Under the pieces are notes generated by a model. The model saw only the letters and a program-made list of their open reading frames with translations. It ran no database searches and was not told the origin of the DNA. From Alphaproteobacteria bacterium (GTDB lineage: Bacteria > Pseudomonadota > Alphaproteobacteria > JANQMY01), in the NCBI GenBank assembly GCA_028289425.1, contig JANQPL010000017.1, positions 248,001 to 312,000 on the forward strand: DNA of 64,000 nucleotides, in the 5' to 3' direction. Each line of letters begins with the position of its first letter. The stretch's first letter is position 1. A program made the translations under genes and the position numbers. Below are positions 1 through 64,000 of the stretch, one piece after another.

Positions 1-1
1 G

Positions 2-733
2 AACACGGGTCTGGAAGTTGCAGACGCGCGGGACAACGGTGCTGTTTACGCCATCGCGCAGGGCCTGCGTGCGGACGTTGGGGCATTTAACGCGATCTCA
101 GATAGCTTTGATCGTGCAAGCAGTGCCGTTGATGTTGCAGTGAGTGCCGGTACCGCGGTTTCCGACCTGTTGGTCGAGCTTCGGACGCTTGCGCTTTCAG
201 CAGCAGACGCATCGCTTGATACGGCAAGTCGGACGTCTTTGAACGAAGACTTCGTGTCGCTTCGTGACCAGATCACGAGCATCGTGACGAACGCCGACTT
301 TAACGGGGTCAACCTGCTTGATGGCACGACCGCCAACATTCAGGTCCTCACCGATGTGAACGCTTCTTCCCGTATTACGGTGAGTGGTGAGAACATTTCG
401 CTGAGTGGTTCGATTGTGACCCTTACGTCGACGGCTACGATTTCGACCCAAGCCGCTGCGTCGACGGCGATCGCTACGCTCGATACGAGCATCGCGAACG
501 TCAACAACGCTTTGGCTCGTTTGGGTACGGATAGCCGCCGTCTGGACTTGCAGAACACCTTCGTGAAGTCGTTGGTGGACACGCTTGAAGCCGGTATTGG
601 CAATCTGGTCGATGCGGACTTGGCACAAGAGAGTGCGAGATTGCAGTCCCTGCAGGTGCAGCAACAGCTGGGTATTCAGGCACTGTCAATCGCCAACCAG
701 GCGCCTCAGATCGTACTGTCCCTGTTCCGATAG
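2..733 (+). CDS. Flagellin, 5' end cut by window edge
   Basis: Filament subunit of the flagellum, exported and polymerised outside the cell. The frame is open from base 2 without a start, and alignment to the second flagellin (1573-2403) puts about 32 residues outside the window. The conserved C-terminal D0 helix ends in QIVLSLFR in both proteins, and the segment GIGNLVDADLAQESARLQ is nearly identical in both. The central region is short (no large D2/D3 domain), giving a full length near 275 residues, as in Caulobacter flagellins. A strong hairpin terminator follows directly. An internal ATG at 140 is not the real start, because the upstream frame is clearly flagellin (TGLEVADARDNGAVYAIAQ). 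Confidence 0.95.
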   Translation, partial: NTGLEVADARDNGAVYAIAQGLRADVGAFNAISDSFDRASSAVDVAVSAGTAVSDLLVELRTLALSAADASLDTASRTSLNEDFVSLRDQITSIVTNADFNGVNLLDGTTANIQVLTDVNASSRITVSGENISLSGSIVTLTSTATISTQAAASTAIATLDTSIANVNNALARLGTDSRRLDLQNTFVKSLVDTLEAGIGNLVDADLAQESARLQSLQVQQQLGIQALSIANQAPQIVLSLFR

Positions 734-746
734 GACCTTTAGGTGG

Positions 747-773
747 AAGGGTCGGCGCTGGCGCCGACCCTTT
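747..773 (+). terminator. Intrinsic terminator after first flagellin
   Basis: A perfect 10-bp stem (GGGTCGGCGC / GCGCCGACCC) with a TG loop, preceded by AA and followed by TTT, starts 14 bases after the flagellin stop codon. The T-run is short, so termination may be partial. Confidence 0.7.
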
Positions 774-900
774 CCCGCCACCGATTTCGCAGTGAATTGA
801 CTCACATTAGTTTGAATGTTTAACGGAAAGTTTATCGTCATATTAATAGAGGCTGGGGATACTCAATTGGGAGCGACCGTTTTGAATCGGCCGAAATGCG

Positions 901-1305
901 ATGATAAATGCGATCAATACATTTGTTCCGGTAATTGGATTCAGCCGCACGGAAGATAGTGCGCGGACGCCTGTGTCCAACAGAAAGACAAGCCTAGAGC
1001 CTGTCGACACTGTTTCCAGTCAAGCCGTCACTCAAACAGAACAAATAGCGGAACAGCGTTCGGCGTCCCTGACCGAAGAGCGGGAAGCCGAAGCTCAGAA
1101 GCTTCTGGAAGAATTGACTGCCGGTGTTGTTGGCTTTGGCACGCGGTTGAGCATCGATCTTGACGATGCAGCAGCAAGCTTTGTCTACCGTTCGATCGAT
1201 GAGTTGACGGGTGAGATTCGCAATCAATATCCGTTGGAAGATACGCTTGAGCTGCGTGCCTACTTCCGGTCTCTTGAAGGCCAGGTCTTCGATGAGGAAG
1301 CTTAA
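901..1305 (+). CDS. FlaG-like flagellar protein
   Basis: A 134-residue protein between two flagellin genes. The N-terminal 70 residues are polar and probably disordered. The C-terminal part (LSIDLDDAAASFVYRSID, then ELTGEIRNQYP) follows the FlaG family pattern: a beta-hairpin with a D-x-x-TGE-x-x-RQ-P-like ending. FlaG proteins affect filament length or flagellin behaviour in other bacteria, but their mechanism is not settled. The ATG is preceded by GGGAG about 30 bases upstream, so the ribosome site is weak. A near-match to a CtrA box (TTAA-N7-TTTA, 820-834) lies upstream. Family assignment rests on the C-terminal motif and the neighbours. Confidence 0.6.
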   Translation: MINAINTFVPVIGFSRTEDSARTPVSNRKTSLEPVDTVSSQAVTQTEQIAEQRSASLTEEREAEAQKLLEELTAGVVGFGTRLSIDLDDAAASFVYRSIDELTGEIRNQYPLEDTLELRAYFRSLEGQVFDEEA

Positions 1306-1491
1306 CGCTTCGTAAACGGATGATCCGTCCGGTAAGTCAGGCGGTTCCGATCGATCTGCAAATATGTGCGCCTGACCTGGGCGGAGTTGCCCACCTTCCG
1401 GTAAATCTTGCCGACCACGGCGGGACGCGGTCGCACATCGAAGGACCAATTAGCGAAAGAAATTCAATGACTTAGGTGGCCAGCCACCAAT

Positions 1492-1507
1492 TGGCATGGC
1501 CTTTGCC
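1492..1507 (+). promoter_or_regulatory. Sigma-54 promoter of flagellin gene
   Basis: TGGCATG-N4-TTGC, with exact spacing between the -24 GG and -12 GC elements, 66 bases before the flagellin ATG at 1573. Sigma-54 control of flagellin genes is established in Caulobacter. Two similar sites precede flgF and flgI in this window. Confidence 0.8.
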
Positions 1508-1572
1508 ACTCTTCGACCGAAAGCTTCACAACTCATTCCGAGGCTGGAGAAGTCGGCATAGGAGAGTAAGTC

Positions 1573-2403
1573 ATGGTATTGTCCGTCAACACAAACGTCT
1601 CAGCGGCGATTGCACTCCAGAACTTGGAAGCAACCAACCGCTCATTGGAAACCACTCAAAACCGGATCAGCACTGGCCTTCGCATCGCAAGCGCAAAGGA
1701 CAACGCGGCCGTTTACGCAATCGCACAGAACGAACGCGCCGATGTCGGTGCGTTGGATGCGATCAAACAGAGCGTTCAGCGGGCCATCAGTGTCACGGAC
1801 ATTGCGCTCGCGGCCGGCGAAACGGTGTCCGACCTTCTGGTGCAATTGAAAGAGACGGCAGTGGCGGCAAACGACCCATCATTAGACACGTTTTCCCGTC
1901 AAGCATTGAACGAAGACTTCCAGGCGCTGCTGCGGCAAATTCAGACCTCGGTCGATAACGCCACGTTCGACGGTGCCAATTTGATCAACAATTCGCTCAC
2001 CAATGGTCTGGCGGTCCTTGCGGATGCCGAGGCAACGAATACCATCACGGTCAACAGTGAGAACCTTTCTACCGGCGGCCCGCTTCTGACGTTGTCTGTC
2101 ACGTCGAGTGTCCTCACATTGACGCAGGCAGCGACGTCTCTGTCTCAATTGAACACCAGTTTGGCGAATGTGAACTCTGCCCTGGCGCGATTGGGCAGTT
2201 CGGGTAAAGCTCTTGAAACGCATCTCGTCTTTGTTGGAAAACTACAGGATACGCTGGTCGGCGGTATCGGCAATCTGGTGGATGCGGACCTTGCGGCCGA
2301 AAGTGCCAACCTACAAGCGCTGCAGGTCAAGCAGCAGCTGGGTGCACAAGCGCTGTCGATTGCGAACCAGTCGCCGCAAATCGTGCTGTCACTGTTCCGA
2401 TAA
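1573..2403 (+). CDS. Flagellin
   Basis: A complete 276-residue filament subunit. The N-terminal D0/D1 helix shows the usual pattern (SVNTNVSAAIALQNL, then RISTGLRIASAKDNAAVYAI), and the C-terminus ends in QIVLSLFR. The central region is serine/threonine-rich with almost no D2/D3 domain, which suits O-glycosylation of surface-exposed D1 residues. The start is supported by GGAGAG eight bases upstream and by a sigma-54 promoter at 1492-1507. A strong terminator follows. The adjacent glycosylation locus and FlmG-like transferase suggest this protein and the first flagellin are glycosylated. It differs from the first flagellin mainly in the middle and is a paralogue rather than a recent duplicate. 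Confidence 0.97.
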   Translation: MVLSVNTNVSAAIALQNLEATNRSLETTQNRISTGLRIASAKDNAAVYAIAQNERADVGALDAIKQSVQRAISVTDIALAAGETVSDLLVQLKETAVAANDPSLDTFSRQALNEDFQALLRQIQTSVDNATFDGANLINNSLTNGLAVLADAEATNTITVNSENLSTGGPLLTLSVTSSVLTLTQAATSLSQLNTSLANVNSALARLGSSGKALETHLVFVGKLQDTLVGGIGNLVDADLAAESANLQALQVKQQLGAQALSIANQSPQIVLSLFR

Positions 2404-2424
2404 GAAGATTAGGCGTCACTCACA

Positions 2425-2450
2425 GGGGCCGCTTTGCGGCCCCTTTTTTT
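2425..2450 (+). terminator. Intrinsic terminator after second flagellin
   Basis: An 8-bp G+C-rich stem (GGGGCCGC / GCGGCCCC) with a TTT loop and seven T residues, 21 bases after the flagellin stop. The convergent aminotransferase gene ends five bases beyond it. Confidence 0.92.
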
Positions 2451-2454
2451 GTCG

Positions 2455-4853
<2,399 letters not shown>

Positions 4854-4944
4854 TTAATAAAAGAGAAATTCGCAGGCGGATCATCTCTCCGACTGTGTCC
4901 TTTTTGGCCAATGTGTTAACGAAAAATAAAATTTCTGATCCCGG

Positions 4945-6909
4945 TTAGCCCGACAAGGTAAAGGACAGCTCGGGACCGAAAATGGTGTGCTGTCCCGGCC
5001 GGCGCGTTTCGTCGAATTCAAGCGCGGTCAGTGACAAACGGCAGAATGCTGTGTCGCCTACGGGCTTATGTGTGACCAGGCCCGCCACTGTGGCCTTGCT
5101 GTGGTCGGCGGAAATACGCACACGCTGATCCTGATCACCGATATCGATCCATTCTTCCGTCATGCCGACGGCGCAATTGGCCGACACTTGAAGCGAAATG
5201 GGGGCGCCATGGTCGACCGTCCGGCCCTTGAGCGCGAATTCTTCATATTCGATTCCGCCATTGTGGGTGCGGTATGTCAGTTCGTCTTCATTGAACGCTT
5301 CCGGGTTGAGGGTAATCCCGCCGATCCGCAGGCAAGCCGGCCGGTCAATCTGCCAACCAAAGGATGTGTCAAAGCGAATACTGCGCATCGAATTGGACAC
5401 GGTGATAACTTTCCGTATGGGGCCCAACCGGGTCTCGATATAGGCGGAAAGCTGCACATCGCCTGTGTTTGGGTCGATCTCAACTTCCGGCTCGACTTTC
5501 TCCAAATCGGTGACTTTGGGTTCGCCGGGCACTTCGAACACACTCAACCCGCTATACCAGTCCGCGCCCAGCCGAATGTCATCGAAATAGCCATGAGGAA
5601 GGGTCCGGCACACCGGTGGTCGGTTGTGCGTTTCGTCGCCACCGAACCAAAGGTTTTCGATAGCAAGGCCCCGCCGCTTGTTGAATTCCACCCGAACGCC
5701 TTGAGTGGTGATGCGCACGCTCCGTTCGTCCTCTGAAATGACCGGCACGAAATCAGACGGCGTGTCCGGGGCCTGGTCCAATGACGGAGTGCTGGATACG
5801 GCACCTGTGTGCCGCGTCAAACGATTTTGAAAGTCGCTCCAACGTTTTGGCGTGATGTGGGTTCTAAAATCGCTGCTCCACAGATAGCACAGCTCTCGCC
5901 AGTCGGTTTCCGTCGCGGCGCGATCTGCTTTTAGCTGCTTGTAGATGCGCCAGCACGCGGCGTTGATCCTTGAATCGTCGCGTCCCGTCACAGCCCAGCG
6001 GGTGATGTTGTATTTTTGCTGCTTCTTCACCGGTACCGGGTATTCGGGCGTTTCAAGCTGCAGGGGCTCGTCGGCCGTGTCATCGAAATCGCGGGCCAAG
6101 ACTTCACGCGGCAATTCAAAGACGATGTGGCTATTCTTCTTCAGTTCTCCGATGGCCTGGCGCAGTCTTGACCATTCGCTTTCCTCGCTAAGGACGGCCT
6201 CCGTTGCAAGACGCCCCGGACGAAAATCGAAAATCTCCACATCGTTGCCGTAAAGCGCCAAGCAGCGGTCGTGCTCGCCGATCTGTGAACTGACATATGC
6301 CAAATAGTCCGATAGCGGCAAGTCGTTATGGGCAAGCCGTTGCAGTTTTTGAAAGGCGATCGTATTGGTCCAAAGAAGTTTGATGGTCGACCCATCAACG
6401 CCCATGGCACGTTGTGGGGCGAACCGATGGGTCTTCGGCCATTCCGCGTGGAACGATGCCACATTGTCGTAGTCCATGATGATGGCGTCGTAACCACTTT
6501 CCAAATAGATCGGCACAATGCCGCAAGAATAAGCCTGCTCGTTGACCAGCGCCGTAGCGGGCCTCATGCCCAGAAGCCGATCATAGACTTCGTGACCAAA
6601 CCGCAAGTTGGCGCGCGAAATGTCCGCGGGCACAAGGGGGCCGATAAGTTGGCTGTACCCGGATCCAATAAGTTCGACCTTTTCGGTATCGATTAATCGG
6701 CGCAGTTCATCGATCCACCTCGGATCAATCCGATGAATTTCTTCAAGCGTGTATCCGGATGCTTCAAGGCCGATCGGCAAGTCCAGATCCGCTGCCAGCT
6801 TGAGCAGCGGCCAATAGCATTTTTCGACCAGTTGTGGCCGCCTGTCTTCCTCCACCGAAGAAAAGCTGATGTTCAGATGGAATACGCAATAGCAGTACAA
6901 AGTGCTCAT
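4945..6909 (-). CDS. GH57-like protein in flagellin glycan locus
   Basis: A 654-residue protein with the outline of a GH57/GH38-superfamily (beta/alpha)7 barrel: FHLNISFS near the N-terminus, LEASGYTLEEI near residue 48, VELIGSGYSQLIGPLVP near 80, and ALVNEQAYS near 120, where the family's catalytic glutamate sits. A candidate acidic residue follows in MDYDNVA. The C-terminal 250 residues look beta-rich, as in the C-terminal domains of GH57 amylases. GH57 enzymes act on alpha-glucans, and a role in nonulosonic acid or flagellin glycan synthesis is not established. The gene sits four bases after the ATP-grasp gene, so it is probably in the same operon. The substrate is unknown. Confidence 0.6.
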   Translation of the reverse strand: MSTLYCYCVFHLNISFSSVEEDRRPQLVEKCYWPLLKLAADLDLPIGLEASGYTLEEIHRIDPRWIDELRRLIDTEKVELIGSGYSQLIGPLVPADISRANLRFGHEVYDRLLGMRPATALVNEQAYSCGIVPIYLESGYDAIIMDYDNVASFHAEWPKTHRFAPQRAMGVDGSTIKLLWTNTIAFQKLQRLAHNDLPLSDYLAYVSSQIGEHDRCLALYGNDVEIFDFRPGRLATEAVLSEESEWSRLRQAIGELKKNSHIVFELPREVLARDFDDTADEPLQLETPEYPVPVKKQQKYNITRWAVTGRDDSRINAACWRIYKQLKADRAATETDWRELCYLWSSDFRTHITPKRWSDFQNRLTRHTGAVSSTPSLDQAPDTPSDFVPVISEDERSVRITTQGVRVEFNKRRGLAIENLWFGGDETHNRPPVCRTLPHGYFDDIRLGADWYSGLSVFEVPGEPKVTDLEKVEPEVEIDPNTGDVQLSAYIETRLGPIRKVITVSNSMRSIRFDTSFGWQIDRPACLRIGGITLNPEAFNEDELTYRTHNGGIEYEEFALKGRTVDHGAPISLQVSANCAVGMTEEWIDIGDQDQRVRISADHSKATVAGLVTHKPVGDTAFCRLSLTALEFDETRRPGQHTIFGPELSFTLSG

Positions 6910-6913
6910 AGGA

Positions 6914-8194
6914 CTACACAGGTGCTGTCAATGTGTTGGATGAAATGTCCGGTTGCGGAGCGCGGTAGGACCGAGCATCCATGTCAAAATCGATTGTATC
7001 AATTGCACGCTGGGCGTTATGGGCGGCCTGCGCGCCGTCATCGCCGGTGGCAATCACCATGGCCACCCGGGATGTGGTGTTTTCGGTCGCCCTCACCGTG
7101 TCCCCCACACAAGCCGACACCATGAGTTCAAGAACCCCGGGCATTTGCCGCGCGGCATCCACATTCCGTATGCCGATGATGCGGCCAGAGTCTACGAATT
7201 TGTAGCGCTGCGCGATCGGTTTCAGAAACTTTGGTTTCAGGTCGTCCGGGTTAATTGGTTCGCCCAATGCCAGATTGATCACGTTACCGACGAAATCGAC
7301 TCCGGTATTGAGCGGAATTTCGAGTGTGCAGAAATAGCCGCCACTCAAACGCGCGGCCAGTTCGATAACGTAAGGCTGACCCTTGTGTAGAACAATGTCA
7401 CCCTTCACATTGCCATTACGAATGCTCAGGCTGGCGGCGGCTTGTGCGACTACTTCGCAGATCGCATCTTGTTCGTCCGCTGCAAGATGGCTTGGCAGGC
7501 TGCCGCCATTTTCAATGAAGTAGGGGGCGAACCGCTCCAGATACTCATAATTCCGATCTGAAAACCCGGGCGTGTACGCAACGCCGTCGAGGACAATCGA
7601 CTCCGTTGAGATCTGCGGCCCATCCAGATATTCTTCGACCATCACACGGTCGGTGGGCGACTCTGTCTGCGCTTTTCGAAAAGCAGATTCAAGATCGGTT
7701 CGGGCGTTGATGCGTTGAACGCCGCGGCTGCCGCGGCTGTCTGCCGGCTTGATGACGAGGGTTTCCTTGTGTTGGCAGACGATCTTTTTCAAGTCGTGCA
7801 CATCCGCCACCGGTTGAAACCACGGGGCAGGCACGCCGTCCTTCGAGAACTGGTTCTTCATGGCCAGCTTGTCTGCGGCCAACATTGCCGAATGTTCCGA
7901 AATACCGGGCAGATCAAGTGCCTTCGCGACGGCGGCCACAGTGCGGGGCACGTCGGCCCCAAGGCACATCACACCGTCAATCTTGCGCACATTGGCGTTG
8001 TAATGCAGGGCGGCATCAACGGTCTGTTCCACATCGTAGGTAGACGCGATTAGGGCATCGTCCGCCACTTTGAAACCCGGCGCGTCCGGGTTCATGTCGG
8101 AAACGACCACATGAAGGCCGCGCGCCTTGGCGAGTTCAATGCCGTGGACGGCTTCGATCCCGCCACAAACGATCAGCAAGGTCTTGCTGGGCAT
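6914..8194 (-). CDS. ATP-grasp carboxylate-amine ligase
   Basis: A 426-residue ATP-grasp enzyme. Such enzymes activate a carboxylate as acyl phosphate and couple it to an amine or thiol. The N-terminal Rossmann-like pre-ATP-grasp domain begins LLIVCGGIEAVHGIELAKA. Nucleotide-binding segments are VIKPADSRGSRGVQRI near residue 147 and VMVEEYLDGPQIS near 184. The metal-binding segment is PYVIELAARLSGG near 275. The ATG overlaps the SDR stop codon (TGATG), so the two are translated together. In this locus it could attach an acyl or amino-acid group to the 4-amino sugar, a step normally done by an acetyltransferase such as PseH, which is not seen here. That role is inferred from context only. Confidence 0.75.
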   Translation of the reverse strand: MPSKTLLIVCGGIEAVHGIELAKARGLHVVVSDMNPDAPGFKVADDALIASTYDVEQTVDAALHYNANVRKIDGVMCLGADVPRTVAAVAKALDLPGISEHSAMLAADKLAMKNQFSKDGVPAPWFQPVADVHDLKKIVCQHKETLVIKPADSRGSRGVQRINARTDLESAFRKAQTESPTDRVMVEEYLDGPQISTESIVLDGVAYTPGFSDRNYEYLERFAPYFIENGGSLPSHLAADEQDAICEVVAQAAASLSIRNGNVKGDIVLHKGQPYVIELAARLSGGYFCTLEIPLNTGVDFVGNVINLALGEPINPDDLKPKFLKPIAQRYKFVDSGRIIGIRNVDAARQMPGVLELMVSACVGDTVRATENTTSRVAMVIATGDDGAQAAHNAQRAIDTIDFDMDARSYRAPQPDISSNTLTAPV

Positions 8195-8949
8195 CAGAAA
8201 TAGAGCCCCCCATTCACGTTGATCGTTTGCGCGGTGATGTAGCTGGATTGATCGCTTGCAAGGAAGATCGCGGCGTCGGCCACCTCATTTGGGCTACCCA
8301 TGCGCTTAAGGACAATGTTTTCAGCGGCCTGGGCAACAACGCCGGATTGCATCCCCGCCGCCGCCATTTCAGAGTCGATAAGCCCCGCAGCGATTGTATT
8401 GCAGCGAATGCCGTCGCTCGCGCCGAACCGGGCGATCACCTGTGACAGAGATATGAGGCCTGCCTTGCTGGCGGCATAATGCGCTGTGCGGGGGCCGCCA
8501 TATTGTCCGCTGACGGATCCAATGTTGATGATCGATGCGTTGTCCGAGCGTTTCAAATAGGGCAGCGCTTCTTGGGAACAGATGAAGGGTCCCTTGAGGT
8601 TGACGTCGAGTATGGAGTCCCAATCGTCATCGCTGATCTCGTCGAAATCCGTTGGCTTGTTGATACCGGCATTGTTGACCAACACGTCCAATCCATCGAG
8701 CGTCTTGTTGGCGGTTACGATGGCTTCACGAATTGACTCGCGGTTGGGAATGCTCATTTCGACTGCGGCTGAAGTTCGGCCGAGCGCCGTGATATCTTCC
8801 GCCGCAATCGATGCCATGTCGGATTTGGTATTGTACGTCACGACCACATCGGCGCCCGCTTCGGCCATGCGCAACGCAATCGCCCTGCCTATGCCGCGGC
8901 TACCGCCGGTGACGAGAACTTTTCGGTTTGCGAGAACCGCCATTGTCAT
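8194..8949 (-). CDS. SDR oxidoreductase, FabG/PtmA-like
   Basis: A classical short-chain dehydrogenase of 251 residues. The NAD(P)-binding motif TGGSRGIG is near residue 14, NNAG near 91, and the catalytic serine, tyrosine and lysine lie in IGSVSGQYGG and HYAASKAG. PtmA-type SDRs occur in Campylobacter flagellin-modification loci, but the fold is too general to give a substrate. The gene lies eight bases after the transketolase C-terminal gene and overlaps the ATP-grasp gene. AGGAAG precedes two possible ATGs (8949 and 8943). It probably oxidises or reduces an intermediate of the same pathway. Confidence 0.85.
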   Translation of the reverse strand: MTMAVLANRKVLVTGGSRGIGRAIALRMAEAGADVVVTYNTKSDMASIAAEDITALGRTSAAVEMSIPNRESIREAIVTANKTLDGLDVLVNNAGINKPTDFDEISDDDWDSILDVNLKGPFICSQEALPYLKRSDNASIINIGSVSGQYGGPRTAHYAASKAGLISLSQVIARFGASDGIRCNTIAAGLIDSEMAAAGMQSGVVAQAAENIVLKRMGSPNEVADAAIFLASDQSSYITAQTINVNGGLYF

Positions 8950-8957
8950 TGTTCTTC

Positions 8958-9953
8958 CTATTGTTGGTTTCTGCGGGCTATAGCGCGTTTCGCAGCCGCT
9001 GCAATGTAAGGGCCGGTCAATCCATAATAATCGGCAAGCTCATCCGGTTCTCCGGATTCACCGAAGCGGTCCTGCACGCCGATAAATTCGATTGGGCAGG
9101 GGGCGGATTGAGCCAGCGCCTCCGCGACGGCGGACCCCAATCCGCCATAAATGTTGTGGTCTTCGCATGTCACAAAACAGCCGGTTTCCAGGGCCGCTGT
9201 TTGAAGTGCTGCGCGATCGATCGGCTTAACTGTCGCCATGTTGAGGACGCGGGCGGAGATGCCATCCTGTTCCAGAGTGTTTGCGGCGTCGCACGCGCGC
9301 GCCACTTCCACGCCGCAGGCGACAATGGTGACGTCTCGCCCATCGCGCAGCATGGTGGCTTTGCCAATCTCGAATTGGTGTGTATCGGGCAAGATACGCT
9401 CTGCAGGACTGCGGCCGGTGCGCATGTAAACGGGGCCCGAATGCTTGATCACAGCCTCCGTTGCCAATTGCATTTCAAACGGATCGGCCGGCGATATGAC
9501 GGTCATGCCGGGTATTGCCCGAAACGCCGCAATATCTTCAAGGCATTGTGCAGAACCGCCATCCGGTCCCACATCGAGGCCCGGGTGGCTCGCGACAATC
9601 TTGACGTTGCGGTTCGAGTACGCGATTGACAACCGAGCCTGTTCGACGGCCCGCAAACAGAAGACGGCAAAGGTGGTCACAAAGGGAGTCAGTCCGGTTG
9701 CGGCCATTCCGCCGGCAACAGACATCATGTTCTGCTCTGCAATGCCGAATTGAAAGAAACGATCGGGATGGCTCTTGCGAAAGTGGTGAACGCCCGTGCC
9801 GCCGGCGATGTCGGCATCCAGCACCACGACGTCTTTGTACTGATCGGCAAGGCCGGACAGCGCCTTGCCGAAGGCTTCCCGCAGAGAGTCCCCGGAACTG
9901 CCGATCAGCTGCGGTGCCGTTTCAACTTTGAGTGCATTAGTTGACGATGCCAT
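8958..9953 (-). CDS. Transketolase, C-terminal subunit
   Basis: The pyrimidine-binding and C-terminal domains of a split transketolase. DIAGGTGVHHF, then FQFGIAEQNMMSVAGGMA contains the conserved catalytic glutamate (IAEQN) that activates the thiamine diphosphate aminopyrimidine. The start chosen is the ATG at 9953 (MASSTNALKV), which overlaps the end of the N-terminal subunit gene by 17 bases and has CAGGATTGG upstream. A frame extension to 10019 exists but would bury most of its N-terminus in the other gene. Together with the next gene it should form an enzyme that moves a two-carbon unit between a ketose and an aldehyde. Its place in this locus suggests a dedicated donor or acceptor. Confidence 0.9.
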   Translation of the reverse strand: MASSTNALKVETAPQLIGSSGDSLREAFGKALSGLADQYKDVVVLDADIAGGTGVHHFRKSHPDRFFQFGIAEQNMMSVAGGMAATGLTPFVTTFAVFCLRAVEQARLSIAYSNRNVKIVASHPGLDVGPDGGSAQCLEDIAAFRAIPGMTVISPADPFEMQLATEAVIKHSGPVYMRTGRSPAERILPDTHQFEIGKATMLRDGRDVTIVACGVEVARACDAANTLEQDGISARVLNMATVKPIDRAALQTAALETGCFVTCEDHNIYGGLGSAVAEALAQSAPCPIEFIGVQDRFGESGEPDELADYYGLTGPYIAAAAKRAIARRNQQ

Positions 9954-10851
9954 CGATCCAATCCTGAGCTGTTGCGTTATCAAGAGAGAGGTCCTGCAGG
10001 GCGCGGGAGATATCGTCATTCGACAGTTTCACACTGCCGTGCCAAGGGGCACTGTCTTCCATGTAGGAAACGCCTTTCCCCTTAATAGTATGGGCAATGA
10101 TGACTGTCGGCAGACCATCCGTGTTGCGGGCCGCATCCAACGCGTTCTTGATGGCGTCGAAATCGTGGCCGTCAATTTCGATGGCGTTCCAGCCGAATGC
10201 GCGCCACCGCACCGCCAAGGGTTCCAGCGCCATGATATTGGCGTTTCGGTCGTCGCTTTGAAGCTTGTTGTAGTCGACAATGGCGCACAAGTTCGAAAGT
10301 CCGTGATGGCTTGCCGACATGGCTGCCTCCCAAACTTGACCCTCTTGCAGTTCGCCATCCCCCAAAAGTGCATAGACGCGCGACCCTAGGCCCTGATGAC
10401 GGGCGCCCAGCGCCATGCCAATGGCTGCCGAAAACCCCTGGCCCAGTGAACCCGTGCTGGTTTCGGCGAACGGCATGTCGACCACATGGGGGTGTCCTTG
10501 CAACGGACTTCCCAGTTTCCTCAGTGTGGGGATGCTTTGGAGAGATATAAGGCCCAGTGCGGCCCATGTTGCGTAAAGGGCCGGGCAGGCATGTCCCTTC
10601 GACAAGACAAATCGGTCGCGCGCATCATTGTCGGTGTCCGACTTGGTCAGCGATATTTCCCAGCCATACAGTGTCGCTAAGATGTCCACTGCGGATAGTG
10701 ACCCGCCGGGATGTCCGGAACCCGCGTGATAGATGGACGTAACCGTCAGCTGGCGAATGCGGCCGGCAAGTTCGTCTAATTTTGCATCGCCGCGACCAGG
10801 TCGCTCTGTAGGCTCACGGTGAAGCGTTTCAGCGACGTTTCGGTGATCCAT
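9937..10851 (-). CDS. Transketolase, N-terminal subunit
   Basis: The thiamine diphosphate-binding half of a split transketolase, 304 residues. Signature segments are YHAGSGHPGGSLSAVDIL near residue 40, the invariant H in KGHACPALY near 88, and the GDG motif LLGDGELQEGQVWEA near 150 followed by VDYNKLQSDD. Split transketolases occur in secondary metabolism and sugar loci. The ATG at 10851 overlaps the end of the dehydrogenase gene by 76 bases, and I see no good later start before the conserved region. The overlap therefore appears real and couples the two genes. Confidence 0.9.
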   Translation of the reverse strand: MDHRNVAETLHREPTERPGRGDAKLDELAGRIRQLTVTSIYHAGSGHPGGSLSAVDILATLYGWEISLTKSDTDNDARDRFVLSKGHACPALYATWAALGLISLQSIPTLRKLGSPLQGHPHVVDMPFAETSTGSLGQGFSAAIGMALGARHQGLGSRVYALLGDGELQEGQVWEAAMSASHHGLSNLCAIVDYNKLQSDDRNANIMALEPLAVRWRAFGWNAIEIDGHDFDAIKNALDAARNTDGLPTVIIAHTIKGKGVSYMEDSAPWHGSVKLSNDDISRALQDLSLDNATAQDWIDGIVN

Positions 10852-11963
10852 TGGATGTCCTTATCTTTGAGGTCGATCGGATTTTCTTTCGCAAGAACCG
10901 TGTCTCGCGCGATCGTGTTCAACAATTCATCGGTGCAGATGGAGCTGGTCGCGATCAGGTCTTGAATGTCCGCCATCAGATTGAATTGTTCGAACACGTC
11001 GTTCCAGAACCCGCACAGTGTTTCAATCGTGACCGGTCCGAACTCCGGCATCACAGATTGAGTCACAATATCCAGTTGGGTAACGCGGTCCTGCACCTCT
11101 GAGGCATAGGATCGAAGCACGACGGGAAAGAATACAAAGAGAGAGGCGGGATGCGCAATTTTCAGCTGCGACGACAAGGCTTCGCCCAGTGTGTGGACCA
11201 TTCCGGTGCGAACATTCGATATGGCAACACCGCCAGATGATGACGCTTGCTGCAGCGCCAAAATATCTTCCAGGGTCAGATTGTCATTTTGCAGTTTGTG
11301 GATCGCCCGCAAGATCTGTGGCAATCCACTAAGGCAGTATGCATCGGTGAAAGGCGACCGTTCGTTGCGGCATACGAAGGTCTCCCACAGGTGGACGAAG
11401 GCATCGAATGCGCCAAGTGCGATTGTCGAGGCGGGCGAATTGGCGAGGAAATATGGGTCCAGAACCGCAAGTTCCGGCACATTCGCCCAGGATCGAATGG
11501 AGACTTTCTTACCGTTGTCTTTGTCGCTCATGATGAAGAAGCGGCTTGTTTCGGATCCCGATCCTGCCGTCGTGGGCGCGGCAATAAGATGGGGCGCGCC
11601 GACCGCCGCGCTTTCATCGCGAATGCGCAATTTGCCAAATCTCAGATAGGCGGCGATGGCTTTTGCCGTATCGATCGTGCTGCCACCACCCACGGCAATG
11701 ACCCAGGCCGTGTCTTTGGGCATTTCGACAATTGTTGACAGCAGCGTCGTTTCGTTGGGTTCTTCCGCCACCGTGATGCGGCGGACCGGATTGATGTCGT
11801 CCAACAGCGGATCGGCCGCAAAAAGCGAATCGGTGACAACGACAGCAGGGCCCTGCCCGCGTATGAGTTCCGGAATTTTGTTCCGTGTACCCGCGCCGGA
11901 CAGAATACGCCCAGGGTAATAGAACCCCATTTCGTTTTGGGTGTTGAAAGTGTTTTCTAACAT
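10776..11963 (-). CDS. Iron-type alcohol dehydrogenase family protein
   Basis: A 395-residue group III (iron-activated) alcohol dehydrogenase/glycerol dehydrogenase-like enzyme. The dinucleotide-binding motif is GGGSTIDTAKAIA near residue 92. TTAGSGSETS lies near 132. The metal ligands are the conserved Asp and His in GAFDAFVH and the two His in MVHTLGEAL and IAHPASLF. These enzymes interconvert alcohols and aldehydes or ketones with NAD(P). Placed before the transketolase genes and overlapping the first of them, it probably makes or consumes the aldehyde that the transketolase uses. The substrate is unknown. Confidence 0.85.
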   Translation of the reverse strand: MLENTFNTQNEMGFYYPGRILSGAGTRNKIPELIRGQGPAVVVTDSLFAADPLLDDINPVRRITVAEEPNETTLLSTIVEMPKDTAWVIAVGGGSTIDTAKAIAAYLRFGKLRIRDESAAVGAPHLIAAPTTAGSGSETSRFFIMSDKDNGKKVSIRSWANVPELAVLDPYFLANSPASTIALGAFDAFVHLWETFVCRNERSPFTDAYCLSGLPQILRAIHKLQNDNLTLEDILALQQASSSGGVAISNVRTGMVHTLGEALSSQLKIAHPASLFVFFPVVLRSYASEVQDRVTQLDIVTQSVMPEFGPVTIETLCGFWNDVFEQFNLMADIQDLIATSSICTDELLNTIARDTVLAKENPIDLKDKDIQWITETSLKRFTVSLQSDLVAAMQN

Positions 11964-11982
11964 GATGAACTCAAATCTCGAC

Positions 11983-13110
11983 CTATCGTGCGGTACAAAA
12001 AAACTCGCATTCGTAAGGGGCGGCAGGGTGGTGACCCACGTAGAATCTGTAGGCAGGTTCTAAGGTGGCGATGAGCTGAGGCAGCTCCCAAAGATGCTCA
12101 GCTTTGTGATAGCCGGCGATGGCCAGGTCCGGGCGATCGCGATTGAGCACCGCTCTTGCCCCTTTGAGCGCTTCGGGCTCAAACCCTTCAATATCGATCT
12201 TCACGTAATCGATCTTGTTTTCAGAGCCATTTACAATCGCGTCGATACTCTCGATGGTGATTTCTTCCGTCTGCGTATTGTTTTTACACAGCGCGACGGT
12301 TGCGCGGGGGTCTTCCTCATTCGGCGCAATGTCGATTGTCATCGTCGCTCGAAGCTCACCGACGCCAACCTTAAGTGGGGTGACCTTTCGATCAAGGCCG
12401 TTTGCGTCGACCCAGCGGGAAAGTGCATCGTAATTTGTTGTGACCGGTTCGATGGCGATGATCTCGCAGTCCTGATCGAGGCGTTCTAAGAACGATCGCG
12501 CGGTATCGCCGTTGAACGCACCACAATCGATAATCCGATCTCCCTTGAAGGGGCCGATCCCTCCAGATCCGTTCGCACCGGTCGGTTGATAGTCATAGAA
12601 CCCTGCAAGGCAGGGATTCCGCCTGAGCGCGCGCGGATCCATCGTCCAGCGGAACTTGATCAGGTTGGCGATGTAATCCCGAGACTCTCGGTCCGCGACC
12701 GCCGACATGAGAAGCTCGATATCGGCTGCATGAGTCTCCACCATGGCCGCGCCGAAATGCTTGTGGAACATTTCCGACACAAACGGAAAAACGGCCGCTG
12801 GATCGATGCGCAACTGGCTAATCAATTGTTCGGCGATTTCCACTTGATAAGCGCTGGAAATAATGACGGCGCAGTCGGGGTCCATTATCGACGGCAGGGA
12901 AGCAGGGTCGAATATAGTTCGGCCACGGAATAGGGTGCCGTGTTTTTCGGGGGCGTTATCCAAAAAGCCGATGACGTCTTTGTCCCGCGCCGCAAGGAAG
13001 GCCTCCACTTCTACAGCGCCGGCGGAAGCTCCGAACAAATAGAACTTCTGAAAACGGAGGAGGTCAGCAACACTGCGCTGCGGTCCGAATGTGGTGTAAT
13101 CGATGGTCAT
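11983..13110 (-). CDS. FkbM-family methyltransferase
   Basis: A 375-residue protein. Residues 20-60 resemble a Rossmann/PglD-type N-terminal domain (YLFGASAGAVEVEAFLA, then DVIGFLDN). The C-terminal half is an FkbM methyltransferase domain: RIIDCGAFNGDTA for S-adenosylmethionine binding, IAIEPV, then DYVKIDIEGFEPEALKGA. FkbM enzymes typically O-methylate sugars or polyketides. It is three bases upstream of the next gene in the run and 19 bases before the dehydrogenase gene. It suggests that the final glycan or its acyl group carries an O-methyl group. Confidence 0.85.
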   Translation of the reverse strand: MTIDYTTFGPQRSVADLLRFQKFYLFGASAGAVEVEAFLAARDKDVIGFLDNAPEKHGTLFRGRTIFDPASLPSIMDPDCAVIISSAYQVEIAEQLISQLRIDPAAVFPFVSEMFHKHFGAAMVETHAADIELLMSAVADRESRDYIANLIKFRWTMDPRALRRNPCLAGFYDYQPTGANGSGGIGPFKGDRIIDCGAFNGDTARSFLERLDQDCEIIAIEPVTTNYDALSRWVDANGLDRKVTPLKVGVGELRATMTIDIAPNEEDPRATVALCKNNTQTEEITIESIDAIVNGSENKIDYVKIDIEGFEPEALKGARAVLNRDRPDLAIAGYHKAEHLWELPQLIATLEPAYRFYVGHHPAAPYECEFFCTAR

Positions 13111-13113
13111 GTG

Positions 13114-14049
13114 TCAGGCTTTCTGAGCAATCACGATCGCTTCTCGGCCAAGACCCAGTTTTGCGAACACTTCGTAGAGCTCGCGCCGCAAGTTTCCTTG
13201 GCCGGCCCGCTGAAGCAGCAATTCAAACTGTTTGCGTTTGTTGTGGCAGGAGCGTCCCAGCGCGTCGTCGCCCACATAGTTGTCCCCCATCAACAAAAAG
13301 AGCTCCATGGGGAAACTGGTGGTTTGAGATAGAACGCGAAATCCGGCAGCGGTCAACAAACGGTTCAACGAGTCAAAAGTGAAATAGTTGAGGTGATGGG
13401 ACGGCACAATCCACCACGGGTCGAAACCGCCTTTGTCCCGTAGGGCTTCCTGCAGCGGATTGTAGTCGTTAGGCACGCCGATGCAGATCAATCCGTTCTC
13501 AGACAGATGAGTAGATGCCTTTTCAACCAATTCGCGTGGGTTAGGAACGTGTTCGAGCATATTGTTCATATGCACCACGTCGAACGTGCCAAGATCACCA
13601 ACATTTTCCGAGCCGAAAAAGGCTTGGGTGACCGGCAGTCCCATCTCACGCGTATGCGCCGCTGCTTGGATGGATGGGTCAATGCCATGCACTCGCCATC
13701 CGCAATCGGCCGCAAACTTCAAGAAAAGGCCCGGGCCGGAGCCGATATCGAGCAGCGACCGCTGACCGACACTCAGATGGGCCGTGAGCATGTCTAGCCG
13801 GTCGCGATAATTCAGCGTCGCCCATTCGTAGTCTTCGCCTGCATGAATGAGGTAGGCGGGTTTCTCGTCCCTATAATATTCGGTGGCGTAAGTCTCGATG
13901 AGCGAGTCGACCGTCGGCAGCGGAACCACATGGCGAAAACCGCAGCGTACACATTCGATAATTTCCTGACCGGAGACGACATCAACGACGGCACCGGAAT
14001 GGCCGCACCACTCCGTAAGCGGATCATTGAGGTTGGTTTCGGTGGTCAT
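13114..14049 (-). CDS. Class I SAM-dependent methyltransferase
   Basis: A 311-residue Methyltransf_23/11-type enzyme. Motif I is LLDIGSGPGLFLKFA near residue 98, and the later VVHMNNMLEHVPNP is typical of this group. The N-terminus carries a CGH-x16-CVRCGF pattern that may be a small metal site, as in some sugar C-methyltransferases. It is the first gene of the minus-strand glycosylation run; GGTGAGAG precedes its ATG. The gap to the divergent NeuB-like gene carries an inverted repeat (14081-14118). The substrate is unknown. Confidence 0.8.
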   Translation of the reverse strand: MTTETNLNDPLTEWCGHSGAVVDVVSGQEIIECVRCGFRHVVPLPTVDSLIETYATEYYRDEKPAYLIHAGEDYEWATLNYRDRLDMLTAHLSVGQRSLLDIGSGPGLFLKFAADCGWRVHGIDPSIQAAAHTREMGLPVTQAFFGSENVGDLGTFDVVHMNNMLEHVPNPRELVEKASTHLSENGLICIGVPNDYNPLQEALRDKGGFDPWWIVPSHHLNYFTFDSLNRLLTAAGFRVLSQTTSFPMELFLLMGDNYVGDDALGRSCHNKRKQFELLLQRAGQGNLRRELYEVFAKLGLGREAIVIAQKA

Positions 14050-14080
14050 CTCTCACCCATGCGTTTCCAGATTTTTAGGG

Positions 14081-14118
14081 TTATCAGCCCTAACGGCCAG
14101 TTAACGGTCAGCTGATAA
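14081..14118. promoter_or_regulatory. Inverted repeat in divergent promoter region
   Basis: Perfect 8-bp arms TTATCAGC (14081-14088) and GCTGATAA (14111-14118) sit in the 111-bp gap between divergent operons. Inside are CTAA-N7-TTAA (14090-14104, seven of eight bases of a CtrA box) and the repeated TAACGG. It could be an operator shared by both glycosylation operons. Function is inferred only from position and symmetry. Confidence 0.35.
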
Positions 14119-14160
14119 GTTGAGCCAACCGATTAAACGCTTGAAAAGAGGTTGGGCCAC

Positions 14161-15027
14161 ATGACCCCTGTTCGGTTCATTGCCGAAGTAAGCAGCAATC
14201 ACGCACAAGACTTGGGCCGGTGTTTGGAATTTGTCGATGCCGCAGCGGACTGTGGCTGTCACGCCGTCAAGTTTCAGTTGTTTAAGATTTCGGAAATGTT
14301 TGCGCCTGAGATCCTTAACAAAAGTGCAAAGCATCGCGCGCGCGAAGCGTGGGAGTTGCCGGAAGCATTCCTTCCTCACATTGCCGAGCGGTGCACAAAA
14401 CGGGGCGTTCAGTTTTCATGCACACCATTTTCGTTGGGCGCGGTCGACGCCCTTGAACCGTTCGTCGACTTTTACAAGATCGCATCATACGAACTTCTGT
14501 GGACGGATTTACTGTCGGCGGTTGCCGATACCGGAAAGCCGGTGATCCTGTCGACCGGCATGGCAACACTTGACGAAATCGCCCATGCAGCCGACGTGCT
14601 GAGAGAAGCGGGGGCAAGTGATATTACGTTGCTCCATTGCGTCTCGGCCTATCCGACCCCGGTCAATGAAGCGAATTTGTCGGCGATCAAAACCATTGCG
14701 GACAAGACCGGCTGTCCCGTCGGCTGGTCGGACCACACGGTATCTCCCGGCGTGATACACCGCGCCATTCATCGTTGGCATGCGCCGGTCATCGAGTTTC
14801 ATTTGGACTTGGATGCTGCCGGTGCAGAATATGAAGCGGGCCATTGTTGGCTTCCCCAAGAAATCGGCATGGTGATTGCCGACGTGAAGGATGCCTTTCA
14901 AGCGGACGGGGCAGGCGAAAAGGGGCCAACAAAGAGCGAGCTGGAAGATCGGGAATGGCGCGCGGATCCGAATGACGGGTTGCGCCCGCTCAAGCATGTG
15001 CGATCGTCGTGGAAGGTGGCCTCTTAA
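14161..15027 (+). CDS. NeuB/PseI-like nonulosonic acid synthase, no SAF domain
   Basis: An N-acetylneuraminate synthase family (NeuB/PseI/LegI) enzyme of 288 residues that would condense phosphoenolpyruvate with an amino sugar to form a nine-carbon acid. TIM-barrel motifs: FIAEVSSNHAQDL at the start, AVKFQLFK (PEP-binding lysine) near 37, IASYELLW near 106, STGMATLDE near 128, and WSDHTVSPG near 190. The metal-binding His is in EFHLDLDAAG. The start used is the ATG at 14161 with AAGAGG upstream; a TTG nine bases earlier is less likely. The family is usually about 340 residues with a C-terminal SAF (antifreeze-like) domain, and here the protein ends after the barrel. The stop overlaps the next ATG. 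Confidence 0.85.
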   Translation: MTPVRFIAEVSSNHAQDLGRCLEFVDAAADCGCHAVKFQLFKISEMFAPEILNKSAKHRAREAWELPEAFLPHIAERCTKRGVQFSCTPFSLGAVDALEPFVDFYKIASYELLWTDLLSAVADTGKPVILSTGMATLDEIAHAADVLREAGASDITLLHCVSAYPTPVNEANLSAIKTIADKTGCPVGWSDHTVSPGVIHRAIHRWHAPVIEFHLDLDAAGAEYEAGHCWLPQEIGMVIADVKDAFQADGAGEKGPTKSELEDREWRADPNDGLRPLKHVRSSWKVAS

Positions 15028-16802
15028 TGACGACAGGCACACTTGCGATCGTTCAGGCACGCATGGGATCCGCACGCCTGCCCGGCAAAGTGCTGCGCTC
15101 CATCCACGGCCGGCCGCTCTTGTGGCACATTCTCCATCGGTTGAGAAAGTGCAAACGCATCGACACGATCGTTGTCGCCACCTCCACGGAAGCTCAAGAC
15201 GATGACATCGAAACGTTCTGCCGCCAGGCGGATATGCCGGTTGTGCGCGGCTCGGAAAAGAACGTCTTGGCGCGCTTCAATCTGGCGGTTCAAAAGTTTG
15301 ATCCTTCGCTGATCGTGCGCGTGAATGCCGATGCGCCGCTTGTCGATCCGGTGTTCATCGACACGCTTATCCGCACCGTCAAAAAACAGGATGCGGATAT
15401 TGCGTTCGGGCCGCCGGGGGTGCCGTGCCTTCATGGCGGCGTTGATCCCATCAGCCGTCGGGCATTCGATCGCTTGGTCACCAAAGCCGGTGATGATCCT
15501 GTTGCCCAGGAGCACGTCACTGGTTACCTCAAGAAACATCCGGGTTTCGGCAAAATAGCGCGTATCGATATCGAACCGGCGCTCCAGTTCGAGGATGCGA
15601 GGCTTTCTATCGACACACAAGCAGACATCGATTTCATCGAGATGCTGTACACGCTGTCGAACGCGGAGGTGGGAGAGCTCAATATTCGTGATGTTTCCGC
15701 GCTGCTGCGGATGCAGCCGGAACTTCGCAAGATCAACGCCCATGTCCAACAAAAATCCCTCGATCATCGCGGCGGCACGGTGGTAATGCGATGCGACGGC
15801 GGGCACGATATCGGCTTTGGGCATGTCACACGATCGCTCGCAGTAGCGCGGGTGCTGCGGGACGCTCACGGGTTTGGCGTCGTCTTCGCCATGGCAGCCG
15901 ATACTGCAGCCAATGCGCGGGTCTCCACTGAAGGGTTTGAAGTAGAGACCTGGCCCGGCCACCGCGACGAAGAAGTGTGGCTTGAGGAAGTGCTGGCAAA
16001 ACATACGCCGGTCGCGGTTGTCTACGACATTCGAACCGGTTTAAGTTCTTCCGCTGTTCGACGCTTAAAGCCGCCGCAGCAGCTTACGGTCATGTTGGAC
16101 GATGGCAGCCCCCGCCGGCTGGAAGCCGACATCGTCGCCTATCCGCCGGTGCAGCAAGTGTACGATTTGGACTGGATCGGTTTTCGCGGCACCAAACTCA
16201 TTGGCTGGGAATGGGTCATCCTGCCGAATGCGATGAGGGAACGTTCAACCGCGAAACAATTCGAAAGCCGCAGGTTGCTGATTTCCATGGGCGGATCGGA
16301 TCCGCTCAACCTTACATGGGATGTGGCATGCCGCCTCAAGGCGTCGGAAGCGGAAATCGATCCGATCTTTGTCATTGGTCCTGGTTTTGCGAAGCCGGAC
16401 CTACTGTACAAGCGCTTGCTCAGCCTGTTTCCTGACGCGCGGATTGCCGTCAAGCCGTCATCGCTCGCTGATCTCTTCGAGCAGTCGGACCTTGCCATCA
16501 CCATGTATGGCGTTACGGCTCAAGAGCTGGCCGCCGCAGGCGTTCCCGCGTTCTATTTGTGTCTCGATGAAGATCATTGCTTCTCTGCCCGGTCTTTGGC
16601 GGAACGGGGTGTCGGTATTTCACTCGGGCTTGCTGACGAAGTGGATTGGTCGTCTGTCATGGCCAAAATAGAGCGATTGCTGATCGATGGCGACGAGCTT
16701 GCCCTGATGGCGAAGCGCGGGCCGCGGCTCATCGATTGTCAGGGGGCGGAACGGTTGGCCGCTTTGATATCCGAAAAGATTGGCGCGCGGGCTGTCGCGT
16801 GA
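15027..16802 (+). CDS. Fused CMP-sugar cytidylyltransferase and PseG-like UDP-sugar hydrolase
   Basis: A 591-residue fusion. Residues 1-225 are a SpsF/PseF-type cytidylyltransferase (AIVQARMGSARLPGKVL, then RVNADAPLVDP with the metal-binding aspartates). Residues 250-590 are a PseG/SpsG-type GT-B domain (RCDGGHDIGFGHVTRSLAVA, then LISMGGSDPLN and SDLAITMYGVTAQELAA). In pseudaminic acid synthesis PseG removes UDP before, and PseF activates the acid with CMP after, the synthase step. The fusion therefore brackets the adjacent NeuB-like gene functionally. The ATG at 15027 lies in TAATG with the synthase stop and has GGAAGG upstream; a GTG at 15009 is also in frame but lacks a good ribosome site. 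Confidence 0.85.
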   Translation: MTTGTLAIVQARMGSARLPGKVLRSIHGRPLLWHILHRLRKCKRIDTIVVATSTEAQDDDIETFCRQADMPVVRGSEKNVLARFNLAVQKFDPSLIVRVNADAPLVDPVFIDTLIRTVKKQDADIAFGPPGVPCLHGGVDPISRRAFDRLVTKAGDDPVAQEHVTGYLKKHPGFGKIARIDIEPALQFEDARLSIDTQADIDFIEMLYTLSNAEVGELNIRDVSALLRMQPELRKINAHVQQKSLDHRGGTVVMRCDGGHDIGFGHVTRSLAVARVLRDAHGFGVVFAMAADTAANARVSTEGFEVETWPGHRDEEVWLEEVLAKHTPVAVVYDIRTGLSSSAVRRLKPPQQLTVMLDDGSPRRLEADIVAYPPVQQVYDLDWIGFRGTKLIGWEWVILPNAMRERSTAKQFESRRLLISMGGSDPLNLTWDVACRLKASEAEIDPIFVIGPGFAKPDLLYKRLLSLFPDARIAVKPSSLADLFEQSDLAITMYGVTAQELAAAGVPAFYLCLDEDHCFSARSLAERGVGISLGLADEVDWSSVMAKIERLLIDGDELALMAKRGPRLIDCQGAERLAALISEKIGARAVA

Positions 16803-16806
16803 CAAG

Positions 16807-18381
16807 TCAGAGCTTTTCGAGCGCTTCCCGTGTCCGGTCAAACGCGCTGCGCCAGTCGCCGGCTTCGACACCGCGCATGAGTCGGCACGCAGGTGCGAGC
16901 GGCTCATAGTCTTTTCCAAAGGCAGTCCAACTTCGATCGCGAAGGATCTTGAAGGTCGGGATGCCGAGACTAGCGGATAGGGCCGCGACGGCTGTTGGTG
17001 CGGTGATCACCGCATCCAGGCCTGCTATGAGGGCAGCCGTACCGTCAATGTCGGCTTTTTGATCTAAAGCCGTTGGCTGATGAATCTTACGGCCGCTTTG
17101 GTGTTCCAGCGCCGTAATTTCATCATCGCGCGCATCATATTGCAGATTGATGATCTCCACACTCGAACGCGCTAGAGAATCTGTCCACTGCTCAATGCCA
17201 GCGAATTGATGGGCCCGTGCGCCGGTCATGTCACCGCTGCGCCAGCAAATGCCGATTTTCCTCTGTGTACCGACCGTCTGCAGCCATTGCCGCCATCTGC
17301 CGGTCTCTGATGGGTCAGCCCGAAGATAGTGATGTGGATTGGGCATCGCGTCGAGATCTTGTCGGTAGTGCTTCCCCAGACTGCCCATGGGGATACTGTG
17401 TTTGAGGTTTTCGATGTCGCCAAGCCAGTCGTAGCCCACGATGTGCCGGCCCTCTTCAAATTTGGCACACATGGGATAAACCGCCGCCGATGGGAAAGAA
17501 CGGTCGAACAGGGCGACCAGTCGGGGCTCACATTCAATGATAATTATGCCGTTGTTCGCTTCGGCGGCGGCGAGCAAGTCGGGGAAGCAGGACGCGAAGA
17601 TTATTTGGTCCCCGATACCTTGTTCTGCGGTGACAAGCAGGGAGCAGTTGCGCAAGTGATTGCCGTCCCAGCGGCGCAGGCCGTGCGTATAATCGACCTG
17701 TTTTGGCGTCGCCGAAAAACGATACTCAAAATCGCGCCAGCCTTCGCGTAATTGGCCGATGGAAAGGTTCAGGAGCCCCCGGTGGTAGCGAACCCGATCT
17801 TGTTTGGGATCTTTTTTGAGCGACTTGGTGTAGGCGTCCAGCGCGCCTCCCGTATCACCTTTGTCCGACAGAAGATCGCCCAACGCGCCAAGGGCCAGGG
17901 CGTAACCGGGCTTTTGCGAAAGCGCTGCACGGATGAATGTTTCGGCGTTTTCCAGATCGCCAGTCTCGCGGGTCACATTACCCAAGGCAAGCCACAGGGG
18001 TGCCGGTCTTTCGCAGATCTTGATCTTGTCGCTCAAAAGCGTTTGCGCGTCCGCGTACCGCTTGTCTTCCGCGTAGGTTTCCGCCAGGGGCACAACGGCT
18101 TCGATCCGCTTCGGATCGATCGCCAAGGCCCGGCTGTAGAATTCTTGCGCCATCGACCGCTGCTGAAGCCGCCGCGCCGCATCGCCCAATTGCTGAAGAA
18201 TGTTGGCCTCACGCTGCGCCGTGCCGGCCGATCGCAGAGCGTCTTCAAAACAATCGATCGCCGCGCGCAAGGACCCCGATTTTGCAAGGGCGAGGCCGCG
18301 GCGGAAGGGGTCGGCTGCGGCAGGCCCACTGCCGCGGGCGCGTCTTTGGCTAAGGCCAATCGCCTTTTGGGTTCGAGACAT
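16807..18381 (-). CDS. FlmG-like TPR flagellin glycosyltransferase
   Basis: A 524-residue protein. The N-terminal 230 residues are TPR repeats (for example AREFYSRALAIDPKRIEA-like units and LGALGDLLSDKGDTGGALDA). The C-terminal half is a GT-B glycosyltransferase-like domain (LLVTAEQGIGDQIIFASCFP, GICWRSGDMTGARAHQF, LDAVITAPTAVAALSASLG). The same TPR-plus-transferase layout is known for FlmG of Caulobacter, which binds flagellins and attaches pseudaminic acid. Its place between the sugar genes and the flagellar cluster supports this role. It is convergent with the PseFG-like gene (four bases apart). The basic N-terminal tail of about 25 residues is probably disordered. Confidence 0.78.
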   Translation of the reverse strand: MSRTQKAIGLSQRRARGSGPAAADPFRRGLALAKSGSLRAAIDCFEDALRSAGTAQREANILQQLGDAARRLQQRSMAQEFYSRALAIDPKRIEAVVPLAETYAEDKRYADAQTLLSDKIKICERPAPLWLALGNVTRETGDLENAETFIRAALSQKPGYALALGALGDLLSDKGDTGGALDAYTKSLKKDPKQDRVRYHRGLLNLSIGQLREGWRDFEYRFSATPKQVDYTHGLRRWDGNHLRNCSLLVTAEQGIGDQIIFASCFPDLLAAAEANNGIIIIECEPRLVALFDRSFPSAAVYPMCAKFEEGRHIVGYDWLGDIENLKHSIPMGSLGKHYRQDLDAMPNPHHYLRADPSETGRWRQWLQTVGTQRKIGICWRSGDMTGARAHQFAGIEQWTDSLARSSVEIINLQYDARDDEITALEHQSGRKIHQPTALDQKADIDGTAALIAGLDAVITAPTAVAALSASLGIPTFKILRDRSWTAFGKDYEPLAPACRLMRGVEAGDWRSAFDRTREALEKL

Positions 18382-18450
18382 TCATTAATGAAGCCCCAAT
18401 TCCGTTAATTGTTGGTTTACGGAGTATTAACACCGGTGTCGCCGGGCATT

Positions 18451-19287
18451 CTATCGCTTGCCTTTTCGCCAGTCATCCCAGCGCGCAAACATGATGTAGA
18501 GCGCCGCAATCAGAATAATGGCCCCGATCGCAATCATGATTTCGGTCTGGTAGGCCTCCAGATAGTCTTTGATCGTGCGCCCGATCGTTGTGGGCTGTTC
18601 CGTGTTCATCGTGGTGCCGGCACCGACGGCGCTGGCGCCCGCGGCGCCCGCAACACCGGCCCCCTGCATGGTGCGGCTGCGGCTCAAGCGCTCCCGCCGG
18701 GCGCGGGAACTTTCCTCCGGCGTGACGCGGGATTGTAAACCCTGATCCTCAGGCGTGGCGGCCGGTGCCGAACTGGGCGGCGCCTCGGCAACGCCTCTGT
18801 TGTCATCCGTTGCAGCGGAGACAACTTCCGCAACCAAATCTTGAAGCGTCGGGGTGAGGAAAAGCGCTTTTTCCGCGGCCCGACGGCGCACCAAACCGGG
18901 CAGCGTGGTTAAGACCCCGTTAACCCGGCCCTTGTTCCACCATTCGATGGCGTCGGCCGCGCCCACTTTGTCGCCCGCATTCAGACGTTTGAGGACGGTT
19001 GAGCGCTGGAAATTGCCCGAACCGATGTTAAAGACGAGGGACGCCAAGGCAGAAAATTCGTTTTCATTGAGATCGACCTTGACCAATCGGGTGACCGCCG
19101 CTTCGGCTTCGCCTAGATCCTGCCGCAGCAATTGCTCGGCTTGTTCCTCGGTGATAACCATGCCGCGCCTGGCGGTTTTGGTATGGCCGTAGCCGATTGT
19201 CCAAACGCCTACCGCGTCCACATAGGCTTCCAAACGAAGCCCCTCAAACATTTTTATAAGGTCGAGGCCTGCTTGGTTGGTCCTCAT
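18451..19287 (-). CDS. GH24 lysozyme-like protein with C-terminal membrane anchor
   Basis: A 278-residue protein. The first 145 residues are a phage-type (GH24) lysozyme that cleaves peptidoglycan, with the E-8-D-5-T triad visible in MFEGLRLEAYVDAVG and VWTIGYGHT. A proline/serine/alanine-rich linker follows, then one membrane segment near the end (IAIGAIILIAALYIMFA) and a basic tail. There is no signal peptide, so topology is uncertain, and a tail anchor would need export of the N-terminus. The start is ATG at 19287; GTG at 19290 is also possible. Between glycosylation and flagellar genes, it could be a rod-penetration hydrolase, because the FlgJ/CheL protein here lacks one. A prophage relic is the alternative, but no other phage genes are near. 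Confidence 0.72.
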   Translation of the reverse strand: MRTNQAGLDLIKMFEGLRLEAYVDAVGVWTIGYGHTKTARRGMVITEEQAEQLLRQDLGEAEAAVTRLVKVDLNENEFSALASLVFNIGSGNFQRSTVLKRLNAGDKVGAADAIEWWNKGRVNGVLTTLPGLVRRRAAEKALFLTPTLQDLVAEVVSAATDDNRGVAEAPPSSAPAATPEDQGLQSRVTPEESSRARRERLSRSRTMQGAGVAGAAGASAVGAGTTMNTEQPTTIGRTIKDYLEAYQTEIMIAIGAIILIAALYIMFARWDDWRKGKR

Positions 19288-19448
19288 CACGCCACTCTCA
19301 CTTCACTGTGCTCGTTACGACGCCGGATAGTATACATTCATTAACTCTCATTTGATGAAGCAAAACCGCTTGATGCAAGTCGCGCCCTAGCGGCCGGTCA
19401 TTTTGTGTGGCATGAACGCGACAATTATGTGATGACGCGCTCGACTTC

Positions 19449-19463
19449 TTAAGCGCTGATTAA
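19449..19463 (+). promoter_or_regulatory. CtrA box upstream of beta-propeller/hook-IN gene
   Basis: A perfect TTAA-N7-TTAA site whose last base lies 57 bases before the ATG at 19521, the same distance as the fliX site. CtrA recognition of this pattern is established in Caulobacter and relatives. Confidence 0.65.
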
Positions 19464-19520
19464 TGCCTTCCTTCTACAATCTAACCATCTGATTTTGTTG
19501 TGCTTTCGGTTGCGTTGCGT

Positions 19521-22223
19521 ATGTCTAACACGTTCGGTTTCGGCGGGGACGATAGCGGCTTTCAGTTCACGCCCATAACGCTTGATCTGTCGATCTTGCC
19601 GTCGTTCTTCAACGCGAAGATCGCACAGTCCATCACGCCGCCGCCGGACACATCGCGAAACCAGGTCAATACGGACCGAGGTCCCGCCACGGTTTTACCG
19701 CCTTGGGACTTCCGGGTCGAACAGCCAAGCCAAGATGCGCGCCTTCGCCAGGCCCTAACCGAAACGTCTTATATCGATCGCAACGACCCCATTTTCGATC
19801 ACGAAACGGTCCCGGCTGATCTCCAAAAACTGTTTGTCCTATACAAAGCGGTCAACACGCTGGCGGTTCTTGCGAACGAGGCTGCAAAAAGTACCACCTT
19901 ATCCGGTCAATTGCCGGGCCTCGATCAGCGGTTTGCTCGAGGTTTGAGCGAGGTCTCGGAATTCGTCCGTACGGAGAGCTTTAATGAGCTGACTCTGTTG
20001 CTCGGCAAAAAAACAGACGATGCGGACAGTGTGACGCAAACCCCACGGTCGTCGACGAGTTTTTCAACGGGCCTTATCCATGCGGGTGTGTTTACGGATC
20101 CCATTGCCGGCATCAACGGCGACGAAACCTTTTCCATCACTGTCAAAAAGTCCTCAGGCGATTTGGTCGCCAACATTGACTTCGCGAATCTGGCAGCGGG
20201 CGGCGCAACCGTTGATAATATCGTCGCATTGGTCAACACCGAACTCGAAGCGGTCGGTGCCAACACGCGCTTCAAGCGTGTACGGATCGATAAGGATCAA
20301 TTCGGCATCGACATCGAGGGAACACTTACCGAAACCCTTTCGTTCTCGGCAAGCGGTGCCGCGCCTGCCGTCTATTTGGGCGGCGCCGTCGGCAGCGGCG
20401 CTGATGAAAACGGGCAATTCCTTAAACTGAGCGGCGCGAATGACGCCGATCCCACCCGAGATTTTCTGAAAACGGTTGCGCCCGACGGCGCCGAAACGGA
20501 AGTGCAATCCAGCGCCGTTGACAGTCAAGGCAATGTCTATGTGGTCGGCAAAACCACGTCCGATTTGGATGGTCAAATCAACCAGGCTGTTCAAGACGTA
20601 TTTCTCACCAAATACGATTCCGTCGGCAATCTGGTGTTTAGCCGGTTGTTGGGCGCAGACGAAGTCGCTGACGGTTTCTCCGTCGCCATCGACGCGAGCG
20701 ATAATGTGGTGGTCGCCGGGCGCGTCAAGGGCGATTTAGACCAACAGGCCATTGGCGGCGGCTACGATACGTTCGTGACCAAATTCAACAGCGCCGGCGA
20801 AGAGCAATTCACCCGGCAGATCGCTCCGGGGGCGGATGATGGCGCGACCGGCGTTGCGATCGCCGCCGACGGCTCCATATTCGTGGTGGGCGAAACCAAA
20901 TCGGCCCTCAACAGCAGCGTCACCCATGGCGGTGGGACGGATGGCTATCTCACCAAACTGGCCGCCGACGGCAGCCTGTTGTTCCACCGCCAGTTCGGTG
21001 GCACCGGCAGCGAAAAAGCAACGGTTGTGGGCATCGCGTCCGACGGCAATGTGATCGTCACCTCGATTGAGGATGGACAAGCGATTGCCCGCAAATACAG
21101 CAGCGCGGACGGACTTTCGGCAGCCCTGTGGGAGGTCAATCTGGGCGACCTTCAGGGCGGCAGTCTGGACGCGCTGGCGATTGACGGAAGTTCTGTCTAT
21201 CTCGCGGGCGGTACGGGCAATGCGTCCCTCGATGCCTCCGGCGCGGCCAGTATTGTCGGGGCGCATAGTGGGGGCGTTGACGGCTTCGTTGTTAAATTAA
21301 ATGACGCCGGCGCTAGCGCCACGGCCCTGTCCACCACCTATCTGGGAACGGGATCCACAGATGCGATTGCCGATGTGGCGGTGAGCGGCGGTAACGTCTA
21401 TGTGGCTGGCTACACCAACGGTGCGTTGCCAGGTGAAACGCTTGTGGGCGCTCAAAACGGGTTTGCTGCAAAGTTTGACAGCGCGCTCACTCATCTGTGG
21501 ACGTATCAATATTCTAAGCCAGGCACCACAACGGCGGTGCGAACGCTTGCCGTTGACGGTACCGGCTCGTCCGTTTTGGATCACCTTGGCCTACCGCGGG
21601 GAGACCTTGCTTACACCGGCTCCACATTACTGGGCGCCAATTCCACTGTTCGGGTGGGGGACCGGTTCGCCATTTCGGTCGACGGCAAGCCCGCGCGCAC
21701 CATTCGTATTGAAGATGGCGAGACTCTCAAAAGCCTTGCCCTGAAAGTCAATCTGGCCCTGACGATCTTCGGCAAAGCGTCAGTGAACATCTCCGACGGG
21801 CAAGATGTCCTAAACATCGAAGCAGGGAAGGGCCGGACCGTCGAATTGATTGCCGGTCCGGAAGGCCGGGATGCCTTGCGCGGATTGGGCTTGCCCCAAG
21901 GCCCGCTGATCAACGACACGGACGTGGAAACGCCGGAAGGGGAACTCGACCCGATCATCTTTGGTTTGGGGCTGGATGCATCATTGAATTTGCGAAACCA
22001 AACCGATGCCGCGCGTGCGCAAACGGTGCTCAATGACGCTCTTGCCGAAATCCGCGATGCCTATCGGGAATATACCCGAGACCCGGCCTTGGATGATCTG
22101 ACAAGCCGTCTCCAGGCCCAGGGCGGGCAGGTATCGAGCCGGACTTTGGCCCAGCTTGCCAATTACCAAGCGGGCCTGGCCCGCTTGACGGCCGGCCAGC
22201 CGACGACCGGTGGGCTGTTTTAG
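19521..22223 (+). CDS. Large flagellar-associated protein with beta-propeller repeats and hook-IN motif
   Basis: A 900-residue protein that I do not firmly recognise. Residues about 1-190 resemble helical filament-associated ends. Residues 320-660 hold about six SBBP-type propeller repeats (units like DSQGNVYVVGKTTSD, then FLTKYDSVGNLVFSRLLG). Residues about 705-775 contain a flagellar hook-IN-like segment (VRVGDRFAISVDGKPARTI, then LKSLALKVNLAL), as in flagellins and FliD. The C-terminal 90 residues are helical. Its position and CtrA box point to a secreted filament or hook component or regulator. It may correspond to the large FlaEY-type proteins annotated near Caulobacter flagellar genes, but I cannot confirm that. 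ATG 19521 was chosen over GTG 19500; neither has a clear ribosome site. Confidence 0.6.
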   Translation: MSNTFGFGGDDSGFQFTPITLDLSILPSFFNAKIAQSITPPPDTSRNQVNTDRGPATVLPPWDFRVEQPSQDARLRQALTETSYIDRNDPIFDHETVPADLQKLFVLYKAVNTLAVLANEAAKSTTLSGQLPGLDQRFARGLSEVSEFVRTESFNELTLLLGKKTDDADSVTQTPRSSTSFSTGLIHAGVFTDPIAGINGDETFSITVKKSSGDLVANIDFANLAAGGATVDNIVALVNTELEAVGANTRFKRVRIDKDQFGIDIEGTLTETLSFSASGAAPAVYLGGAVGSGADENGQFLKLSGANDADPTRDFLKTVAPDGAETEVQSSAVDSQGNVYVVGKTTSDLDGQINQAVQDVFLTKYDSVGNLVFSRLLGADEVADGFSVAIDASDNVVVAGRVKGDLDQQAIGGGYDTFVTKFNSAGEEQFTRQIAPGADDGATGVAIAADGSIFVVGETKSALNSSVTHGGGTDGYLTKLAADGSLLFHRQFGGTGSEKATVVGIASDGNVIVTSIEDGQAIARKYSSADGLSAALWEVNLGDLQGGSLDALAIDGSSVYLAGGTGNASLDASGAASIVGAHSGGVDGFVVKLNDAGASATALSTTYLGTGSTDAIADVAVSGGNVYVAGYTNGALPGETLVGAQNGFAAKFDSALTHLWTYQYSKPGTTTAVRTLAVDGTGSSVLDHLGLPRGDLAYTGSTLLGANSTVRVGDRFAISVDGKPARTIRIEDGETLKSLALKVNLALTIFGKASVNISDGQDVLNIEAGKGRTVELIAGPEGRDALRGLGLPQGPLINDTDVETPEGELDPIIFGLGLDASLNLRNQTDAARAQTVLNDALAEIRDAYREYTRDPALDDLTSRLQAQGGQVSSRTLAQLANYQAGLARLTAGQPTTGGLF

Positions 22224-22307
22224 TCGTCTCATTTTGAAACACATTTAGCCCGCATACGCGCCCTATGAGATGGGTGCATGGGGTTCATCCAGTGTTTGAA
22301 CACTTGG

Positions 22308-22378
22308 CCGGCCCTCTCCCCCGTCCCAACCACCCCAACGGTACCCTGGCGGGTGGTTGGGACGGGGGAGAGGGCTGG
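22308..22378. repeat. Long hairpin A
   Basis: A 28-bp stem (22308-22335 pairing with 22351-22378, one G-T wobble) with a 15-nt loop containing GGTACCC. The inner arm TCCCAACCACCC is shared with hairpin C at 50985. Confidence 0.9.
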
Positions 22379-22434
22379 TGATGCCATCAGAAGACGAGTG
22401 CATGGGGTTCATCCACATTTGTGGTGCCCGGCCA

Positions 22435-22498
22435 CCCACTCCCCCTCCCAAACCACCCACAGGGTATCCTTATCGGGTGGTTTGGGAGGGGGAGTGGG
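22435..22498. repeat. Long hairpin B
   Basis: A 24-bp perfect stem (22435-22458 with 22475-22498) and a 16-nt loop with GGGTATCC. The pairing extends outwards by GGCC/GGCC with a bulge. The inner arm is TCCCAAACCACCC, with an extra A matched by an extra T in the other arm. Confidence 0.9.
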
Positions 22499-22585
22499 CT
22501 GGCCGAGCCCGTTGCAAAAGATGGGTGAATGGGGTTCATCCGGAATTCAGCAGCGAGACCCAACCCTCGATCAACCTCAACTGTC

Positions 22586-22605
22586 GCCCCTGTGAAAACA
22601 GGGGC
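22586..22605. repeat. Short hairpin with GAAA loop
   Basis: GCCCCTGT-GAAA-ACAGGGGC, a perfect 8-bp stem with a GNRA tetraloop. It resembles small palindromic repeats common in alphaproteobacterial intergenic DNA. Confidence 0.75.
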
Positions 22606-22647
22606 CGATAACCGCTGGAGTTTCGGTTCTAACGCTGGAGTGTATGG

Positions 22648-22667
22648 GTCCCAGCTTTTGCTGGGAC
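22648..22667. repeat. Short hairpin with TTTT loop
   Basis: GTCCCAGC-TTTT-GCTGGGAC, a perfect 8-bp stem of a kind seen as dispersed repeats in alphaproteobacteria. There is no T-run after it, so a terminator role is unlikely. Confidence 0.75.
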
Positions 22668-22806
22668 GACAGGAATAGTTAGTGGTTGCGCCTCGCCAAA
22701 ATGGTGGCAATCAGTCAAGCCAGTCCTATTCACATCTCAAAGAGCGCCCTCGCGAACATAGGATAAGCTTATAGGGCGTTAGGCGCAAGACGCGGTGGAG
22801 AGGTGG

Positions 22807-23250
22807 CTAAATCACCTGATTCACGGCAAAGGCGCGGGGTGTACCAGCGCTCGGCTTCGGGGCCATGGCAGTGCGGCCGTAGCCGGCGGCGGGCGTTTCT
22901 TTTGCTACGGCTTCCTCCGCGACGGATTTCACGATGCCTTCGCTGATATGGCGGAAGCTCTGCAGCAACTGCAGATGCTGGTCCGTATTCTTGCGGAAAG
23001 CGGCGGTCGATTCCTTGAGCGCTTCGCGCCGCTCCTTGGAAAGTTCCTTGATCTTGCTGGGATCGGCCTTTAGCGCCGTCATCTCCCGCTGATACAGCGC
23101 GGATAGTTTCGATTTCTGATCGTTCAGATCTTGGATTTCCGATGGACGATTGGTGCGCAACATAGCCTGTTCAGTGTCAAGCAAGTCACTCAATTGGCTG
23201 GTCAGCGCAATTAGATTATCAACACGGCGATCGGTTTCACTGGGCTGCAT
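22807..23250 (-). CDS. flbY: FlbY/FlgN-like flagellar protein
   Basis: A 147-residue mostly helical protein. Its start (RRVDNLIALTSQLSDLLDTE) and the long amphipathic helices to residue 110 fit FlgN-type export chaperones. In Caulobacter the gene after flgI and cheL is flbY, and this order is reproduced here. FlgN proteins bind hook-associated proteins FlgK and FlgL in the cytoplasm and deliver them to the export gate. The C-terminal 35 residues (alanine/proline-rich) are probably disordered. It overlaps cheL by 14 bases, so the two are coupled. Assignment rests on helical pattern and gene order. Confidence 0.7.
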   Translation of the reverse strand: MQPSETDRRVDNLIALTSQLSDLLDTEQAMLRTNRPSEIQDLNDQKSKLSALYQREMTALKADPSKIKELSKERREALKESTAAFRKNTDQHLQLLQSFRHISEGIVKSVAEEAVAKETPAAGYGRTAMAPKPSAGTPRAFAVNQVI

Positions 23251-23551
23251 GGGGGGCGCCCTCCTGAAGCTCTAGGATCTGCCGGAAGATGGCGTCCGCA
23301 ATGCCGATGCCGCCGGACCGTGCAATCTCGTTGGCGATCTGTTCATTCTGCATTGAGCGGAACATGGCTTCCGAATGGCCGCCCATAAAGGGGCCATCGG
23401 TTTTAATGCCTTGGAACATGGGCTCCAGCATTTGGGCGATAAAGACTGCCTCAAAATCTTCCGCCGTCTGACGAGCCTTCGCCATGTCCGCTGTTTTGCG
23501 TGGCTGGGCGATTTCGTTGATGAGCGACGGATTGGTAGCAATCGTTTCCAT
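23237..23551 (-). CDS. CheL/FlgJ-type rod-binding protein
   Basis: A 104-residue protein matching the N-terminal rod-binding domain of FlgJ: TAEDFEAVFIAQMLEPMFQG, GGHSEAMFRSMQNEQIANEIA, GGIGIADAIFRQ. It acts in the periplasm as a rod-assembly scaffold. The muramidase domain of enterobacterial FlgJ is absent, as usual in alphaproteobacteria, so peptidoglycan opening needs another enzyme. The ATG at 23551 overlaps the flgI stop (TGATG); a GTG one codon earlier is possible. It corresponds to cheL after flgI in Caulobacter. Confidence 0.88.
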   Translation of the reverse strand: METIATNPSLINEIAQPRKTADMAKARQTAEDFEAVFIAQMLEPMFQGIKTDGPFMGGHSEAMFRSMQNEQIANEIARSGGIGIADAIFRQILELQEGAPHAAQ

Positions 23552-24693
23552 CACAGCACCTCGATCTCGGCCTGCAGCGCACCGGCTGCTTTGATGGATT
23601 GCAGGATCGAGATCATGTCTCGTGGGCCAACACCCAGTGAATTCAAACCATCCACCAAATCCTGCAGGCTGACACCACCCTTCAGAACAGCCAAGCGGCG
23701 ATCGTCTTCTTCGTCTACTTCAATTTCCGTGCGCGGAACCACAACCGTATCCCCGGTTTCGGAAAACGGATTGGGTTGGCTGACAACCGGCGTTTCAGTC
23801 ACACGAATGGTCAGATTGCCTTGGGCAATGGCCACGGTGGAAACGCGCACGTCCTGTCCCATGACAATGATGCCCGTGTCTTCGTCGATGACGACTTTGG
23901 CAATTTGATCCGGTTCCACCACCAATTGTTCGATATCCGTCAGCAGGGAAACCAAATTGCCGTCGTAATTTGCAGGCATGGCTAGTTGAACCGTCGCGGG
24001 ATCGGACGCCAGCGCAATGTTCTCACCATAGAAACGATTAATGGCCTGGGTAACGCGCCGCGCCGTGGTCAGGTCCGGATTGCGCAGGGCAAGACGCGCC
24101 CGGCGTTTTTCCGCCAACGCATATTGAATTTCCCGCTCGACGATTGCGCCGGAAGCAATGCGGCCGCTGGTGGCGACGCCGCGGGATACAACGGCGGCGT
24201 CCCCTTGGGCTGTAAAGCCGCCAATGGCAACCGGCCCTTGAGCCACGGCATACACCTCATTATCGGCGCCCATAAGCGGCGTCACCAACAGGGTGCCGCC
24301 TTGAAGGCTTTCGGAATCGCCCAGCGCACTCACGGCAATGTCGATACGCGTGCCTTGAGCGGCAAAAGCCGGCAGGTTTGCCGTTACCATGACTGCCGCG
24401 ACGTTTTCCGTGTTGAGGCCGGCATCCCGCGTATTGACCCCCAAACGCTCCAGCATGGCCGTCAGGCTTTGCAGCGTAAACGGTGCGTTTTGCAGGGAGT
24501 CACCGGTGCCGTCCAGCCCGACGACCAATCCGTAGCCCACAAGGAGGTTTTCCCGAATGCCTTCAATATTGGCGATGTCTTTGATCCGCGATCCGGCCTG
24601 AACGGGCGTTGTCAGCGGGCCAAGCAGCAAAGCCGTCGCGGTGACCGCAACGGTGAAGGTGGAAAACAGTTTCTTGAGCCGGGGCGTCTTCAT
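23551..24693 (-). CDS. flgI: Flagellar P-ring protein FlgI
   Basis: A 380-residue periplasmic protein forming the P ring around the rod. A signal peptide lies at residues 1-33 (KLFSTFTVAVTATALLLGPLTTPVQA). Family signatures include SRIKDIANIEGIRENLLVGYG, GLDGTGDSLQNAPFT, VSALGDSESLQGGTLL, and VRVSTVAIAQGNLTIRVTE. Length is normal for FlgI. It is first in the flgI-cheL-flbY operon, opposite fliX, with a sigma-54-type promoter 46 bases upstream of its ATG. Confidence 0.96.
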   Translation of the reverse strand: MKTPRLKKLFSTFTVAVTATALLLGPLTTPVQAGSRIKDIANIEGIRENLLVGYGLVVGLDGTGDSLQNAPFTLQSLTAMLERLGVNTRDAGLNTENVAAVMVTANLPAFAAQGTRIDIAVSALGDSESLQGGTLLVTPLMGADNEVYAVAQGPVAIGGFTAQGDAAVVSRGVATSGRIASGAIVEREIQYALAEKRRARLALRNPDLTTARRVTQAINRFYGENIALASDPATVQLAMPANYDGNLVSLLTDIEQLVVEPDQIAKVVIDEDTGIIVMGQDVRVSTVAIAQGNLTIRVTETPVVSQPNPFSETGDTVVVPRTEIEVDEEDDRRLAVLKGGVSLQDLVDGLNSLGVGPRDMISILQSIKAAGALQAEIEVL

Positions 24694-24738
24694 ATCTCGC
24701 AGGTCCGCATTATGCGTTTGTCTCTCGCATACCTCTTA

Positions 24739-24753
24739 GCGAAGAGCGTGCCA
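24739..24753 (-). promoter_or_regulatory. Candidate sigma-54 promoter of flgI
   Basis: On the minus strand, TGGCACG-N4-TCGC: a perfect -24 element and a -12 element that keeps the essential GC but has C instead of T before it. It lies 46 bases from the flgI ATG, close to the 43 bases at flgF. Confidence 0.65.
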
Positions 24754-24875
24754 TATCGCGGTGCCTATAACTATTTGAAAATATTGAGGTATTCGGTGCC
24801 GCCCCGTGACCCTCTACAGGCGCTGGGCAGATTTGGGGTGGATGGGGGCAAAATCTGCCGCCTCTGCCGGTCCTC

Positions 24876-24890
24876 TTAAGCAAGCCTTAA
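24876..24890 (+). promoter_or_regulatory. CtrA box upstream of fliX
   Basis: A perfect TTAA-N7-TTAA site whose last base lies 57 bases before the fliX GTG. The fliX promoter of Caulobacter is CtrA-controlled, so position and pattern agree. Confidence 0.75.
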
Positions 24891-24947
24891 GGCGCCCCGT
24901 TCATTGTGCCCGATACCGCTTTAGGCGGCGATTTGGGGAGTTGGGTA

Positions 24948-25364
24948 GTGAAAATCAGCGGTCCCGCTGGCACAAATGCGGCGTCGTTACGCCGGACGGA
25001 AAAGCGCAAAGCAACCGACGGCCAAGCTTTTGAAGCCAAAGATGCCGCGGCTGGTGTCAGCACGCCGGCGCCTACGGGCGGGGCAAATCCCATAGCGGCC
25101 GTCGATGCGTTGCTCTCCATCCAAGAGGTGCCGGACCCGGATCAGGGCACACGCAGCAACGTGCAGCACGGCAATGACGTTCTGGATTTGTTGGATGAGA
25201 TCCGTATTGGCCTGCTCAATGGCCGTATTCCGGAGCATCGCCTGACCGCCTTGGTGCGGCTGCTTGGTGCCCGCAACAAACACTTCGTCGATCCGAGACT
25301 TGGCCAAATCGTTGATGAAATCGAGTTACGGGCGCGCGTCGAACTGGCCAAACTCGGCCACTAA
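24948..25364 (+). CDS. fliX: FliX flagellar assembly regulator
   Basis: A 138-residue cytoplasmic regulator that, in Caulobacter, links early basal-body assembly to the sigma-54 activator FlbD. The start is a GTG giving VKISGPAGTNAAS, the typical FliX opening, with GGGGAG eight bases upstream; the open frame to 24906 is not used. The C-terminal part (NDVLDLLDEIRIGLLNGRIP and FVDPRLGQIVDEIELRARVE) is the conserved helical domain. Length matches Caulobacter FliX (about 139). It is divergent from flgI, as in Caulobacter, and has a CtrA box in its promoter. Confidence 0.92.
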   Translation: MKISGPAGTNAASLRRTEKRKATDGQAFEAKDAAAGVSTPAPTGGANPIAAVDALLSIQEVPDPDQGTRSNVQHGNDVLDLLDEIRIGLLNGRIPEHRLTALVRLLGARNKHFVDPRLGQIVDEIELRARVELAKLGH

Positions 25365-25509
25365 TCTGCAAAAATATTATAACGTTTTCAGATACTTAAC
25401 TGATGTCCCTGAATAATCAGCAAAGTTTCGTGAGTTGCGTTGAAAGCGTTTAGCTGCGTGGTTATAGTCCGCGCCGAATTGGCGTGTTGCGTTGGAGGGA
25501 GCGACAAGG

Positions 25510-25926
25510 ATGGAAGTGGAGTTGGCGGAAGATTATCGCCCATCCGAAAAAGAGAAGTTCATGAACGACCGGCAGAAGGAATATTTCCGCCGCAAGCTTC
25601 TGAGCTGGAAGGAAGATATCCTTAAGGAGAGCCGCGAAACTATACAAAACCTTCAGGAAGAAACGGTGGCCCACGCCGATCTTGCGGACCGCGCCTCTAC
25701 CGAGGCGGAACGGTCGCTGGAGCTGCGCACGCGGGACAGACAACGGAAATTGATTTCAAAGATCGATGCGGCGCTTCGCCGTATCGAAGACGGCTCTTAC
25801 GGCTATTGTGAAGAAACCGGCGAGCCCATCGGACTGCGCCGGCTCGATGCAAGGCCGATCGCCACCTTGTCGATCGAAGCCCAAGAGCAGCACGAGCGCC
25901 GCGAGCGGGTCTACCGGGACGACTGA
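25510..25926 (+). CDS. dksA: DksA-type RNA polymerase-binding factor
   Basis: A 138-residue coiled-coil protein that binds the RNA polymerase secondary channel and works with ppGpp. The coiled coil (residues 20-95) includes HADLADRASTEAERS, with the acidic tip DLADRAS. The C-terminal zinc finger is degenerate: only the first cysteine remains (YGYCEETGEPIGL), and the other three positions are T, S and A (ATLSIEAQEQ). This is typical of alphaproteobacterial DksA and implies a zinc-independent fold. The ATG at 25510 has GGAGGGA upstream; a TTG 18 bases earlier is less likely. A terminator follows. In Caulobacter-like clusters it sits between fliX and flgH, as here. Confidence 0.92.
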   Translation: MEVELAEDYRPSEKEKFMNDRQKEYFRRKLLSWKEDILKESRETIQNLQEETVAHADLADRASTEAERSLELRTRDRQRKLISKIDAALRRIEDGSYGYCEETGEPIGLRRLDARPIATLSIEAQEQHERRERVYRDD

Positions 25927-25948
25927 TTGATCTTTAAGCGGATTGTTG

Positions 25949-25980
25949 AAAAGCTGGGCGGCAATCGCCTGGCTTTTTTT
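25949..25980 (+). terminator. Intrinsic terminator after dksA
   Basis: A 12-bp stem with two G-T pairs (AAAAGCTGGGCG / CGCCTGGCTTTT), GCAAT loop, and a run of seven T residues ending at 25980, 23 bases after the dksA stop. Confidence 0.88.
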
Positions 25981-26204
25981 GTCTTTGATTACTCATCTAA
26001 AAACGATGGTTGGTTCGCACATGCTTGCTGATAAACACAAGCGTCATGCCTGCAACGAGGCGGGCATCCAATGGCGGCGCAACGCGCGGCCACCCAACGA
26101 TGATGAACCCGGTTGGGCCATTAGATTGCCGCCTTTGGCGGCAATGACATACGTGGTGTGGGGTGTCGCGAATGAACACCAAAGACTATGAAAGTGATTC
26201 ATTG
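25981..26204. other. 224 bp between two terminators, no protein gene seen
   Basis: It contains two hairpins: ATGCCTGC with GGCGGGCAT near 26047-26070 (REP-like, resembling the one at 50860) and a perfect 9-bp stem ATTGCCGCC-TTT-GGCGGCAAT at 26125-26145. An 82-residue open frame (25943-26191) starts inside the dksA terminator and has no credible composition. The space between two forward terminators could hold a small RNA; no clear promoter is visible to me. Confidence 0.4.
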
Positions 26205-26239
26205 AAAAGCCGGGTGAGTATCACCCGGCTTTTCTTTTT
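26205..26239 (+). terminator. Strong intrinsic terminator
   Basis: A perfect 13-bp stem (AAAAGCCGGGTGA / TCACCCGGCTTTT), GTA loop, then CTTTTTC. It comes 225 bases after the dksA terminator, so it either ends a separate short transcript or is a backup. Confidence 0.88.
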
Positions 26240-26255
26240 CCACTCCGTTTGACGC

Positions 26256-26370
26256 TGGAGGCGTTTTGCAATCGATAGAAAAGAAAAACGCCTCCAAATT
26301 TTTGTCTGCGCGTTTCCGGACGGTGAACGTTCGGCGCCTTTGACGCCTCACCCACTTCACCTGGAAACGC
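26256..26370. repeat. Composite hairpin repeat, copy 1
   Basis: Two adjacent palindromic modules: TGGAGGCGTTTT (26256-26267) pairing with AAAACGCCTCCA (26285-26296), then GCGTTTCC (26310-26317) pairing with GGAAACGC (26363-26370). The same two modules in inverted order and orientation occur at 51183-51282. The first module may also terminate flgH transcription. Confidence 0.8.
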
Positions 26371-26377
26371 TTCCAAT

Positions 26378-27142
26378 CTAGAAGGGGAAAATAATGTCGT
26401 AAAGCTGCTGGCCGTAGCGTGGCTGCTGAAGATCCGTGATTTGACCACGTCCGCCGTAAGAGATGCGGGCCTCAGCAATTTGCGTATGGCCGACCGTATT
26501 GGTCGCGGTGATATCTTCCGGGCGCACGACGCCGGTAATGAGCAATTCCCGCACTTCGAAATTGACGCGCACTTCCTGGCGGCCCTGAATGACCAGATTT
26601 CCGTTGGGCAAGACTTGCGTCACGATGGCGGCAACTGACATGCGGATCGTTTCGGCTCTGTCCACCGTGCCTTCGCCCGAGCTGGTGCCGTTCGAGCCCA
26701 AGCTCACAACGGCCGAGGGGCTAAACGTGTCCGGCAAGACCCGGGCAAGGCTGCCTTCAAACCCAAGGAAGTTTGTCAGGTCGGAATCTTCGGCGCTGGA
26801 ACGGCTGCGGGCCGTTGCATTACTCACCGATCCTTCGTCGTCAATGTCGATGTTGACCGTTAGGATGTCGCCCACATTGGCCGCACGCTGATCTTCAAAG
26901 AATTGCCGTGCGCCGGACCGCCACAGAGAATTGGGCTCGTAAACCACCCGCTCCGATCGCGGCATGGGAAGCTGAACTTGACCATAAGCTTTCTCATTCG
27001 GCGCCGGCGGCGTGCCCACGGGCTTCATGGGCGGGGCTTCGCCGATCGTCTTGACCCGATCCACCGCGCTGCAGGCTCCAAGCGCCAGGCAGGTCGCCGC
27101 GATGGCAACAACCCTCTTGATCGATTGGTTTCGCGTGAACAT
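26378..27142 (-). CDS. flgH: Flagellar L-ring protein FlgH
   Basis: A 254-residue outer-membrane lipoprotein forming the L ring. A lipoprotein signal peptide ends in LALGAC, with the lipidated cysteine near residue 24. Conserved segments include SLWRSGARQFFEDQRAANVG (near 72) and DILTVNIDIDDEG, and LVIQGRQEVRVNFEVRELL with GVVRPEDITATNTV near the end, followed by the typical ISYGGRGQI. It is last in the flgF-flgG-flgA-flgH operon. The composite repeat lies just beyond its stop. Confidence 0.96.
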   Translation of the reverse strand: MFTRNQSIKRVVAIAATCLALGACSAVDRVKTIGEAPPMKPVGTPPAPNEKAYGQVQLPMPRSERVVYEPNSLWRSGARQFFEDQRAANVGDILTVNIDIDDEGSVSNATARSRSSAEDSDLTNFLGFEGSLARVLPDTFSPSAVVSLGSNGTSSGEGTVDRAETIRMSVAAIVTQVLPNGNLVIQGRQEVRVNFEVRELLITGVVRPEDITATNTVGHTQIAEARISYGGRGQITDLQQPRYGQQLYDIIFPF

Positions 27143-27162
27143 GAGAGTTTCCTTTCTCGGAC

Positions 27163-28137
27163 TTAGATCGGACGGAAGCTGGCCCCAACCACGCGGACTT
27201 TGCCCGGGGCGATGACTTCAGCTTCGACGATACGGTTTGACCTTAAATTCTGAATACGGATGAGTTGTCCCTGGGCGCCGTCTTCCATGGCGCGGCCCGT
27301 GATCGACAGACGGATGCCTGGTGAGTCGAACAAGACCGTAACGGCCGACCCTTTCGGCGCAACCACCGGTGGGCGCACATCGCCAACGCGCACCGGAAAG
27401 GCCGCGCGGATAGAGCGTTTGGGGGACATGCCGATCAGCTGCGTTGCATCGGTCACCATGTTTCCGGTAACGCGGTCGGCGGGATAGTCCACCCAGTTCA
27501 AATCGGACTCGGAAATAACGTCGCCGGGGCGCATGGCGTTGGCCAACACCGGAACGCTCAGAACCTGTATGGCGCGGCCGGAAACGGGCAGGGTGATTTC
27601 GTCGCCCATCGTGTCGGTGGCGCTCAACTCACCGCGGAAAAACTTGCGCGTGGGATCATATTCGTCGAGCCGCACCGTCAGTTCGGGCGCGGACCCTTTC
27701 GCCACATACAGTTTCAAATTGCGCGACGGAAGCTGCACCTGGATTTTGCCCGTGGCCCCACGCTCTTCGATGGCGCTGGCAATGGCCGCCTTGATTTCCT
27801 CGGGCGGAATAAGATCGCTTGCACGTTTCACCGTGATGCGCTGAACCCGCTCCACGTTGCGCCAGTTCAGCCCACGCTTGGCGGCGGCGGCCCGCACACG
27901 GCTGGGGCTCAATTGAGACACCTTACCCGGGGCGGGGGCCCGTGCAATGCGGATGTGTTGGATCTCTTCTTTGCCGACGAAACTATCGGCTTCAAATAGA
28001 TCGCCGAAAGTGACGAACTCCTGGTCGACCATGATGGACTTTTTCAGCATGGTCTCGGCAAGTGCCTGGGGGGCGATGCCGCACGCAAAACCGAGGATGA
28101 ATAGGGCAAGCGCGCATTTTGCGAACGGTTTCTTCAT
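27163..28137 (-). CDS. flgA: FlgA P-ring assembly chaperone
   Basis: A 324-residue periplasmic chaperone for P-ring (FlgI) assembly. A signal peptide covers residues 1-28 (KCALALFILGFACGIAPQALA). The C-terminal half has the SAF-type domain: VPVLANAMRPGDVISESDL, DRVTGNMVTDATQLIGMSPK, VRVGDVRPPVVAPKG and the final QGQLIRIQNLRSNRIVEAEV, typical of FlgA. It lies seven bases after flgG and 20 bases before flgH. It is longer than enterobacterial FlgA (about 220), as is common in alphaproteobacteria. Confidence 0.93.
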   Translation of the reverse strand: MKKPFAKCALALFILGFACGIAPQALAETMLKKSIMVDQEFVTFGDLFEADSFVGKEEIQHIRIARAPAPGKVSQLSPSRVRAAAAKRGLNWRNVERVQRITVKRASDLIPPEEIKAAIASAIEERGATGKIQVQLPSRNLKLYVAKGSAPELTVRLDEYDPTRKFFRGELSATDTMGDEITLPVSGRAIQVLSVPVLANAMRPGDVISESDLNWVDYPADRVTGNMVTDATQLIGMSPKRSIRAAFPVRVGDVRPPVVAPKGSAVTVLFDSPGIRLSITGRAMEDGAQGQLIRIQNLRSNRIVEAEVIAPGKVRVVGASFRPI

Positions 28138-28144
28138 TTTAAGT

Positions 28145-28930
28145 CTACCTTAGATTTGCCGTGGCCTGGAGCATTTCGTCGGAGGTGCTGATCACCCGAG
28201 CGTTCATTTCGTACGCACGCTGAGCGGTGATCAGTGCGGTAATTTCAGAGACCGGGTCCACATTGGAGGTCTCGATAAAGCCTTGCAGAATGGTGCCGAA
28301 TCCCGTCGAGCCCGGCGATCCGGTTGTGGCGGTGCCGGAGGCGGCGCTTTCCAGGAATAGATTGTCACCAATGGATTCAAGGCCCGACTCGTTGAAGAAG
28401 TTCGACAGCTCAAGCTGGCCTACTGTTTGCGGCGCCACCTGACCCGAGATCACGGCCTGCACCGAACCGGTGGCGCTGATTGCCACATCAATGGCGTTTT
28501 GCGGAATGGTGATGGCGGGTTGCACCACATAGCCTTCCGACGTCACCAATTGACCGGTCGGGCTGGTGGCGAAAGAGCCGGCACGCGTATACGCTTCTTG
28601 GCCATTCGGCAGTTCCACACGGAAGAAGCCGCGGCCCTGCACGGCCACGTCGAAGGTATTCTCGGTGGCCACCAAATTGCCCTGGTCCGTCACACGGTAG
28701 ACCGATCCGGCTTTCACGCCCGTGCCCACTTGAATGCCGGCGGGGACGATGGTGCCGGATTCGGAGGACGTTGCGCCGACACGCTCAATATTTTCGTAGA
28801 TCAGATCCTGAAACTCCGCCCGCTGACGTTTAAAACCGGTGGTGTTCAGGTTGGCGATATTGTTGGAGATAACTTCAACGTTTAGCTGTTGAGCCAACAT
28901 CCCCGTCGCTGCGATGCTCAGTGATTTCAT
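28145..28930 (-). CDS. flgG: Distal rod protein FlgG
   Basis: A 261-residue axial protein of the distal rod. The N-terminus (KSLSIAATGMLAQQLNVEVI, then SNNIANLNTTGFKRQRAEF) is the family signature. The C-terminus (GFIETSNVDPVSEITALITA, then QRAYEMNARVISTSDEMLQ) is also diagnostic. Length matches FlgG (about 260). It follows flgF after 30 bases in the same operon. Confidence 0.97.
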   Translation of the reverse strand: MKSLSIAATGMLAQQLNVEVISNNIANLNTTGFKRQRAEFQDLIYENIERVGATSSESGTIVPAGIQVGTGVKAGSVYRVTDQGNLVATENTFDVAVQGRGFFRVELPNGQEAYTRAGSFATSPTGQLVTSEGYVVQPAITIPQNAIDVAISATGSVQAVISGQVAPQTVGQLELSNFFNESGLESIGDNLFLESAASGTATTGSPGSTGFGTILQGFIETSNVDPVSEITALITAQRAYEMNARVISTSDEMLQATANLR

Positions 28931-28960
28931 GTCTGTGGTTCCTTGAAACGTGCGTTTCCG

Positions 28961-29692
28961 TTAACTGTTGCCGGAGAGTTCGTTGACCGCCTTACGCTGC
29001 AGGTCTTCCGCATCGGAAATGATGCTCGCGGCGGATTGGTAAGCGCGCGAGACCTCAATCATCTTGGTCACTTCCAGAATCGGCTGCACATTGGACGTTT
29101 CGATCATGCCTTGATGGACCGTTACGCTGTCGGCCGGAAACGGGTCTTGTTCCGTTTCGTACATGCTGGCGCCGATTTTGCGCATGTCGTTCAAATTCTC
29201 GAACGTCACAACGTTAAATGACGTTTTGGGGCCCAAAGAGGTTTCGATGCTGCCGTCTTTGGCAATCTGAATGTCGCTCTCGTCAGGGCCGATGGTGATT
29301 TCGTTGCCGTTAACGTCCAGCACCGGGTGCATCTCAGATGTTACGAGCCGTCCGTCTTCATCCAACTTGAAGTTGCCGTTGCGGGTGTAACGCTGACCTT
29401 CCGGCGTATCGACCACAAAGAACCCTTTGCCGGACAGGGCCAGGTCGATGGCGCCGCCGGTTTCTACGAGCGCGCCGTCCTCAAAATTGCGGAAGACCGC
29501 CTTGTCCTGCACGAAAGAGATTTCGCTGCCCACTTCGTTGCCCGAACCCACCTCCTGGAGGATTTGTTCGAACAACACGTTCTCGGCTTTGAAACCCGTG
29601 GTGTTCATGTTTGCGATGTTGTTCGCAACAATGTCCAGGCTTCGCCGGTTGGCGATTTGGTTGGACATGGCGACTAAAATGGCATTTTCCAT
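28961..29692 (-). CDS. flgF: Proximal rod protein FlgF
   Basis: A 243-residue rod protein. The N-terminus MENAILVAMSNQIANRRSLD, then VANNIANMNTTGFKAE, and the C-terminus GMIETSNVQPILEVTKMIEV, then SRAYQSAASIISDAEDLQRK identify FlgF. The ATG at 29692 is chosen because it has AGGAAG upstream and because a sigma-54 promoter lies at 29735-29749. The longer open frame to 29842 would run through that promoter. First gene of flgF-flgG-flgA-flgH. Confidence 0.95.
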   Translation of the reverse strand: MENAILVAMSNQIANRRSLDIVANNIANMNTTGFKAENVLFEQILQEVGSGNEVGSEISFVQDKAVFRNFEDGALVETGGAIDLALSGKGFFVVDTPEGQRYTRNGNFKLDEDGRLVTSEMHPVLDVNGNEITIGPDESDIQIAKDGSIETSLGPKTSFNVVTFENLNDMRKIGASMYETEQDPFPADSVTVHQGMIETSNVQPILEVTKMIEVSRAYQSAASIISDAEDLQRKAVNELSGNS

Positions 29693-29734
29693 ATCTGGCA
29701 GCTTCCTGTTTGGCCTTAGTCGACAAGCCAATGC

Positions 29735-29749
29735 GCAAGACATGTGCCA
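29735..29749 (-). promoter_or_regulatory. Sigma-54 promoter of flgF operon
   Basis: On the minus strand, TGGCACA-N4-TTGC with exact spacing, ending 43 bases before the flgF ATG. It supports the shorter flgF start and late-class control of flgF-flgG-flgA-flgH. Confidence 0.8.
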
Positions 29750-29961
29750 GCGGGAAACGGTCTCAAAACCGGCAGAAACGGTGGGCGTTTTAAGGAAGGT
29801 TGGCGGATCGGACGGCGGGCAACGGAACTGTTTGCCCGGCATTAATTTCCGGTCAGATCATTGAACCAAACTTTAACCCACCCGCTCTAATTTGAGCAAT
29901 GCACTTATCCGCGGTGATGCGTGCGTTTTGGTAAATCATCCGTAAACTGCTGGATACCATC

Positions 29962-30507
29962 GTGGCGGAAGATCAAGCACCCGAAGAAGAAGTCAACGAA
30001 GAAATCCCGGAAGGCGAGGAGTTAGAACCGCCCAAAAAATCCGGCATGAGCAAGATGATCTTGTTCGCGGGCGTGCCCGTGCTGCTGATTGTGGTGGGGC
30101 TGGGCGCGGCCTATTTCCTGGGCTTCTTTGGCGGCGGCGCTGAAGAACATGCCGCCGACGAACATGGCGAAGAACACGGCGAACATGAAGAGACAAAGCA
30201 AGAGCTTGTCTTTTATGACCTGCCGGATTTGCTGGTCAATCTGAGTACGGGCGACGGGGAAACGCGCTATCTCAAGCTGCGCATTGCGCTTGAGCTGTCC
30301 GAGCAGGCGGCGGTTGAAAAAGTCGAAGTGGTTATGCCGCGCATCGTCGACAATTTTCAAGTCTATCTGCGCGAATTGCGGCTGGAAGATCTGAACGGAT
30401 CCGCGGGCATCTACCGCATGCGCGAGGAACTTCTGAAGCGGATCAATCTGTCGCTTCAGGAAGTGGCCGTGCAGGACGTGCTTTTCAAAGAAATCATTGT
30501 GCAGTGA
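29962..30507 (+). CDS. fliL: FliL, basal body/stator-associated protein
   Basis: A 181-residue inner-membrane protein that surrounds the stator and supports motor function. An acidic cytoplasmic N-terminus is followed by one membrane helix (MILFAGVPVLLIVVGLGAAY, residues 32-55), a His/Glu-rich stretch (EEHAADEHGEEHGEHEE), and a periplasmic stomatin-like FliL domain (LPDLLVNLSTGDGETRYLKL, then RDLLLKRINLSLQEV-like C-terminus with VQDVLFKEIIVQ). GTG start with a weak ribosome site. Followed by fliM after 15 bases, as in Caulobacter. Confidence 0.93.
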   Translation: MAEDQAPEEEVNEEIPEGEELEPPKKSGMSKMILFAGVPVLLIVVGLGAAYFLGFFGGGAEEHAADEHGEEHGEHEETKQELVFYDLPDLLVNLSTGDGETRYLKLRIALELSEQAAVEKVEVVMPRIVDNFQVYLRELRLEDLNGSAGIYRMREELLKRINLSLQEVAVQDVLFKEIIVQ

Positions 30508-30522
30508 GCGTGCCGACGAATA

Positions 30523-31641
30523 ATGGCTGACGAAGAGACACCGCAAGAAGAAGAACTCCCCGAAGGCGGCGCCGCGCCGGCGGAAGGCGACGCACCGGCC
30601 GACGGTGAGGCGCCCGCAGCAAGCGAGGCCGCGCCGGAAGAAGGTGCAGCCGCCGGTGAAGAGGGCGAAGACGAACGCATCCTTAATCAGGATGAGATCG
30701 ACAGCCTGCTCGGTTTCGACATCGACGACGACGCAGGGGCCCAAGGGGGCGGTATCCGCGCGATTATCAATTCCGCATTGGTGTCTTATGAACGGCTGCC
30801 GATGCTGGAAATCGTGTTCGACCGGCTGGTGCGCTTAATGACCACGTCGCTGCGCAACTTCACGTCGGACAATGTGGAGGTAAGCCTCGACAACATTTCC
30901 GCCATTCGGTTCGGCGATTATCTGAATTCCATTCCGTTGCCCGCCATCTTGTCCGTGTTCAGAGCGGAAGAGCTGGACAATTACGGTTTGTTCACGGTGG
31001 AATCGAACCTGATCTATTCCATCGTTGACGTGCTTCTTGGCGGACGCCGGGGCACCGCGGCCATGCGGATTGAAGGGCGGCCCTATACCACCATCGAGCG
31101 GACGCTGGTGCGCCGGATGATCGAAGTGGTCTTGCAGGACATGAAGTCGGCCTTCGAACCCTTGTCGCCGGTCAACTTCAAATTGGAGCGGATCGAAACC
31201 AATCCGCGCTTTGCCGCCATTGCGCGGCCGGCCAATGCGGCGATCCTTGTGAAGCTGCGCATCGACATGGAAGATCGCGGCGGCCGTATCGAGCTTTTGT
31301 TGCCTTATGCCACGCTGGAGCCGATCCGCAAGGTGCTGCTGCAGATGTTCATGGGCGAAAAATTCGGCCGCGACAGTATTTGGGAGGGCCACCTGGCCAC
31401 CGAATTGTGGTCCACGAAACTGCAGATCGACGCGGTGCTCGACGAACAGGTCATGTCGCTCAACGATGTGATGAATCTGGAAGTGGGGCAAACCATCGTG
31501 TTGAACACGGCGCCCGACAGTGCAGTGGAACTGCGGTGCGGCGGCGTGCCCTTGCTGGAGGGCCGCATGGGGCGGCTGGGGTCTCATGTGGCGGTGCGCG
31601 TGGACGAACGGATTTCCCGCGCAACCACGGAAGAGATCTAG
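30523..31641 (+). CDS. fliM: Flagellar switch protein FliM
   Basis: A 372-residue C-ring protein that binds CheY-P and sets rotation direction. The CheY-P binding peptide is recognisable as LNQDEIDSLLGFD near residue 54. Before it is an extra Glu/Ala/Pro-rich stretch of about 50 residues (repeats like APADGEAPAASEAAPEEG), not usual for FliM. The middle domain includes IFDRLVRLMTTSLRNFTSDNV-like sequence, and the C-terminal FliN-like domain carries DEQVMSLNDVMNLEVGQTI. Follows fliL closely. Confidence 0.95.
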   Translation: MADEETPQEEELPEGGAAPAEGDAPADGEAPAASEAAPEEGAAAGEEGEDERILNQDEIDSLLGFDIDDDAGAQGGGIRAIINSALVSYERLPMLEIVFDRLVRLMTTSLRNFTSDNVEVSLDNISAIRFGDYLNSIPLPAILSVFRAEELDNYGLFTVESNLIYSIVDVLLGGRRGTAAMRIEGRPYTTIERTLVRRMIEVVLQDMKSAFEPLSPVNFKLERIETNPRFAAIARPANAAILVKLRIDMEDRGGRIELLLPYATLEPIRKVLLQMFMGEKFGRDSIWEGHLATELWSTKLQIDAVLDEQVMSLNDVMNLEVGQTIVLNTAPDSAVELRCGGVPLLEGRMGRLGSHVAVRVDERISRATTEEI

Positions 31642-31652
31642 GGAGTCTTTGG

Positions 31653-32066
31653 ATGCCGTATGGGATGATTTTGGAAGGCGTCGTTGCCGTGTTGCTGGTC
31701 GTAACCGTGGGCTACTGCTTCGTGCTGGACCGGCGGTTGCAGGCGCTGCGCGCCGGGCGCGAAGAACTGCAAAAAGTGGTGCAGGACTTGAATGCCACGA
31801 TCGGCCGTGCACAGACGACTATTCTCGACCTCAAATCCAATGCGGGGGATACGGCCCGCATCCTGGATGAGCGCATTGCCAAGGCGCAAGGACTTGCCGA
31901 CGAACTGTCCCTGATGGTGCAGTCGGGCAACAGCATTGCCGAGCGTCTTGCAGACCGGCCGAGTGCGCGCACAGCGTCCGCCCGGGATTCGGGTGCGGGG
32001 CCAACAGAAGAAACAAGAACGGGCAAAGAAGCGGGGCTGCTGAATGCACTTCGGCAGGTTCGATAG
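31653..32066 (+). CDS. DUF6468-type membrane protein of flagellar operon
   Basis: A 137-residue protein. One N-terminal membrane helix (ILEGVVAVLLVVTVGYCFVL) is followed by a coiled coil to residue 95 (RAGREELQKVVQDLNATIGR, then ILDERIAKAQGLADELSLMV) and a polar tail. Such proteins are regularly found between fliM and the MotE-like gene in alphaproteobacteria; the function is unknown. I recognise it by position and by the helix plus coiled-coil layout; the DUF name is from memory. ATG 31653 follows the fliM stop after 11 bases. Confidence 0.65.
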   Translation: MPYGMILEGVVAVLLVVTVGYCFVLDRRLQALRAGREELQKVVQDLNATIGRAQTTILDLKSNAGDTARILDERIAKAQGLADELSLMVQSGNSIAERLADRPSARTASARDSGAGPTEETRTGKEAGLLNALRQVR

Positions 32067-32100
32067 CAGTAGACAGGCGTATAAAACAGGAAGAGACAGG

Positions 32101-32838
32101 ATGTCCAAGAGGGTGCGTTTACTACCGGTCTTGATGATGGCGGCGATCACGCTGTTCGGCCTTAAGACCATCAGCATTTGGACCGGCGTGAATGCGTTTA
32201 TGACCGGCATCGGCACGGCCGTTGCGGAAGAGCCGGTTCGGACGCATACGGAAACCGTTGAGGCCCATGTGGATGACGGTCACGACGACCACAAAGAGGC
32301 ATCGAAAGCAGACGAGGAAGGCGGCCATCAAGGCGAAAAAAAGCCATCGGTGAAGAAGGCCGCGGCACGCCAGGTCGATTCGCGGGATTCCTCGTTTTAC
32401 AGCCGATCCGAAATCGAAGTGCTGCAGCAATTGGGCGACCGCCGTCAGCAACTCGAAGCGCGCGAGCGTGAAATCGCCATGCGCGAACAGCTTTTGGTCG
32501 CGGCGGAACAGCGCCTTGAGCAAAAAGTCGCGGAACTGAAAGAAATCGAAGCCAAGATCCAAACCCTCCTGGTACAGAAGGAAGGTGAGGAAGAAAAGAA
32601 AATCGCAAGCCTGGTTAAGGTTTACGAAAGCATGAAAGCCAAGGACGCGGCGCGCATTTTCGACAAGCTCGAGATGGAGGTGCTGCTCCCCGTGGCTCAG
32701 CGCATGAAAGAGCAAAAGTTTGCGGCGGTTCTCGCAAAGATGGAATCAGGCGCCGCCCAGCGTTTGACGGTGGAGCTTGCGGCAGAGCAGGAATATGAGG
32801 GCGCTGAGGACGTCTCGGCAGAGTTAATCGACCCTTAA
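32101..32838 (+). CDS. MotE-like periplasmic chaperone (MgtE N-like domain)
   Basis: A 245-residue protein. It has a signal or membrane segment at 10-40 (LPVLMMAAITLFGLKTISIW), a His/Asp/Lys-rich region, a long coiled coil (EVLQQLGDRRQQLEAREREI to about residue 175) and a C-terminal MgtE_N-like domain (VYESMKAKDAARIFDKLEME, then VLLPVAQRMKEQKFAAVLAKM). MotE in Sinorhizobium helps fold the stator-associated MotC in the periplasm. The start is ATG 32101 (AGGAAGAGACAGG upstream), not the in-frame ATG at 32044, which lies inside the previous gene. The stop codon is embedded in a CtrA box. Confidence 0.8.
   Translation: MSKRVRLLPVLMMAAITLFGLKTISIWTGVNAFMTGIGTAVAEEPVRTHTETVEAHVDDGHDDHKEASKADEEGGHQGEKKPSVKKAAARQVDSRDSSFYSRSEIEVLQQLGDRRQQLEAREREIAMREQLLVAAEQRLEQKVAELKEIEAKIQTLLVQKEGEEEKKIASLVKVYESMKAKDAARIFDKLEMEVLLPVAQRMKEQKFAAVLAKMESGAAQRLTVELAAEQEYEGAEDVSAELIDP
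32824..32838 (+). promoter_or_regulatory. CtrA box upstream of MotB-like genes
   Basis: A perfect TTAA-N7-TTAA site overlapping the stop codon of the MotE-like gene, 149 bases before the ATG at 32988. A second near-match (TTAA-N7-TTTA) follows at 32852-32866. The 149-bp gap after it carries no gene and could hold the promoter of the motB-like operon. Confidence 0.55.
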
Positions 32839-32987
32839 TCTTCCCAAGTTCTTAACCCCACATTTACGCCGAAAACATAGGCTCAACCCTGTCTTCGCGC
32901 GCGTTTTTGCGTGGCGTCAACAGCGGCGCCGACGCCGGGCGGCAAGCGGAGACCAATGGATGAGGGGCGGCTGTTTCGTGAAGCGTT

Positions 32988-33662
32988 ATGAACGCATTTG
33001 ACCACCAGTCAAAATCTGAAGTCACGCGTCCTGTCGTCACGCCACGGACGAACGTTTATCTGTCCCTTTACCTGGTGATCTTCGGGTTTTTTGTGGTGCT
33101 GGTAAATGATTCCGAGCTTAGCAGCGAAAAATCATCCGAGGCCCTCTCAAGTGTCAAAGAAACATTCTTTCAGAACAAGCAGGAAGGTGTAGCACTGCGT
33201 GCCCGAGCGCCTCGCAATGCGCAAGGCGCCGACACGTTTCTCAATGCGGTCGCGTCCCTTGCTCAGACAGAGTTTCCGAGCGCCGATCTCACTTTCGGTC
33301 CGCAAAAACAAACCCTGACCATTCGCCTCGACGCGGAAACGCTATTCGTCGCCAAGACGGCGGCGGTGCAAAGGGACGCCCGTCTTGCTTTGGCGGCGCT
33401 GTCGGATTTGTTGAGCCAAACCGCAGGCGCGGGCACCGTATCGGTTATTGTGCCGCGCCGCGAGGGGGTTTCACCCGACCAAATCGCCGCGCGGCCGGCA
33501 GATATCAGGCGCGCGCAAGTCATTGCATCGTTGCTGGAGACGGGAGCTGGCGGGCCGGCAGGCTTTGTGGGCTATGCGGATCAGCCGTCGGGCATCATCC
33601 TCATCTCGATTGATGCGGCGCCAATGCGCATAACCCATGTTTCCGGAAGGCGATCTCTGTGA
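32988..33662 (+). CDS. MotB-like protein without the ion-binding aspartate
   Basis: A 224-residue protein with one N-terminal membrane helix (NVYLSLYLVIFGFFVVLVND) and a soluble periplasmic domain. The helix aligns with that of the next protein and of MotB at the FF motif. At the position of the ion-binding Asp of MotB there is Ser, and there is no Asp in the membrane segment until its end. The C-terminal domain (FGPQKQTLTIRLDAETLFVA, then RRAQVIASLL) has an OmpA-like layout but not the standard peptidoglycan-binding residues. It overlaps the next gene by four bases (ATGA-type). It probably pairs with the second MotB-like protein rather than conducting ions. Confidence 0.55.
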   Translation: MNAFDHQSKSEVTRPVVTPRTNVYLSLYLVIFGFFVVLVNDSELSSEKSSEALSSVKETFFQNKQEGVALRARAPRNAQGADTFLNAVASLAQTEFPSADLTFGPQKQTLTIRLDAETLFVAKTAAVQRDARLALAALSDLLSQTAGAGTVSVIVPRREGVSPDQIAARPADIRRAQVIASLLETGAGGPAGFVGYADQPSGIILISIDAAPMRITHVSGRRSL

Positions 33663-34330
33663 TGGCGGGCCCGACGCAACATGCCTTTTCGGCGCACACC
33701 CCCGAACCCGCTACGGCTGGGCGGGGCAGTGATATCTGGATGATCACCTTTGCCGACTTAATGGCGCTGGTGCTTGCCTTCTTTGTGTTGTTGTTTTCCA
33801 TGTCCGATTTGGATGCCAAACGGTGGGACGGCGTGGTCGCGTCGCTTTCCAAAGAATTGACCCCGCTTGCTTCCCGTGCCGGTGACATCGCTGCCTTGGC
33901 AGGTCCACGACGGCACGCCCAACCGCGGGGCGTGGAAACGCGGGCCGGCTACCTCAAATCTCTCATCGCTTCACGGTTCGAGGAACAGATCCGTACAAAG
34001 ATGGTCTCCGTACGCGCGCAGCGCACGGTGGTGATGATGACCGTGGATCCGTCGATCATCTCAGCCGGCGGCGAGGTTTTGTCGGAGTTGGCGGCGTTTC
34101 TGGAGACGCTGCGCGAACCCGTGGAAATCATCGTGCAGGCACCGGCGAGCGATGCGAATGCGCCGACGTCCGCGTCCCAAGGTCTTATCTTCGGCGAAAC
34201 GGTTTTGCAGGCGCTGAAATCTAGCGGCTATACGACGAACGCGCCAATCCTGGTCAACCTCAGCGATGCGCGCAGCAGCAATCAATCCGACACCCACCTC
34301 AGTTTACGCATACGGACCGGCCGCCGATGA
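33659..34330 (+). CDS. MotB-like stator protein with divergent C-terminus
   Basis: A 223-residue protein. Residues 25-50 (DIWMITFADLMALVLAFFVL, then LFSMSDLDAKRW) match the MotB membrane helix, including the Asp in FADLM that binds the translocated ion. The C-terminal part is OmpA-like in layout (VDPSIISAGGEVLSELAAFL, then VEIIVQAPASDANAPTSASQ) but lacks the clear D-x8-LS-x2-R-A peptidoglycan-binding signature. No motA is present in the window. It overlaps neighbours on both sides by four bases, so the three genes form a coupled operon. A stator role is likely, but the partner is missing from view. Confidence 0.65.
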   Translation: MMAGPTQHAFSAHTPEPATAGRGSDIWMITFADLMALVLAFFVLLFSMSDLDAKRWDGVVASLSKELTPLASRAGDIAALAGPRRHAQPRGVETRAGYLKSLIASRFEEQIRTKMVSVRAQRTVVMMTVDPSIISAGGEVLSELAAFLETLREPVEIIVQAPASDANAPTSASQGLIFGETVLQALKSSGYTTNAPILVNLSDARSSNQSDTHLSLRIRTGRR

Positions 34331-37300
34331 TGCACCGTGCACACATAAGGCGGATGATAGCCGCATTCTTGGCGCTGTTTTTGTCGTTGACGCTCTACAG
34401 CGTGGCGGCTGCCAAGCTTGACATCAAAACGGAAGTTTTCGATCAAGACGGATACATCCGGCTGGTGTTCGATTGGCCCGGCCGGCCGCGCGCCACGGCG
34501 GAAATCGAAAACGGCGTTTTGGTGATCTATTTCGAAGAACCGTTTTCCACAGATCTCAAATATCTGCGCAACAAGCTCAAACCCTATGTGTCGCGCGTAC
34601 GGCAAGACGATAAGAGCAAGACCTTGCGTTTGGCCCTCAGGGGCGATCTGAGGCTCTTCACGGCCGTTGTCGACAATCAATTGGCGCTTGATTTACTGCC
34701 GCTTTTTTGGCGTGACGCGCCGCCGCCTTTTTACGGCACGGCGCCGGATTTAGAGGCGGTTGAAAAGTCGATCGAGCGACTGGGTACGGAAGCCGATGAG
34801 CGTCACAAGATCGCTGCTTTCGATCCGCCTGCGCCCTATCTTGCGTTGAATGTACAGGTGGGAGAGCGCAATGAGTTCACCCGCATCGTCTTTGAGTGGC
34901 CGGAACTGGTCGACTACGAGCTGACCGAAGCAGACGGCCGTATCGATCTTACGTTCAACAAGAATGCCAGGCCCAAACTCGCCCGGTTTCGTGTGGACCC
35001 GCCTAAATTCATGTTGGGGGCCGACTACAACAACAAGCAGAAGACCCTGCATGTGGCTTTTCAGATCGAGCCGAATGTGGTGGTGAAGCACTTCCGTGAC
35101 GGGACGAAAATCGCCGTCGATTTGTGGGCAGAGCAACGAACGTTGGACGTGTCGGAAAATTCTGCGGAGCCGGAACAAGCCTCGCCGGAACAAGCCGCAC
35201 CGCCGGCGTTGAAAGTGGCGGAGATTGACTCCGAAGAGACCGCGGCGGCGACGCCGACATCGGCACCGAAGGAAGAGCCAAAGGCCGAACAACCGGTCGA
35301 CTTGGAGGCGCCTGCGCCTCGGGAAGAGTTGAATGTGGCCAAGAGTGGCGCCACGAACGATGCCGATTTTCATCTCGCGCCCAAAATAAAACCCGGCGAC
35401 GCCAGCACACCCGGTGACGGGATTGAGACGGCAGAGGTGGAGCAGGCTTTCCTGTCGGCCACGGAACGCAAGGCGCCAGATCGCCGCGTGTCCGGCTTCC
35501 GGGTCCAGGTCAGCGCCCAACAAAACCAAACGCGCCTCACGTTTCCGTGGCCGCACGACGTGGAAACGGCCATCTTTCGCCGTGCCGACCACATTTGGAT
35601 TGTGTTCTCTGAAGAAGCCGCCATCGATCTGAGTGGCATTGATCGGCGGGTCAAGCAACACATCGTCAATATTGCGGAACTCGACGTACCTCAAGCCACT
35701 GTGCTTCGACTACGTGTGCCTGAAGGCGTTTATGCATCGGCGTCCACAGAGGGGACGGATTGGACCGTCACCATTGCGGAAGACAAGCGAATGCTGCGGA
35801 GCAACGTTCCGATTGCCCGCTTCGCGGCAACCCCTGCAGACACCAAAGTTGAACTTGATCTCGGTAAGCCCGCTACAGTCTACTGGCTGACGGACCCTGA
35901 AATCGGCGATGACCTCGCCGTGGTTACCGCTGGGGCCAATGTGCGCGGCGTTGCGTCCACGCGGAAGTTTGTGGATTTCAGTCTGATTGAAACCGCACAC
36001 GGCGTGGCTGTCGAGCCGGCCGTCGACGATCTGTTTGTCGGCATCGATCCGGACGGCAATGTGATTGTCCGCTCCCTATCGGGACTTTCCCTGTCAACGC
36101 CGGACCGTACCGCTTGGGGCACCGGTGAGTCCATTCTGAAATTCATTTCCCGTCCCGCCTTTGTGGACGTGGAGGCGTGGAAAACAGAACTTGATTTTGC
36201 CTCGCGCCGTCAAGAATTGCAGCTTGCCGTTTCAACCGCCGATGGGCCGGAACTTGAGTCCGCGCGCTTCGATCTTGCCCGCTTTTATGTAGCCCATGAA
36301 CTCCCCACGGAAGCGCTGGGGATCGTTTCGCTGATATTGCAGGACAACCCCACCTCGGAGAATTCCGCTGCCGTGCGCGCGATACGCGGCATTGCGAGTT
36401 TGCTTCTTGGCCGCGTTGACGACGCTGCCGAAGACCTCGACCACCGTCTGCTGGAGAACGATCCGGATGCCGGCTTGTGGCAGGGGCTGGCCGCCTACCG
36501 CCGCGAAAAGATGGAACGGGCGGAAACCCAATTCGACCGGTCCAAGGGAGTGTTGGAAGAGTATCCGCCCGCATGGCGCAAACGATTTGCCTTGTCGGCG
36601 GCCAATGCGCTGCTCGACTTGAACAAGGTTGACGCGGCACGGGAATATCTCGCCGTTATCCCGACGCCTAAATCGGGCCGACTTGAAAGCCCGGAACTCC
36701 AATTGGCCCATGCCCGCGCGCTGGAAGCGGAAGGTAACAGCGATGCCGCCATTGAGCTCTATCAAGAGGCCACATTGTCGAGCCATTTGCCGTCATCCGT
36801 ACGCGCACAATTCCACTCGACCCGGCTGCTGACCAAGATCGAGTCGATCACCAAGGACGAGGCAATCGACCGGCTGGACGGTCTTCGGTTCCAATGGCGC
36901 GGCGATGCGCTCGAACTCGCCATTCTGTCCGAGCTTGGCAATTTGATGATCGAGCAGGACCGCTATCGTGACGGATTGGCGGTGTTGCGCACAGCCGTTA
37001 TGCACTACCCGGACGAAAAGCGCGCACGCAGCGTGACCGACGATATGGCGGACGCGTTCGCCAAACTCTATTTGGAAGGCGAGGCCGACAACCTGCCGCC
37101 AATACAAGCGCTGGCTTTGTTTTATGACTACCGTGAATTGACACCGATCGGCCGGCGCGGGGACGATATGATCCGGCGCTTGGCCGACCGTCTGTCGGAT
37201 GTGGATTTGCTGGAACAAGCAGCCGATCTCCTCAGCCACCAAGTAGAAAACCGGCTTCACGGAGTCGCCAAAGCGCAAGTGGCCGCTCGTCTTGCCATGG

Positions 37301-37860
37301 TCTATTTGCTCGACCGAAAGCCGGAAGCCGCGCTGGCGACGATCCGCAACACAAGGCAAGGACGTCTGCCCACGATCCTGTTGGACCAGCGCCGGCTGCT
37401 GGAAGCACGGGCCCTGGCGGATCTGGGCTTCGGTGAAAAGGCCATGGACATTCTCACCGACGACAACACCATCGAAGCGAAGCGCTTGAAGGCCGACATC
37501 AACTGGCAAATTGGTGAATTCCGGACTGCCGCACGCTCTTACGAGAAGCTATTGGGCACGCGGTGGCAAAGCATGGATCCCTTATCCGGCCCGGAACGGC
37601 TGGATGTGATGCGGGCAGCGGTTGGATACGCGCTCGAGGGCGATGAATTTGCTTTGTCGCGCTTGCGTGAACGCTATGTGGGCGCCATGTCGGAAAGTCT
37701 CGACGCCGCCGCGTTTGACATGGTGACCCAAGACATCGAGCGGAATGGATTGGAATTTGCCGAGCTGGTCAAGAACATTGCCAATACATCGACCCTCGAT
37801 GCGTTCATCAAGGACGTAAAGCGCCGCTACGACAATCAGAACCTCAGTGCCCTGAACTAG
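34327..37860 (+). CDS. Large secreted AMIN-like/TPR protein of motor operon
   Basis: A 1177-residue protein with a signal peptide (residues 1-29, IAAFLALFLSLTLYSVAAA). Three beta-rich AMIN-like domains follow (about 30-130, 175-265 and 385-485; the units begin FDQDGYIRLVFDWP, ERNEFTRIVFEWP and QQNQTRLTFPWP), with a Glu/Pro/Ala-rich linker near 270-370. From about residue 620 the protein is helical repeats of TPR type (ALGIVSLILQDNPTSENSAA, then VDDAAEDLDHRLLENDPDAGL). AMIN domains often bind cell-wall polymers. It starts in the stop codon of the second MotB-like gene and so belongs to that operon. It may anchor or scaffold the stator in the periplasm. The exact function is unknown. Confidence 0.65.
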   Translation: MMHRAHIRRMIAAFLALFLSLTLYSVAAAKLDIKTEVFDQDGYIRLVFDWPGRPRATAEIENGVLVIYFEEPFSTDLKYLRNKLKPYVSRVRQDDKSKTLRLALRGDLRLFTAVVDNQLALDLLPLFWRDAPPPFYGTAPDLEAVEKSIERLGTEADERHKIAAFDPPAPYLALNVQVGERNEFTRIVFEWPELVDYELTEADGRIDLTFNKNARPKLARFRVDPPKFMLGADYNNKQKTLHVAFQIEPNVVVKHFRDGTKIAVDLWAEQRTLDVSENSAEPEQASPEQAAPPALKVAEIDSEETAAATPTSAPKEEPKAEQPVDLEAPAPREELNVAKSGATNDADFHLAPKIKPGDASTPGDGIETAEVEQAFLSATERKAPDRRVSGFRVQVSAQQNQTRLTFPWPHDVETAIFRRADHIWIVFSEEAAIDLSGIDRRVKQHIVNIAELDVPQATVLRLRVPEGVYASASTEGTDWTVTIAEDKRMLRSNVPIARFAATPADTKVELDLGKPATVYWLTDPEIGDDLAVVTAGANVRGVASTRKFVDFSLIETAHGVAVEPAVDDLFVGIDPDGNVIVRSLSGLSLSTPDRTAWGTGESILKFISRPAFVDVEAWKTELDFASRRQELQLAVSTADGPELESARFDLARFYVAHELPTEALGIVSLILQDNPTSENSAAVRAIRGIASLLLGRVDDAAEDLDHRLLENDPDAGLWQGLAAYRREKMERAETQFDRSKGVLEEYPPAWRKRFALSAANALLDLNKVDAAREYLAVIPTPKSGRLESPELQLAHARALEAEGNSDAAIELYQEATLSSHLPSSVRAQFHSTRLLTKIESITKDEAIDRLDGLRFQWRGDALELAILSELGNLMIEQDRYRDGLAVLRTAVMHYPDEKRARSVTDDMADAFAKLYLEGEADNLPPIQALALFYDYRELTPIGRRGDDMIRRLADRLSDVDLLEQAADLLSHQVENRLHGVAKAQVAARLAMVYLLDRKPEAALATIRNTRQGRLPTILLDQRRLLEARALADLGFGEKAMDILTDDNTIEAKRLKADINWQIGEFRTAARSYEKLLGTRWQSMDPLSGPERLDVMRAAVGYALEGDEFALSRLRERYVGAMSESLDAAAFDMVTQDIERNGLEFAELVKNIANTSTLDAFIKDVKRRYDNQNLSALN

Positions 37861-37865
37861 AGGAA

Positions 37866-37958
37866 AAAGGGCTCAGACCCCTTTCTTGCGATTCTATCGG
37901 CGTTACTGCCCGGCGCCAGTCCGGGCAATCCAGTGCAGTTGTCACCCGCAGGGGTGAC
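37866..37958. terminator. Hairpins between convergent genes
   Basis: Three stems fill the gap between the TPR gene and fliP: AAGGG/CCCTT near 37866-37885 followed by TTCTT; GCCCGG (37908-37913) with CCGGGC (37921-37926); and GTCACCC (37941-37947) with GGGTGAC (37952-37958). The first could end plus-strand transcription. None has a long T-run. Confidence 0.45.
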
Positions 37959-38732
37959 CTAAATGACCTTGAAGCTTTGCACCAAGCTGCCGGCGATCAT
38001 GTGCCAGCCATCCACAAGAACAAAGAAGACGAGCTTGAAGGGCAGCGAGATGATGATCGGCGGCAACATCATCATGCCCATGGACATCAAGACCGATGCG
38101 ATCACCATGTCGATCACCAGAAACGGAATGAAGATCAGAAAGCCGATCTCGAAGGCGCGCCTAAGCTCGCTGATCATGAAAGCCGGCACAAGAATGTGCA
38201 GGGGCGTGTCTTGAGGCTCGGCAATGGGCTCTGAATCCGCCAGATCGACAAACAGCAATAAATCCTTTTCCCGCACATTGGCGAGCATGAACGTCTTGAA
38301 CGGTTGCGATGAAACGTCGAAGGCTTCGGTGAATTCGATCTCGTCGTTGATATAGGGCTCGATCCCGGCATCGTAGGCCTGCGAAAAAACGGGCGCCATG
38401 ATGAAGGCCGTGAGAAACAGCGCCAGGCTGATGATCACCGGGTTGGGTGGGCTTTGCTGCAGACCCATCGCCGTTCTCAACAGGGACAGCACAACCACAA
38501 TCCGTACGAACGATGTGACCATGATCAGAATGGATGGCGCCAGGCTGAGAATCGTCAACAGGGCAAGGAGCTGAACCACCCGGTTCGTGAGCGAGCCGTT
38601 GTCGTCCCCAAGGTCGATGTTGAGTTCCTGAGCAGTGACGGGCGAAATGACGGCTAACAGCAGCGCAACCGTCGCAAGAGCAATCGTTACACTTTTTGTG
38701 AACCAAGATTTTCCGAAATGGGCAGCGCGCAT
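37959..38732 (-). CDS. fliP: Flagellar export gate protein FliP
   Basis: A 257-residue type III export core protein. A cleavable signal peptide covers residues 1-34 (TIALATVALLLAVISPVTA). Family motifs: ALLTILSLAPSILIMVTSF, VRIVVVLSLLRTAMGLQQSP, PNPVIISLALFLTAFIMAP, HILVPAFMISELRRAFEIGF, LIFIPFLVIDMVIASVLMSM, and the C-terminal LPPIIISLPFKLVFFVLVDG. It follows fliO after two bases, an early-class operon with a CtrA box upstream. Confidence 0.97.
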   Translation of the reverse strand: MRAAHFGKSWFTKSVTIALATVALLLAVISPVTAQELNIDLGDDNGSLTNRVVQLLALLTILSLAPSILIMVTSFVRIVVVLSLLRTAMGLQQSPPNPVIISLALFLTAFIMAPVFSQAYDAGIEPYINDEIEFTEAFDVSSQPFKTFMLANVREKDLLLFVDLADSEPIAEPQDTPLHILVPAFMISELRRAFEIGFLIFIPFLVIDMVIASVLMSMGMMMLPPIIISLPFKLVFFVLVDGWHMIAGSLVQSFKVI

Positions 38733-38734
38733 GG

Positions 38735-39106
38735 TTACGCAGCCCCTCCGCGAGCGCGCGAAGCGATCACTTTTTTGGCGTCGACCAGTTCATCCCGGAT
38801 GGACTCGAGCGCTAAAGGCGCCAACGCGTTTCCGGCAGGGCGCTGAATGTCGGTCTCAACCACAGTCTCGCCGTTCGCCCCCAAAACAAGAAGGTGTTCC
38901 GTATCGTCGCGGCGAATGATGATCAATCGGCGGCGCGGGTCGAGCGCTAAGGATTCGATAACCTTTAGACGCCGATCGCCGCCTGGCGACAGGTTCGACC
39001 ACCGTTCTACAAGCTTAAACCGTTGGGTAACGAATGCCAGCCCACCAATCAGTCCCAAGACGAAAATGAGTGCTGCGGCAAAACGAAAATAGTCGAACAG
39101 ATCCAT
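38735..39106 (-). CDS. fliO: Flagellar export protein FliO
   Basis: A 123-residue inner-membrane protein that assists FliP assembly in the export gate. One membrane helix near the N-terminus (FAAALIFVLGLIGGLAFVTQ), then a basic region (RRLKVIESLALDPRRRLIII) and the short FliO domain RRDDTEHLLVLGANGETVVE. This arrangement, and fliP two bases downstream, fit FliO. Confidence 0.88.
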   Translation of the reverse strand: MDLFDYFRFAAALIFVLGLIGGLAFVTQRFKLVERWSNLSPGGDRRLKVIESLALDPRRRLIIIRRDDTEHLLVLGANGETVVETDIQRPAGNALAPLALESIRDELVDAKKVIASRARGGAA

Positions 39107-39186
39107 TTGTCGTCGCCACTCCTCAATTGGTAAGCGCCGCCCTGAGCGGCACGCTCTAACATAGATGCGACAGTGCCGCGCGAGCT

Positions 39187-39201
39187 TTAAGATGGCGTTA
39201 A
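39187..39201. promoter_or_regulatory. CtrA box between fliO and the divergent gene
   Basis: A perfect TTAA-N7-TTAA site in the 226-bp divergent gap, 80 bases from the fliO ATG and 131 bases from the ATG at 39333. It fits class II control of fliO-fliP. A further TTAAC lies five bases after it. Confidence 0.7.
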
Positions 39202-39332
39202 ACGGTTAACTGCCGGTCAAAAGTTTGAAGAAAATACTCACGAAGTTCGACCGTCGCGCGAAAAAGTAATCGCGCATAAACCCTATCCTGCCAATCTCCA
39301 TACGGATCATTAAGGTGAGTAGCGGCAGGCGC

Positions 39333-40856
39333 ATGGACAGTCTTAAAATTGCTGTAACATGGTTCGGCTTCGGAGCGGTTATCGGTATCGCGCTGATGCT
39401 GCAGCCCGTCATTGCGCCGATCTTGCCGAAAGACCCAGGCGACCGCTTGGTGTACGTCTTCAATCGCGGCCTTATGTTTGCGGGGGGTGAGGCGGCCGCG
39501 GTAGAGCTTGCAGACAGCCGAGACGGACTCATTGTCGAAAACCTGTCGCTTTCCCGAGATTTAGATGGCCGAGAGATCGGATTTTCCGTGGACCGCCTGG
39601 CGATCCAGAATGTCATGACCGAGCGACTGGTCGACCTTTATTTGGGGCGCGAAGAGGAAACGGAAAACGACATCGTCACGCCCCAACTTTTTGCGGGCGG
39701 CATGCTGCTGGAAGGTCTTGAACTGCGCACAGGACAAGACATCCTTTACATAAAATCTATGACGCTCAGAAATGTGGGCACCGATAACTACCGGCATTGG
39801 TTCGATCCGGAAACATTTCGCAGCGGCAGCTATGCGTCCGTGTTGGCTTTTCTGGTGCTGACCGGCACGGCGGAAGCCGCCACGGCGGAAGAAGTCTTCT
39901 TTCGCAATGGCGGCACCGTTCCCATCTCTGCATCGATCGATGCGGTCGAAGCGTCCAACGTGACGGCTGGGCAAGTGGGGTACATGAAATTCAAGAACGC
40001 GGTTGCCCAATGGCGGGTCGGCAATGGCGTGACCATGCAGACGGTCACCCTACGGACGGTCAACGCACGGGAAATCGTCAGCGCGGCGGCGGGCCACGAC
40101 AATGATGTGGAGGCGCCGGAGGCGTTGATTTTCGATTTGGCGGAGTTTGAAGAGTTCTCCCTTCACACGCCCGACATCGAAATCTTGCGGATTCCAAGGG
40201 GAGAAGTGGGCACCTATACGCAGCTTGGCCGCATTCCGGTGTCGGCCCGGCTCGAGCTTAGCCAAATGTCGCTGGAGGTGGACGCGCTGGAGTCACGGCC
40301 GGTGAGAGAGTATCTGCGCGACATCGGCGTGGGCGCCATCGCGGCCGACGCCTCGTTCGCCTATATCTTCGACCGCAACTCCGGACTGCTGACCATCAAG
40401 GACGGGGCCATCAAGGCGCCCGATCTGGCCACCATCGACCTGTCCGCGGAACTGTCAGGCATTATGCCGTCTTGGGATGCCATCGCGGATTTTGTCGATG
40501 GCCTTCAGCAATCACAAATCGTCGGGGCCCAAGCGCGCATCGAAGACCATTCGATTGTCGAACGCCTGAGCGCGAAATGGGTGCGCGATACCAACCGGCC
40601 GCCTCAGGAAATTATCGCTTCATTTACCATGTCGGGCGGTGGCGATGCGGCGGCGGCATCGAAGGTTGGACAGGCGGCCTCTGCGCTCAGGGATTTTATC
40701 GGGGCGCCAGACACGCTGACCATCAGCGTGGCGCCCGAGGCGCCCGTGCCGGTGGACGCGCTGTTCACTTGGACATCGCCCGAATCCTTTTTTGAAACAC
40801 TTGCCATCGACATTGCGATCGAGTCGCCGGCCAGTGGGCAAATCCTTCCCAATTAA
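39333..40856 (+). CDS. Secreted or membrane-anchored protein of unknown function
   Basis: A 507-residue protein. An N-terminal hydrophobic segment (IAVTWFGFGAVIGIALMLQP) acts as signal or anchor; the rest is periplasmic, mostly beta-rich with acidic and hydrophobic alternation. I recognise no domain with certainty; the repeated beta segments recall AsmA-like lipid-transport proteins, but without a clear motif. The ATG 39333 is preceded by GGCAGG; a GTG at 39315 is also in frame. Its stop codon overlaps the flgB CtrA box. It lies between fliO and flgB and shares the divergent control region with fliO. Confidence 0.5.
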   Translation: MDSLKIAVTWFGFGAVIGIALMLQPVIAPILPKDPGDRLVYVFNRGLMFAGGEAAAVELADSRDGLIVENLSLSRDLDGREIGFSVDRLAIQNVMTERLVDLYLGREEETENDIVTPQLFAGGMLLEGLELRTGQDILYIKSMTLRNVGTDNYRHWFDPETFRSGSYASVLAFLVLTGTAEAATAEEVFFRNGGTVPISASIDAVEASNVTAGQVGYMKFKNAVAQWRVGNGVTMQTVTLRTVNAREIVSAAAGHDNDVEAPEALIFDLAEFEEFSLHTPDIEILRIPRGEVGTYTQLGRIPVSARLELSQMSLEVDALESRPVREYLRDIGVGAIAADASFAYIFDRNSGLLTIKDGAIKAPDLATIDLSAELSGIMPSWDAIADFVDGLQQSQIVGAQARIEDHSIVERLSAKWVRDTNRPPQEIIASFTMSGGGDAAAASKVGQAASALRDFIGAPDTLTISVAPEAPVPVDALFTWTSPESFFETLAIDIAIESPASGQILPN

Positions 40857-40867
40857 TCCAGTTTTAA
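40853..40867 (+). promoter_or_regulatory. CtrA box upstream of flgB
   Basis: A perfect TTAA-N7-TTAA site overlapping the previous gene's stop codon and 127 bases before the flgB ATG. It fits early-class control of the flgB-flgC-fliE-fliQ-fliR-flhB operon. Confidence 0.65.
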
Positions 40868-40994
40868 TTAGTTGCCGACAAAATCAATAAGCCAAAAGTC
40901 ATAGATCCTAACAGATATAAACAGTATACGGATCAATGACTTGCCCGGTGATTTTTGGTGGGGCGTTTGTTCAACAGGAAAAGATCGGATCGTT

Positions 40995-41405
40995 ATGAAT
41001 CTTCTGAGTACGCCGATTTTTGGTATGCTTCGGGCAAAGATGGGTTGGCTCCAGGCACGCCAAGGCGTCCTGGCGGAAAACGTTGCCAACGCCAATACGC
41101 CCAAGTTTCAAGCAAAAGATCTCAAAGAGATATCGTTCGACGACATGGTCAGCGCCGAGCGCCCCCATGTCGCCACACGCACGACTCATACGGCGCACAT
41201 CCCGCTTGCGCCCACCAGCAGTCCCAGCCCGTATCGGGTGCAGGACAGACCCGACACCGAAGTTAGCCCCAGCGGCAATTCGGTGGTGCTGGAAGATCAG
41301 ATGCTCAAGATTTCGAGCAACCAGGCGGACTTTCAGGCCGCCACAAGCTTATACACAAAAAGTATTGGTATGCTGAGGATCGCGCTTGGCGGAAGCCAGC
41401 GCTAA
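40995..41405 (+). CDS. flgB: Rod protein FlgB
   Basis: A 136-residue proximal rod protein. MNLLSTPIFGMLRAKMGWLQ, then ARQGVLAENVANANTPKFQA is the FlgB signature, and the C-terminus (QADFQAATSLYTKSIGMLRI, then ALGG) is typical. The ATG 40995 gives the normal family length; an upstream ATG at 40941 has no conserved sequence. It begins the operon flgB-flgC-fliE-fliQ-fliR-flhB. Confidence 0.96.
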   Translation: MNLLSTPIFGMLRAKMGWLQARQGVLAENVANANTPKFQAKDLKEISFDDMVSAERPHVATRTTHTAHIPLAPTSSPSPYRVQDRPDTEVSPSGNSVVLEDQMLKISSNQADFQAATSLYTKSIGMLRIALGGSQR

Positions 41406-41422
41406 GTTAGTGAGGCCCCCAC

Positions 41423-41833
41423 ATGGATTTCTTTAAATCAATCAAGCTTGCCGCCGCGGCCATGACGGCGCAAAGCGGTCGTATGCGCGTGATTGCGGAG
41501 AACATCGCCAACTCGGATTCCACGGCAGACAAGGCGGGCGGCGATCCTTACCGCCGCAAGATTCCCGTTTTCAAAAACGAACTTGACCGGGAAATGGGCT
41601 TTAACCGGGTCAATCTGGAGAAGATCATCCACGACAAATCGCCCTTCGGCAAAAAGCTCGACCCGGGCCACCCGGCTGCCGATGCGGATGGCTACATCAA
41701 GACGTCGAATGTGGACGGCTTGGTCGAGATGGTGGATATGCGCGAGGCTCAGCGAAGCTATGAAGCCAATCTGAACGTCATCAAATCGACGCGCACGATG
41801 ATCGGACAAACATTGGAGCTGCTGCGCCGCTAG
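41423..41833 (+). CDS. flgC: Rod protein FlgC
   Basis: A 136-residue proximal rod protein. Start MDFFKSIKLAAAAMTAQSGR, then MRVIAENIANSDSTADKAGG, ending SYEANLNVIKSTRTMIGQTL, then ELLRR, all typical of FlgC. It lies 17 bases after flgB. Confidence 0.96.
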   Translation: MDFFKSIKLAAAAMTAQSGRMRVIAENIANSDSTADKAGGDPYRRKIPVFKNELDREMGFNRVNLEKIIHDKSPFGKKLDPGHPAADADGYIKTSNVDGLVEMVDMREAQRSYEANLNVIKSTRTMIGQTLELLRR

Positions 41834-41858
41834 GGGAGCGCTGCTCGGGAGACCAGAC

Positions 41859-42167
41859 ATGACAATCGATCCAACCAGTGCAGCCGCCGCCTATGCCAAG
41901 ATCGCGCAAGGCGCGGCGGCGCCCGCATCCAACGGCGACAAGCCCGAAGGGCTTAACTTTTCCGAACTTGTCAAAGAAGCCATCGGCCAAGTGGTCGAGA
42001 CCGGCCATGCCAGCGAGCAGAAGATGACCGAAGCTGTCAACGGGCAAGCCCCGCTGATCGATGTGGTCACGGCGGTCACAACGGCCGAGATGACCCTCGA
42101 AACGGTAACCGCCGTGCGCGACCGGATGATTGCGGCCTATCAGGACGTGGTCAAAATGCCGATCTAG
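41859..42167 (+). CDS. fliE: Hook-basal body protein FliE
   Basis: A 102-residue protein that joins the MS ring and rod. It ends with VVTAVTTAEMTLETVTAVRD, then RMIAAYQDVVKMPI, the conserved FliE C-terminus; the N-terminal Ala-rich stretch is variable. It lies 25 bases after flgC. Confidence 0.94.
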   Translation: MTIDPTSAAAAYAKIAQGAAAPASNGDKPEGLNFSELVKEAIGQVVETGHASEQKMTEAVNGQAPLIDVVTAVTTAEMTLETVTAVRDRMIAAYQDVVKMPI

Positions 42168-42197
42168 AGCGGTCGGTATGACCGCCGGGGGAACATC

Positions 42198-42467
42198 GTG
42201 ACAGGGGGGGAAGTTCTGGACATCGGCCGGGATGCCATCTGGGTGATGCTGCAAGTGGCCGGCCCCATGATGCTCATGGCACTGATTATCGGTCTGGCGA
42301 TCGCACTGTTGCAAGCCTTGACCCAAGTTCAAGAGATGACCTTGGTGTTCGTGCCCAAGATCATCGCCATCTTTTTGGCCCTGTTGGTCATGCTGCCCTA
42401 TATGGGGCAAACCCTTGGAGAATTCTCGGCGCGCATGATGGCGCATATAGCGGGTTTTGGAGCCTAA
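42198..42467 (+). CDS. fliQ: Flagellar export protein FliQ
   Basis: An 89-residue protein with two membrane helices (VAGPMMLMALIIGLAIALLQ and VFVPKIIAIFLALLVMLPYM), separated by ALTQVQEMTL. This is the export-gate component FliQ at its normal length. GTG start. Confidence 0.96.
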   Translation: MTGGEVLDIGRDAIWVMLQVAGPMMLMALIIGLAIALLQALTQVQEMTLVFVPKIIAIFLALLVMLPYMGQTLGEFSARMMAHIAGFGA

Positions 42468-42474
42468 GGAACCG

Positions 42475-43248
42475 GTGCAGATACCGCTCGACTTTCTGCA
42501 AGGCCCGGCGTTTCAGCCCTATGTGTTCTTGGCGGTCTTCATGCGCCTGGGCACCATGATGATGGTGTTCCCGGCGTTTAGTGAATCCACCGTCTCCGTA
42601 CGTATCCGCTTGATGATCGCGCTCACCATCACCTTCATCATGGTGCCCCTGGTGGCGTCCACCTATCCGCCGCAGCCATCGACCGTGGCGGGGCTCGTCT
42701 ATTTGATGATCACCGAATTTGCGATCGGCATATTCATTGCGGGGGCGGCGCGGCTGATCATGGCGGCGCTGCACACGGCGGGCTTTGTCATGGGCTTTCA
42801 GACAAGCCTTGCCTTTGCCCAGAACTTCGACCCAACGCAAGGGGTGCAAAGCGCGCTGCTCGCGACCTTCCTGTCGATCCTGGGTATCACGCTCATCTTT
42901 GTGAGCGATCTGCACCATCTGATGATTGTCGCCATGCGCGATAGCTACGCGCTGTTTGCCCCGGGGGGCGCTCTGCCGGTGGGGGATTTTGCGGCCATGG
43001 TCACGGCGACGGTGGCGGGCACCTTCAAGCTCGCTATTCAGATGTCCGCGCCCCTCATCGCTTTTGCATTGATCTTCAATTTAGGCCTCGGCGTGCTCGC
43101 CAAACTCATGCCCCAGGTGCAGATCTTCTTTGTGGCAATCCCGGCCAATTTGCTGGCGGGCTTCTTGATCATGATGATTACGTTGAGTGCGATCATGATC
43201 TGGTTCATCGAACATGTGGAGCAGACTTTGCATCTGTTTACGGTGTGA
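42475..43248 (+). CDS. fliR: Flagellar export protein FliR
   Basis: A 257-residue export-gate protein with six membrane segments (FLAVFMRLGTMMMVFPAFSE, LMIALTITFIMVPLVASTYP, then four more). The start is GTG 42475 with TAAGGAACC upstream; an in-frame TTG at 42457 overlaps fliQ and is less likely. Follows fliQ after seven bases. Confidence 0.95.
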   Translation: MQIPLDFLQGPAFQPYVFLAVFMRLGTMMMVFPAFSESTVSVRIRLMIALTITFIMVPLVASTYPPQPSTVAGLVYLMITEFAIGIFIAGAARLIMAALHTAGFVMGFQTSLAFAQNFDPTQGVQSALLATFLSILGITLIFVSDLHHLMIVAMRDSYALFAPGGALPVGDFAAMVTATVAGTFKLAIQMSAPLIAFALIFNLGLGVLAKLMPQVQIFFVAIPANLLAGFLIMMITLSAIMIWFIEHVEQTLHLFTV

Positions 43249-43251
43249 TCG

Positions 43252-44337
43252 ATGAGCGATAAGCCCGATGACAGTCAAAAAACAGAAGAACCCACTGCGA
43301 AACGATTAGAGGACGCGCACAAAAAAGGCGACGTTGCCAAATCCCAGGAAGTTTCCAACTGGTTCATTCTGGCGGCGGGCGCAGCCGCGCTTGCCTTTAT
43401 GGTGGACGGCACCACCAGCAAGCTCACCAATGCGCTGATGCCCTTCTTGGAAACGCCGCATCTTATTCCCATGAACGGGCCCCACATTGTCGAGGCGGCG
43501 CGCATTTTGATTTTCGATCTGATCAGCGCCCTGTCTTATCCGTTGGGCATTTTTATATTGGCGGCGCTGGCCGGCAATATGATCCAACACCAGCCCGTGT
43601 TCACCACGGAAAAGATGCAGCCCAAGCTCGAAAAGCTGTCGCCGGTAAGCGGCTTCAAGCGGATCTTTGGCACGATGGCACTGGTGAACTTCGCCAAAGG
43701 CATCGCCAAGCTGACCCTGGTGGGCGTCATCGCCTTCGCCATCGTGGCCACGGAACAAGAATTATTGATGACCATCCTGCGCTTTGAGGTGGCCGACGCC
43801 ATGGAGGCCATCCAGGCGCTCGCCTTACGCATGATGGGCGGCATTCTGGCGGTCCTGGCGGTGATCGCGATCCTCGACTTCGCCTATCAGCAATTCGACT
43901 TCAACAAGCGCCAGCGCATGACCAAGCAAGAGGTCAAGGACGAACACAAGCAGATGGAGGGCGACCCCACCGTCAAGGCGCGCCTGCGCCAGATCCGTAT
44001 GGAACGCTCCCGCCAGCGCATGATGGCCGAGGTGCCCGAAGCGTCCGTGGTGATCACCAACCCCACCCACTATGCGGTCGCGCTGCGCTACGAATCGGGC
44101 ACAATGCATGCACCGGTCTGTGTGGCGAAGGGAGTGGACGCGGTGGCTTTACGGATTAGGGAAGTGGCGGAAGAGCATGAGGTGCCCCTTGTGGAAAACC
44201 CGCCGCTGGCCCGTTCGCTCCATGCATCCGTCGAATTGGGCGATGAAATTGAACCCGATCACTACAAAGCGGTTGCAGCCGTCATCAGTTATGTCATGAA
44301 AAAGAATGCCTATCGCGCGGGCGCAAGAAGTCGTTAA
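43252..44337 (+). CDS. flhB: Flagellar export switch protein FlhB
   Basis: A 361-residue export apparatus protein that switches substrate from hook to filament. The N-terminus (KTEEPTAKRLEDAHKKGDVA, then KSQEVSNWFILAAGAAALAF) leads into four membrane helices. The C-terminal cytoplasmic domain has the self-cleaving NPTH motif in VVITNPTHYAVALRYESGTM. Length matches FlhB. It ends the flgB-flhB operon, 92 bases before cckA. Confidence 0.97.
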   Translation: MSDKPDDSQKTEEPTAKRLEDAHKKGDVAKSQEVSNWFILAAGAAALAFMVDGTTSKLTNALMPFLETPHLIPMNGPHIVEAARILIFDLISALSYPLGIFILAALAGNMIQHQPVFTTEKMQPKLEKLSPVSGFKRIFGTMALVNFAKGIAKLTLVGVIAFAIVATEQELLMTILRFEVADAMEAIQALALRMMGGILAVLAVIAILDFAYQQFDFNKRQRMTKQEVKDEHKQMEGDPTVKARLRQIRMERSRQRMMAEVPEASVVITNPTHYAVALRYESGTMHAPVCVAKGVDAVALRIREVAEEHEVPLVENPPLARSLHASVELGDEIEPDHYKAVAAVISYVMKKNAYRAGARSR

Positions 44338-44429
44338 CGGTTTTTAACCTAAACAGGGGGGTGAGAGAGACGGGCGACATCCAGAAAGCGAAGACTGTTG
44401 GGGCGCCGGGAGAAAGCAGGGGAACCACC

Positions 44430-46895
44430 GTGTTCAACAGCCTGGAATTATTGGGACAAAGGCGGGGCGGCGCGCCCTATTACTGGGGCGCGGCGGCGCT
44501 GGCCATTGTGGCCATCGCAGCCTTTGCCGCGTTTTCGGCGGTGGACGAGACGGGGGCCGCCGGCGGCATCTTCCTGGGCGGCATTGTATTTTTAGGGGTC
44601 ACGCTGCTCGCCTTCTTCGCATTGGGCAGCGCGCCGGCCGCTTCCGTACAGCGCTTGGCACCGAAGGATTTGATTGCGGCCCTGGGGGACGCCTCCACCG
44701 ATCCCATTCTGATCGTGCGGGACGACGGCGCCGTTCTTTATGCAAACCCCGCCTACCGCCGGTTTGTGGGCGCGTCCGACCCGGAACGAGTCGCCCCCAT
44801 CGACCGGGTCTATGCGGGCTACCCGGAAGTAAGCGGGCCCCTTTACCGGCTCGCCAAACAGGCGCGGGCCAATGCGACCAGCGCCGAGGTGATCGATTTG
44901 CCGGCCCCCGCCGGCGCCTCCACCCGGGTGCGCATCGCCGCGCGGCCTTTAGAACTGGAAACGCCGGACGCGGGCACTCAAGCGGCCTGCGTGTGGCACA
45001 TCATCGAGCTCGAAGAGGGCCTTACGAACAGCGCCGAGGCGCAAGCCCAGGCCGCCGCCTATTGGCTCGACAATGACATGCTGCCCTGCTTTGCCATCGA
45101 CGGGCAGGGCGCGGTCACCGGCCTTAATCCGCGCCTGCATGATTTGCTCGGTCTCACGGACGGCGCGGCCAAGGGCAAAAACTGGAAGTCGCTGTTCATG
45201 CAAGTTGAGCCGGCGGGTGAGGGCGGCACGGCCTTCACCGCCGCGCAAGCCGGCGGCAAAGAAGGCGAGCGTGCGCTGTCGGTTCTGCTCAGCCCGGCGG
45301 GGGAAGACGGCGCAGCCCGTTTCGGATTTGTCAGCGCGCCCCAAGCCCAGGCCGGGTCCGCGGCCCCCTCATCCATCTCGTCGCCGGTGGACGTGCTGGA
45401 AAACGCGCCCATCGCCATTGCCTGGGTCAGCAAGAACGGCCGCATCGCGCACACCAATGCCGCCTGCCGCACCCTGGTGGGCGAGGCGGCGGCGAAAGGA
45501 CGCCCGCTGATCGAATTGTTCGACGACGGCTTCCAAAGCGATGTGCGCAGCGCGTTTCAAGCCGCCGTCAAGGGAGAGGTGTCTCACCTGCCGGGCGAAA
45601 TCCGCCTTTCCACCCAGCGGGAAATGTTCAGCCAAGTCTCGGTCCTGCCCGGCGCCTATGATCCGGAGGGCGGCGCGGACACGGCGGCGATCGTCTATCT
45701 CATCGACACCACAGAACAAAAGACGCTGGAAGTGCAGTTCGCCCAGTCCCAAAAGATGCAGGCGGTGGGGCAGCTGGCGGGCGGCATCGCCCACGACTTT
45801 AACAACATGCTCACCGCCATGATCGGCTTTTGCGATCTGCTGCTGGCCAAGCATCAGGCGGGCGACCCGTCCTTTGCGGACATTATGCAGATTAAGCAGA
45901 ACGCCAACCGGGCGGCCAATCTGGTGCGCCATTTGCTGGCGTTTTCGCGCCAACAGACCTTGCGCCCCACCGTGCTGTGGCTGCCCGACACGCTGGCGGA
46001 TTTGAAAGATCTGCTGAAGCGGCTTGTGGGCGAAAACGTGACCGTCGACATCAAGCATGAGCGCGATGTGGGGCTGGTGAAAGTGGATGAAGGCCAGCTC
46101 GAACAGGCCATCATCAATCTCTGCGTCAATGCGCGCGATGCCATGCCGGACGGCGGCACACTGACCATCCGTACCGAGAATATCACGAAGGAACAATCGG
46201 AAAAGCTCGGCCATGCGCTCATGCCGGCCGCCGATTATGTGATGATCGAAGTGGCCGACACGGGCACGGGCATTGCCAAGGAAGATCTGGGTAAGATTTT
46301 CGAACCCTTCTTCACTACCAAGGAAGTGGGCCAGGGCACGGGACTTGGCCTCTCCATGGTCTATGGCGTGGTGAAGCAGACCGGCGGCTTCATCTTCCCC
46401 GAAAGCACGGTGGGCAAGGGCACCGCGTTCAAGATCTACCTGCCGCTCCATGTGGAAGAGAAGAAAGAGGCGGAGGCACCGGTGCCTGCGGAAGAAACCA
46501 TGGCCAAGCAGGACTTGACCGGCATGGGCAAGATCCTGCTGGTGGAAGACGAAGAAGCCGTGCGCTCCTTTGCGTCGCGCGCGCTGGCGACCCGCGGCTA
46601 CACGGTGCTGGAAGCGCCCAGCGGCGATATCGCGCTCGACCTCATGCGCGAGCAGGGCGGCGACATCGACCTGGTGGTGAGCGACGTGGTCATGCCCGAA
46701 ATGGACGGCCCCACCATGGTCCGGAAGTCCAAGGAATTCTGCCCCGACGCCAAGATCATCTTCATTTCCGGCTATGCGGAAGATGCGTTCAGCAAGAATC
46801 TGGACCCGGATGAAGAGTTCACCTTCCTGCCCAAACCCTTCAGCCTCAAGCAACTCGCCGAAAAGGTGAAAGAGGTGATGAAGTCGGGGGGATGA
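44430..46895 (+). CDS. cckA: CckA-type hybrid histidine kinase
   Basis: An 821-residue hybrid kinase. Two N-terminal membrane helices ([20 protein letters not shown], then [20 protein letters not shown]), PAS-like domains at about 75-190 and 310-410, HisKA with His455 in [11 protein letters not shown], HATPase with DTGTGI and [13 protein letters not shown], then a receiver with phospho-acceptor Asp752 in [12 protein letters not shown]. In Caulobacter CckA phosphorylates CtrA and CpdR through ChpT. The GTG start at 44430 has AGGGG seven bases upstream; an upstream GTG at 44361 is also in frame but has its ribosome site directly against the codon. The gene order flhB-cckA and the CtrA boxes nearby support the name. 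Confidence 0.9.
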
Positions 46896-47002
46896 GTTGG
46901 TGACGGAAGATTTCGCACTACCTTAGATCGAACAGAGTTCGCTGGTTTTGCTTGTTCTACCCCCTCCAATAGGATATTTGGAGGGTAGGTGTTTGTATTG
47001 AA

Positions 47003-47380
47003 ATGCAACCTATGGATTTTTTAGAAGATCTGCCGGCGGGCTGTCCTCCTGATGATGCAAAGGATTGCGAATTGCCTGAGGTGTATCGCCTGTTGACCAG
47101 CGATCAAGTTTCCTCGGAAGATTTCTTGTCGCAAGCAGCCCTTGGTGTGAATCCACCTAAGGGAATGGACTTATGCAGATGGGCGTCTTGCTCTCTGGTA
47201 CTGGATGCAAAGATACAAAAAAAGCTTCCAAAGTTTAAGGATACTCACCACTTTGCGGCCATGCTTCGCGTACCTGCGGGAGCTGGTAAGTCGAGAAAGT
47301 CCGGAAAGAACCATTACGATTTTTGGTGTGCTAATGAATTCGATATCACGGGTTCTGTAGTTGAAGTGATAGGCATCTGA
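47003..47380 (+). CDS. Unknown 125-residue protein of A+T-rich island
   Basis: I do not recognise this protein. It is soluble, with no signal or membrane segment; the N-terminal half is acidic (LPAGCPPDDAKDCELPEVYR) and the C-terminal part is basic and aromatic (AGKSRKSGKNHYDFWCANEF). It is the first of three same-strand genes, with only five bases to the next, so likely one operon. Base composition is visibly A+T-richer than cckA and recA on either side. GGAGGGTAGG lies upstream of the ATG. Confidence 0.55.
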   Translation: MQPMDFLEDLPAGCPPDDAKDCELPEVYRLLTSDQVSSEDFLSQAALGVNPPKGMDLCRWASCSLVLDAKIQKKLPKFKDTHHFAAMLRVPAGAGKSRKSGKNHYDFWCANEFDITGSVVEVIGI

Positions 47381-47385
47381 ACGCC

Positions 47386-48450
47386 ATGGCGAAAACGAGT
47401 GCTCTGAAAAGTGCAACCTTTAGCCAGGTTTTGATATTCTCAGACGGGCCTCAGTTAGTGTTGCTTGACACAGCTGCAACTTCAAAAGTTGTCGCAGTCG
47501 CAATTAACAAAAAGGGCTTCGACTATCCTTTCTTGGCCGCGGAGGTATCTCTCGCGCAGTTTAATGACTACCTGGCGGAGAAGTTTGATCTAAGATACTT
47601 GTTTTTGCGAGCAGACCTAAAGCGCCACTACATATTTGATCTTCCTGATTTCGATCAGAAGGAGGTTAGTCTAGCTCCGTTTCATCTTTCAGAAGAGAGA
47701 CAAGACCGGTTTTTGCCCGAGCCGGGGCTTTTTGCTCGTCACCACACAGACGAAGTAGAGAACCGGGACAAATTCATACAATCAACTGAAATCTACAATG
47801 TCGACGGTTCTTGGGACTTGCCAGAGTTTTCAAGGTTTTACAGGCAAGTAAGCGACATATATTCGATACTAAACGCCATTGATTTGTATACAGATGATAC
47901 TGCGGAGGTAATTGATAGACGGCAAGTGCAAACCGCATTTATGAAACCATTTCAAGGTGGCGGCAGCTATGTCTCCATGTATGATCAATTACTGTTAGCT
48001 CAGCCCCGTGGCCAAAGGTTGAGAGTAGGCGGCATCCAATATCACTCACCCGGGTATGTTGAGATCAGGGGGCGCGTCGATCCTTTTCGTGAGATTCGTG
48101 CATTGATCGATAGGGTTGAAGAAAGGCGCGCTGACATTGCTCAGGGATACAAGACTCTGCATCGCCTGTTGAAGAGATTAAAACTCCTCACACTTTCCGC
48201 GGAAAAGTTCGACAAAAAATCGGAAACTGCTGAGCTGGTAACGGTGGAAGGAAAACGGTTCTCAGAAGTGCTGGGAGCCGTTGGCTGGAATGAGCTCAGT
48301 GCAATCTCTGGCGGCAATCCGTTGGTTGCCGCAAAGGCACTACTGTCTCTCTACCGACGAGCAACTCGGCTTCAGGAGTTTTTTGCGCAGGGCCGGCTGA
48401 GTTTCCCCGACGATGATTTTAAATTGGAACGAAGGGAGCCGCCCGCATAA
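47386..48450 (+). CDS. Unknown 354-residue protein of A+T-rich island, possible DUF6575-like N-terminus
   Basis: A soluble protein without clear motifs. Residues 1-120 are beta-rich (FSQVLIFSDGPQLVLLDTAA, then LAQFNDYLAEKFDLRYLFLR) and resemble DUF6575-type N-terminal domains, recalled from memory. Residues 240-330 are helical. It is five bases after the 125-residue gene and 70 bases before the RusA-like gene, all on the same strand. Codon use is like its neighbours in the island and unlike flanking core genes. Function is unknown. Confidence 0.5.
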   Translation: MAKTSALKSATFSQVLIFSDGPQLVLLDTAATSKVVAVAINKKGFDYPFLAAEVSLAQFNDYLAEKFDLRYLFLRADLKRHYIFDLPDFDQKEVSLAPFHLSEERQDRFLPEPGLFARHHTDEVENRDKFIQSTEIYNVDGSWDLPEFSRFYRQVSDIYSILNAIDLYTDDTAEVIDRRQVQTAFMKPFQGGGSYVSMYDQLLLAQPRGQRLRVGGIQYHSPGYVEIRGRVDPFREIRALIDRVEERRADIAQGYKTLHRLLKRLKLLTLSAEKFDKKSETAELVTVEGKRFSEVLGAVGWNELSAISGGNPLVAAKALLSLYRRATRLQEFFAQGRLSFPDDDFKLERREPPA

Positions 48451-48520
48451 GGTTGCGATCTTCTTCACAAATCAACCACATAGACAGCGTCGATGAAATG
48501 CAGATACGTGAGAGGCATGT

Positions 48521-49105
48521 ATGGAATTGCAGCTTACTTATGCTGGCAAACTACTCAGCACGGGAGGAAAGAGTCGCCCTAAGCACGTGCACCAAGTGAG
48601 GAAGAAGTTTCATCCACAGCTTAGGCACTTCTGGTACTCAAGCCCCTTAATGACGATTTCAGGTGAAGAATATCGAGACAAAAGAATCAGATCGCTGACG
48701 AATAAGCATCGACTGAAATGCTATGAGTTTGTGCCCTTGGTTGATGATAGTCCTGAGTATTTGTGTTCGGTAGACATTCTTTTGCTCAGGCCGCCTAGGC
48801 AAGACAAGTTAAGGCACACGATATTCAGTGATGGTGACATAGATGGTCAGCTGAATACCCTATTCGACGCGCTTTCAAAGCCATCAGATGAAAATCAGTT
48901 GAAGTCAATCGGCAAGCCGGATGAGGACGAAATTCCTTTCTTTTGTCTGGTCGCAGATGACTCCTTGATCACAAAGGTGTCAGTTAGCACGGGTCTGATG
49001 CTTGAACATGTTGAGGGCATTGACGCGAAAAACGCGGCTCGCGCTCTTATTACTGTCCAGGTCTCTTGGCCTGCAGGTCAGCTTGGATATGCGCGGTGGG
49101 CCTGA
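48521..49105 (+). CDS. RusA-like candidate, 194 residues
   Basis: The N-terminus (MELQLTYAGKLLSTGGKSRP, then KHVHQVRKKFHPQLRHFW) and the core motifs SDGDIDGQLNTLFDAL and VADDSLITKVSV look like the RusA Holliday junction resolvase pattern (acidic D-x-D, a DAL helix, then DD). The catalytic Lys of RusA (in DN-x-x-K) appears replaced by Asn, and the Asn by Gly, so activity may be lost or different. It is third in the small island operon. The link to RusA is my own motif reading and needs a profile search. Confidence 0.4.
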   Translation: MELQLTYAGKLLSTGGKSRPKHVHQVRKKFHPQLRHFWYSSPLMTISGEEYRDKRIRSLTNKHRLKCYEFVPLVDDSPEYLCSVDILLLRPPRQDKLRHTIFSDGDIDGQLNTLFDALSKPSDENQLKSIGKPDEDEIPFFCLVADDSLITKVSVSTGLMLEHVEGIDAKNAARALITVQVSWPAGQLGYARWA

Positions 49106-49136
49106 TCAGCCTTGCCAACGCTGCTATGTTCTGCAT

Positions 49137-49430
49137 TTAGGGCTTAACGATCGTCCTAAGCTGAGCCAGCGTCTTGAGAGCGTTTGTCGTATGTGTCGGG
49201 GAAACCTTGCTCCCCAACATAACCGCAGTCTCGGTAAGCATGTCTTCCGCACTGTCAAACGCTGCCTTTATGTCCGACCGGACAGATGGATCATGGGCGA
49301 CTAATTTCTGCATCAGCTGAGCAAGCAGGATTTGCGTTGCTATCACTTGCCCATTGAGTGCGTTCAGCTCATCTACTGTGTCTTCGTCCAATTGCGTGTC
49401 TCCTTGATTCCCACTCTGGATTTTTTGCAC
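49137..49430 (-). CDS. Unknown 97-residue helical protein
   Basis: A small soluble, mostly helical protein (VDELNALNGQVIATQILLAQ, then LMQKLVAHDPSVRSDIKAAF). No motif that I recognise. It is convergent with the three island genes, ends just after them, and lies before recA in the same A+T-richer stretch. Could be a small regulatory protein. The open frame has plausible codon use but no supporting homology known to me. Confidence 0.4.
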   Translation of the reverse strand: MQKIQSGNQGDTQLDEDTVDELNALNGQVIATQILLAQLMQKLVAHDPSVRSDIKAAFDSAEDMLTETAVMLGSKVSPTHTTNALKTLAQLRTIVKP

Positions 49431-49534
49431 GTTCCGTCTTGTACAGCTGATGGGAGATTTCCGCTAGAACAAACAAACAACATGAACCCAATTTGTTATT
49501 TTTTCCAATGAGTTAACTTCCCTCTTGCCAAGTG

Positions 49535-49549
49535 GAACAAAACATGTAC
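49535..49549 (+). promoter_or_regulatory. Candidate LexA (SOS) box of recA
   Basis: GAAC-N7-GTAC, seven of eight positions of the alphaproteobacterial LexA pattern GAAC-N7-GAAC, 52 bases before the recA ATG. The position fits an operator over the promoter. Confidence 0.45.
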
Positions 49550-49601
49550 ATTGGCTCCGTTGCATCGATTCCACCGCTGTGAAATAAGAGGGGCCCGGCT
49601 C

Positions 49602-50702
49602 ATGTCGAAGAATGTCGTCAAACTCCACGAAAGTGATTCCATGGACAAGAAAAAGGCCCTTGATGCCGCGTTAAGCCAGATTGAGCGGGCATTCGGCAAA
49701 GGCTCGGTCATGAAACTGGGCGGGGCCGAAGGGGTGGTGGAAATCGAATCCATTCCCACCGGCTCCTTGGGGCTGGACATCGCGCTCGGCATTGGCGGCT
49801 TGCCGCGCGGCCGGGTGGTGGAGATTTACGGGCCGGAATCCTCGGGCAAGACCACCCTGGCGCTCCATTGCGTGGCGGAAGCCCAGAAGAATGGCGGCAT
49901 TTGCGCCTTTGTGGACGCGGAACACGCGCTGGACCCCATCTATGCCCGCAAGCTGGGCGTGGACATTAATGAGCTGCTGATTTCCCAGCCGGACACAGGC
50001 GAGCAAGCCCTTGAAATCACCGACACGCTGGTGCGCTCCGGTGCCTGTGACGTGGTGGTGGTGGATTCGGTGGCGGCCCTCACGCCGCGGGCCGAACTGG
50101 AAGGGGAAATGGGCGATCAATTGCCCGGCCTCCAGGCCCGGCTCATGAGCCAGGCCTTGCGCAAGCTTACCGGATCGATTTCGCGTTCCAACTGCATGGT
50201 GGTTTTCATCAACCAGATCCGCATGAAGATCGGCGTCATGTTCGGTAATCCGGAAACCACCACGGGCGGCAATGCGCTGAAGTTTTATTCCTCCGTCCGC
50301 CTGGATATTCGCCGCATCGGTGCCATCAAGGATAAAGACGAGGTCATCGGCAACCAGACCCGCGTGAAAGTGGTCAAGAACAAGGTGGCGCCGCCCTTCA
50401 AGATGATCGAATTCGACATCATGTATGGGGAAGGCATTTCCAAGACCGGTGAGTTACTTGATTTAGGCGTCAAAGCTGGAGTGATTGAAAAATCCGGTGC
50501 TTGGTATTCTCATGACAGCCAACGGATCGGCCAGGGCCGGGAAAACGCCAAAACCTTCCTGGCGGAAAACACGGACATCGCCCAGACCATCGAACGGGCC
50601 GTGCGCGAAAATGCGGGCCTGGTGGTGGCCGATGTGCCGGCCTCGGAAGAGGCGTCCGGCGATGATGACGACGACGACGTGCTGAAGGAAGCAGGCGCAT
50701 AA
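49602..50702 (+). CDS. recA: Recombinase RecA
   Basis: A 366-residue recombinase for homologous repair and LexA cleavage. Walker [10 protein letters not shown] near residue 84, [38 protein letters not shown] (Walker B), [20 protein letters not shown]. The start is ATG 49602 ([13 protein letters not shown]), with AAGAGGGG upstream; an upstream frame start at 49551 has no RecA sequence. The C-terminal tail is acidic, as usual. Confidence 0.98.
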
Positions 50703-50791
50703 AGCCTCTCCCTTCTACCGCCTGCCTTAACCCGACTTTGCTCCCTGGGCTTTGGTCTTTTTGTTCCTCGGACCAAGCCCCCCTAAACCTT

Positions 50792-50822
50792 GGCGCCGCC
50801 TTACCCACGCGGCGCCTTTTTT
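50792..50822 (+). terminator. Intrinsic terminator after recA
   Basis: An 8-bp stem GGCGCCGC / GCGGCGCC with a 9-nt loop and a run of six T residues, 90 bases after the recA stop. Confidence 0.88.
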
Positions 50823-50851
50823 CGTTTCGGCGGCGTACAAACCAACACTCT

Positions 50852-50902
50852 CTTGCGTCATGCCCGTGCGCCCGCAAGGGCGTTACGGGCATCCAGAGCA
50901 AG
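50852..50902. repeat. Nested REP-like palindrome
   Basis: Outer CTTGC (50852-50856) with GCAAG (50898-50902), then ATGCCCGT (50860-50867) with ACGGGCAT (50885-50892), then CGCCC-GCAA-GGGCG inside. It resembles the ATGCC...GGCAT hairpin in the gap after dksA. The 600-bp gap 50703-51302 holds no gene, only this and the following repeats and the recA terminator. Confidence 0.8.
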
Positions 50903-50984
50903 GGAAAAGGTAAGTGTAGACCAACAGAACGGGTTGCCGCCCGCCCCTGGATTGCCGGGACTGCGCAGTCTTATCGTTGGTTCG

Positions 50985-51066
50985 CTTTTCCATCCCGCTC
51001 CCCCTTCCCAACCACCCGTCCAGGGTACCCTTGGGGTGGTTGGGAAGGGGGAGCGGGATGGAAAAG
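50985..51066. repeat. Long hairpin C, 33-bp perfect stem
   Basis: Arms 50985-51017 and 51034-51066 are perfectly complementary over 33 bases, with a 16-nt loop containing GGGTACCC. The inner arm TCCCAACCACCC is shared with hairpin A at 22308. It has no 22-nt direct repeats beside it, unlike A and B. Confidence 0.93.
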
Positions 51067-51182
51067 CCACAACAATGGCGCTTGCTGGACAAGTCCGGGC
51101 CCTGCCGGGTAAAAGCCGTAAATTGTCCGAAAGCCCTAGAGTAGGTTGGGCCAGGCTTGGCCCTGTCGATTTCGGCGCTAAA

Positions 51183-51282
51183 GCGTTTCCAGGTGAAGTG
51201 GATTCCGGTTCACCGTTCGGAAACGCGCAAAACTAAGACTCTGGAGCCGTTTTGCGCTTCAATGAAAACCAAAACGGCTCCA
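51183..51282. repeat. Composite hairpin repeat, copy 2
   Basis: GCGTTTCC (51183-51190) pairs with GGAAACGC (51219-51226), then TGGAGCCGTTTTG (51242-51254) pairs with CAAAACGGCTCCA (51270-51282). It matches copy 1 at 26256 in opposite orientation. The second module ends 20 bases before the alaS ATG. Confidence 0.82.
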
Positions 51283-51302
51283 AGAAGCGGTATGTAGCAT
51301 CC

Positions 51303-53969
51303 ATGACCACCTTGAATGAGATTCGATCGGCATTCCTCGATTTCTTCGAGCGGGAAGGCCACACGGTTGTACCCTCCGGCCCGCTTGTGCCCCGGAACGA
51401 TCCCACCCTGATGTTCACCAATGCAGGCATGGTGCCGTTCAAGAATGTGTTCACCGGCCAGGAGAATCGGGATTATGTGCGCGCCGCCTCATCTCAAAAA
51501 TGCGTGCGCGCCGGCGGCAAACACAACGATCTCGACAATGTGGGCTACACGGCCCGCCATCACACCTTCTTCGAAATGCTGGGCAATTTCTCCTTCGGCG
51601 ATTACTTTAAGGAAGGCGCCATCGATTATGCTTGGCGGCTGATTACCCAAGACTTCGGCATTTCACCCGACCGTCTGCTGGTAACCGTTTTCTCCGAAGA
51701 CGACGAAGCCTTCTCCCTCTGGAAAAAGATCAGCGGCTTTCCGGACGATAAGATCATCCGTATACCCACCAGTGACAATTTTTGGTCCATGGGCGAAACC
51801 GGGCCCTGCGGTCCGTGTTCGGAAATCTTTTACGATCACGGGGACAAGATTCCCGGTGGTCCGCCCGGCAGCCCGGATGAAGACGGCGACAGGTTCGTTG
51901 AGATCTGGAATCTGGTTTTCATGCAATACGATCAGGTCACGGCGGATGAGCGGCGCGACCTGCCAAAGCCCTCCATCGACACGGGCATGGGGCTCGAACG
52001 CATCGCGGCCGTGCTCCAAGGCGTGCATGACAATTACGACACGGATCTTTTTCAGGCGATCATCAAAGCCTCGGAAGAGGCGTCCCATGTGGGTTCCGAC
52101 GGATCCCATGGCACCAGCCATCGGGTGATTGCCGACCATTTGCGGTCCGCGAGTTTCCTCATTGCAGACGGCGTGCTGCCCGCCAATGACGGGCGCGGCT
52201 ATGTGCTCCGCCGCATCATGCGCCGCGCCATGCGTCATGCCCATTTGTTAGGCGCGGCCGAACCATTAATGTGGAAACTGGTGCCGTCCCTCATCGGCGG
52301 CATGGGGACCGCTTATCCCGAACTCACGCGGGCTGAAACCCTCATCACCGAAACCCTCAAACTTGAAGAGGAACGTTTCCGGCAAACTCTGGAGCGGGGT
52401 CTCAAGCTTCTGGACGAAACGGCGGGCGATCTTAAAACGGGCGACCGGCTCGACGGCGAACTCGCCTTCAAACTTTACGACACCTATGGCTTTCCGCTCG
52501 ATCTTACGGAAGATGCCTTGCGGGCCCGCGGCATTGGGGTGGATACGGACGGCTTCAACGCCGCCATGGATCGGCAGCGGGCCGAGGCGCGTGCGGCCTG
52601 GGCGGGCTCCGGCGAAACGGCGGACGAAAGCATTTGGTTCGATGTGCGCGCGAAACACGGTCCCACGGAATTTTTGGGTTACACCACCACGGATTCCGAA
52701 GGACAGATCGTTGCCATGAGCGCGGACGGTGCGTTGGTCGACGCCCTCAAAAAAGGCCAGGATGGCGTGCTGGTCACCAACCAAACCCCGTTCTACGGGG
52801 AATCGGGCGGCCAGATCGGCGACCGCGGCGTCATTCGCGGAGCCGACGGCGCGGAGTTCATTGTCACCGACACGCGCAAGGCGGCGGGCGATTTGCACCT
52901 CCATGTGGGTAAGGTATCGTCCGGCACCTTTAAAAACGACGACATTGTCTTTCAGGAAATCGACGACGACCGGCGCACCCAGACCCGCGCCAACCATTCC
53001 GCCACCCACTTGCTGCACGCGGCGCTGCGCAATGTGCTGGGCGATCACGTGACCCAGAAAGGGTCGTTCGTCGGCCCCGATCGCCTTCGCTTTGACTTCA
53101 GCCATCAAAAAGCGATGACCCCGGAGGAAATCGCCGCGGTGGAAGAGCAAGTCAATCAGGTGATCTTGCAAAACGGCGCTGTGGAAACCCGTCTCATGCC
53201 GCCGGACGATGCGGTGAAGGCCGGCGCGCTGGCGCTATTCGGCGAAAAGTATGGCGAGGAAGTCCGTGTACTCACCATGGGCGATGATTTGTCGGACACG
53301 GCAAAACCTTATTCCGTCGAACTGTGTGGCGGCACCCATGTGGCGCGGGTGGGGGACATCGCGCTCTTCAAGGTAATCAGCGAAAGCGCCGTCTCGTCCG
53401 GCGTGCGCCGCATCGAAGCGGTCACCGGCGCGGGCGCACGCAGCTATTTCGAAACCATGGCGGCCTATGGCCGCGAGGCGGCCGCCATTCTCAAAACCAC
53501 CCCGGCCGATTTGCCGGGCCGTGTTTCCGCCCTGCTCGACGAACGCAAGAAGCTTGAGCGCGATCTGGCGGAAGCGCGCAAGGCCCTTGCATTGGGCGGT
53601 GGCGCCGGGCCCACGGAAGAAGTGGAAGAGATCGGCGACATCAAAATCATTGCTCGGGTGGTCGATGGCGCCATCCCCAAAGAACTGCGCGGGCTGATCG
53701 ATGAAGCAAAGAAGAAACTCGGTTCCGGCGTCGTAGCGCTTGCCTGCGAAAATGACGGCAAGGCGGCGCTCGCCGTGGGCGTCACCGACGATTTGACCGA
53801 CAGCATCAACGCGGTCGATTTGGTGCGCGCCGGTGTGGGCCTGGTGGGCGGCAAAGGCGGCGGCGGGCGCCCCGACATGGCGCAAGCCGGCGGCCCCAAT
53901 GGCGATGAAATCGAAGCAGCACTCAACGGCATCAAAGAGGCCTTGCGTGATCAGCTTGCAACCGTGTGA
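51303..53969 (+). CDS. alaS: Alanyl-tRNA synthetase
   Basis: An 888-residue enzyme that charges tRNA-Ala. Start [20 protein letters not shown], then [20 protein letters not shown] is the class II core; the frame upstream of 51303 is repeat sequence, not protein. The editing domain has the zinc-binding [11 protein letters not shown] (near residue 565) and [11 protein letters not shown] (near 673) motifs, and the C-terminal DHHA1 domain ends in [16 protein letters not shown]. Length is normal. The ribosome site is poor, with a repeat hairpin close upstream. Confidence 0.98.
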
Positions 53970-54014
53970 GACGCGCGGCGGACGTAACCTTTCCGCATCG
54001 TACGCCCCCACCCA

Positions 54015-55223
54015 ATGACGGACGCGGCCGCACAGCAAAAGACGCTCAAAGACCGCCTCTTTACAATCCTTGAAGCAGGCAAAACCGAAGATCGGCCAAG
54101 TGCCATTTTCGATGCCTTCATGGTGACCCTCATTCTGCTGAACGCGGTGGCGTTTTCCGCCGAAACCGTCGAAGAAATTTACGCGGTCTACGGCCCGCAA
54201 CTGGAAGCCTTCAACGTCGTCTCCGTGCTGATCTTCACGGTGGAATATGCGGCCCGGTTATGGGTTTGTACGGAGCATGCGCCGCTCAAACGCTTCGGGC
54301 CCATTGAAGCGCGCCTGCGGTTTTCCCTGCGGCCCGCCATGATCGTCGACCTGCTGGCGATCTTGCCATATTATTTGGCCATGTTCTTCACCATCGATTT
54401 GCGGGTGCTGCGCCTCTTCCGATTGGTGCGCTTGCTCAAGCTCGCCCGTTTCTCCCCGGCGCTTGTCACCTTGCGCAACGTGTTCGTGGAAGAACGCCGG
54501 GCTTTGTTCGGCGCGCTGGTGGTGATGATGTCGCTGTTGCTGGTGTCGTCCACCCTCATGTATTTCGCCGAGCGCGAAATCCAGCCCGACGCCTTCGGCA
54601 GCGTGCCGGCCGCCATGTGGTGGGCGCTGGCAACACTCACCACGGTGGGCTATGGCGACGTGGTGCCGTTGACGGTGTTGGGCAAACTACTCGGCGGTGC
54701 GGTGATGGTGTTGGGCCTTGGCATGTTTGCGCTCCCCATCGGTATTATCGCGACGGGATATGTAAACGAGGCCCATCGCCGCGAATTCGTGGTGACCTGG
54801 GGCATGGTCGCCCGCGTGCCGCTGTTTTCGAAACTCGACGCCATGGAAATTGCCGAGATCACCAAAATTCTGGAATCGCGCGTGGTGCCCGCCGGCGAAT
54901 TGATCGTGCACAATGGCGATCAGGCCGAACGGCTCTACTTCATTTCGTCCGGCGAAGTGGATGTGCGCTTCCGGGGCAAGACCATCAAATTGTCCGACGG
55001 CGATTTTTTCGGCGAGATTGCGCTCATCAAAGAGAGCACCCATCAGGCGGACATTCTGGCCTGCACCCGGTGCAATCTGTTGCTGATCGAATCGGATTCA
55101 TTTTCGCGGCTGATGCGCCGCAATCCGGAACTGCGCGACGCCGTGATCGAAGTTGCCGATCAGCGATTAGAGCTTGCCAATTTGAGCGAAGTGGGCGACC
55201 CGGCAATCGAACAAAAGGTATAA
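54015..55223 (+). CDS. Voltage-sensor-type potassium channel with CNMP-binding-like domain
   Basis: A 402-residue membrane protein with six transmembrane segments. The S4-like segment has regularly spaced arginines (DLRVLRLFRLVRLLKLARF), and the pore has the K+ filter TTVGYGD. A C-terminal cyclic-nucleotide-binding fold begins near residue 275 (VARVPLFSKLDAMEIAEITK) and includes FFGEIALI. At the position of the phosphate-binding Arg of that family (usually P-R-x-A) it reads STHQADILA, so nucleotide binding may be lost or altered. It lies 45 bases after alaS, same strand. Probably a potassium channel of the inner membrane. Confidence 0.82.
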   Translation: MTDAAAQQKTLKDRLFTILEAGKTEDRPSAIFDAFMVTLILLNAVAFSAETVEEIYAVYGPQLEAFNVVSVLIFTVEYAARLWVCTEHAPLKRFGPIEARLRFSLRPAMIVDLLAILPYYLAMFFTIDLRVLRLFRLVRLLKLARFSPALVTLRNVFVEERRALFGALVVMMSLLLVSSTLMYFAEREIQPDAFGSVPAAMWWALATLTTVGYGDVVPLTVLGKLLGGAVMVLGLGMFALPIGIIATGYVNEAHRREFVVTWGMVARVPLFSKLDAMEIAEITKILESRVVPAGELIVHNGDQAERLYFISSGEVDVRFRGKTIKLSDGDFFGEIALIKESTHQADILACTRCNLLLIESDSFSRLMRRNPELRDAVIEVADQRLELANLSEVGDPAIEQKV

Positions 55224-55231
55224 GGCGAAAG

Positions 55232-56446
55232 TTACGACAGCGCCTTCTGCAGGTTCTCGTCCACCTTGTCGAGGAAGCCGGTGGTGGATAGCCATTTCTG
55301 TTCCGAGCCCACAAGCAGCGCCAAATCTTTTGTCATGTAACCGCTTTCCACCGTGCTCACGCACACCTTCTCGAGCGTGTTGGCGAATTGCTCCAACGGC
55401 GCGTTGCCGTCGAGCTTAGCGCGGTGGGCGAGGCCTCTGGTCCACGCAAAGATCGATGCAATGGAATTGGTGGATGTTTCTTCGCCACGTTGATGCGCGC
55501 GGAAGTGTCGGGTCACCGTGCCGTGGGCCGCTTCGGATTCCACCGTCCGGCCGTCGGGGGAGCGCAGCACGCTGGTCATCAAACCAAGAGAGCCGAAACC
55601 TTGCGCCACCGTGTCCGACTGCACGTCGCCGTCATAGTTTTTGCACGCCCAAATAAATTCGCCGCTCCATTTCAATGCAGCGGCAACCATATCGTCGATC
55701 AATCTGTGTTCGTAGCCAATGCCTTTTGCTTCGAACTGCTCTTTGAATTCCGCGTCGAACACTTCTTGGAACAGATCTTTGAAGCGGCCGTCATAGGCCT
55801 TCAGGATCGTGTTCTTTGTGGACATGTAAACCGGCCATCCGCGGTCGAGACCGAAATGCATGCACGCACGGGCAAAGTCCCGTATGGACTCATCCAAATT
55901 GTACATGCCCAGGGCAACGCCGCCGCCGGGGAAGTCGAACACATCGAATTCCATCTTTTCGCCGCCATCTTCCGGCGTGAACGTCATGGTCAGTTTGCCT
56001 TTGCCCGGCACGACAAAATCGGTGGCGCGGTATTGGTCGCCAAAGGCGTGACGGCCGATCACGATCGGCGCGGTCCATCCCGGCACCAGGCGCGGCACGT
56101 TGCGGCAGATAATTGGCTCACGGAAAACCGTGCCCCCCAAAATGTTCCGGATGGTGCCGTTGGGCGAACGCCACATCTTTTTGAGGCCGAATTCTTCAAC
56201 GCGCGCTTCGTCGGGTGTGATGGTCGCGCATTTGACACCGACCCCGTACTCTTTAATCGCTTCGGCCGCGTCAATGGTGATTTGATCGTCTGTCTCGTCT
56301 CTCGCTTCGACACCCAGATCGTAATATTTAAGGTCGATGTCCAAATAGGGATGAATGAACTTCTGTTTAATGAGGTCCCAAATGATCCGGGTCATCTCAT
56401 CGCCATCGAGTTCGACGACCGGGTTTTCCACTTTAATCTTGCTCAT
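55232..56446 (-). CDS. icd: NADP-dependent isocitrate dehydrogenase
   Basis: A 404-residue TCA-cycle enzyme of the homodimeric subfamily found in alphaproteobacteria and eukaryotes. It converts isocitrate to 2-oxoglutarate. Motifs: [20 protein letters not shown] at the start, [20 protein letters not shown] near residue 93, [20 protein letters not shown] near 268, [11 protein letters not shown], and [20 protein letters not shown]. It is convergent with the channel gene, with only eight bases between their ends. Confidence 0.97.
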
Positions 56447-56616
56447 GAAAGGGCCTCACAAAGCTGATCTGTCTTTTTTCATACCAAAATGCGCTGCGGG
56501 AGGGGCAGCGCGTACGGCGAGAGATTCACCCTATAGCACCGTAAAAGACTTGGTAAAAGGGCAGGGTGTGCGGTGATGTGCCAAAGGGACAAAAACAAGC
56601 CAGGGACAAGGAGTTT

Positions 56617-57387
56617 ATGGCGGGAACGGATAGAAGCGTGGCGGCGGCCGTCGGTGGACCGGCGGTCATTCTGGTCGATCCGCAAATGGGCGAAAACATC
56701 GGCGCAACGGCGCGTGCCATGTACAATTTTGGGCTCGTCGATCTGCGCATAGTGCGTCCGCGGGATGGTTGGCCGAATTCCAGGGCAATTGCCAATGCGT
56801 CCGGTGCCACGCCGGTGATCGAGCGCGTGCGCACATTCGATGATGTGCCGTCGGCGATTGCGGATCTGCATCACGTGTTTGCCGCCACGGCACGTCCGCG
56901 GGACATGGTGAAACAAGTGCTGACACCCCGCGGCGCGGCGGAAGCAATTAGGGAAAACGAGAAACGCAAGCTTTCCAGCGGCATTTTGTTGGGCGGCGAA
57001 CGTGCCGGTCTTTCAAATGACGATCTGGTGCTTGCAAAAAGCATCATCACCATCCCCACAAACCCATCCTTTGCGTCGCTGAATTTAGCGCAAGCAGCCC
57101 TTCTCATCGCTTACGAGTGGTTTTCGACCGCCGATGAAACGCCGCACGCGTTCGTTTCGGATTTTGAGACGCGTCCCGCCAACGGGCACGAAATGAACGG
57201 GTTGTTCGAGCATTTGGAGCGTGAATTGTCGGCGTCCGGCTTTCTTCATCCGCCCGAGAAGACGCCAACCATGGTGCGCAACATTCGCAACATGCTTCAC
57301 CGCGCAAACCTGACGGAACAGGACGTGCGCACATTGCGGGGAATGATCGCTTCATTGGCACAGAGACGAAACACGGAGCCCACATAA
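56617..57387 (+). CDS. TrmJ-type tRNA/rRNA 2'-O-methyltransferase
   Basis: A 256-residue SpoU/TrmH-family (SPOUT) enzyme. AVILVDPQMGENIGATARAM (motif 1), GILLGGERAGLSNDDLVLAK (motif 2), and IITIPTNPSFASLNLAQAAL (motif 3) are complete. TrmJ methylates position 32 of tRNAs; the long C-terminal extension (about 80 residues) fits TrmJ rather than TrmH. AAGGAG five bases before the ATG fixes the start at 56617. Confidence 0.85.
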   Translation: MAGTDRSVAAAVGGPAVILVDPQMGENIGATARAMYNFGLVDLRIVRPRDGWPNSRAIANASGATPVIERVRTFDDVPSAIADLHHVFAATARPRDMVKQVLTPRGAAEAIRENEKRKLSSGILLGGERAGLSNDDLVLAKSIITIPTNPSFASLNLAQAALLIAYEWFSTADETPHAFVSDFETRPANGHEMNGLFEHLERELSASGFLHPPEKTPTMVRNIRNMLHRANLTEQDVRTLRGMIASLAQRRNTEPT

Positions 57388-57528
57388 CGTAATCGTTAAC
57401 GCCTTTGCACCTATGCTTACAAACAATGTGTGTTGACGTGGCGTGCTATGAAAAAGCAGCGCAGATGTACTTGGCAAAAGCTTTATGCGGTGCGTTGTCC
57501 GATTTTTCTTGACTTGAGTGCTAAATGT

Positions 57529-57556
57529 TTGACATGCGTTAATTTGTTCGTATAGT
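57529..57556 (+). promoter_or_regulatory. Sigma-70-type promoter of rpsD
   Basis: TTGACA (57529-57534), 16 bases, TATAGT (57551-57556), a near-consensus pair 65 bases upstream of the rpsD ATG. Confidence 0.65.
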
Positions 57557-57568
57557 ACGCGCCTTTTG

Positions 57569-57601
57569 ACGGGCGGCGATCCAACGGCGCCCGTGTTTTT
57601 T
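57569..57601 (+). terminator. Terminator-like hairpin in rpsD leader
   Basis: ACGGGCG (57569-57575) pairs with CGCCCGT (57588-57594), followed by G and six T residues, between the predicted transcription start and the ATG at 57622. A hairpin with a T-run inside the leader suggests attenuation or S4 autoregulation. Confidence 0.55.
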
Positions 57602-57621
57602 AACAGACAATCGGTTCACAA

Positions 57622-58239
57622 ATGTCGAGAAGACAGAACGCAAAATATAAGATCGACCGCCGGCTGGGCGAAAACATTTGGGGACGCCCCAAAAGCCCGG
57701 TGAACAGGCGAGAATACGGTCCCGGTCAACACGGACAGCGACGCCGTTCAAAACTGTCGGACTTCGGCACCCAGTTGCAAGCAAAGCAAAAGCTCAAAGG
57801 CCATTACGGCAACATCACCGAGAAACAGTTTCGCCGAATCTATGAAGAAGCCGTGCGCCGCCGTGGCGATACTGGCGAGAATTTGGTCGGGTTGCTGGAG
57901 CGCCGTTTGGACGCCGTGGTTTACCGCTCCAAATTCGTGCCCACCGTGTTCGCCGCGCGCCAATTCATTAACCATGGCCACGTCACGGTAAATGGACAAC
58001 GCGTCAACATTTCCAGTTATCGGGTGCGCGAAGGCGACGTGGTGGAAGTAAAAGAAAAATCCCGTCAGATGCCTCTGGTGTTGGAAGCCGCCCAAAGTCC
58101 GGAACGCGATACGCCGGATTATTTGGACGTGGACTACGATAAGATGAAATCCACATTCGTCCGTGTCCCGAAGTTGAATGACGTGCCGTATCCGGTGCAC
58201 ATGGAACCGAATCTGGTCATCGAATTCTATTCGCGGTAA
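57622..58239 (+). CDS. rpsD: 30S ribosomal protein S4
   Basis: A 205-residue small-subunit protein that nucleates 16S rRNA assembly. Start [20 protein letters not shown]; the S4 RNA-binding domain includes [20 protein letters not shown], then [20 protein letters not shown], and [16 protein letters not shown]. Normal length. A strong terminator follows its stop. Confidence 0.98.
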
Positions 58240-58257
58240 TCAGCGGAACGATTTCAG

Positions 58258-58290
58258 AAAAAAGGGCCACCCAATTGGGTGGCCTTTTTT
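58258..58290. terminator. Bidirectional terminator between rpsD and grxD
   Basis: A perfect 8-bp stem GGCCACCC-AATT-GGGTGGCC flanked by six A residues and six T residues, so it works on both strands between convergent genes. Confidence 0.93.
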
Positions 58291-58310
58291 GTTTTGGGGG
58301 TGTTCGACCT

Positions 58311-58649
58311 TTAGGCCGCTTCGAGCGCGATGCCTTTTTCTTCCAGGAAGCCGCGCAGTTCACCTTCTTCGAACATTTCGCGCACGATATCGCAGCCGCC
58401 GACAAACTCGCCCTTCACATAGAGTTGGGGAATGGTCGGCCAGCTGGAAAATTCCTTGATCCCGTGACGAATGTCGTCATCTTCCAGCACGTTCACGCCT
58501 TTGAACTGCACGCCCAGATAGCTCAGGATCTGAACGACGGTCGATGAAAAACCGCATTGCGGAAACAAGGGGGTGCCCTTCATAAACAGCACTACGTCCT
58601 GGTCGCCAATATGCTCTTTGATTCGATCGAAAGCAGGGTTGTCACTCAT
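58311..58649 (-). CDS. grxD: Monothiol glutaredoxin GrxD
   Basis: A 112-residue CGFS-type glutaredoxin (motif PQCGFSS near residue 30) that carries or delivers Fe-S clusters, often with BolA. Other motifs: [37 protein letters not shown]. The ATG at 58649 has GAGAAAGA upstream; a TTG seven codons earlier is possible. bolA lies 83 bases upstream on the same strand. Confidence 0.95.
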
Positions 58650-58732
58650 GGTTACGTCTTTCTCGTTCAAATCCAGTTGTCAGTCTTAAATCTACACCTA
58701 GGGTGCGTGACCCGCCAGGTCAAGCATTCCAA

Positions 58733-58966
58733 TCATTCCGGGGTGCTGGTTTGCAAGGCGAGCGCGTGCAATTCTCCCCCCATCCGGCCTCTCAGCGCTT
58801 GATATACCATCTGATGCTGTTGCACGCGGGATTTTCCTTCAAAAGCGGCCGACACCACATGGGCCGCATAATGGTCGCCGTCGCCCCTCAAATCCTTGAT
58901 CGTCACCTCTGCGTCGGGCAGGGCTTCCTTGATCATTTTCTCGATTTCGACCGCTTCCATCGGCAT
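58733..58966 (-). CDS. bolA: BolA-family protein
   Basis: A 77-residue protein that pairs with monothiol glutaredoxins in Fe-S handling. [20 protein letters not shown], then [20 protein letters not shown], then [20 protein letters not shown] is the BolA pattern with the conserved His. Start MPMEAVEIE at 58966; a longer frame overlaps purL. 17 bases separate it from the purL stop, so the two may be cotranscribed. Confidence 0.93.
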
Positions 58967-58983
58967 GCGCTCGATCCTTTTTC

Positions 58984-61176
58984 TTATGACGCCATGTAAC
59001 CCGGCAGCCAATCTTCGTTTGCGGCGCGCATTTTTTCAATTGGGATGGCCGCAATACCGGGTAAATCCAATCGGTTTCCGCCGGTTAACCCTATTTGGGA
59101 CGCCGAGACGCCCGCGTCCAGGGCGCGCTTTTCGAAAGCGTCTCTTTTGTGGGTTTCGATTTCGATAATATAGCGCCCTTGATCCTCGCCAAAGAGGGTG
59201 TGCCAAAGCGCTGGGCCCTGGGGGGGCGATGTGATTTCCACCCCTATGCCGCCGGCCATGGCCATTTCGGCAAGTGCAACAATCAGTCCACCGTCGGACA
59301 CGTCATGACAGGCCAAGACAAGGCCTTCGCCGATCGCCTTGCGCACGAAATCCCCGTTCTGCTTTTCCACATCCAGCGCTACGGGCGGCGGCGGTCCCGC
59401 TTCCGATCCCAGAATTTCCCGCAAGAAGAGGCTTTGGCCGAGATGCCCCGTTGCTTCGCCGATCACATAAAGCGTGCTGCCGGTTTGCTTCAGGGCAAGG
59501 GTGACCGATTTGCGTAAGTCTTTCAGCACACCCACGCCGCCCACCGCCGGTGTTGGCGGGATCGCTTCGCCATTGGTTTCGTTGTAGAGCGATACATTGC
59601 CGGAGACGACCGGAAAGTTGAGCGCTTCGCACGCGGCGGCCATGCCCTCGATGCACCCGGCGAACTGTCCCATGATCTCGGGCCGCTCCGGATTGCCGAA
59701 GTTCAAACAATCGGTAATGGCGAGCGGGGTGGCGCCCACCGCCGTGAGATTGCGCCAGGCTTCAGCGACCGCTTGCTTACCGCCTTCGAACGGATCGGCC
59801 TTGCAATAGCGGGGCGTAACGTCTGTCGTCATGGCCAGTGCCTTTGCGCTGTCGCCCACGCGGACGATGGCCGCATCGCCGCCCGGCTTTTGGATGGTGT
59901 TTGCCATGACCGAATGATCGTATTGCTCCCAAATCCACCGCCGGCTCGCAAGATCAGGGCAGGCCAACAAGCGCAGGAGGACGGCGTCAAACGCCGACGT
60001 GTCTGGATAGCTCAGATCGCCGATGTCTTCCGCGGCTTCCGTCGCAACCCAGGGGCGCTTGTAGCTGGGGGCTTGCTCCGTCAGCGGATGAAGCGGCATG
60101 TCTGCCACCACGGCGCCGCCGTGCCGCAGCACCAAGCGGTTTGTGTCGGTGATTTGTCCGATAATCGCGAAATCGAGTTCCCACTTGCGGAAGATGTCGG
60201 CCGCGCGTTCTTCACTGCCGGGTTTCAGCACCATCAGCATGCGTTCTTGGCTTTCGGACAGCATCATTTCATAGGGCGTCATGCCGGTTTCGCGTGTCGG
60301 TACCTGATCAAGATCAAGCTCGATCCCGACCTGGCCCTTACTGGCCATTTCCACGGACGACGAGGTAAGGCCCGCTGCACCCATATCTTGAATGGCGACA
60401 ATGGCGTCGCCGGACATGAGCTCCAGGCATGCCTCCAGCAGCAGCTTTTCCGTAAACGGATCACCGACTTGAACAGTGGGCCGCTTTTCTTCCGACTGAT
60501 CGTCGAATTCAGCGGACGCCATGGTCGCGCCATGGATGCCGTCGCGCCCGGTTTTGGATCCCACATAGACCACCGGATTGCCCACACCGGCGGCGGCCGA
60601 GTAAAAAATACGGTCGGCCTTGGCGACCCCCACGGTCATGGCATTGACCAAAATGTTGCCATTATAGCCCGGGTGAAAATTCACCTCGCCACCCACTGTG
60701 GGCACACCCATGCAATTGCCGTAGCCGCCAATCCCGGAAACAACGCCCCCCACCAGGTAACGCGTTTTGGGATGGTCGGGCGCCCCGAACCGAAGCGCGT
60801 TGAGATTGGCGACCGGCCGCGCGCCCATGGTGAACACGTCGCGCATGATGCCGCCCACGCCGGTGGCGGCGCCTTGATAAGGTTCGATAAAGGAAGGGTG
60901 GTTGTGGCTTTCCATTTTGAACACGGCCGCATCGCCATCGCCGATGTCGACAATGCCCGCATTCTCACCGGGGCCTTGGATCACTTGCGGGCCGCTCGTG
61001 GGAAGTTTTTTGAGCCAAACGCGGGATGATTTGTACGAGCAGTGCTCGCTCCACATCACCGAAAAAATGCCAAGCTCGGTGATGTTCGGTGTGCGCCCCA
61101 TATGCTTGACGACCAAATCATATTCGTCGTCGGACAGGCCGTGGTCTCGAACGAGTTCCTTCGTAATTTCCGTCAC
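58984..61176 (-). CDS. purL: Phosphoribosylformylglycinamidine synthase large subunit PurL
   Basis: A 730-residue small-type PurL, which needs PurQ and PurS to form FGAM from FGAR, glutamine and ATP. Motifs: [20 protein letters not shown] near residue 37, [19 protein letters not shown] near 92, [20 protein letters not shown] near 264, and [20 protein letters not shown] near 635. The GTG start overlaps the purQ stop by four bases (GTGA). Confidence 0.97.
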
Positions 61177-61862
61177 GATAGTGCGTCCAACAGGCTTCTG
61201 AACAACGGTAGTCCATCGATGCCGCCGTGAGCATCGTCTACGGCGCGTTCGGGATGGGGCATCATGCCAAGCACATTTCCGCGGCCGTTGATTAACCCTG
61301 CAATGTTGCGCCGCGCGCCGTTGGGATTGGCGTCTTCCGTGATGTCAGCGTTTTCGTCCGCATACCGAAAAACAATCTGTCCGCTGCCCTCAAGATCGTC
61401 GAGCACTTGGTCGGACGCGAAGTAATTGCCCTCGTGATGGGCAACGGGAATACGCAAAAGCGCGTCGTTTTCATAGTGGCGCGTGAACACGGTGTCTGTG
61501 CGTTCGGTTTTAAGGTGCACGTCCCGGCAGACAAAATGCACATTGGCGTTGGGCAGCATGGCGCCCGGCAGCAATCCGGTTTCAAGCAAGATCTGGAAGC
61601 CGTTGCAAATGCCCAGCACATGGGTGCCGGCGCCGGCGCGGCGGACAACATCTGCCATGATCGCGGTTTTGGCCGCCATGGCGCCGCATCTTAAATAGTC
61701 GCCATAAGAAAAGCCGCCGGGTAAGACGATCAAATCCACTTCCGGCAGCGCGCTGTCTGCGTGCCACACCATGTGCGGCGCCGTGCCCGTTACTTTTTCA
61801 AGGGCGCGTGCCACGTCTTGATCGCAGTTCGATGCGGGAAAAACCACCACGGCTGATCGCAT
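61173..61862 (-). CDS. purQ: Phosphoribosylformylglycinamidine synthase glutaminase PurQ
   Basis: A 229-residue class I glutamine amidotransferase subunit. Nucleophile Cys in [12 protein letters not shown], oxyanion motif [15 protein letters not shown], and the His/Glu pair in [11 protein letters not shown]. Four bases separate it from purS. Confidence 0.97.
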
Positions 61863-61866
61863 GGGG

Positions 61867-62109
61867 CTACCCTTCGATTTCGATGTCGTAGTCTTCGATC
61901 ACCGTGTTGGCGAGAAGCTTTTGGCACATATCGTCCACTTGGGCCTTGGCCGCGCCTGCATCGCCGGGGGCCAAGTCGACTTCGAGGAATTTGCCCTGAC
62001 GAACGCCGGCCACATTATCGAAGCCAAGGGCCTTCAAAGCGTTTTCGATGGCTTTGCCTTGCGGGTCCAGCACGCCGTTTTTGAGAGTTACATGGATGCG
62101 TGCTTTCAT
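61867..62109 (-). CDS. purS: Phosphoribosylformylglycinamidine synthase subunit PurS
   Basis: An 80-residue small subunit that bridges PurL and Pur[21 protein letters not shown], then [20 protein letters not shown] is the PurS signature. It overlaps the purC stop by four bases. Confidence 0.96.
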
Positions 62110-62870
62110 TTCACCAACATGGGCCCCCGCCGTTTCGATTGATTTCCCTCCGGCATGATGCCCAGCCTTTGGGCGACTTCTTGATAGGCTTCGGTAACAC
62201 CGCCCAGATCGCGGCGGAATCGGTCTTTGTCCAGCTTTTCGTTGGTTTCAACGTCCCACAGGCGGCACGAATCCGGGCTGATCTCATCGGCAAGGACGAT
62301 GCGCATGGTTTCGTTGTCCCACAGGCGGCCGAACTCCAGCTTGAAGTCGACCAACCGAATGCTGATGCCGAGAAACAAGCCGATCAGAAAATCGTTGATG
62401 CGCAACGACAATGCCATGATGTCGTCTATTTCCTGAGGTGTCGCCCATCCAAAGGCCGTGATGTGTTCTTCCGATACGATGGGATCGCCCAGCTCATCCG
62501 ACTTGTAATAGAACTCAATGATCGAGCGGGGCAGTTGAGTGCCTTCCGGAATGCCAAGCCGTTTAGTGATCGACCCCGCCGCCACATTGCGCACCACCAC
62601 TTCGATCGGCACGATTTCCACTTCGCGGATCAGTTGCTCTCTCATATTGAGCCTGCGCACGAAATGGGTGGGCACGCCGATATTGTGCAACTGCGTCATA
62701 ATGTATTCGGAAATCCGATTGTTCAGCACGCCTTTGCCTTCAATCGTGGCACTCTTCTTATTGTCGAAGGCGGTGACATCGTCTTTGAAGTGCTGCACCA
62801 AGGTGCCAGGTTCCGGTCCTTCGTACAGAACCTTTGCTTTGCCTTCATAAACACGTCTGCGTCGAGCCAT
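62106..62870 (-). CDS. purC: SAICAR synthetase PurC
   Basis: A 254-residue enzyme that joins aspartate to [64 protein letters not shown], and [20 protein letters not shown] are diagnostic. ATG 62870 has AAAGAG upstream; a longer frame to 62942 lacks conserved sequence. It is first of purC-purS-purQ-purL, possibly with bolA and grxD downstream. Confidence 0.96.
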
Positions 62871-63256
62871 GTGCTCTTTCCCGTTCAGCGAAGCCGAAGA
62901 GCCGAAATCTGTGTCAGTCCGGCCTGCTCCGATCAAAAACAAAAACCCCCCAGTACAAAAGAAAAGGGGGGCGGGCGGTCAGATTGTCATGCATAGAATC
63001 ATCTACTGGGGATTCTTAGCGACCCTATCGCAAGGCGTCCCTGGATACAATCGCGCATGTTCTTGGAGGGCCAATACAGCGTCTCCATTAATCACAATGT
63101 ACTTTAAAATAAGTCACTAAACCACCATATCTATTTAGTAATAGTATTCGTACTTGCGCGGAGATTGCTGCGCTGTTTACTAAGAGGTCTTGGGCCGCGC
63201 CCACATCGGAAATCGCAGTGCAAATGGTGGATTTGCCTTATTTGGAGTAGCTATTA
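62871..63256. other. 386-bp gap upstream of purC and DUF1476 gene
   Basis: Contains a stem CCCCCC (62946-62951) with GGGGGG (62966-62971) just upstream of purC, an A+T-rich stretch (63080-63160) with ACTAAA/TTTAGT arms, and probably both divergent promoters. I see no riboswitch that I can name. Short open frames here are not credible genes. Confidence 0.4.
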
Positions 63257-63577
63257 ATGGCCAGTTTCGACGACAGGAAAAAAGGGTTTGAGAACAAGTT
63301 TGCTCACGATGAGGAGCTCAGGTTCAAGGCAACGGCACGGCGCAACAAGCTGCTTGGATTGTGGGCTGCCGAGAAGCTTGGCCTGTCCGGCGACGAAGCG
63401 GAAGCCTATGCCAAAGAGGTGGTGAAATCGGACTTCGAGGAGCCGGGCGACGAAGATGTGTTCCGCAAGGTGCGCGGCGATATGGACGCCAAGAATGTGG
63501 AGGTGTCGGACCATCAAATCAGGCGCGAGATGGAACAACTTCTTTCCGTCGCAATGCAGCAAATCTCAAAAGAATAA
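63257..63577 (+). CDS. DUF1476 protein
   Basis: A 106-residue helical protein of a family conserved in alphaproteobacteria, usually beside purine genes. FDDRKKGFENKFAHDEELRF, then KATARRNKLLGLWAAEKLGL is the conserved N-terminus. The related Paracoccus zeta protein inhibits the F1-ATPase, so an inhibitor role is possible; this is family knowledge, not seen here. Ends 27 bases before the purB end, convergent. Confidence 0.88.
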   Translation: MASFDDRKKGFENKFAHDEELRFKATARRNKLLGLWAAEKLGLSGDEAEAYAKEVVKSDFEEPGDEDVFRKVRGDMDAKNVEVSDHQIRREMEQLLSVAMQQISKE

Positions 63578-63604
63578 CGCTGCACCGAACGAGTCGGCGT
63601 GCAA

Positions 63605-64000
63605 CTATCGCGCGTCGAACACGCGCTTGAAGATGGTGTCTACGTGCTTCAGGTGATAGTCCAGATTAAACAGACTTTCTAAGGCGTCTGCCGTCAGGGC
63701 GGCTGTTACGTCCTTGTCCTTTTTCAGTAAGTCCAGGAACTGGCCCTCGCCACGCCATACCGGCATGGCGTTTCTTTGCACAAGCCGATACGCGTCTTCG
63801 CGGGAAACACCAGCCTGGGTTAACGCCAGCAACACCCGTTGCGAATGCACAAGTCCGCCCAAACTGTCCAGGTTCTTTTGCATGTTCTCCGGATAGACCA
63901 CCAGTTTATCGATCACGCCGGTGAGCCGCGAGAGGGCAAAGTCAAGGGTGATGGTTGCATCCGGCCCAATCATGCGTTCCACACTTGAGTGGGAGATGTC
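63605..64000 (-). CDS. purB: Adenylosuccinate lyase PurB, 5' end cut by window edge
   Basis: The C-terminal 131 residues of PurB, which cleaves SAICAR and adenylosuccinate. The frame stays open to base 64000 and begins DISHSSVERMIGPDATITLD, the conserved active-site loop. KLVVYPENMQKNLDSLGGLV and HSQRVLLALTQAGVSREDAY are typical of the C-terminal domain. The start lies outside the window. Confidence 0.96.
   Translation of the reverse strand, partial: DISHSSVERMIGPDATITLDFALSRLTGVIDKLVVYPENMQKNLDSLGGLVHSQRVLLALTQAGVSREDAYRLVQRNAMPVWRGEGQFLDLLKKDKDVTAALTADALESLFNLDYHLKHVDTIFKRVFDAR

Follow-up and report, generated by a model that had tools for sequence, protein, structure and literature searches.

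The closest described counterpart of the locus studied here is the sfmABCDE operon of Shewanella oneidensis MR-1, whose genes code for a synthase of 290 residues, a ThDP enzyme of the IlvB type, an SDR, a methyltransferase and an ATP-grasp protein (PMC3765264). Motility is lost in the sfmA-D mutants, and flagellin mass is shifted in mutants of all five genes (PMC3765264). The flagellin glycan of this organism consists of a mono-acetyl pseudaminic acid (Pse) extended by C9H16O7, C10H18O7 or C11H20O7, an increment that is nitrogen-free and methylatable (PMC3765264). The set of synthase, ThDP carboligase, SDR, methyltransferase and ATP-grasp genes is also complete in the window, the whole stretch of 64,000 nucleotides of alphaproteobacterial DNA that was analysed, and the two sets were likened by gene class and description. 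SfmA, reported with 290 residues, was likened by length to the window synthase, which has 291 residues and matches PF03102 only. PseB and PseC of S. oneidensis are encoded elsewhere and a clear PseH is absent; the window is likewise without PseH. The sfm ThDP enzyme belongs to the IlvB (acetolactate synthase) class, whereas that of the window is a split transketolase. In addition, an iron-type alcohol dehydrogenase (Fe-ADH), an FkbM methyltransferase and a GH57 gene are unreported for sfm, and PseF and PseG are not adjacent to it, whereas all of these are present in the window, PseF and PseG in divergent form. From this comparison, sfmABCDE appears to be a direct precedent, and the window pathway is best read as a version of an sfm-type pathway that uses a transketolase. 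The initial annotation had presented the pathway as possibly undescribed; that it is wholly so is not supported, as mutant and mass data exist for the same kind of system in Shewanella (PMC3765264).

A second point of comparison is the flagellum of Treponema denticola. Its flagellin FlaB is said, in 2017 work by Kurniyati, to carry a mono-acetyl Pse-type nonulosonate with a 2-methoxy-4,5,6-trihydroxyhexanoyl chain on N7, and a glycan of this structure is the kind of product that the window cassette would make. Mass arithmetic agrees with the T. denticola glycan (274.116 + 176.069 = 450.185); the glycan on FlaB is reported at 450.2 Da and is needed for the filament (PMC9481697). The 236 Da increment of Shewanella exceeds the 176.069 chain by C2H4O2, one reduced ketol unit, a mass relation that is no more than suggestive. 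With a tetrahydroxyhexanoyl chain bearing 0, 1 or 2 O-methyl groups, the total mass would be 436.169, 450.185 or 464.201, respectively.

Compared with the canonical PseB-C-H-G-I-F pathway, the window encodes PseB and PseC above their curated cut-offs, together with PseG-, PseI- and PseF-like steps. It differs in having no PseH, a synthase without a SAF domain, and extra acyl-building and ligase genes. We consider it fairly probable that the locus makes a Pse-like flagellin sugar that carries, where PseH would contribute an N-acetyl group, a hydroxy-acyl group built by the locus itself and attached by the ATP-grasp ligase.

Gene content of the locus

Open reading frames and domain profiles define positions 6914-14049 of the window as an intact run of seven overlapping or near-touching minus-strand genes, from the ATP-grasp ligase to Methyltransf_23. 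Downstream of the run on the same strand lie the GH57-like gene, then PseB and then PseC. Divergent to it are a PseI/NeuB-family gene and a CMP-transferase/PseG fusion, followed by an FlmG-type TPR gene; flagellins lie at the left. The genes are listed with their window coordinates.

1573..2403, plus strand: flagellin gene adjoining the cassette (ORF)
2455..3702, minus strand: PseC, UDP-4-amino-4,6-dideoxy-AltNAc transaminase (TIGR03588, 424.8 bits, cut-off 423.5)
3690..4802, minus strand: PseB, UDP-GlcNAc 4,6-dehydratase (5-inverting) (TIGR03589, 522 bits, cut-off 408)
4945..6909, minus strand: GH57-like glycosidase/transglycosidase, conserved cassette member (PF03065)
6914..8194, minus strand: ATP-grasp carboxylate-amine ligase, proposed PseH replacement (LAL_C2 and ATP-grasp domains)
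8194..8949, minus strand: SDR ketoreductase, FabG-like (PF13561)
8958..10019, true start probably near 9953, minus strand: split transketolase, C-terminal subunit (PF02779/PF02780)
9937..10851, minus strand: split transketolase, N-terminal ThDP-binding subunit (PF00456, Transketolase_N)
10776..11963, minus strand: iron-type alcohol dehydrogenase, optional module (PF00465/PF25137)
11983..13110, minus strand: FkbM-family methyltransferase, optional module (PF05050; TIGR01444 above cut-off)
13114..14049, minus strand: class I SAM methyltransferase, Methyltransf_23 (PF13489)
14152..15027, plus strand: PseI/NeuB-family synthase without SAF domain (PF03102 only, 291 aa)
15009..16802, plus strand: CMP-transferase fused to PseG-like UDP-sugar hydrolase (PF02348; TIGR03590 96 bits, below cut-off)
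16807..18381, minus strand: FlmG-type TPR protein, probable flagellin glycosyltransferase (TPR repeats; family name by analogy)

FlmG itself is a TPR plus GT-B protein (PMC7591256). The overlapping run of two methyltransferases, an iron-type dehydrogenase, a split transketolase, an SDR and an ATP-grasp protein described in the initial annotation is present in full, with matching families. Its assignment of the locus to a PseB/PseC/PseI/PseFG type stands for PseB and PseC, which pass their cut-offs, and not for PseI, PseG and PseF, which fall below theirs. The PseI-like synthase scores 183 bits against a cut-off of 340 and the PseG-like half of the fusion 96 bits against 154; PseF is also below its cut-off, and the PseF half of the fusion looks more like KdsB. 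These scores indicate that the late pathway is divergent.

Spread and composition of the cassette

A search for the same gene set beside pseB/pseC in other genomes had been proposed together with the initial annotation. When 84,980 species were scanned with the ATP-grasp alignment, 43 loci were obtained, about 35 of which hold the cassette. They belong to Alphaproteobacteria, Desulfovibrionales, Myxococcota, Krumholzibacteriota and other MAGs, and some of the MAG taxon assignments may be binning errors. Carriers in culture include Alphaproteobacteria bacterium SO-S41 (L015) and Solidesulfovibrio carbinolicus (L007). The recurrent order is methyltransferase, FkbM with Fe-ADH or another methyltransferase, transketolase N, transketolase C, SDR, ATP-grasp, GH57, PseB and PseC, with the synthase, the CMP-transferase and the PseG-like gene nearby. 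This order recurs in Alphaproteobacteria and is rearranged in the other groups just listed. Among 38 loci scored, ATP-grasp, the selection criterion, occurs in 38, the SDR in 37, GH57 in 34 and Methyltransf_23 in 26; flagellin genes adjoin 18 and TPR/FlmG-like genes 14. The SDR gene overlaps the neighbouring ATP-grasp gene, and the carboligase lies beside both in nearly all loci. Fe-ADH and FkbM are rare (6-7 of 38), occur together in 6 of 38, and FkbM is always accompanied by Fe-ADH. As it is absent from most cassettes, Fe-ADH was rejected as a core step.

Of 240 genomes sampled from the class, eight have the ATP-grasp ligase, and seven of these have PseB as well, versus 50 of the 232 others (p=0.0002); a phylum sample of 398 yielded a few further ligase carriers, complete genomes among them. 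One cassette sits on a plasmid among polysaccharide genes, and distant relatives of the ATP-grasp protein are located in capsule clusters. The cassette, carried here by a flagellum-glycosylation locus, is a widespread, conserved and previously uncharted gene set. Two candidate members were set aside: locus L050, whose ATP-grasp protein is 32% identical and whose synthase has a SAF domain and groups with the PseH type, and a Brachyspira plasmid ATP-grasp protein, which sits in a rhamnose cluster.

The GH57-like gene at 4945-6909, missed in the initial annotation, is near-constant in the cassette and yet is without a place in the scheme proposed below. Its residues E124 and D223, equivalent to the nucleophile E123 and the acid/base D214 of 1k1w, are kept in 28/28 and 29/29 aligned relatives. 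A fold search with the AlphaFold model (pLDDT 87) matched GH57/GH38 glycosidases only.

PseH and the synthase clade

A visible PseH had been missing from the initial annotation as well, and a profile search extended this to the genome, where no PseH scored above the cut-off. The best match, on another contig, reached 36 bits versus 93.1 and was rejected as PseH, being a general GNAT adjoining an M16 peptidase gene. Likewise, no PseH above the cut-off was found by profile search in 34 genomes carrying the ATP-grasp ligase; the NCBIfam cut-off is too strict for Alphaproteobacteria, with 1 of 240 genomes passing. For this reason, a local PseH HMM was built from GNATs mostly adjoining pseB, many of them fused to PseG; the second iteration of this model had picked up PseG and was dropped in favour of a domain-only version. 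A PseH-type GNAT was found at 1 of 22 PseB loci with the ATP-grasp cassette versus 20 of 51 without it (Fisher p=0.002), after removal of duplicate genomes and L050 and with the contig-split loci L078 and L100 moved to the cassette side. The single cassette locus with a GNAT (L033) has it a few kb past the flagellins. Since 31 PseB loci have neither PseH nor the cassette within the stretch examined, the avoidance is supportive and not proof, and the absence of PseH is by itself weak evidence.

The synthases were compared in a quick tree that combined 28 cassette rows from five phyla with synthases from PseH loci of the same class. Those of the cassette fall into a single clade, and the branch that sets it apart from the PseH-locus synthases is long (1.72 changes per site, SH-aLRT 100). 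The cassette enzymes have about 285-300 residues and end after the NeuB barrel, whereas the PseH-locus synthases have about 330-350 residues and a SAF tail. A second NeuB in the same genome, at a different locus, bears SAF (tail read by eye). In the NeuB of N. meningitidis, the SAF residue Arg314 contacts and positions the substrate N-acetyl group (PMC6795526), and loss of the SAF cap would thus fit a bulkier acyl group. The SAF-less clade implies that the substrate is altered before the condensation step. Median identities to the window, with PseH-type loci as the second value, are 37 versus 25 for PseG, 48 versus 31 for PseF, 71 versus 60 for PseB and 46 versus 42 for PseC. PseG and PseF diverge from the PseH type and PseB and PseC much less so, the pattern that an alteration introduced downstream of PseC in the pathway would give.

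Proposed chain assembly and attachment, and alternatives

The place of the transketolase is taken in other loci by an acetolactate-synthase (ALS)-type enzyme (L035, L037-L039), a DXS-type enzyme (L043, L141) or a fructose-6-phosphate-aldolase (FSA)-type enzyme (L023). In L142 the slot holds a NeuB-like (PEP-aldol-type) enzyme, accompanied by an Fe-ADH and by a fragment resembling phosphonopyruvate decarboxylase, and the SDR is absent. The occupants belong to different families and all form C-C bonds, which supports a hydroxy acid made by carboligation, keto reduction and O-methylation. This exchange of C-C formers is the main evidence for a role of the slot in building a carbon chain.

The split transketolase of the cassette is closest to the split enzyme of C. 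hydrogenoformans. In the N subunit the ThDP/substrate His residues are invariant in 27/27, and in an alignment of relatives the C subunit keeps the catalytic Glu and three phosphate ligands. The standard phosphate site, which in human transketolase consists of Arg, Ser, His and Arg, is incomplete: at the position of the Ser, each of the 30 aligned cassette copies has Gly. Replacement of this donor-phosphate Ser suggests an altered substrate choice. A housekeeping role of the split transketolase was rejected, as a full-length transketolase is encoded on another contig; a second split transketolase is also found elsewhere in the genome. The catalytic Ser/Tyr/Lys of the SDR are kept in 44/44 relatives, and the metal ligands Asp/His/His/His of Fe-ADH are intact in 6/6. 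No dedicated aldehyde oxidase was found in the cassette gene set.

The AlphaFold model of the ATP-grasp protein (pLDDT 93) has its best fold match in the L-amino acid ligase 3vot (TM about 0.81-0.88), which fits an enzyme that activates a free acid as its acyl phosphate and then forms an amide. Its prediction as a carboxylate-amine ligase with an L-amino acid ligase fold is thereby supported. With the L-amino acid ligases (BL00235, BacD/YwfE) it has the fold and the C-terminal LAL_C2 domain in common, and ligation of a free carboxylate to an amine is predicted alike. It differs from them in sequence, with about 20% identity, and in its proposed substrates, a hydroxy acid and an amino sugar nucleotide.

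In the proposed pathway, UDP-4-amino-4,6-dideoxy-AltNAc is the product of PseB and PseC, as their family membership shows. The split transketolase would add a two-carbon ketol unit onto a small aldehyde-acid, the SDR would then reduce the resulting ketone, and one or two methyltransferases would O-methylate the chain; Fe-ADH may act as an optional partner of the FkbM methyltransferase, adjusting a chain alcohol or aldehyde. The ATP-grasp ligase would convert the free acid via an acyl phosphate into an amide on the 4-amino group, later N7 of the nonulosonate, a step proposed because of the fold, the absence of PseH and the co-evolution of the synthase. The bulky sugar would be passed on by the divergent hydrolase, the open SAF-less synthase and the CMP-transferase, and an FlmG-type TPR glycosyltransferase would transfer it to flagellin. 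The acyl-building and ligase reading in the initial annotation is favoured by the ligase fold, the avoidance of PseH, the synthase clade and the C-C slot, but a need for its dehydrogenase step is not supported, as most cassettes are without Fe-ADH (present with FkbM in 6 of 38).

L-amino acid ligases normally take amino acids, and as these are the nearest solved relatives of the ATP-grasp protein, the attached acid could be an amino acid. In that case the ligase would link the 4-amino group to an amino acid or to some other preformed metabolite, and the transketolase, SDR and methyltransferases would make a second sugar or another decoration on that glycan. Aminoacyl nonulosonates do exist, as exemplified by Leg5GluNMe7Ac of C. 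botulinum (PMC13317340). However, the overlap of the SDR and ATP-grasp genes with an adjacent carboligase in nearly all loci, as well as the nitrogen-free increment produced by the comparable S. oneidensis operon (PMC3765264), make this rather unlikely. It is also conceivable, though decidedly unlikely, that the hydroxy-acid chain is placed elsewhere (O-acyl or N5) and that N7 receives its acetyl group from an acetyltransferase that is encoded outside the locus and has escaped recognition. PseH enzymes of flagellar pathways can have redundant counterparts or be difficult to identify, as for Caulobacter FlmH, mutants of which did not phenocopy other pathway mutants (PMC7591256), and the 31 PseB loci with neither enzyme nearby agree with such a gene. 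Yet the cassette and PseH seldom share a PseB locus, the SAF-less clade implies a substrate change before condensation, and the S. oneidensis core has a single acetyl (PMC3765264).

A role of the cassette in supplying part of a surface polysaccharide, instead of the flagellin glycan, appears very improbable. The relatives in capsule clusters and the plasmid cassette amid polysaccharide genes would fit such a role, but flagellins and TPR/FlmG-like genes adjoin many cassettes (18/38 and 14/38), and in S. oneidensis mutation of the comparable operon leads to a loss of both flagellin mass and motility (PMC3765264).

Beyond the hydroxy-acyl pathway proposed for this locus, we see about an even chance that the cassettes form a modular family in at least five phyla that tailors hydroxy-acyl nonulosonates for flagella, in which an exchangeable C-C ligase sets the chain, a core of SDR, methyltransferase and ATP-grasp protein completes the chain and attaches it in the place of PseH, and a dedicated clade of SAF-less synthases accepts the bulky product. 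If true, this would account for the flagellin glycans of Shewanella and Treponema, for whose odd acyl chains a biosynthetic route was lacking; the cassette offers a testable one. An ATP-grasp, SDR, carboligase and SAF-less synthase set adjoining pseB/pseC would serve as a genomic marker for the route. The SAF-less clade questions the assumption that nonulosonate synthases need a SAF domain. The finding also offers an explanation of how bacteria may diversify their flagellin sugars, through the exchange of one carbon-joining enzyme.

Flagellar and nonulosonate genes of the host genome

Two further genes lie within the flagellar region of the window, adjoining the glycosylation genes, and were assigned by eye:
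18451-19290, phage-type lysozyme with a membrane segment at its C-terminal end
19500-22223, large beta-propeller-like protein of the SBBP type

The same genome holds a second TPR/FlmG-like gene (L132:4855-6672), and the flagellin genes stand between it and its counterpart in the window (16807-18381). A nonulosonate locus distinct from that of the window is also present, in which a cytidylyltransferase gene adjoins a fusion whose domains were read by eye:
L129:409-2658, CBS, NeuB, SAF and isomerase-like fusion

Apparent PseH-PseG fusions

In many Alphaproteobacteria the acetyltransferase PseH is apparently joined to PseG (L066:12701-14224, L067:14044-15561, and L110:16058-17602). It scores far under the NCBIfam PseH cut-off, and annotation would therefore overlook such a PseH.

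Variant and plasmid-borne cassettes

An alphaproteobacterium with a complete genome carries a variant form of the ligase cassette (L142:9503-13950), in which the following occupy the place that transketolase and SDR hold in the other cassettes:
second NeuB-like synthase, phosphonopyruvate-decarboxylase-like fragment and PsrA-like Fe-ADH

A second split transketolase pair, additional to that of the cassette, is present on plasmid pDCAR1 of Solidesulfovibrio carbinolicus. The genome that holds the window likewise has a second split transketolase, of this other type and with methyltransferase-like genes nearby (L133:6890-8694; G000:C12:75001-93000). The pDCAR1 cassette itself (L007:7523-20332) is without the Fe-ADH. 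Because it is carried by a plasmid, the cassette is able to pass from replicon to replicon.
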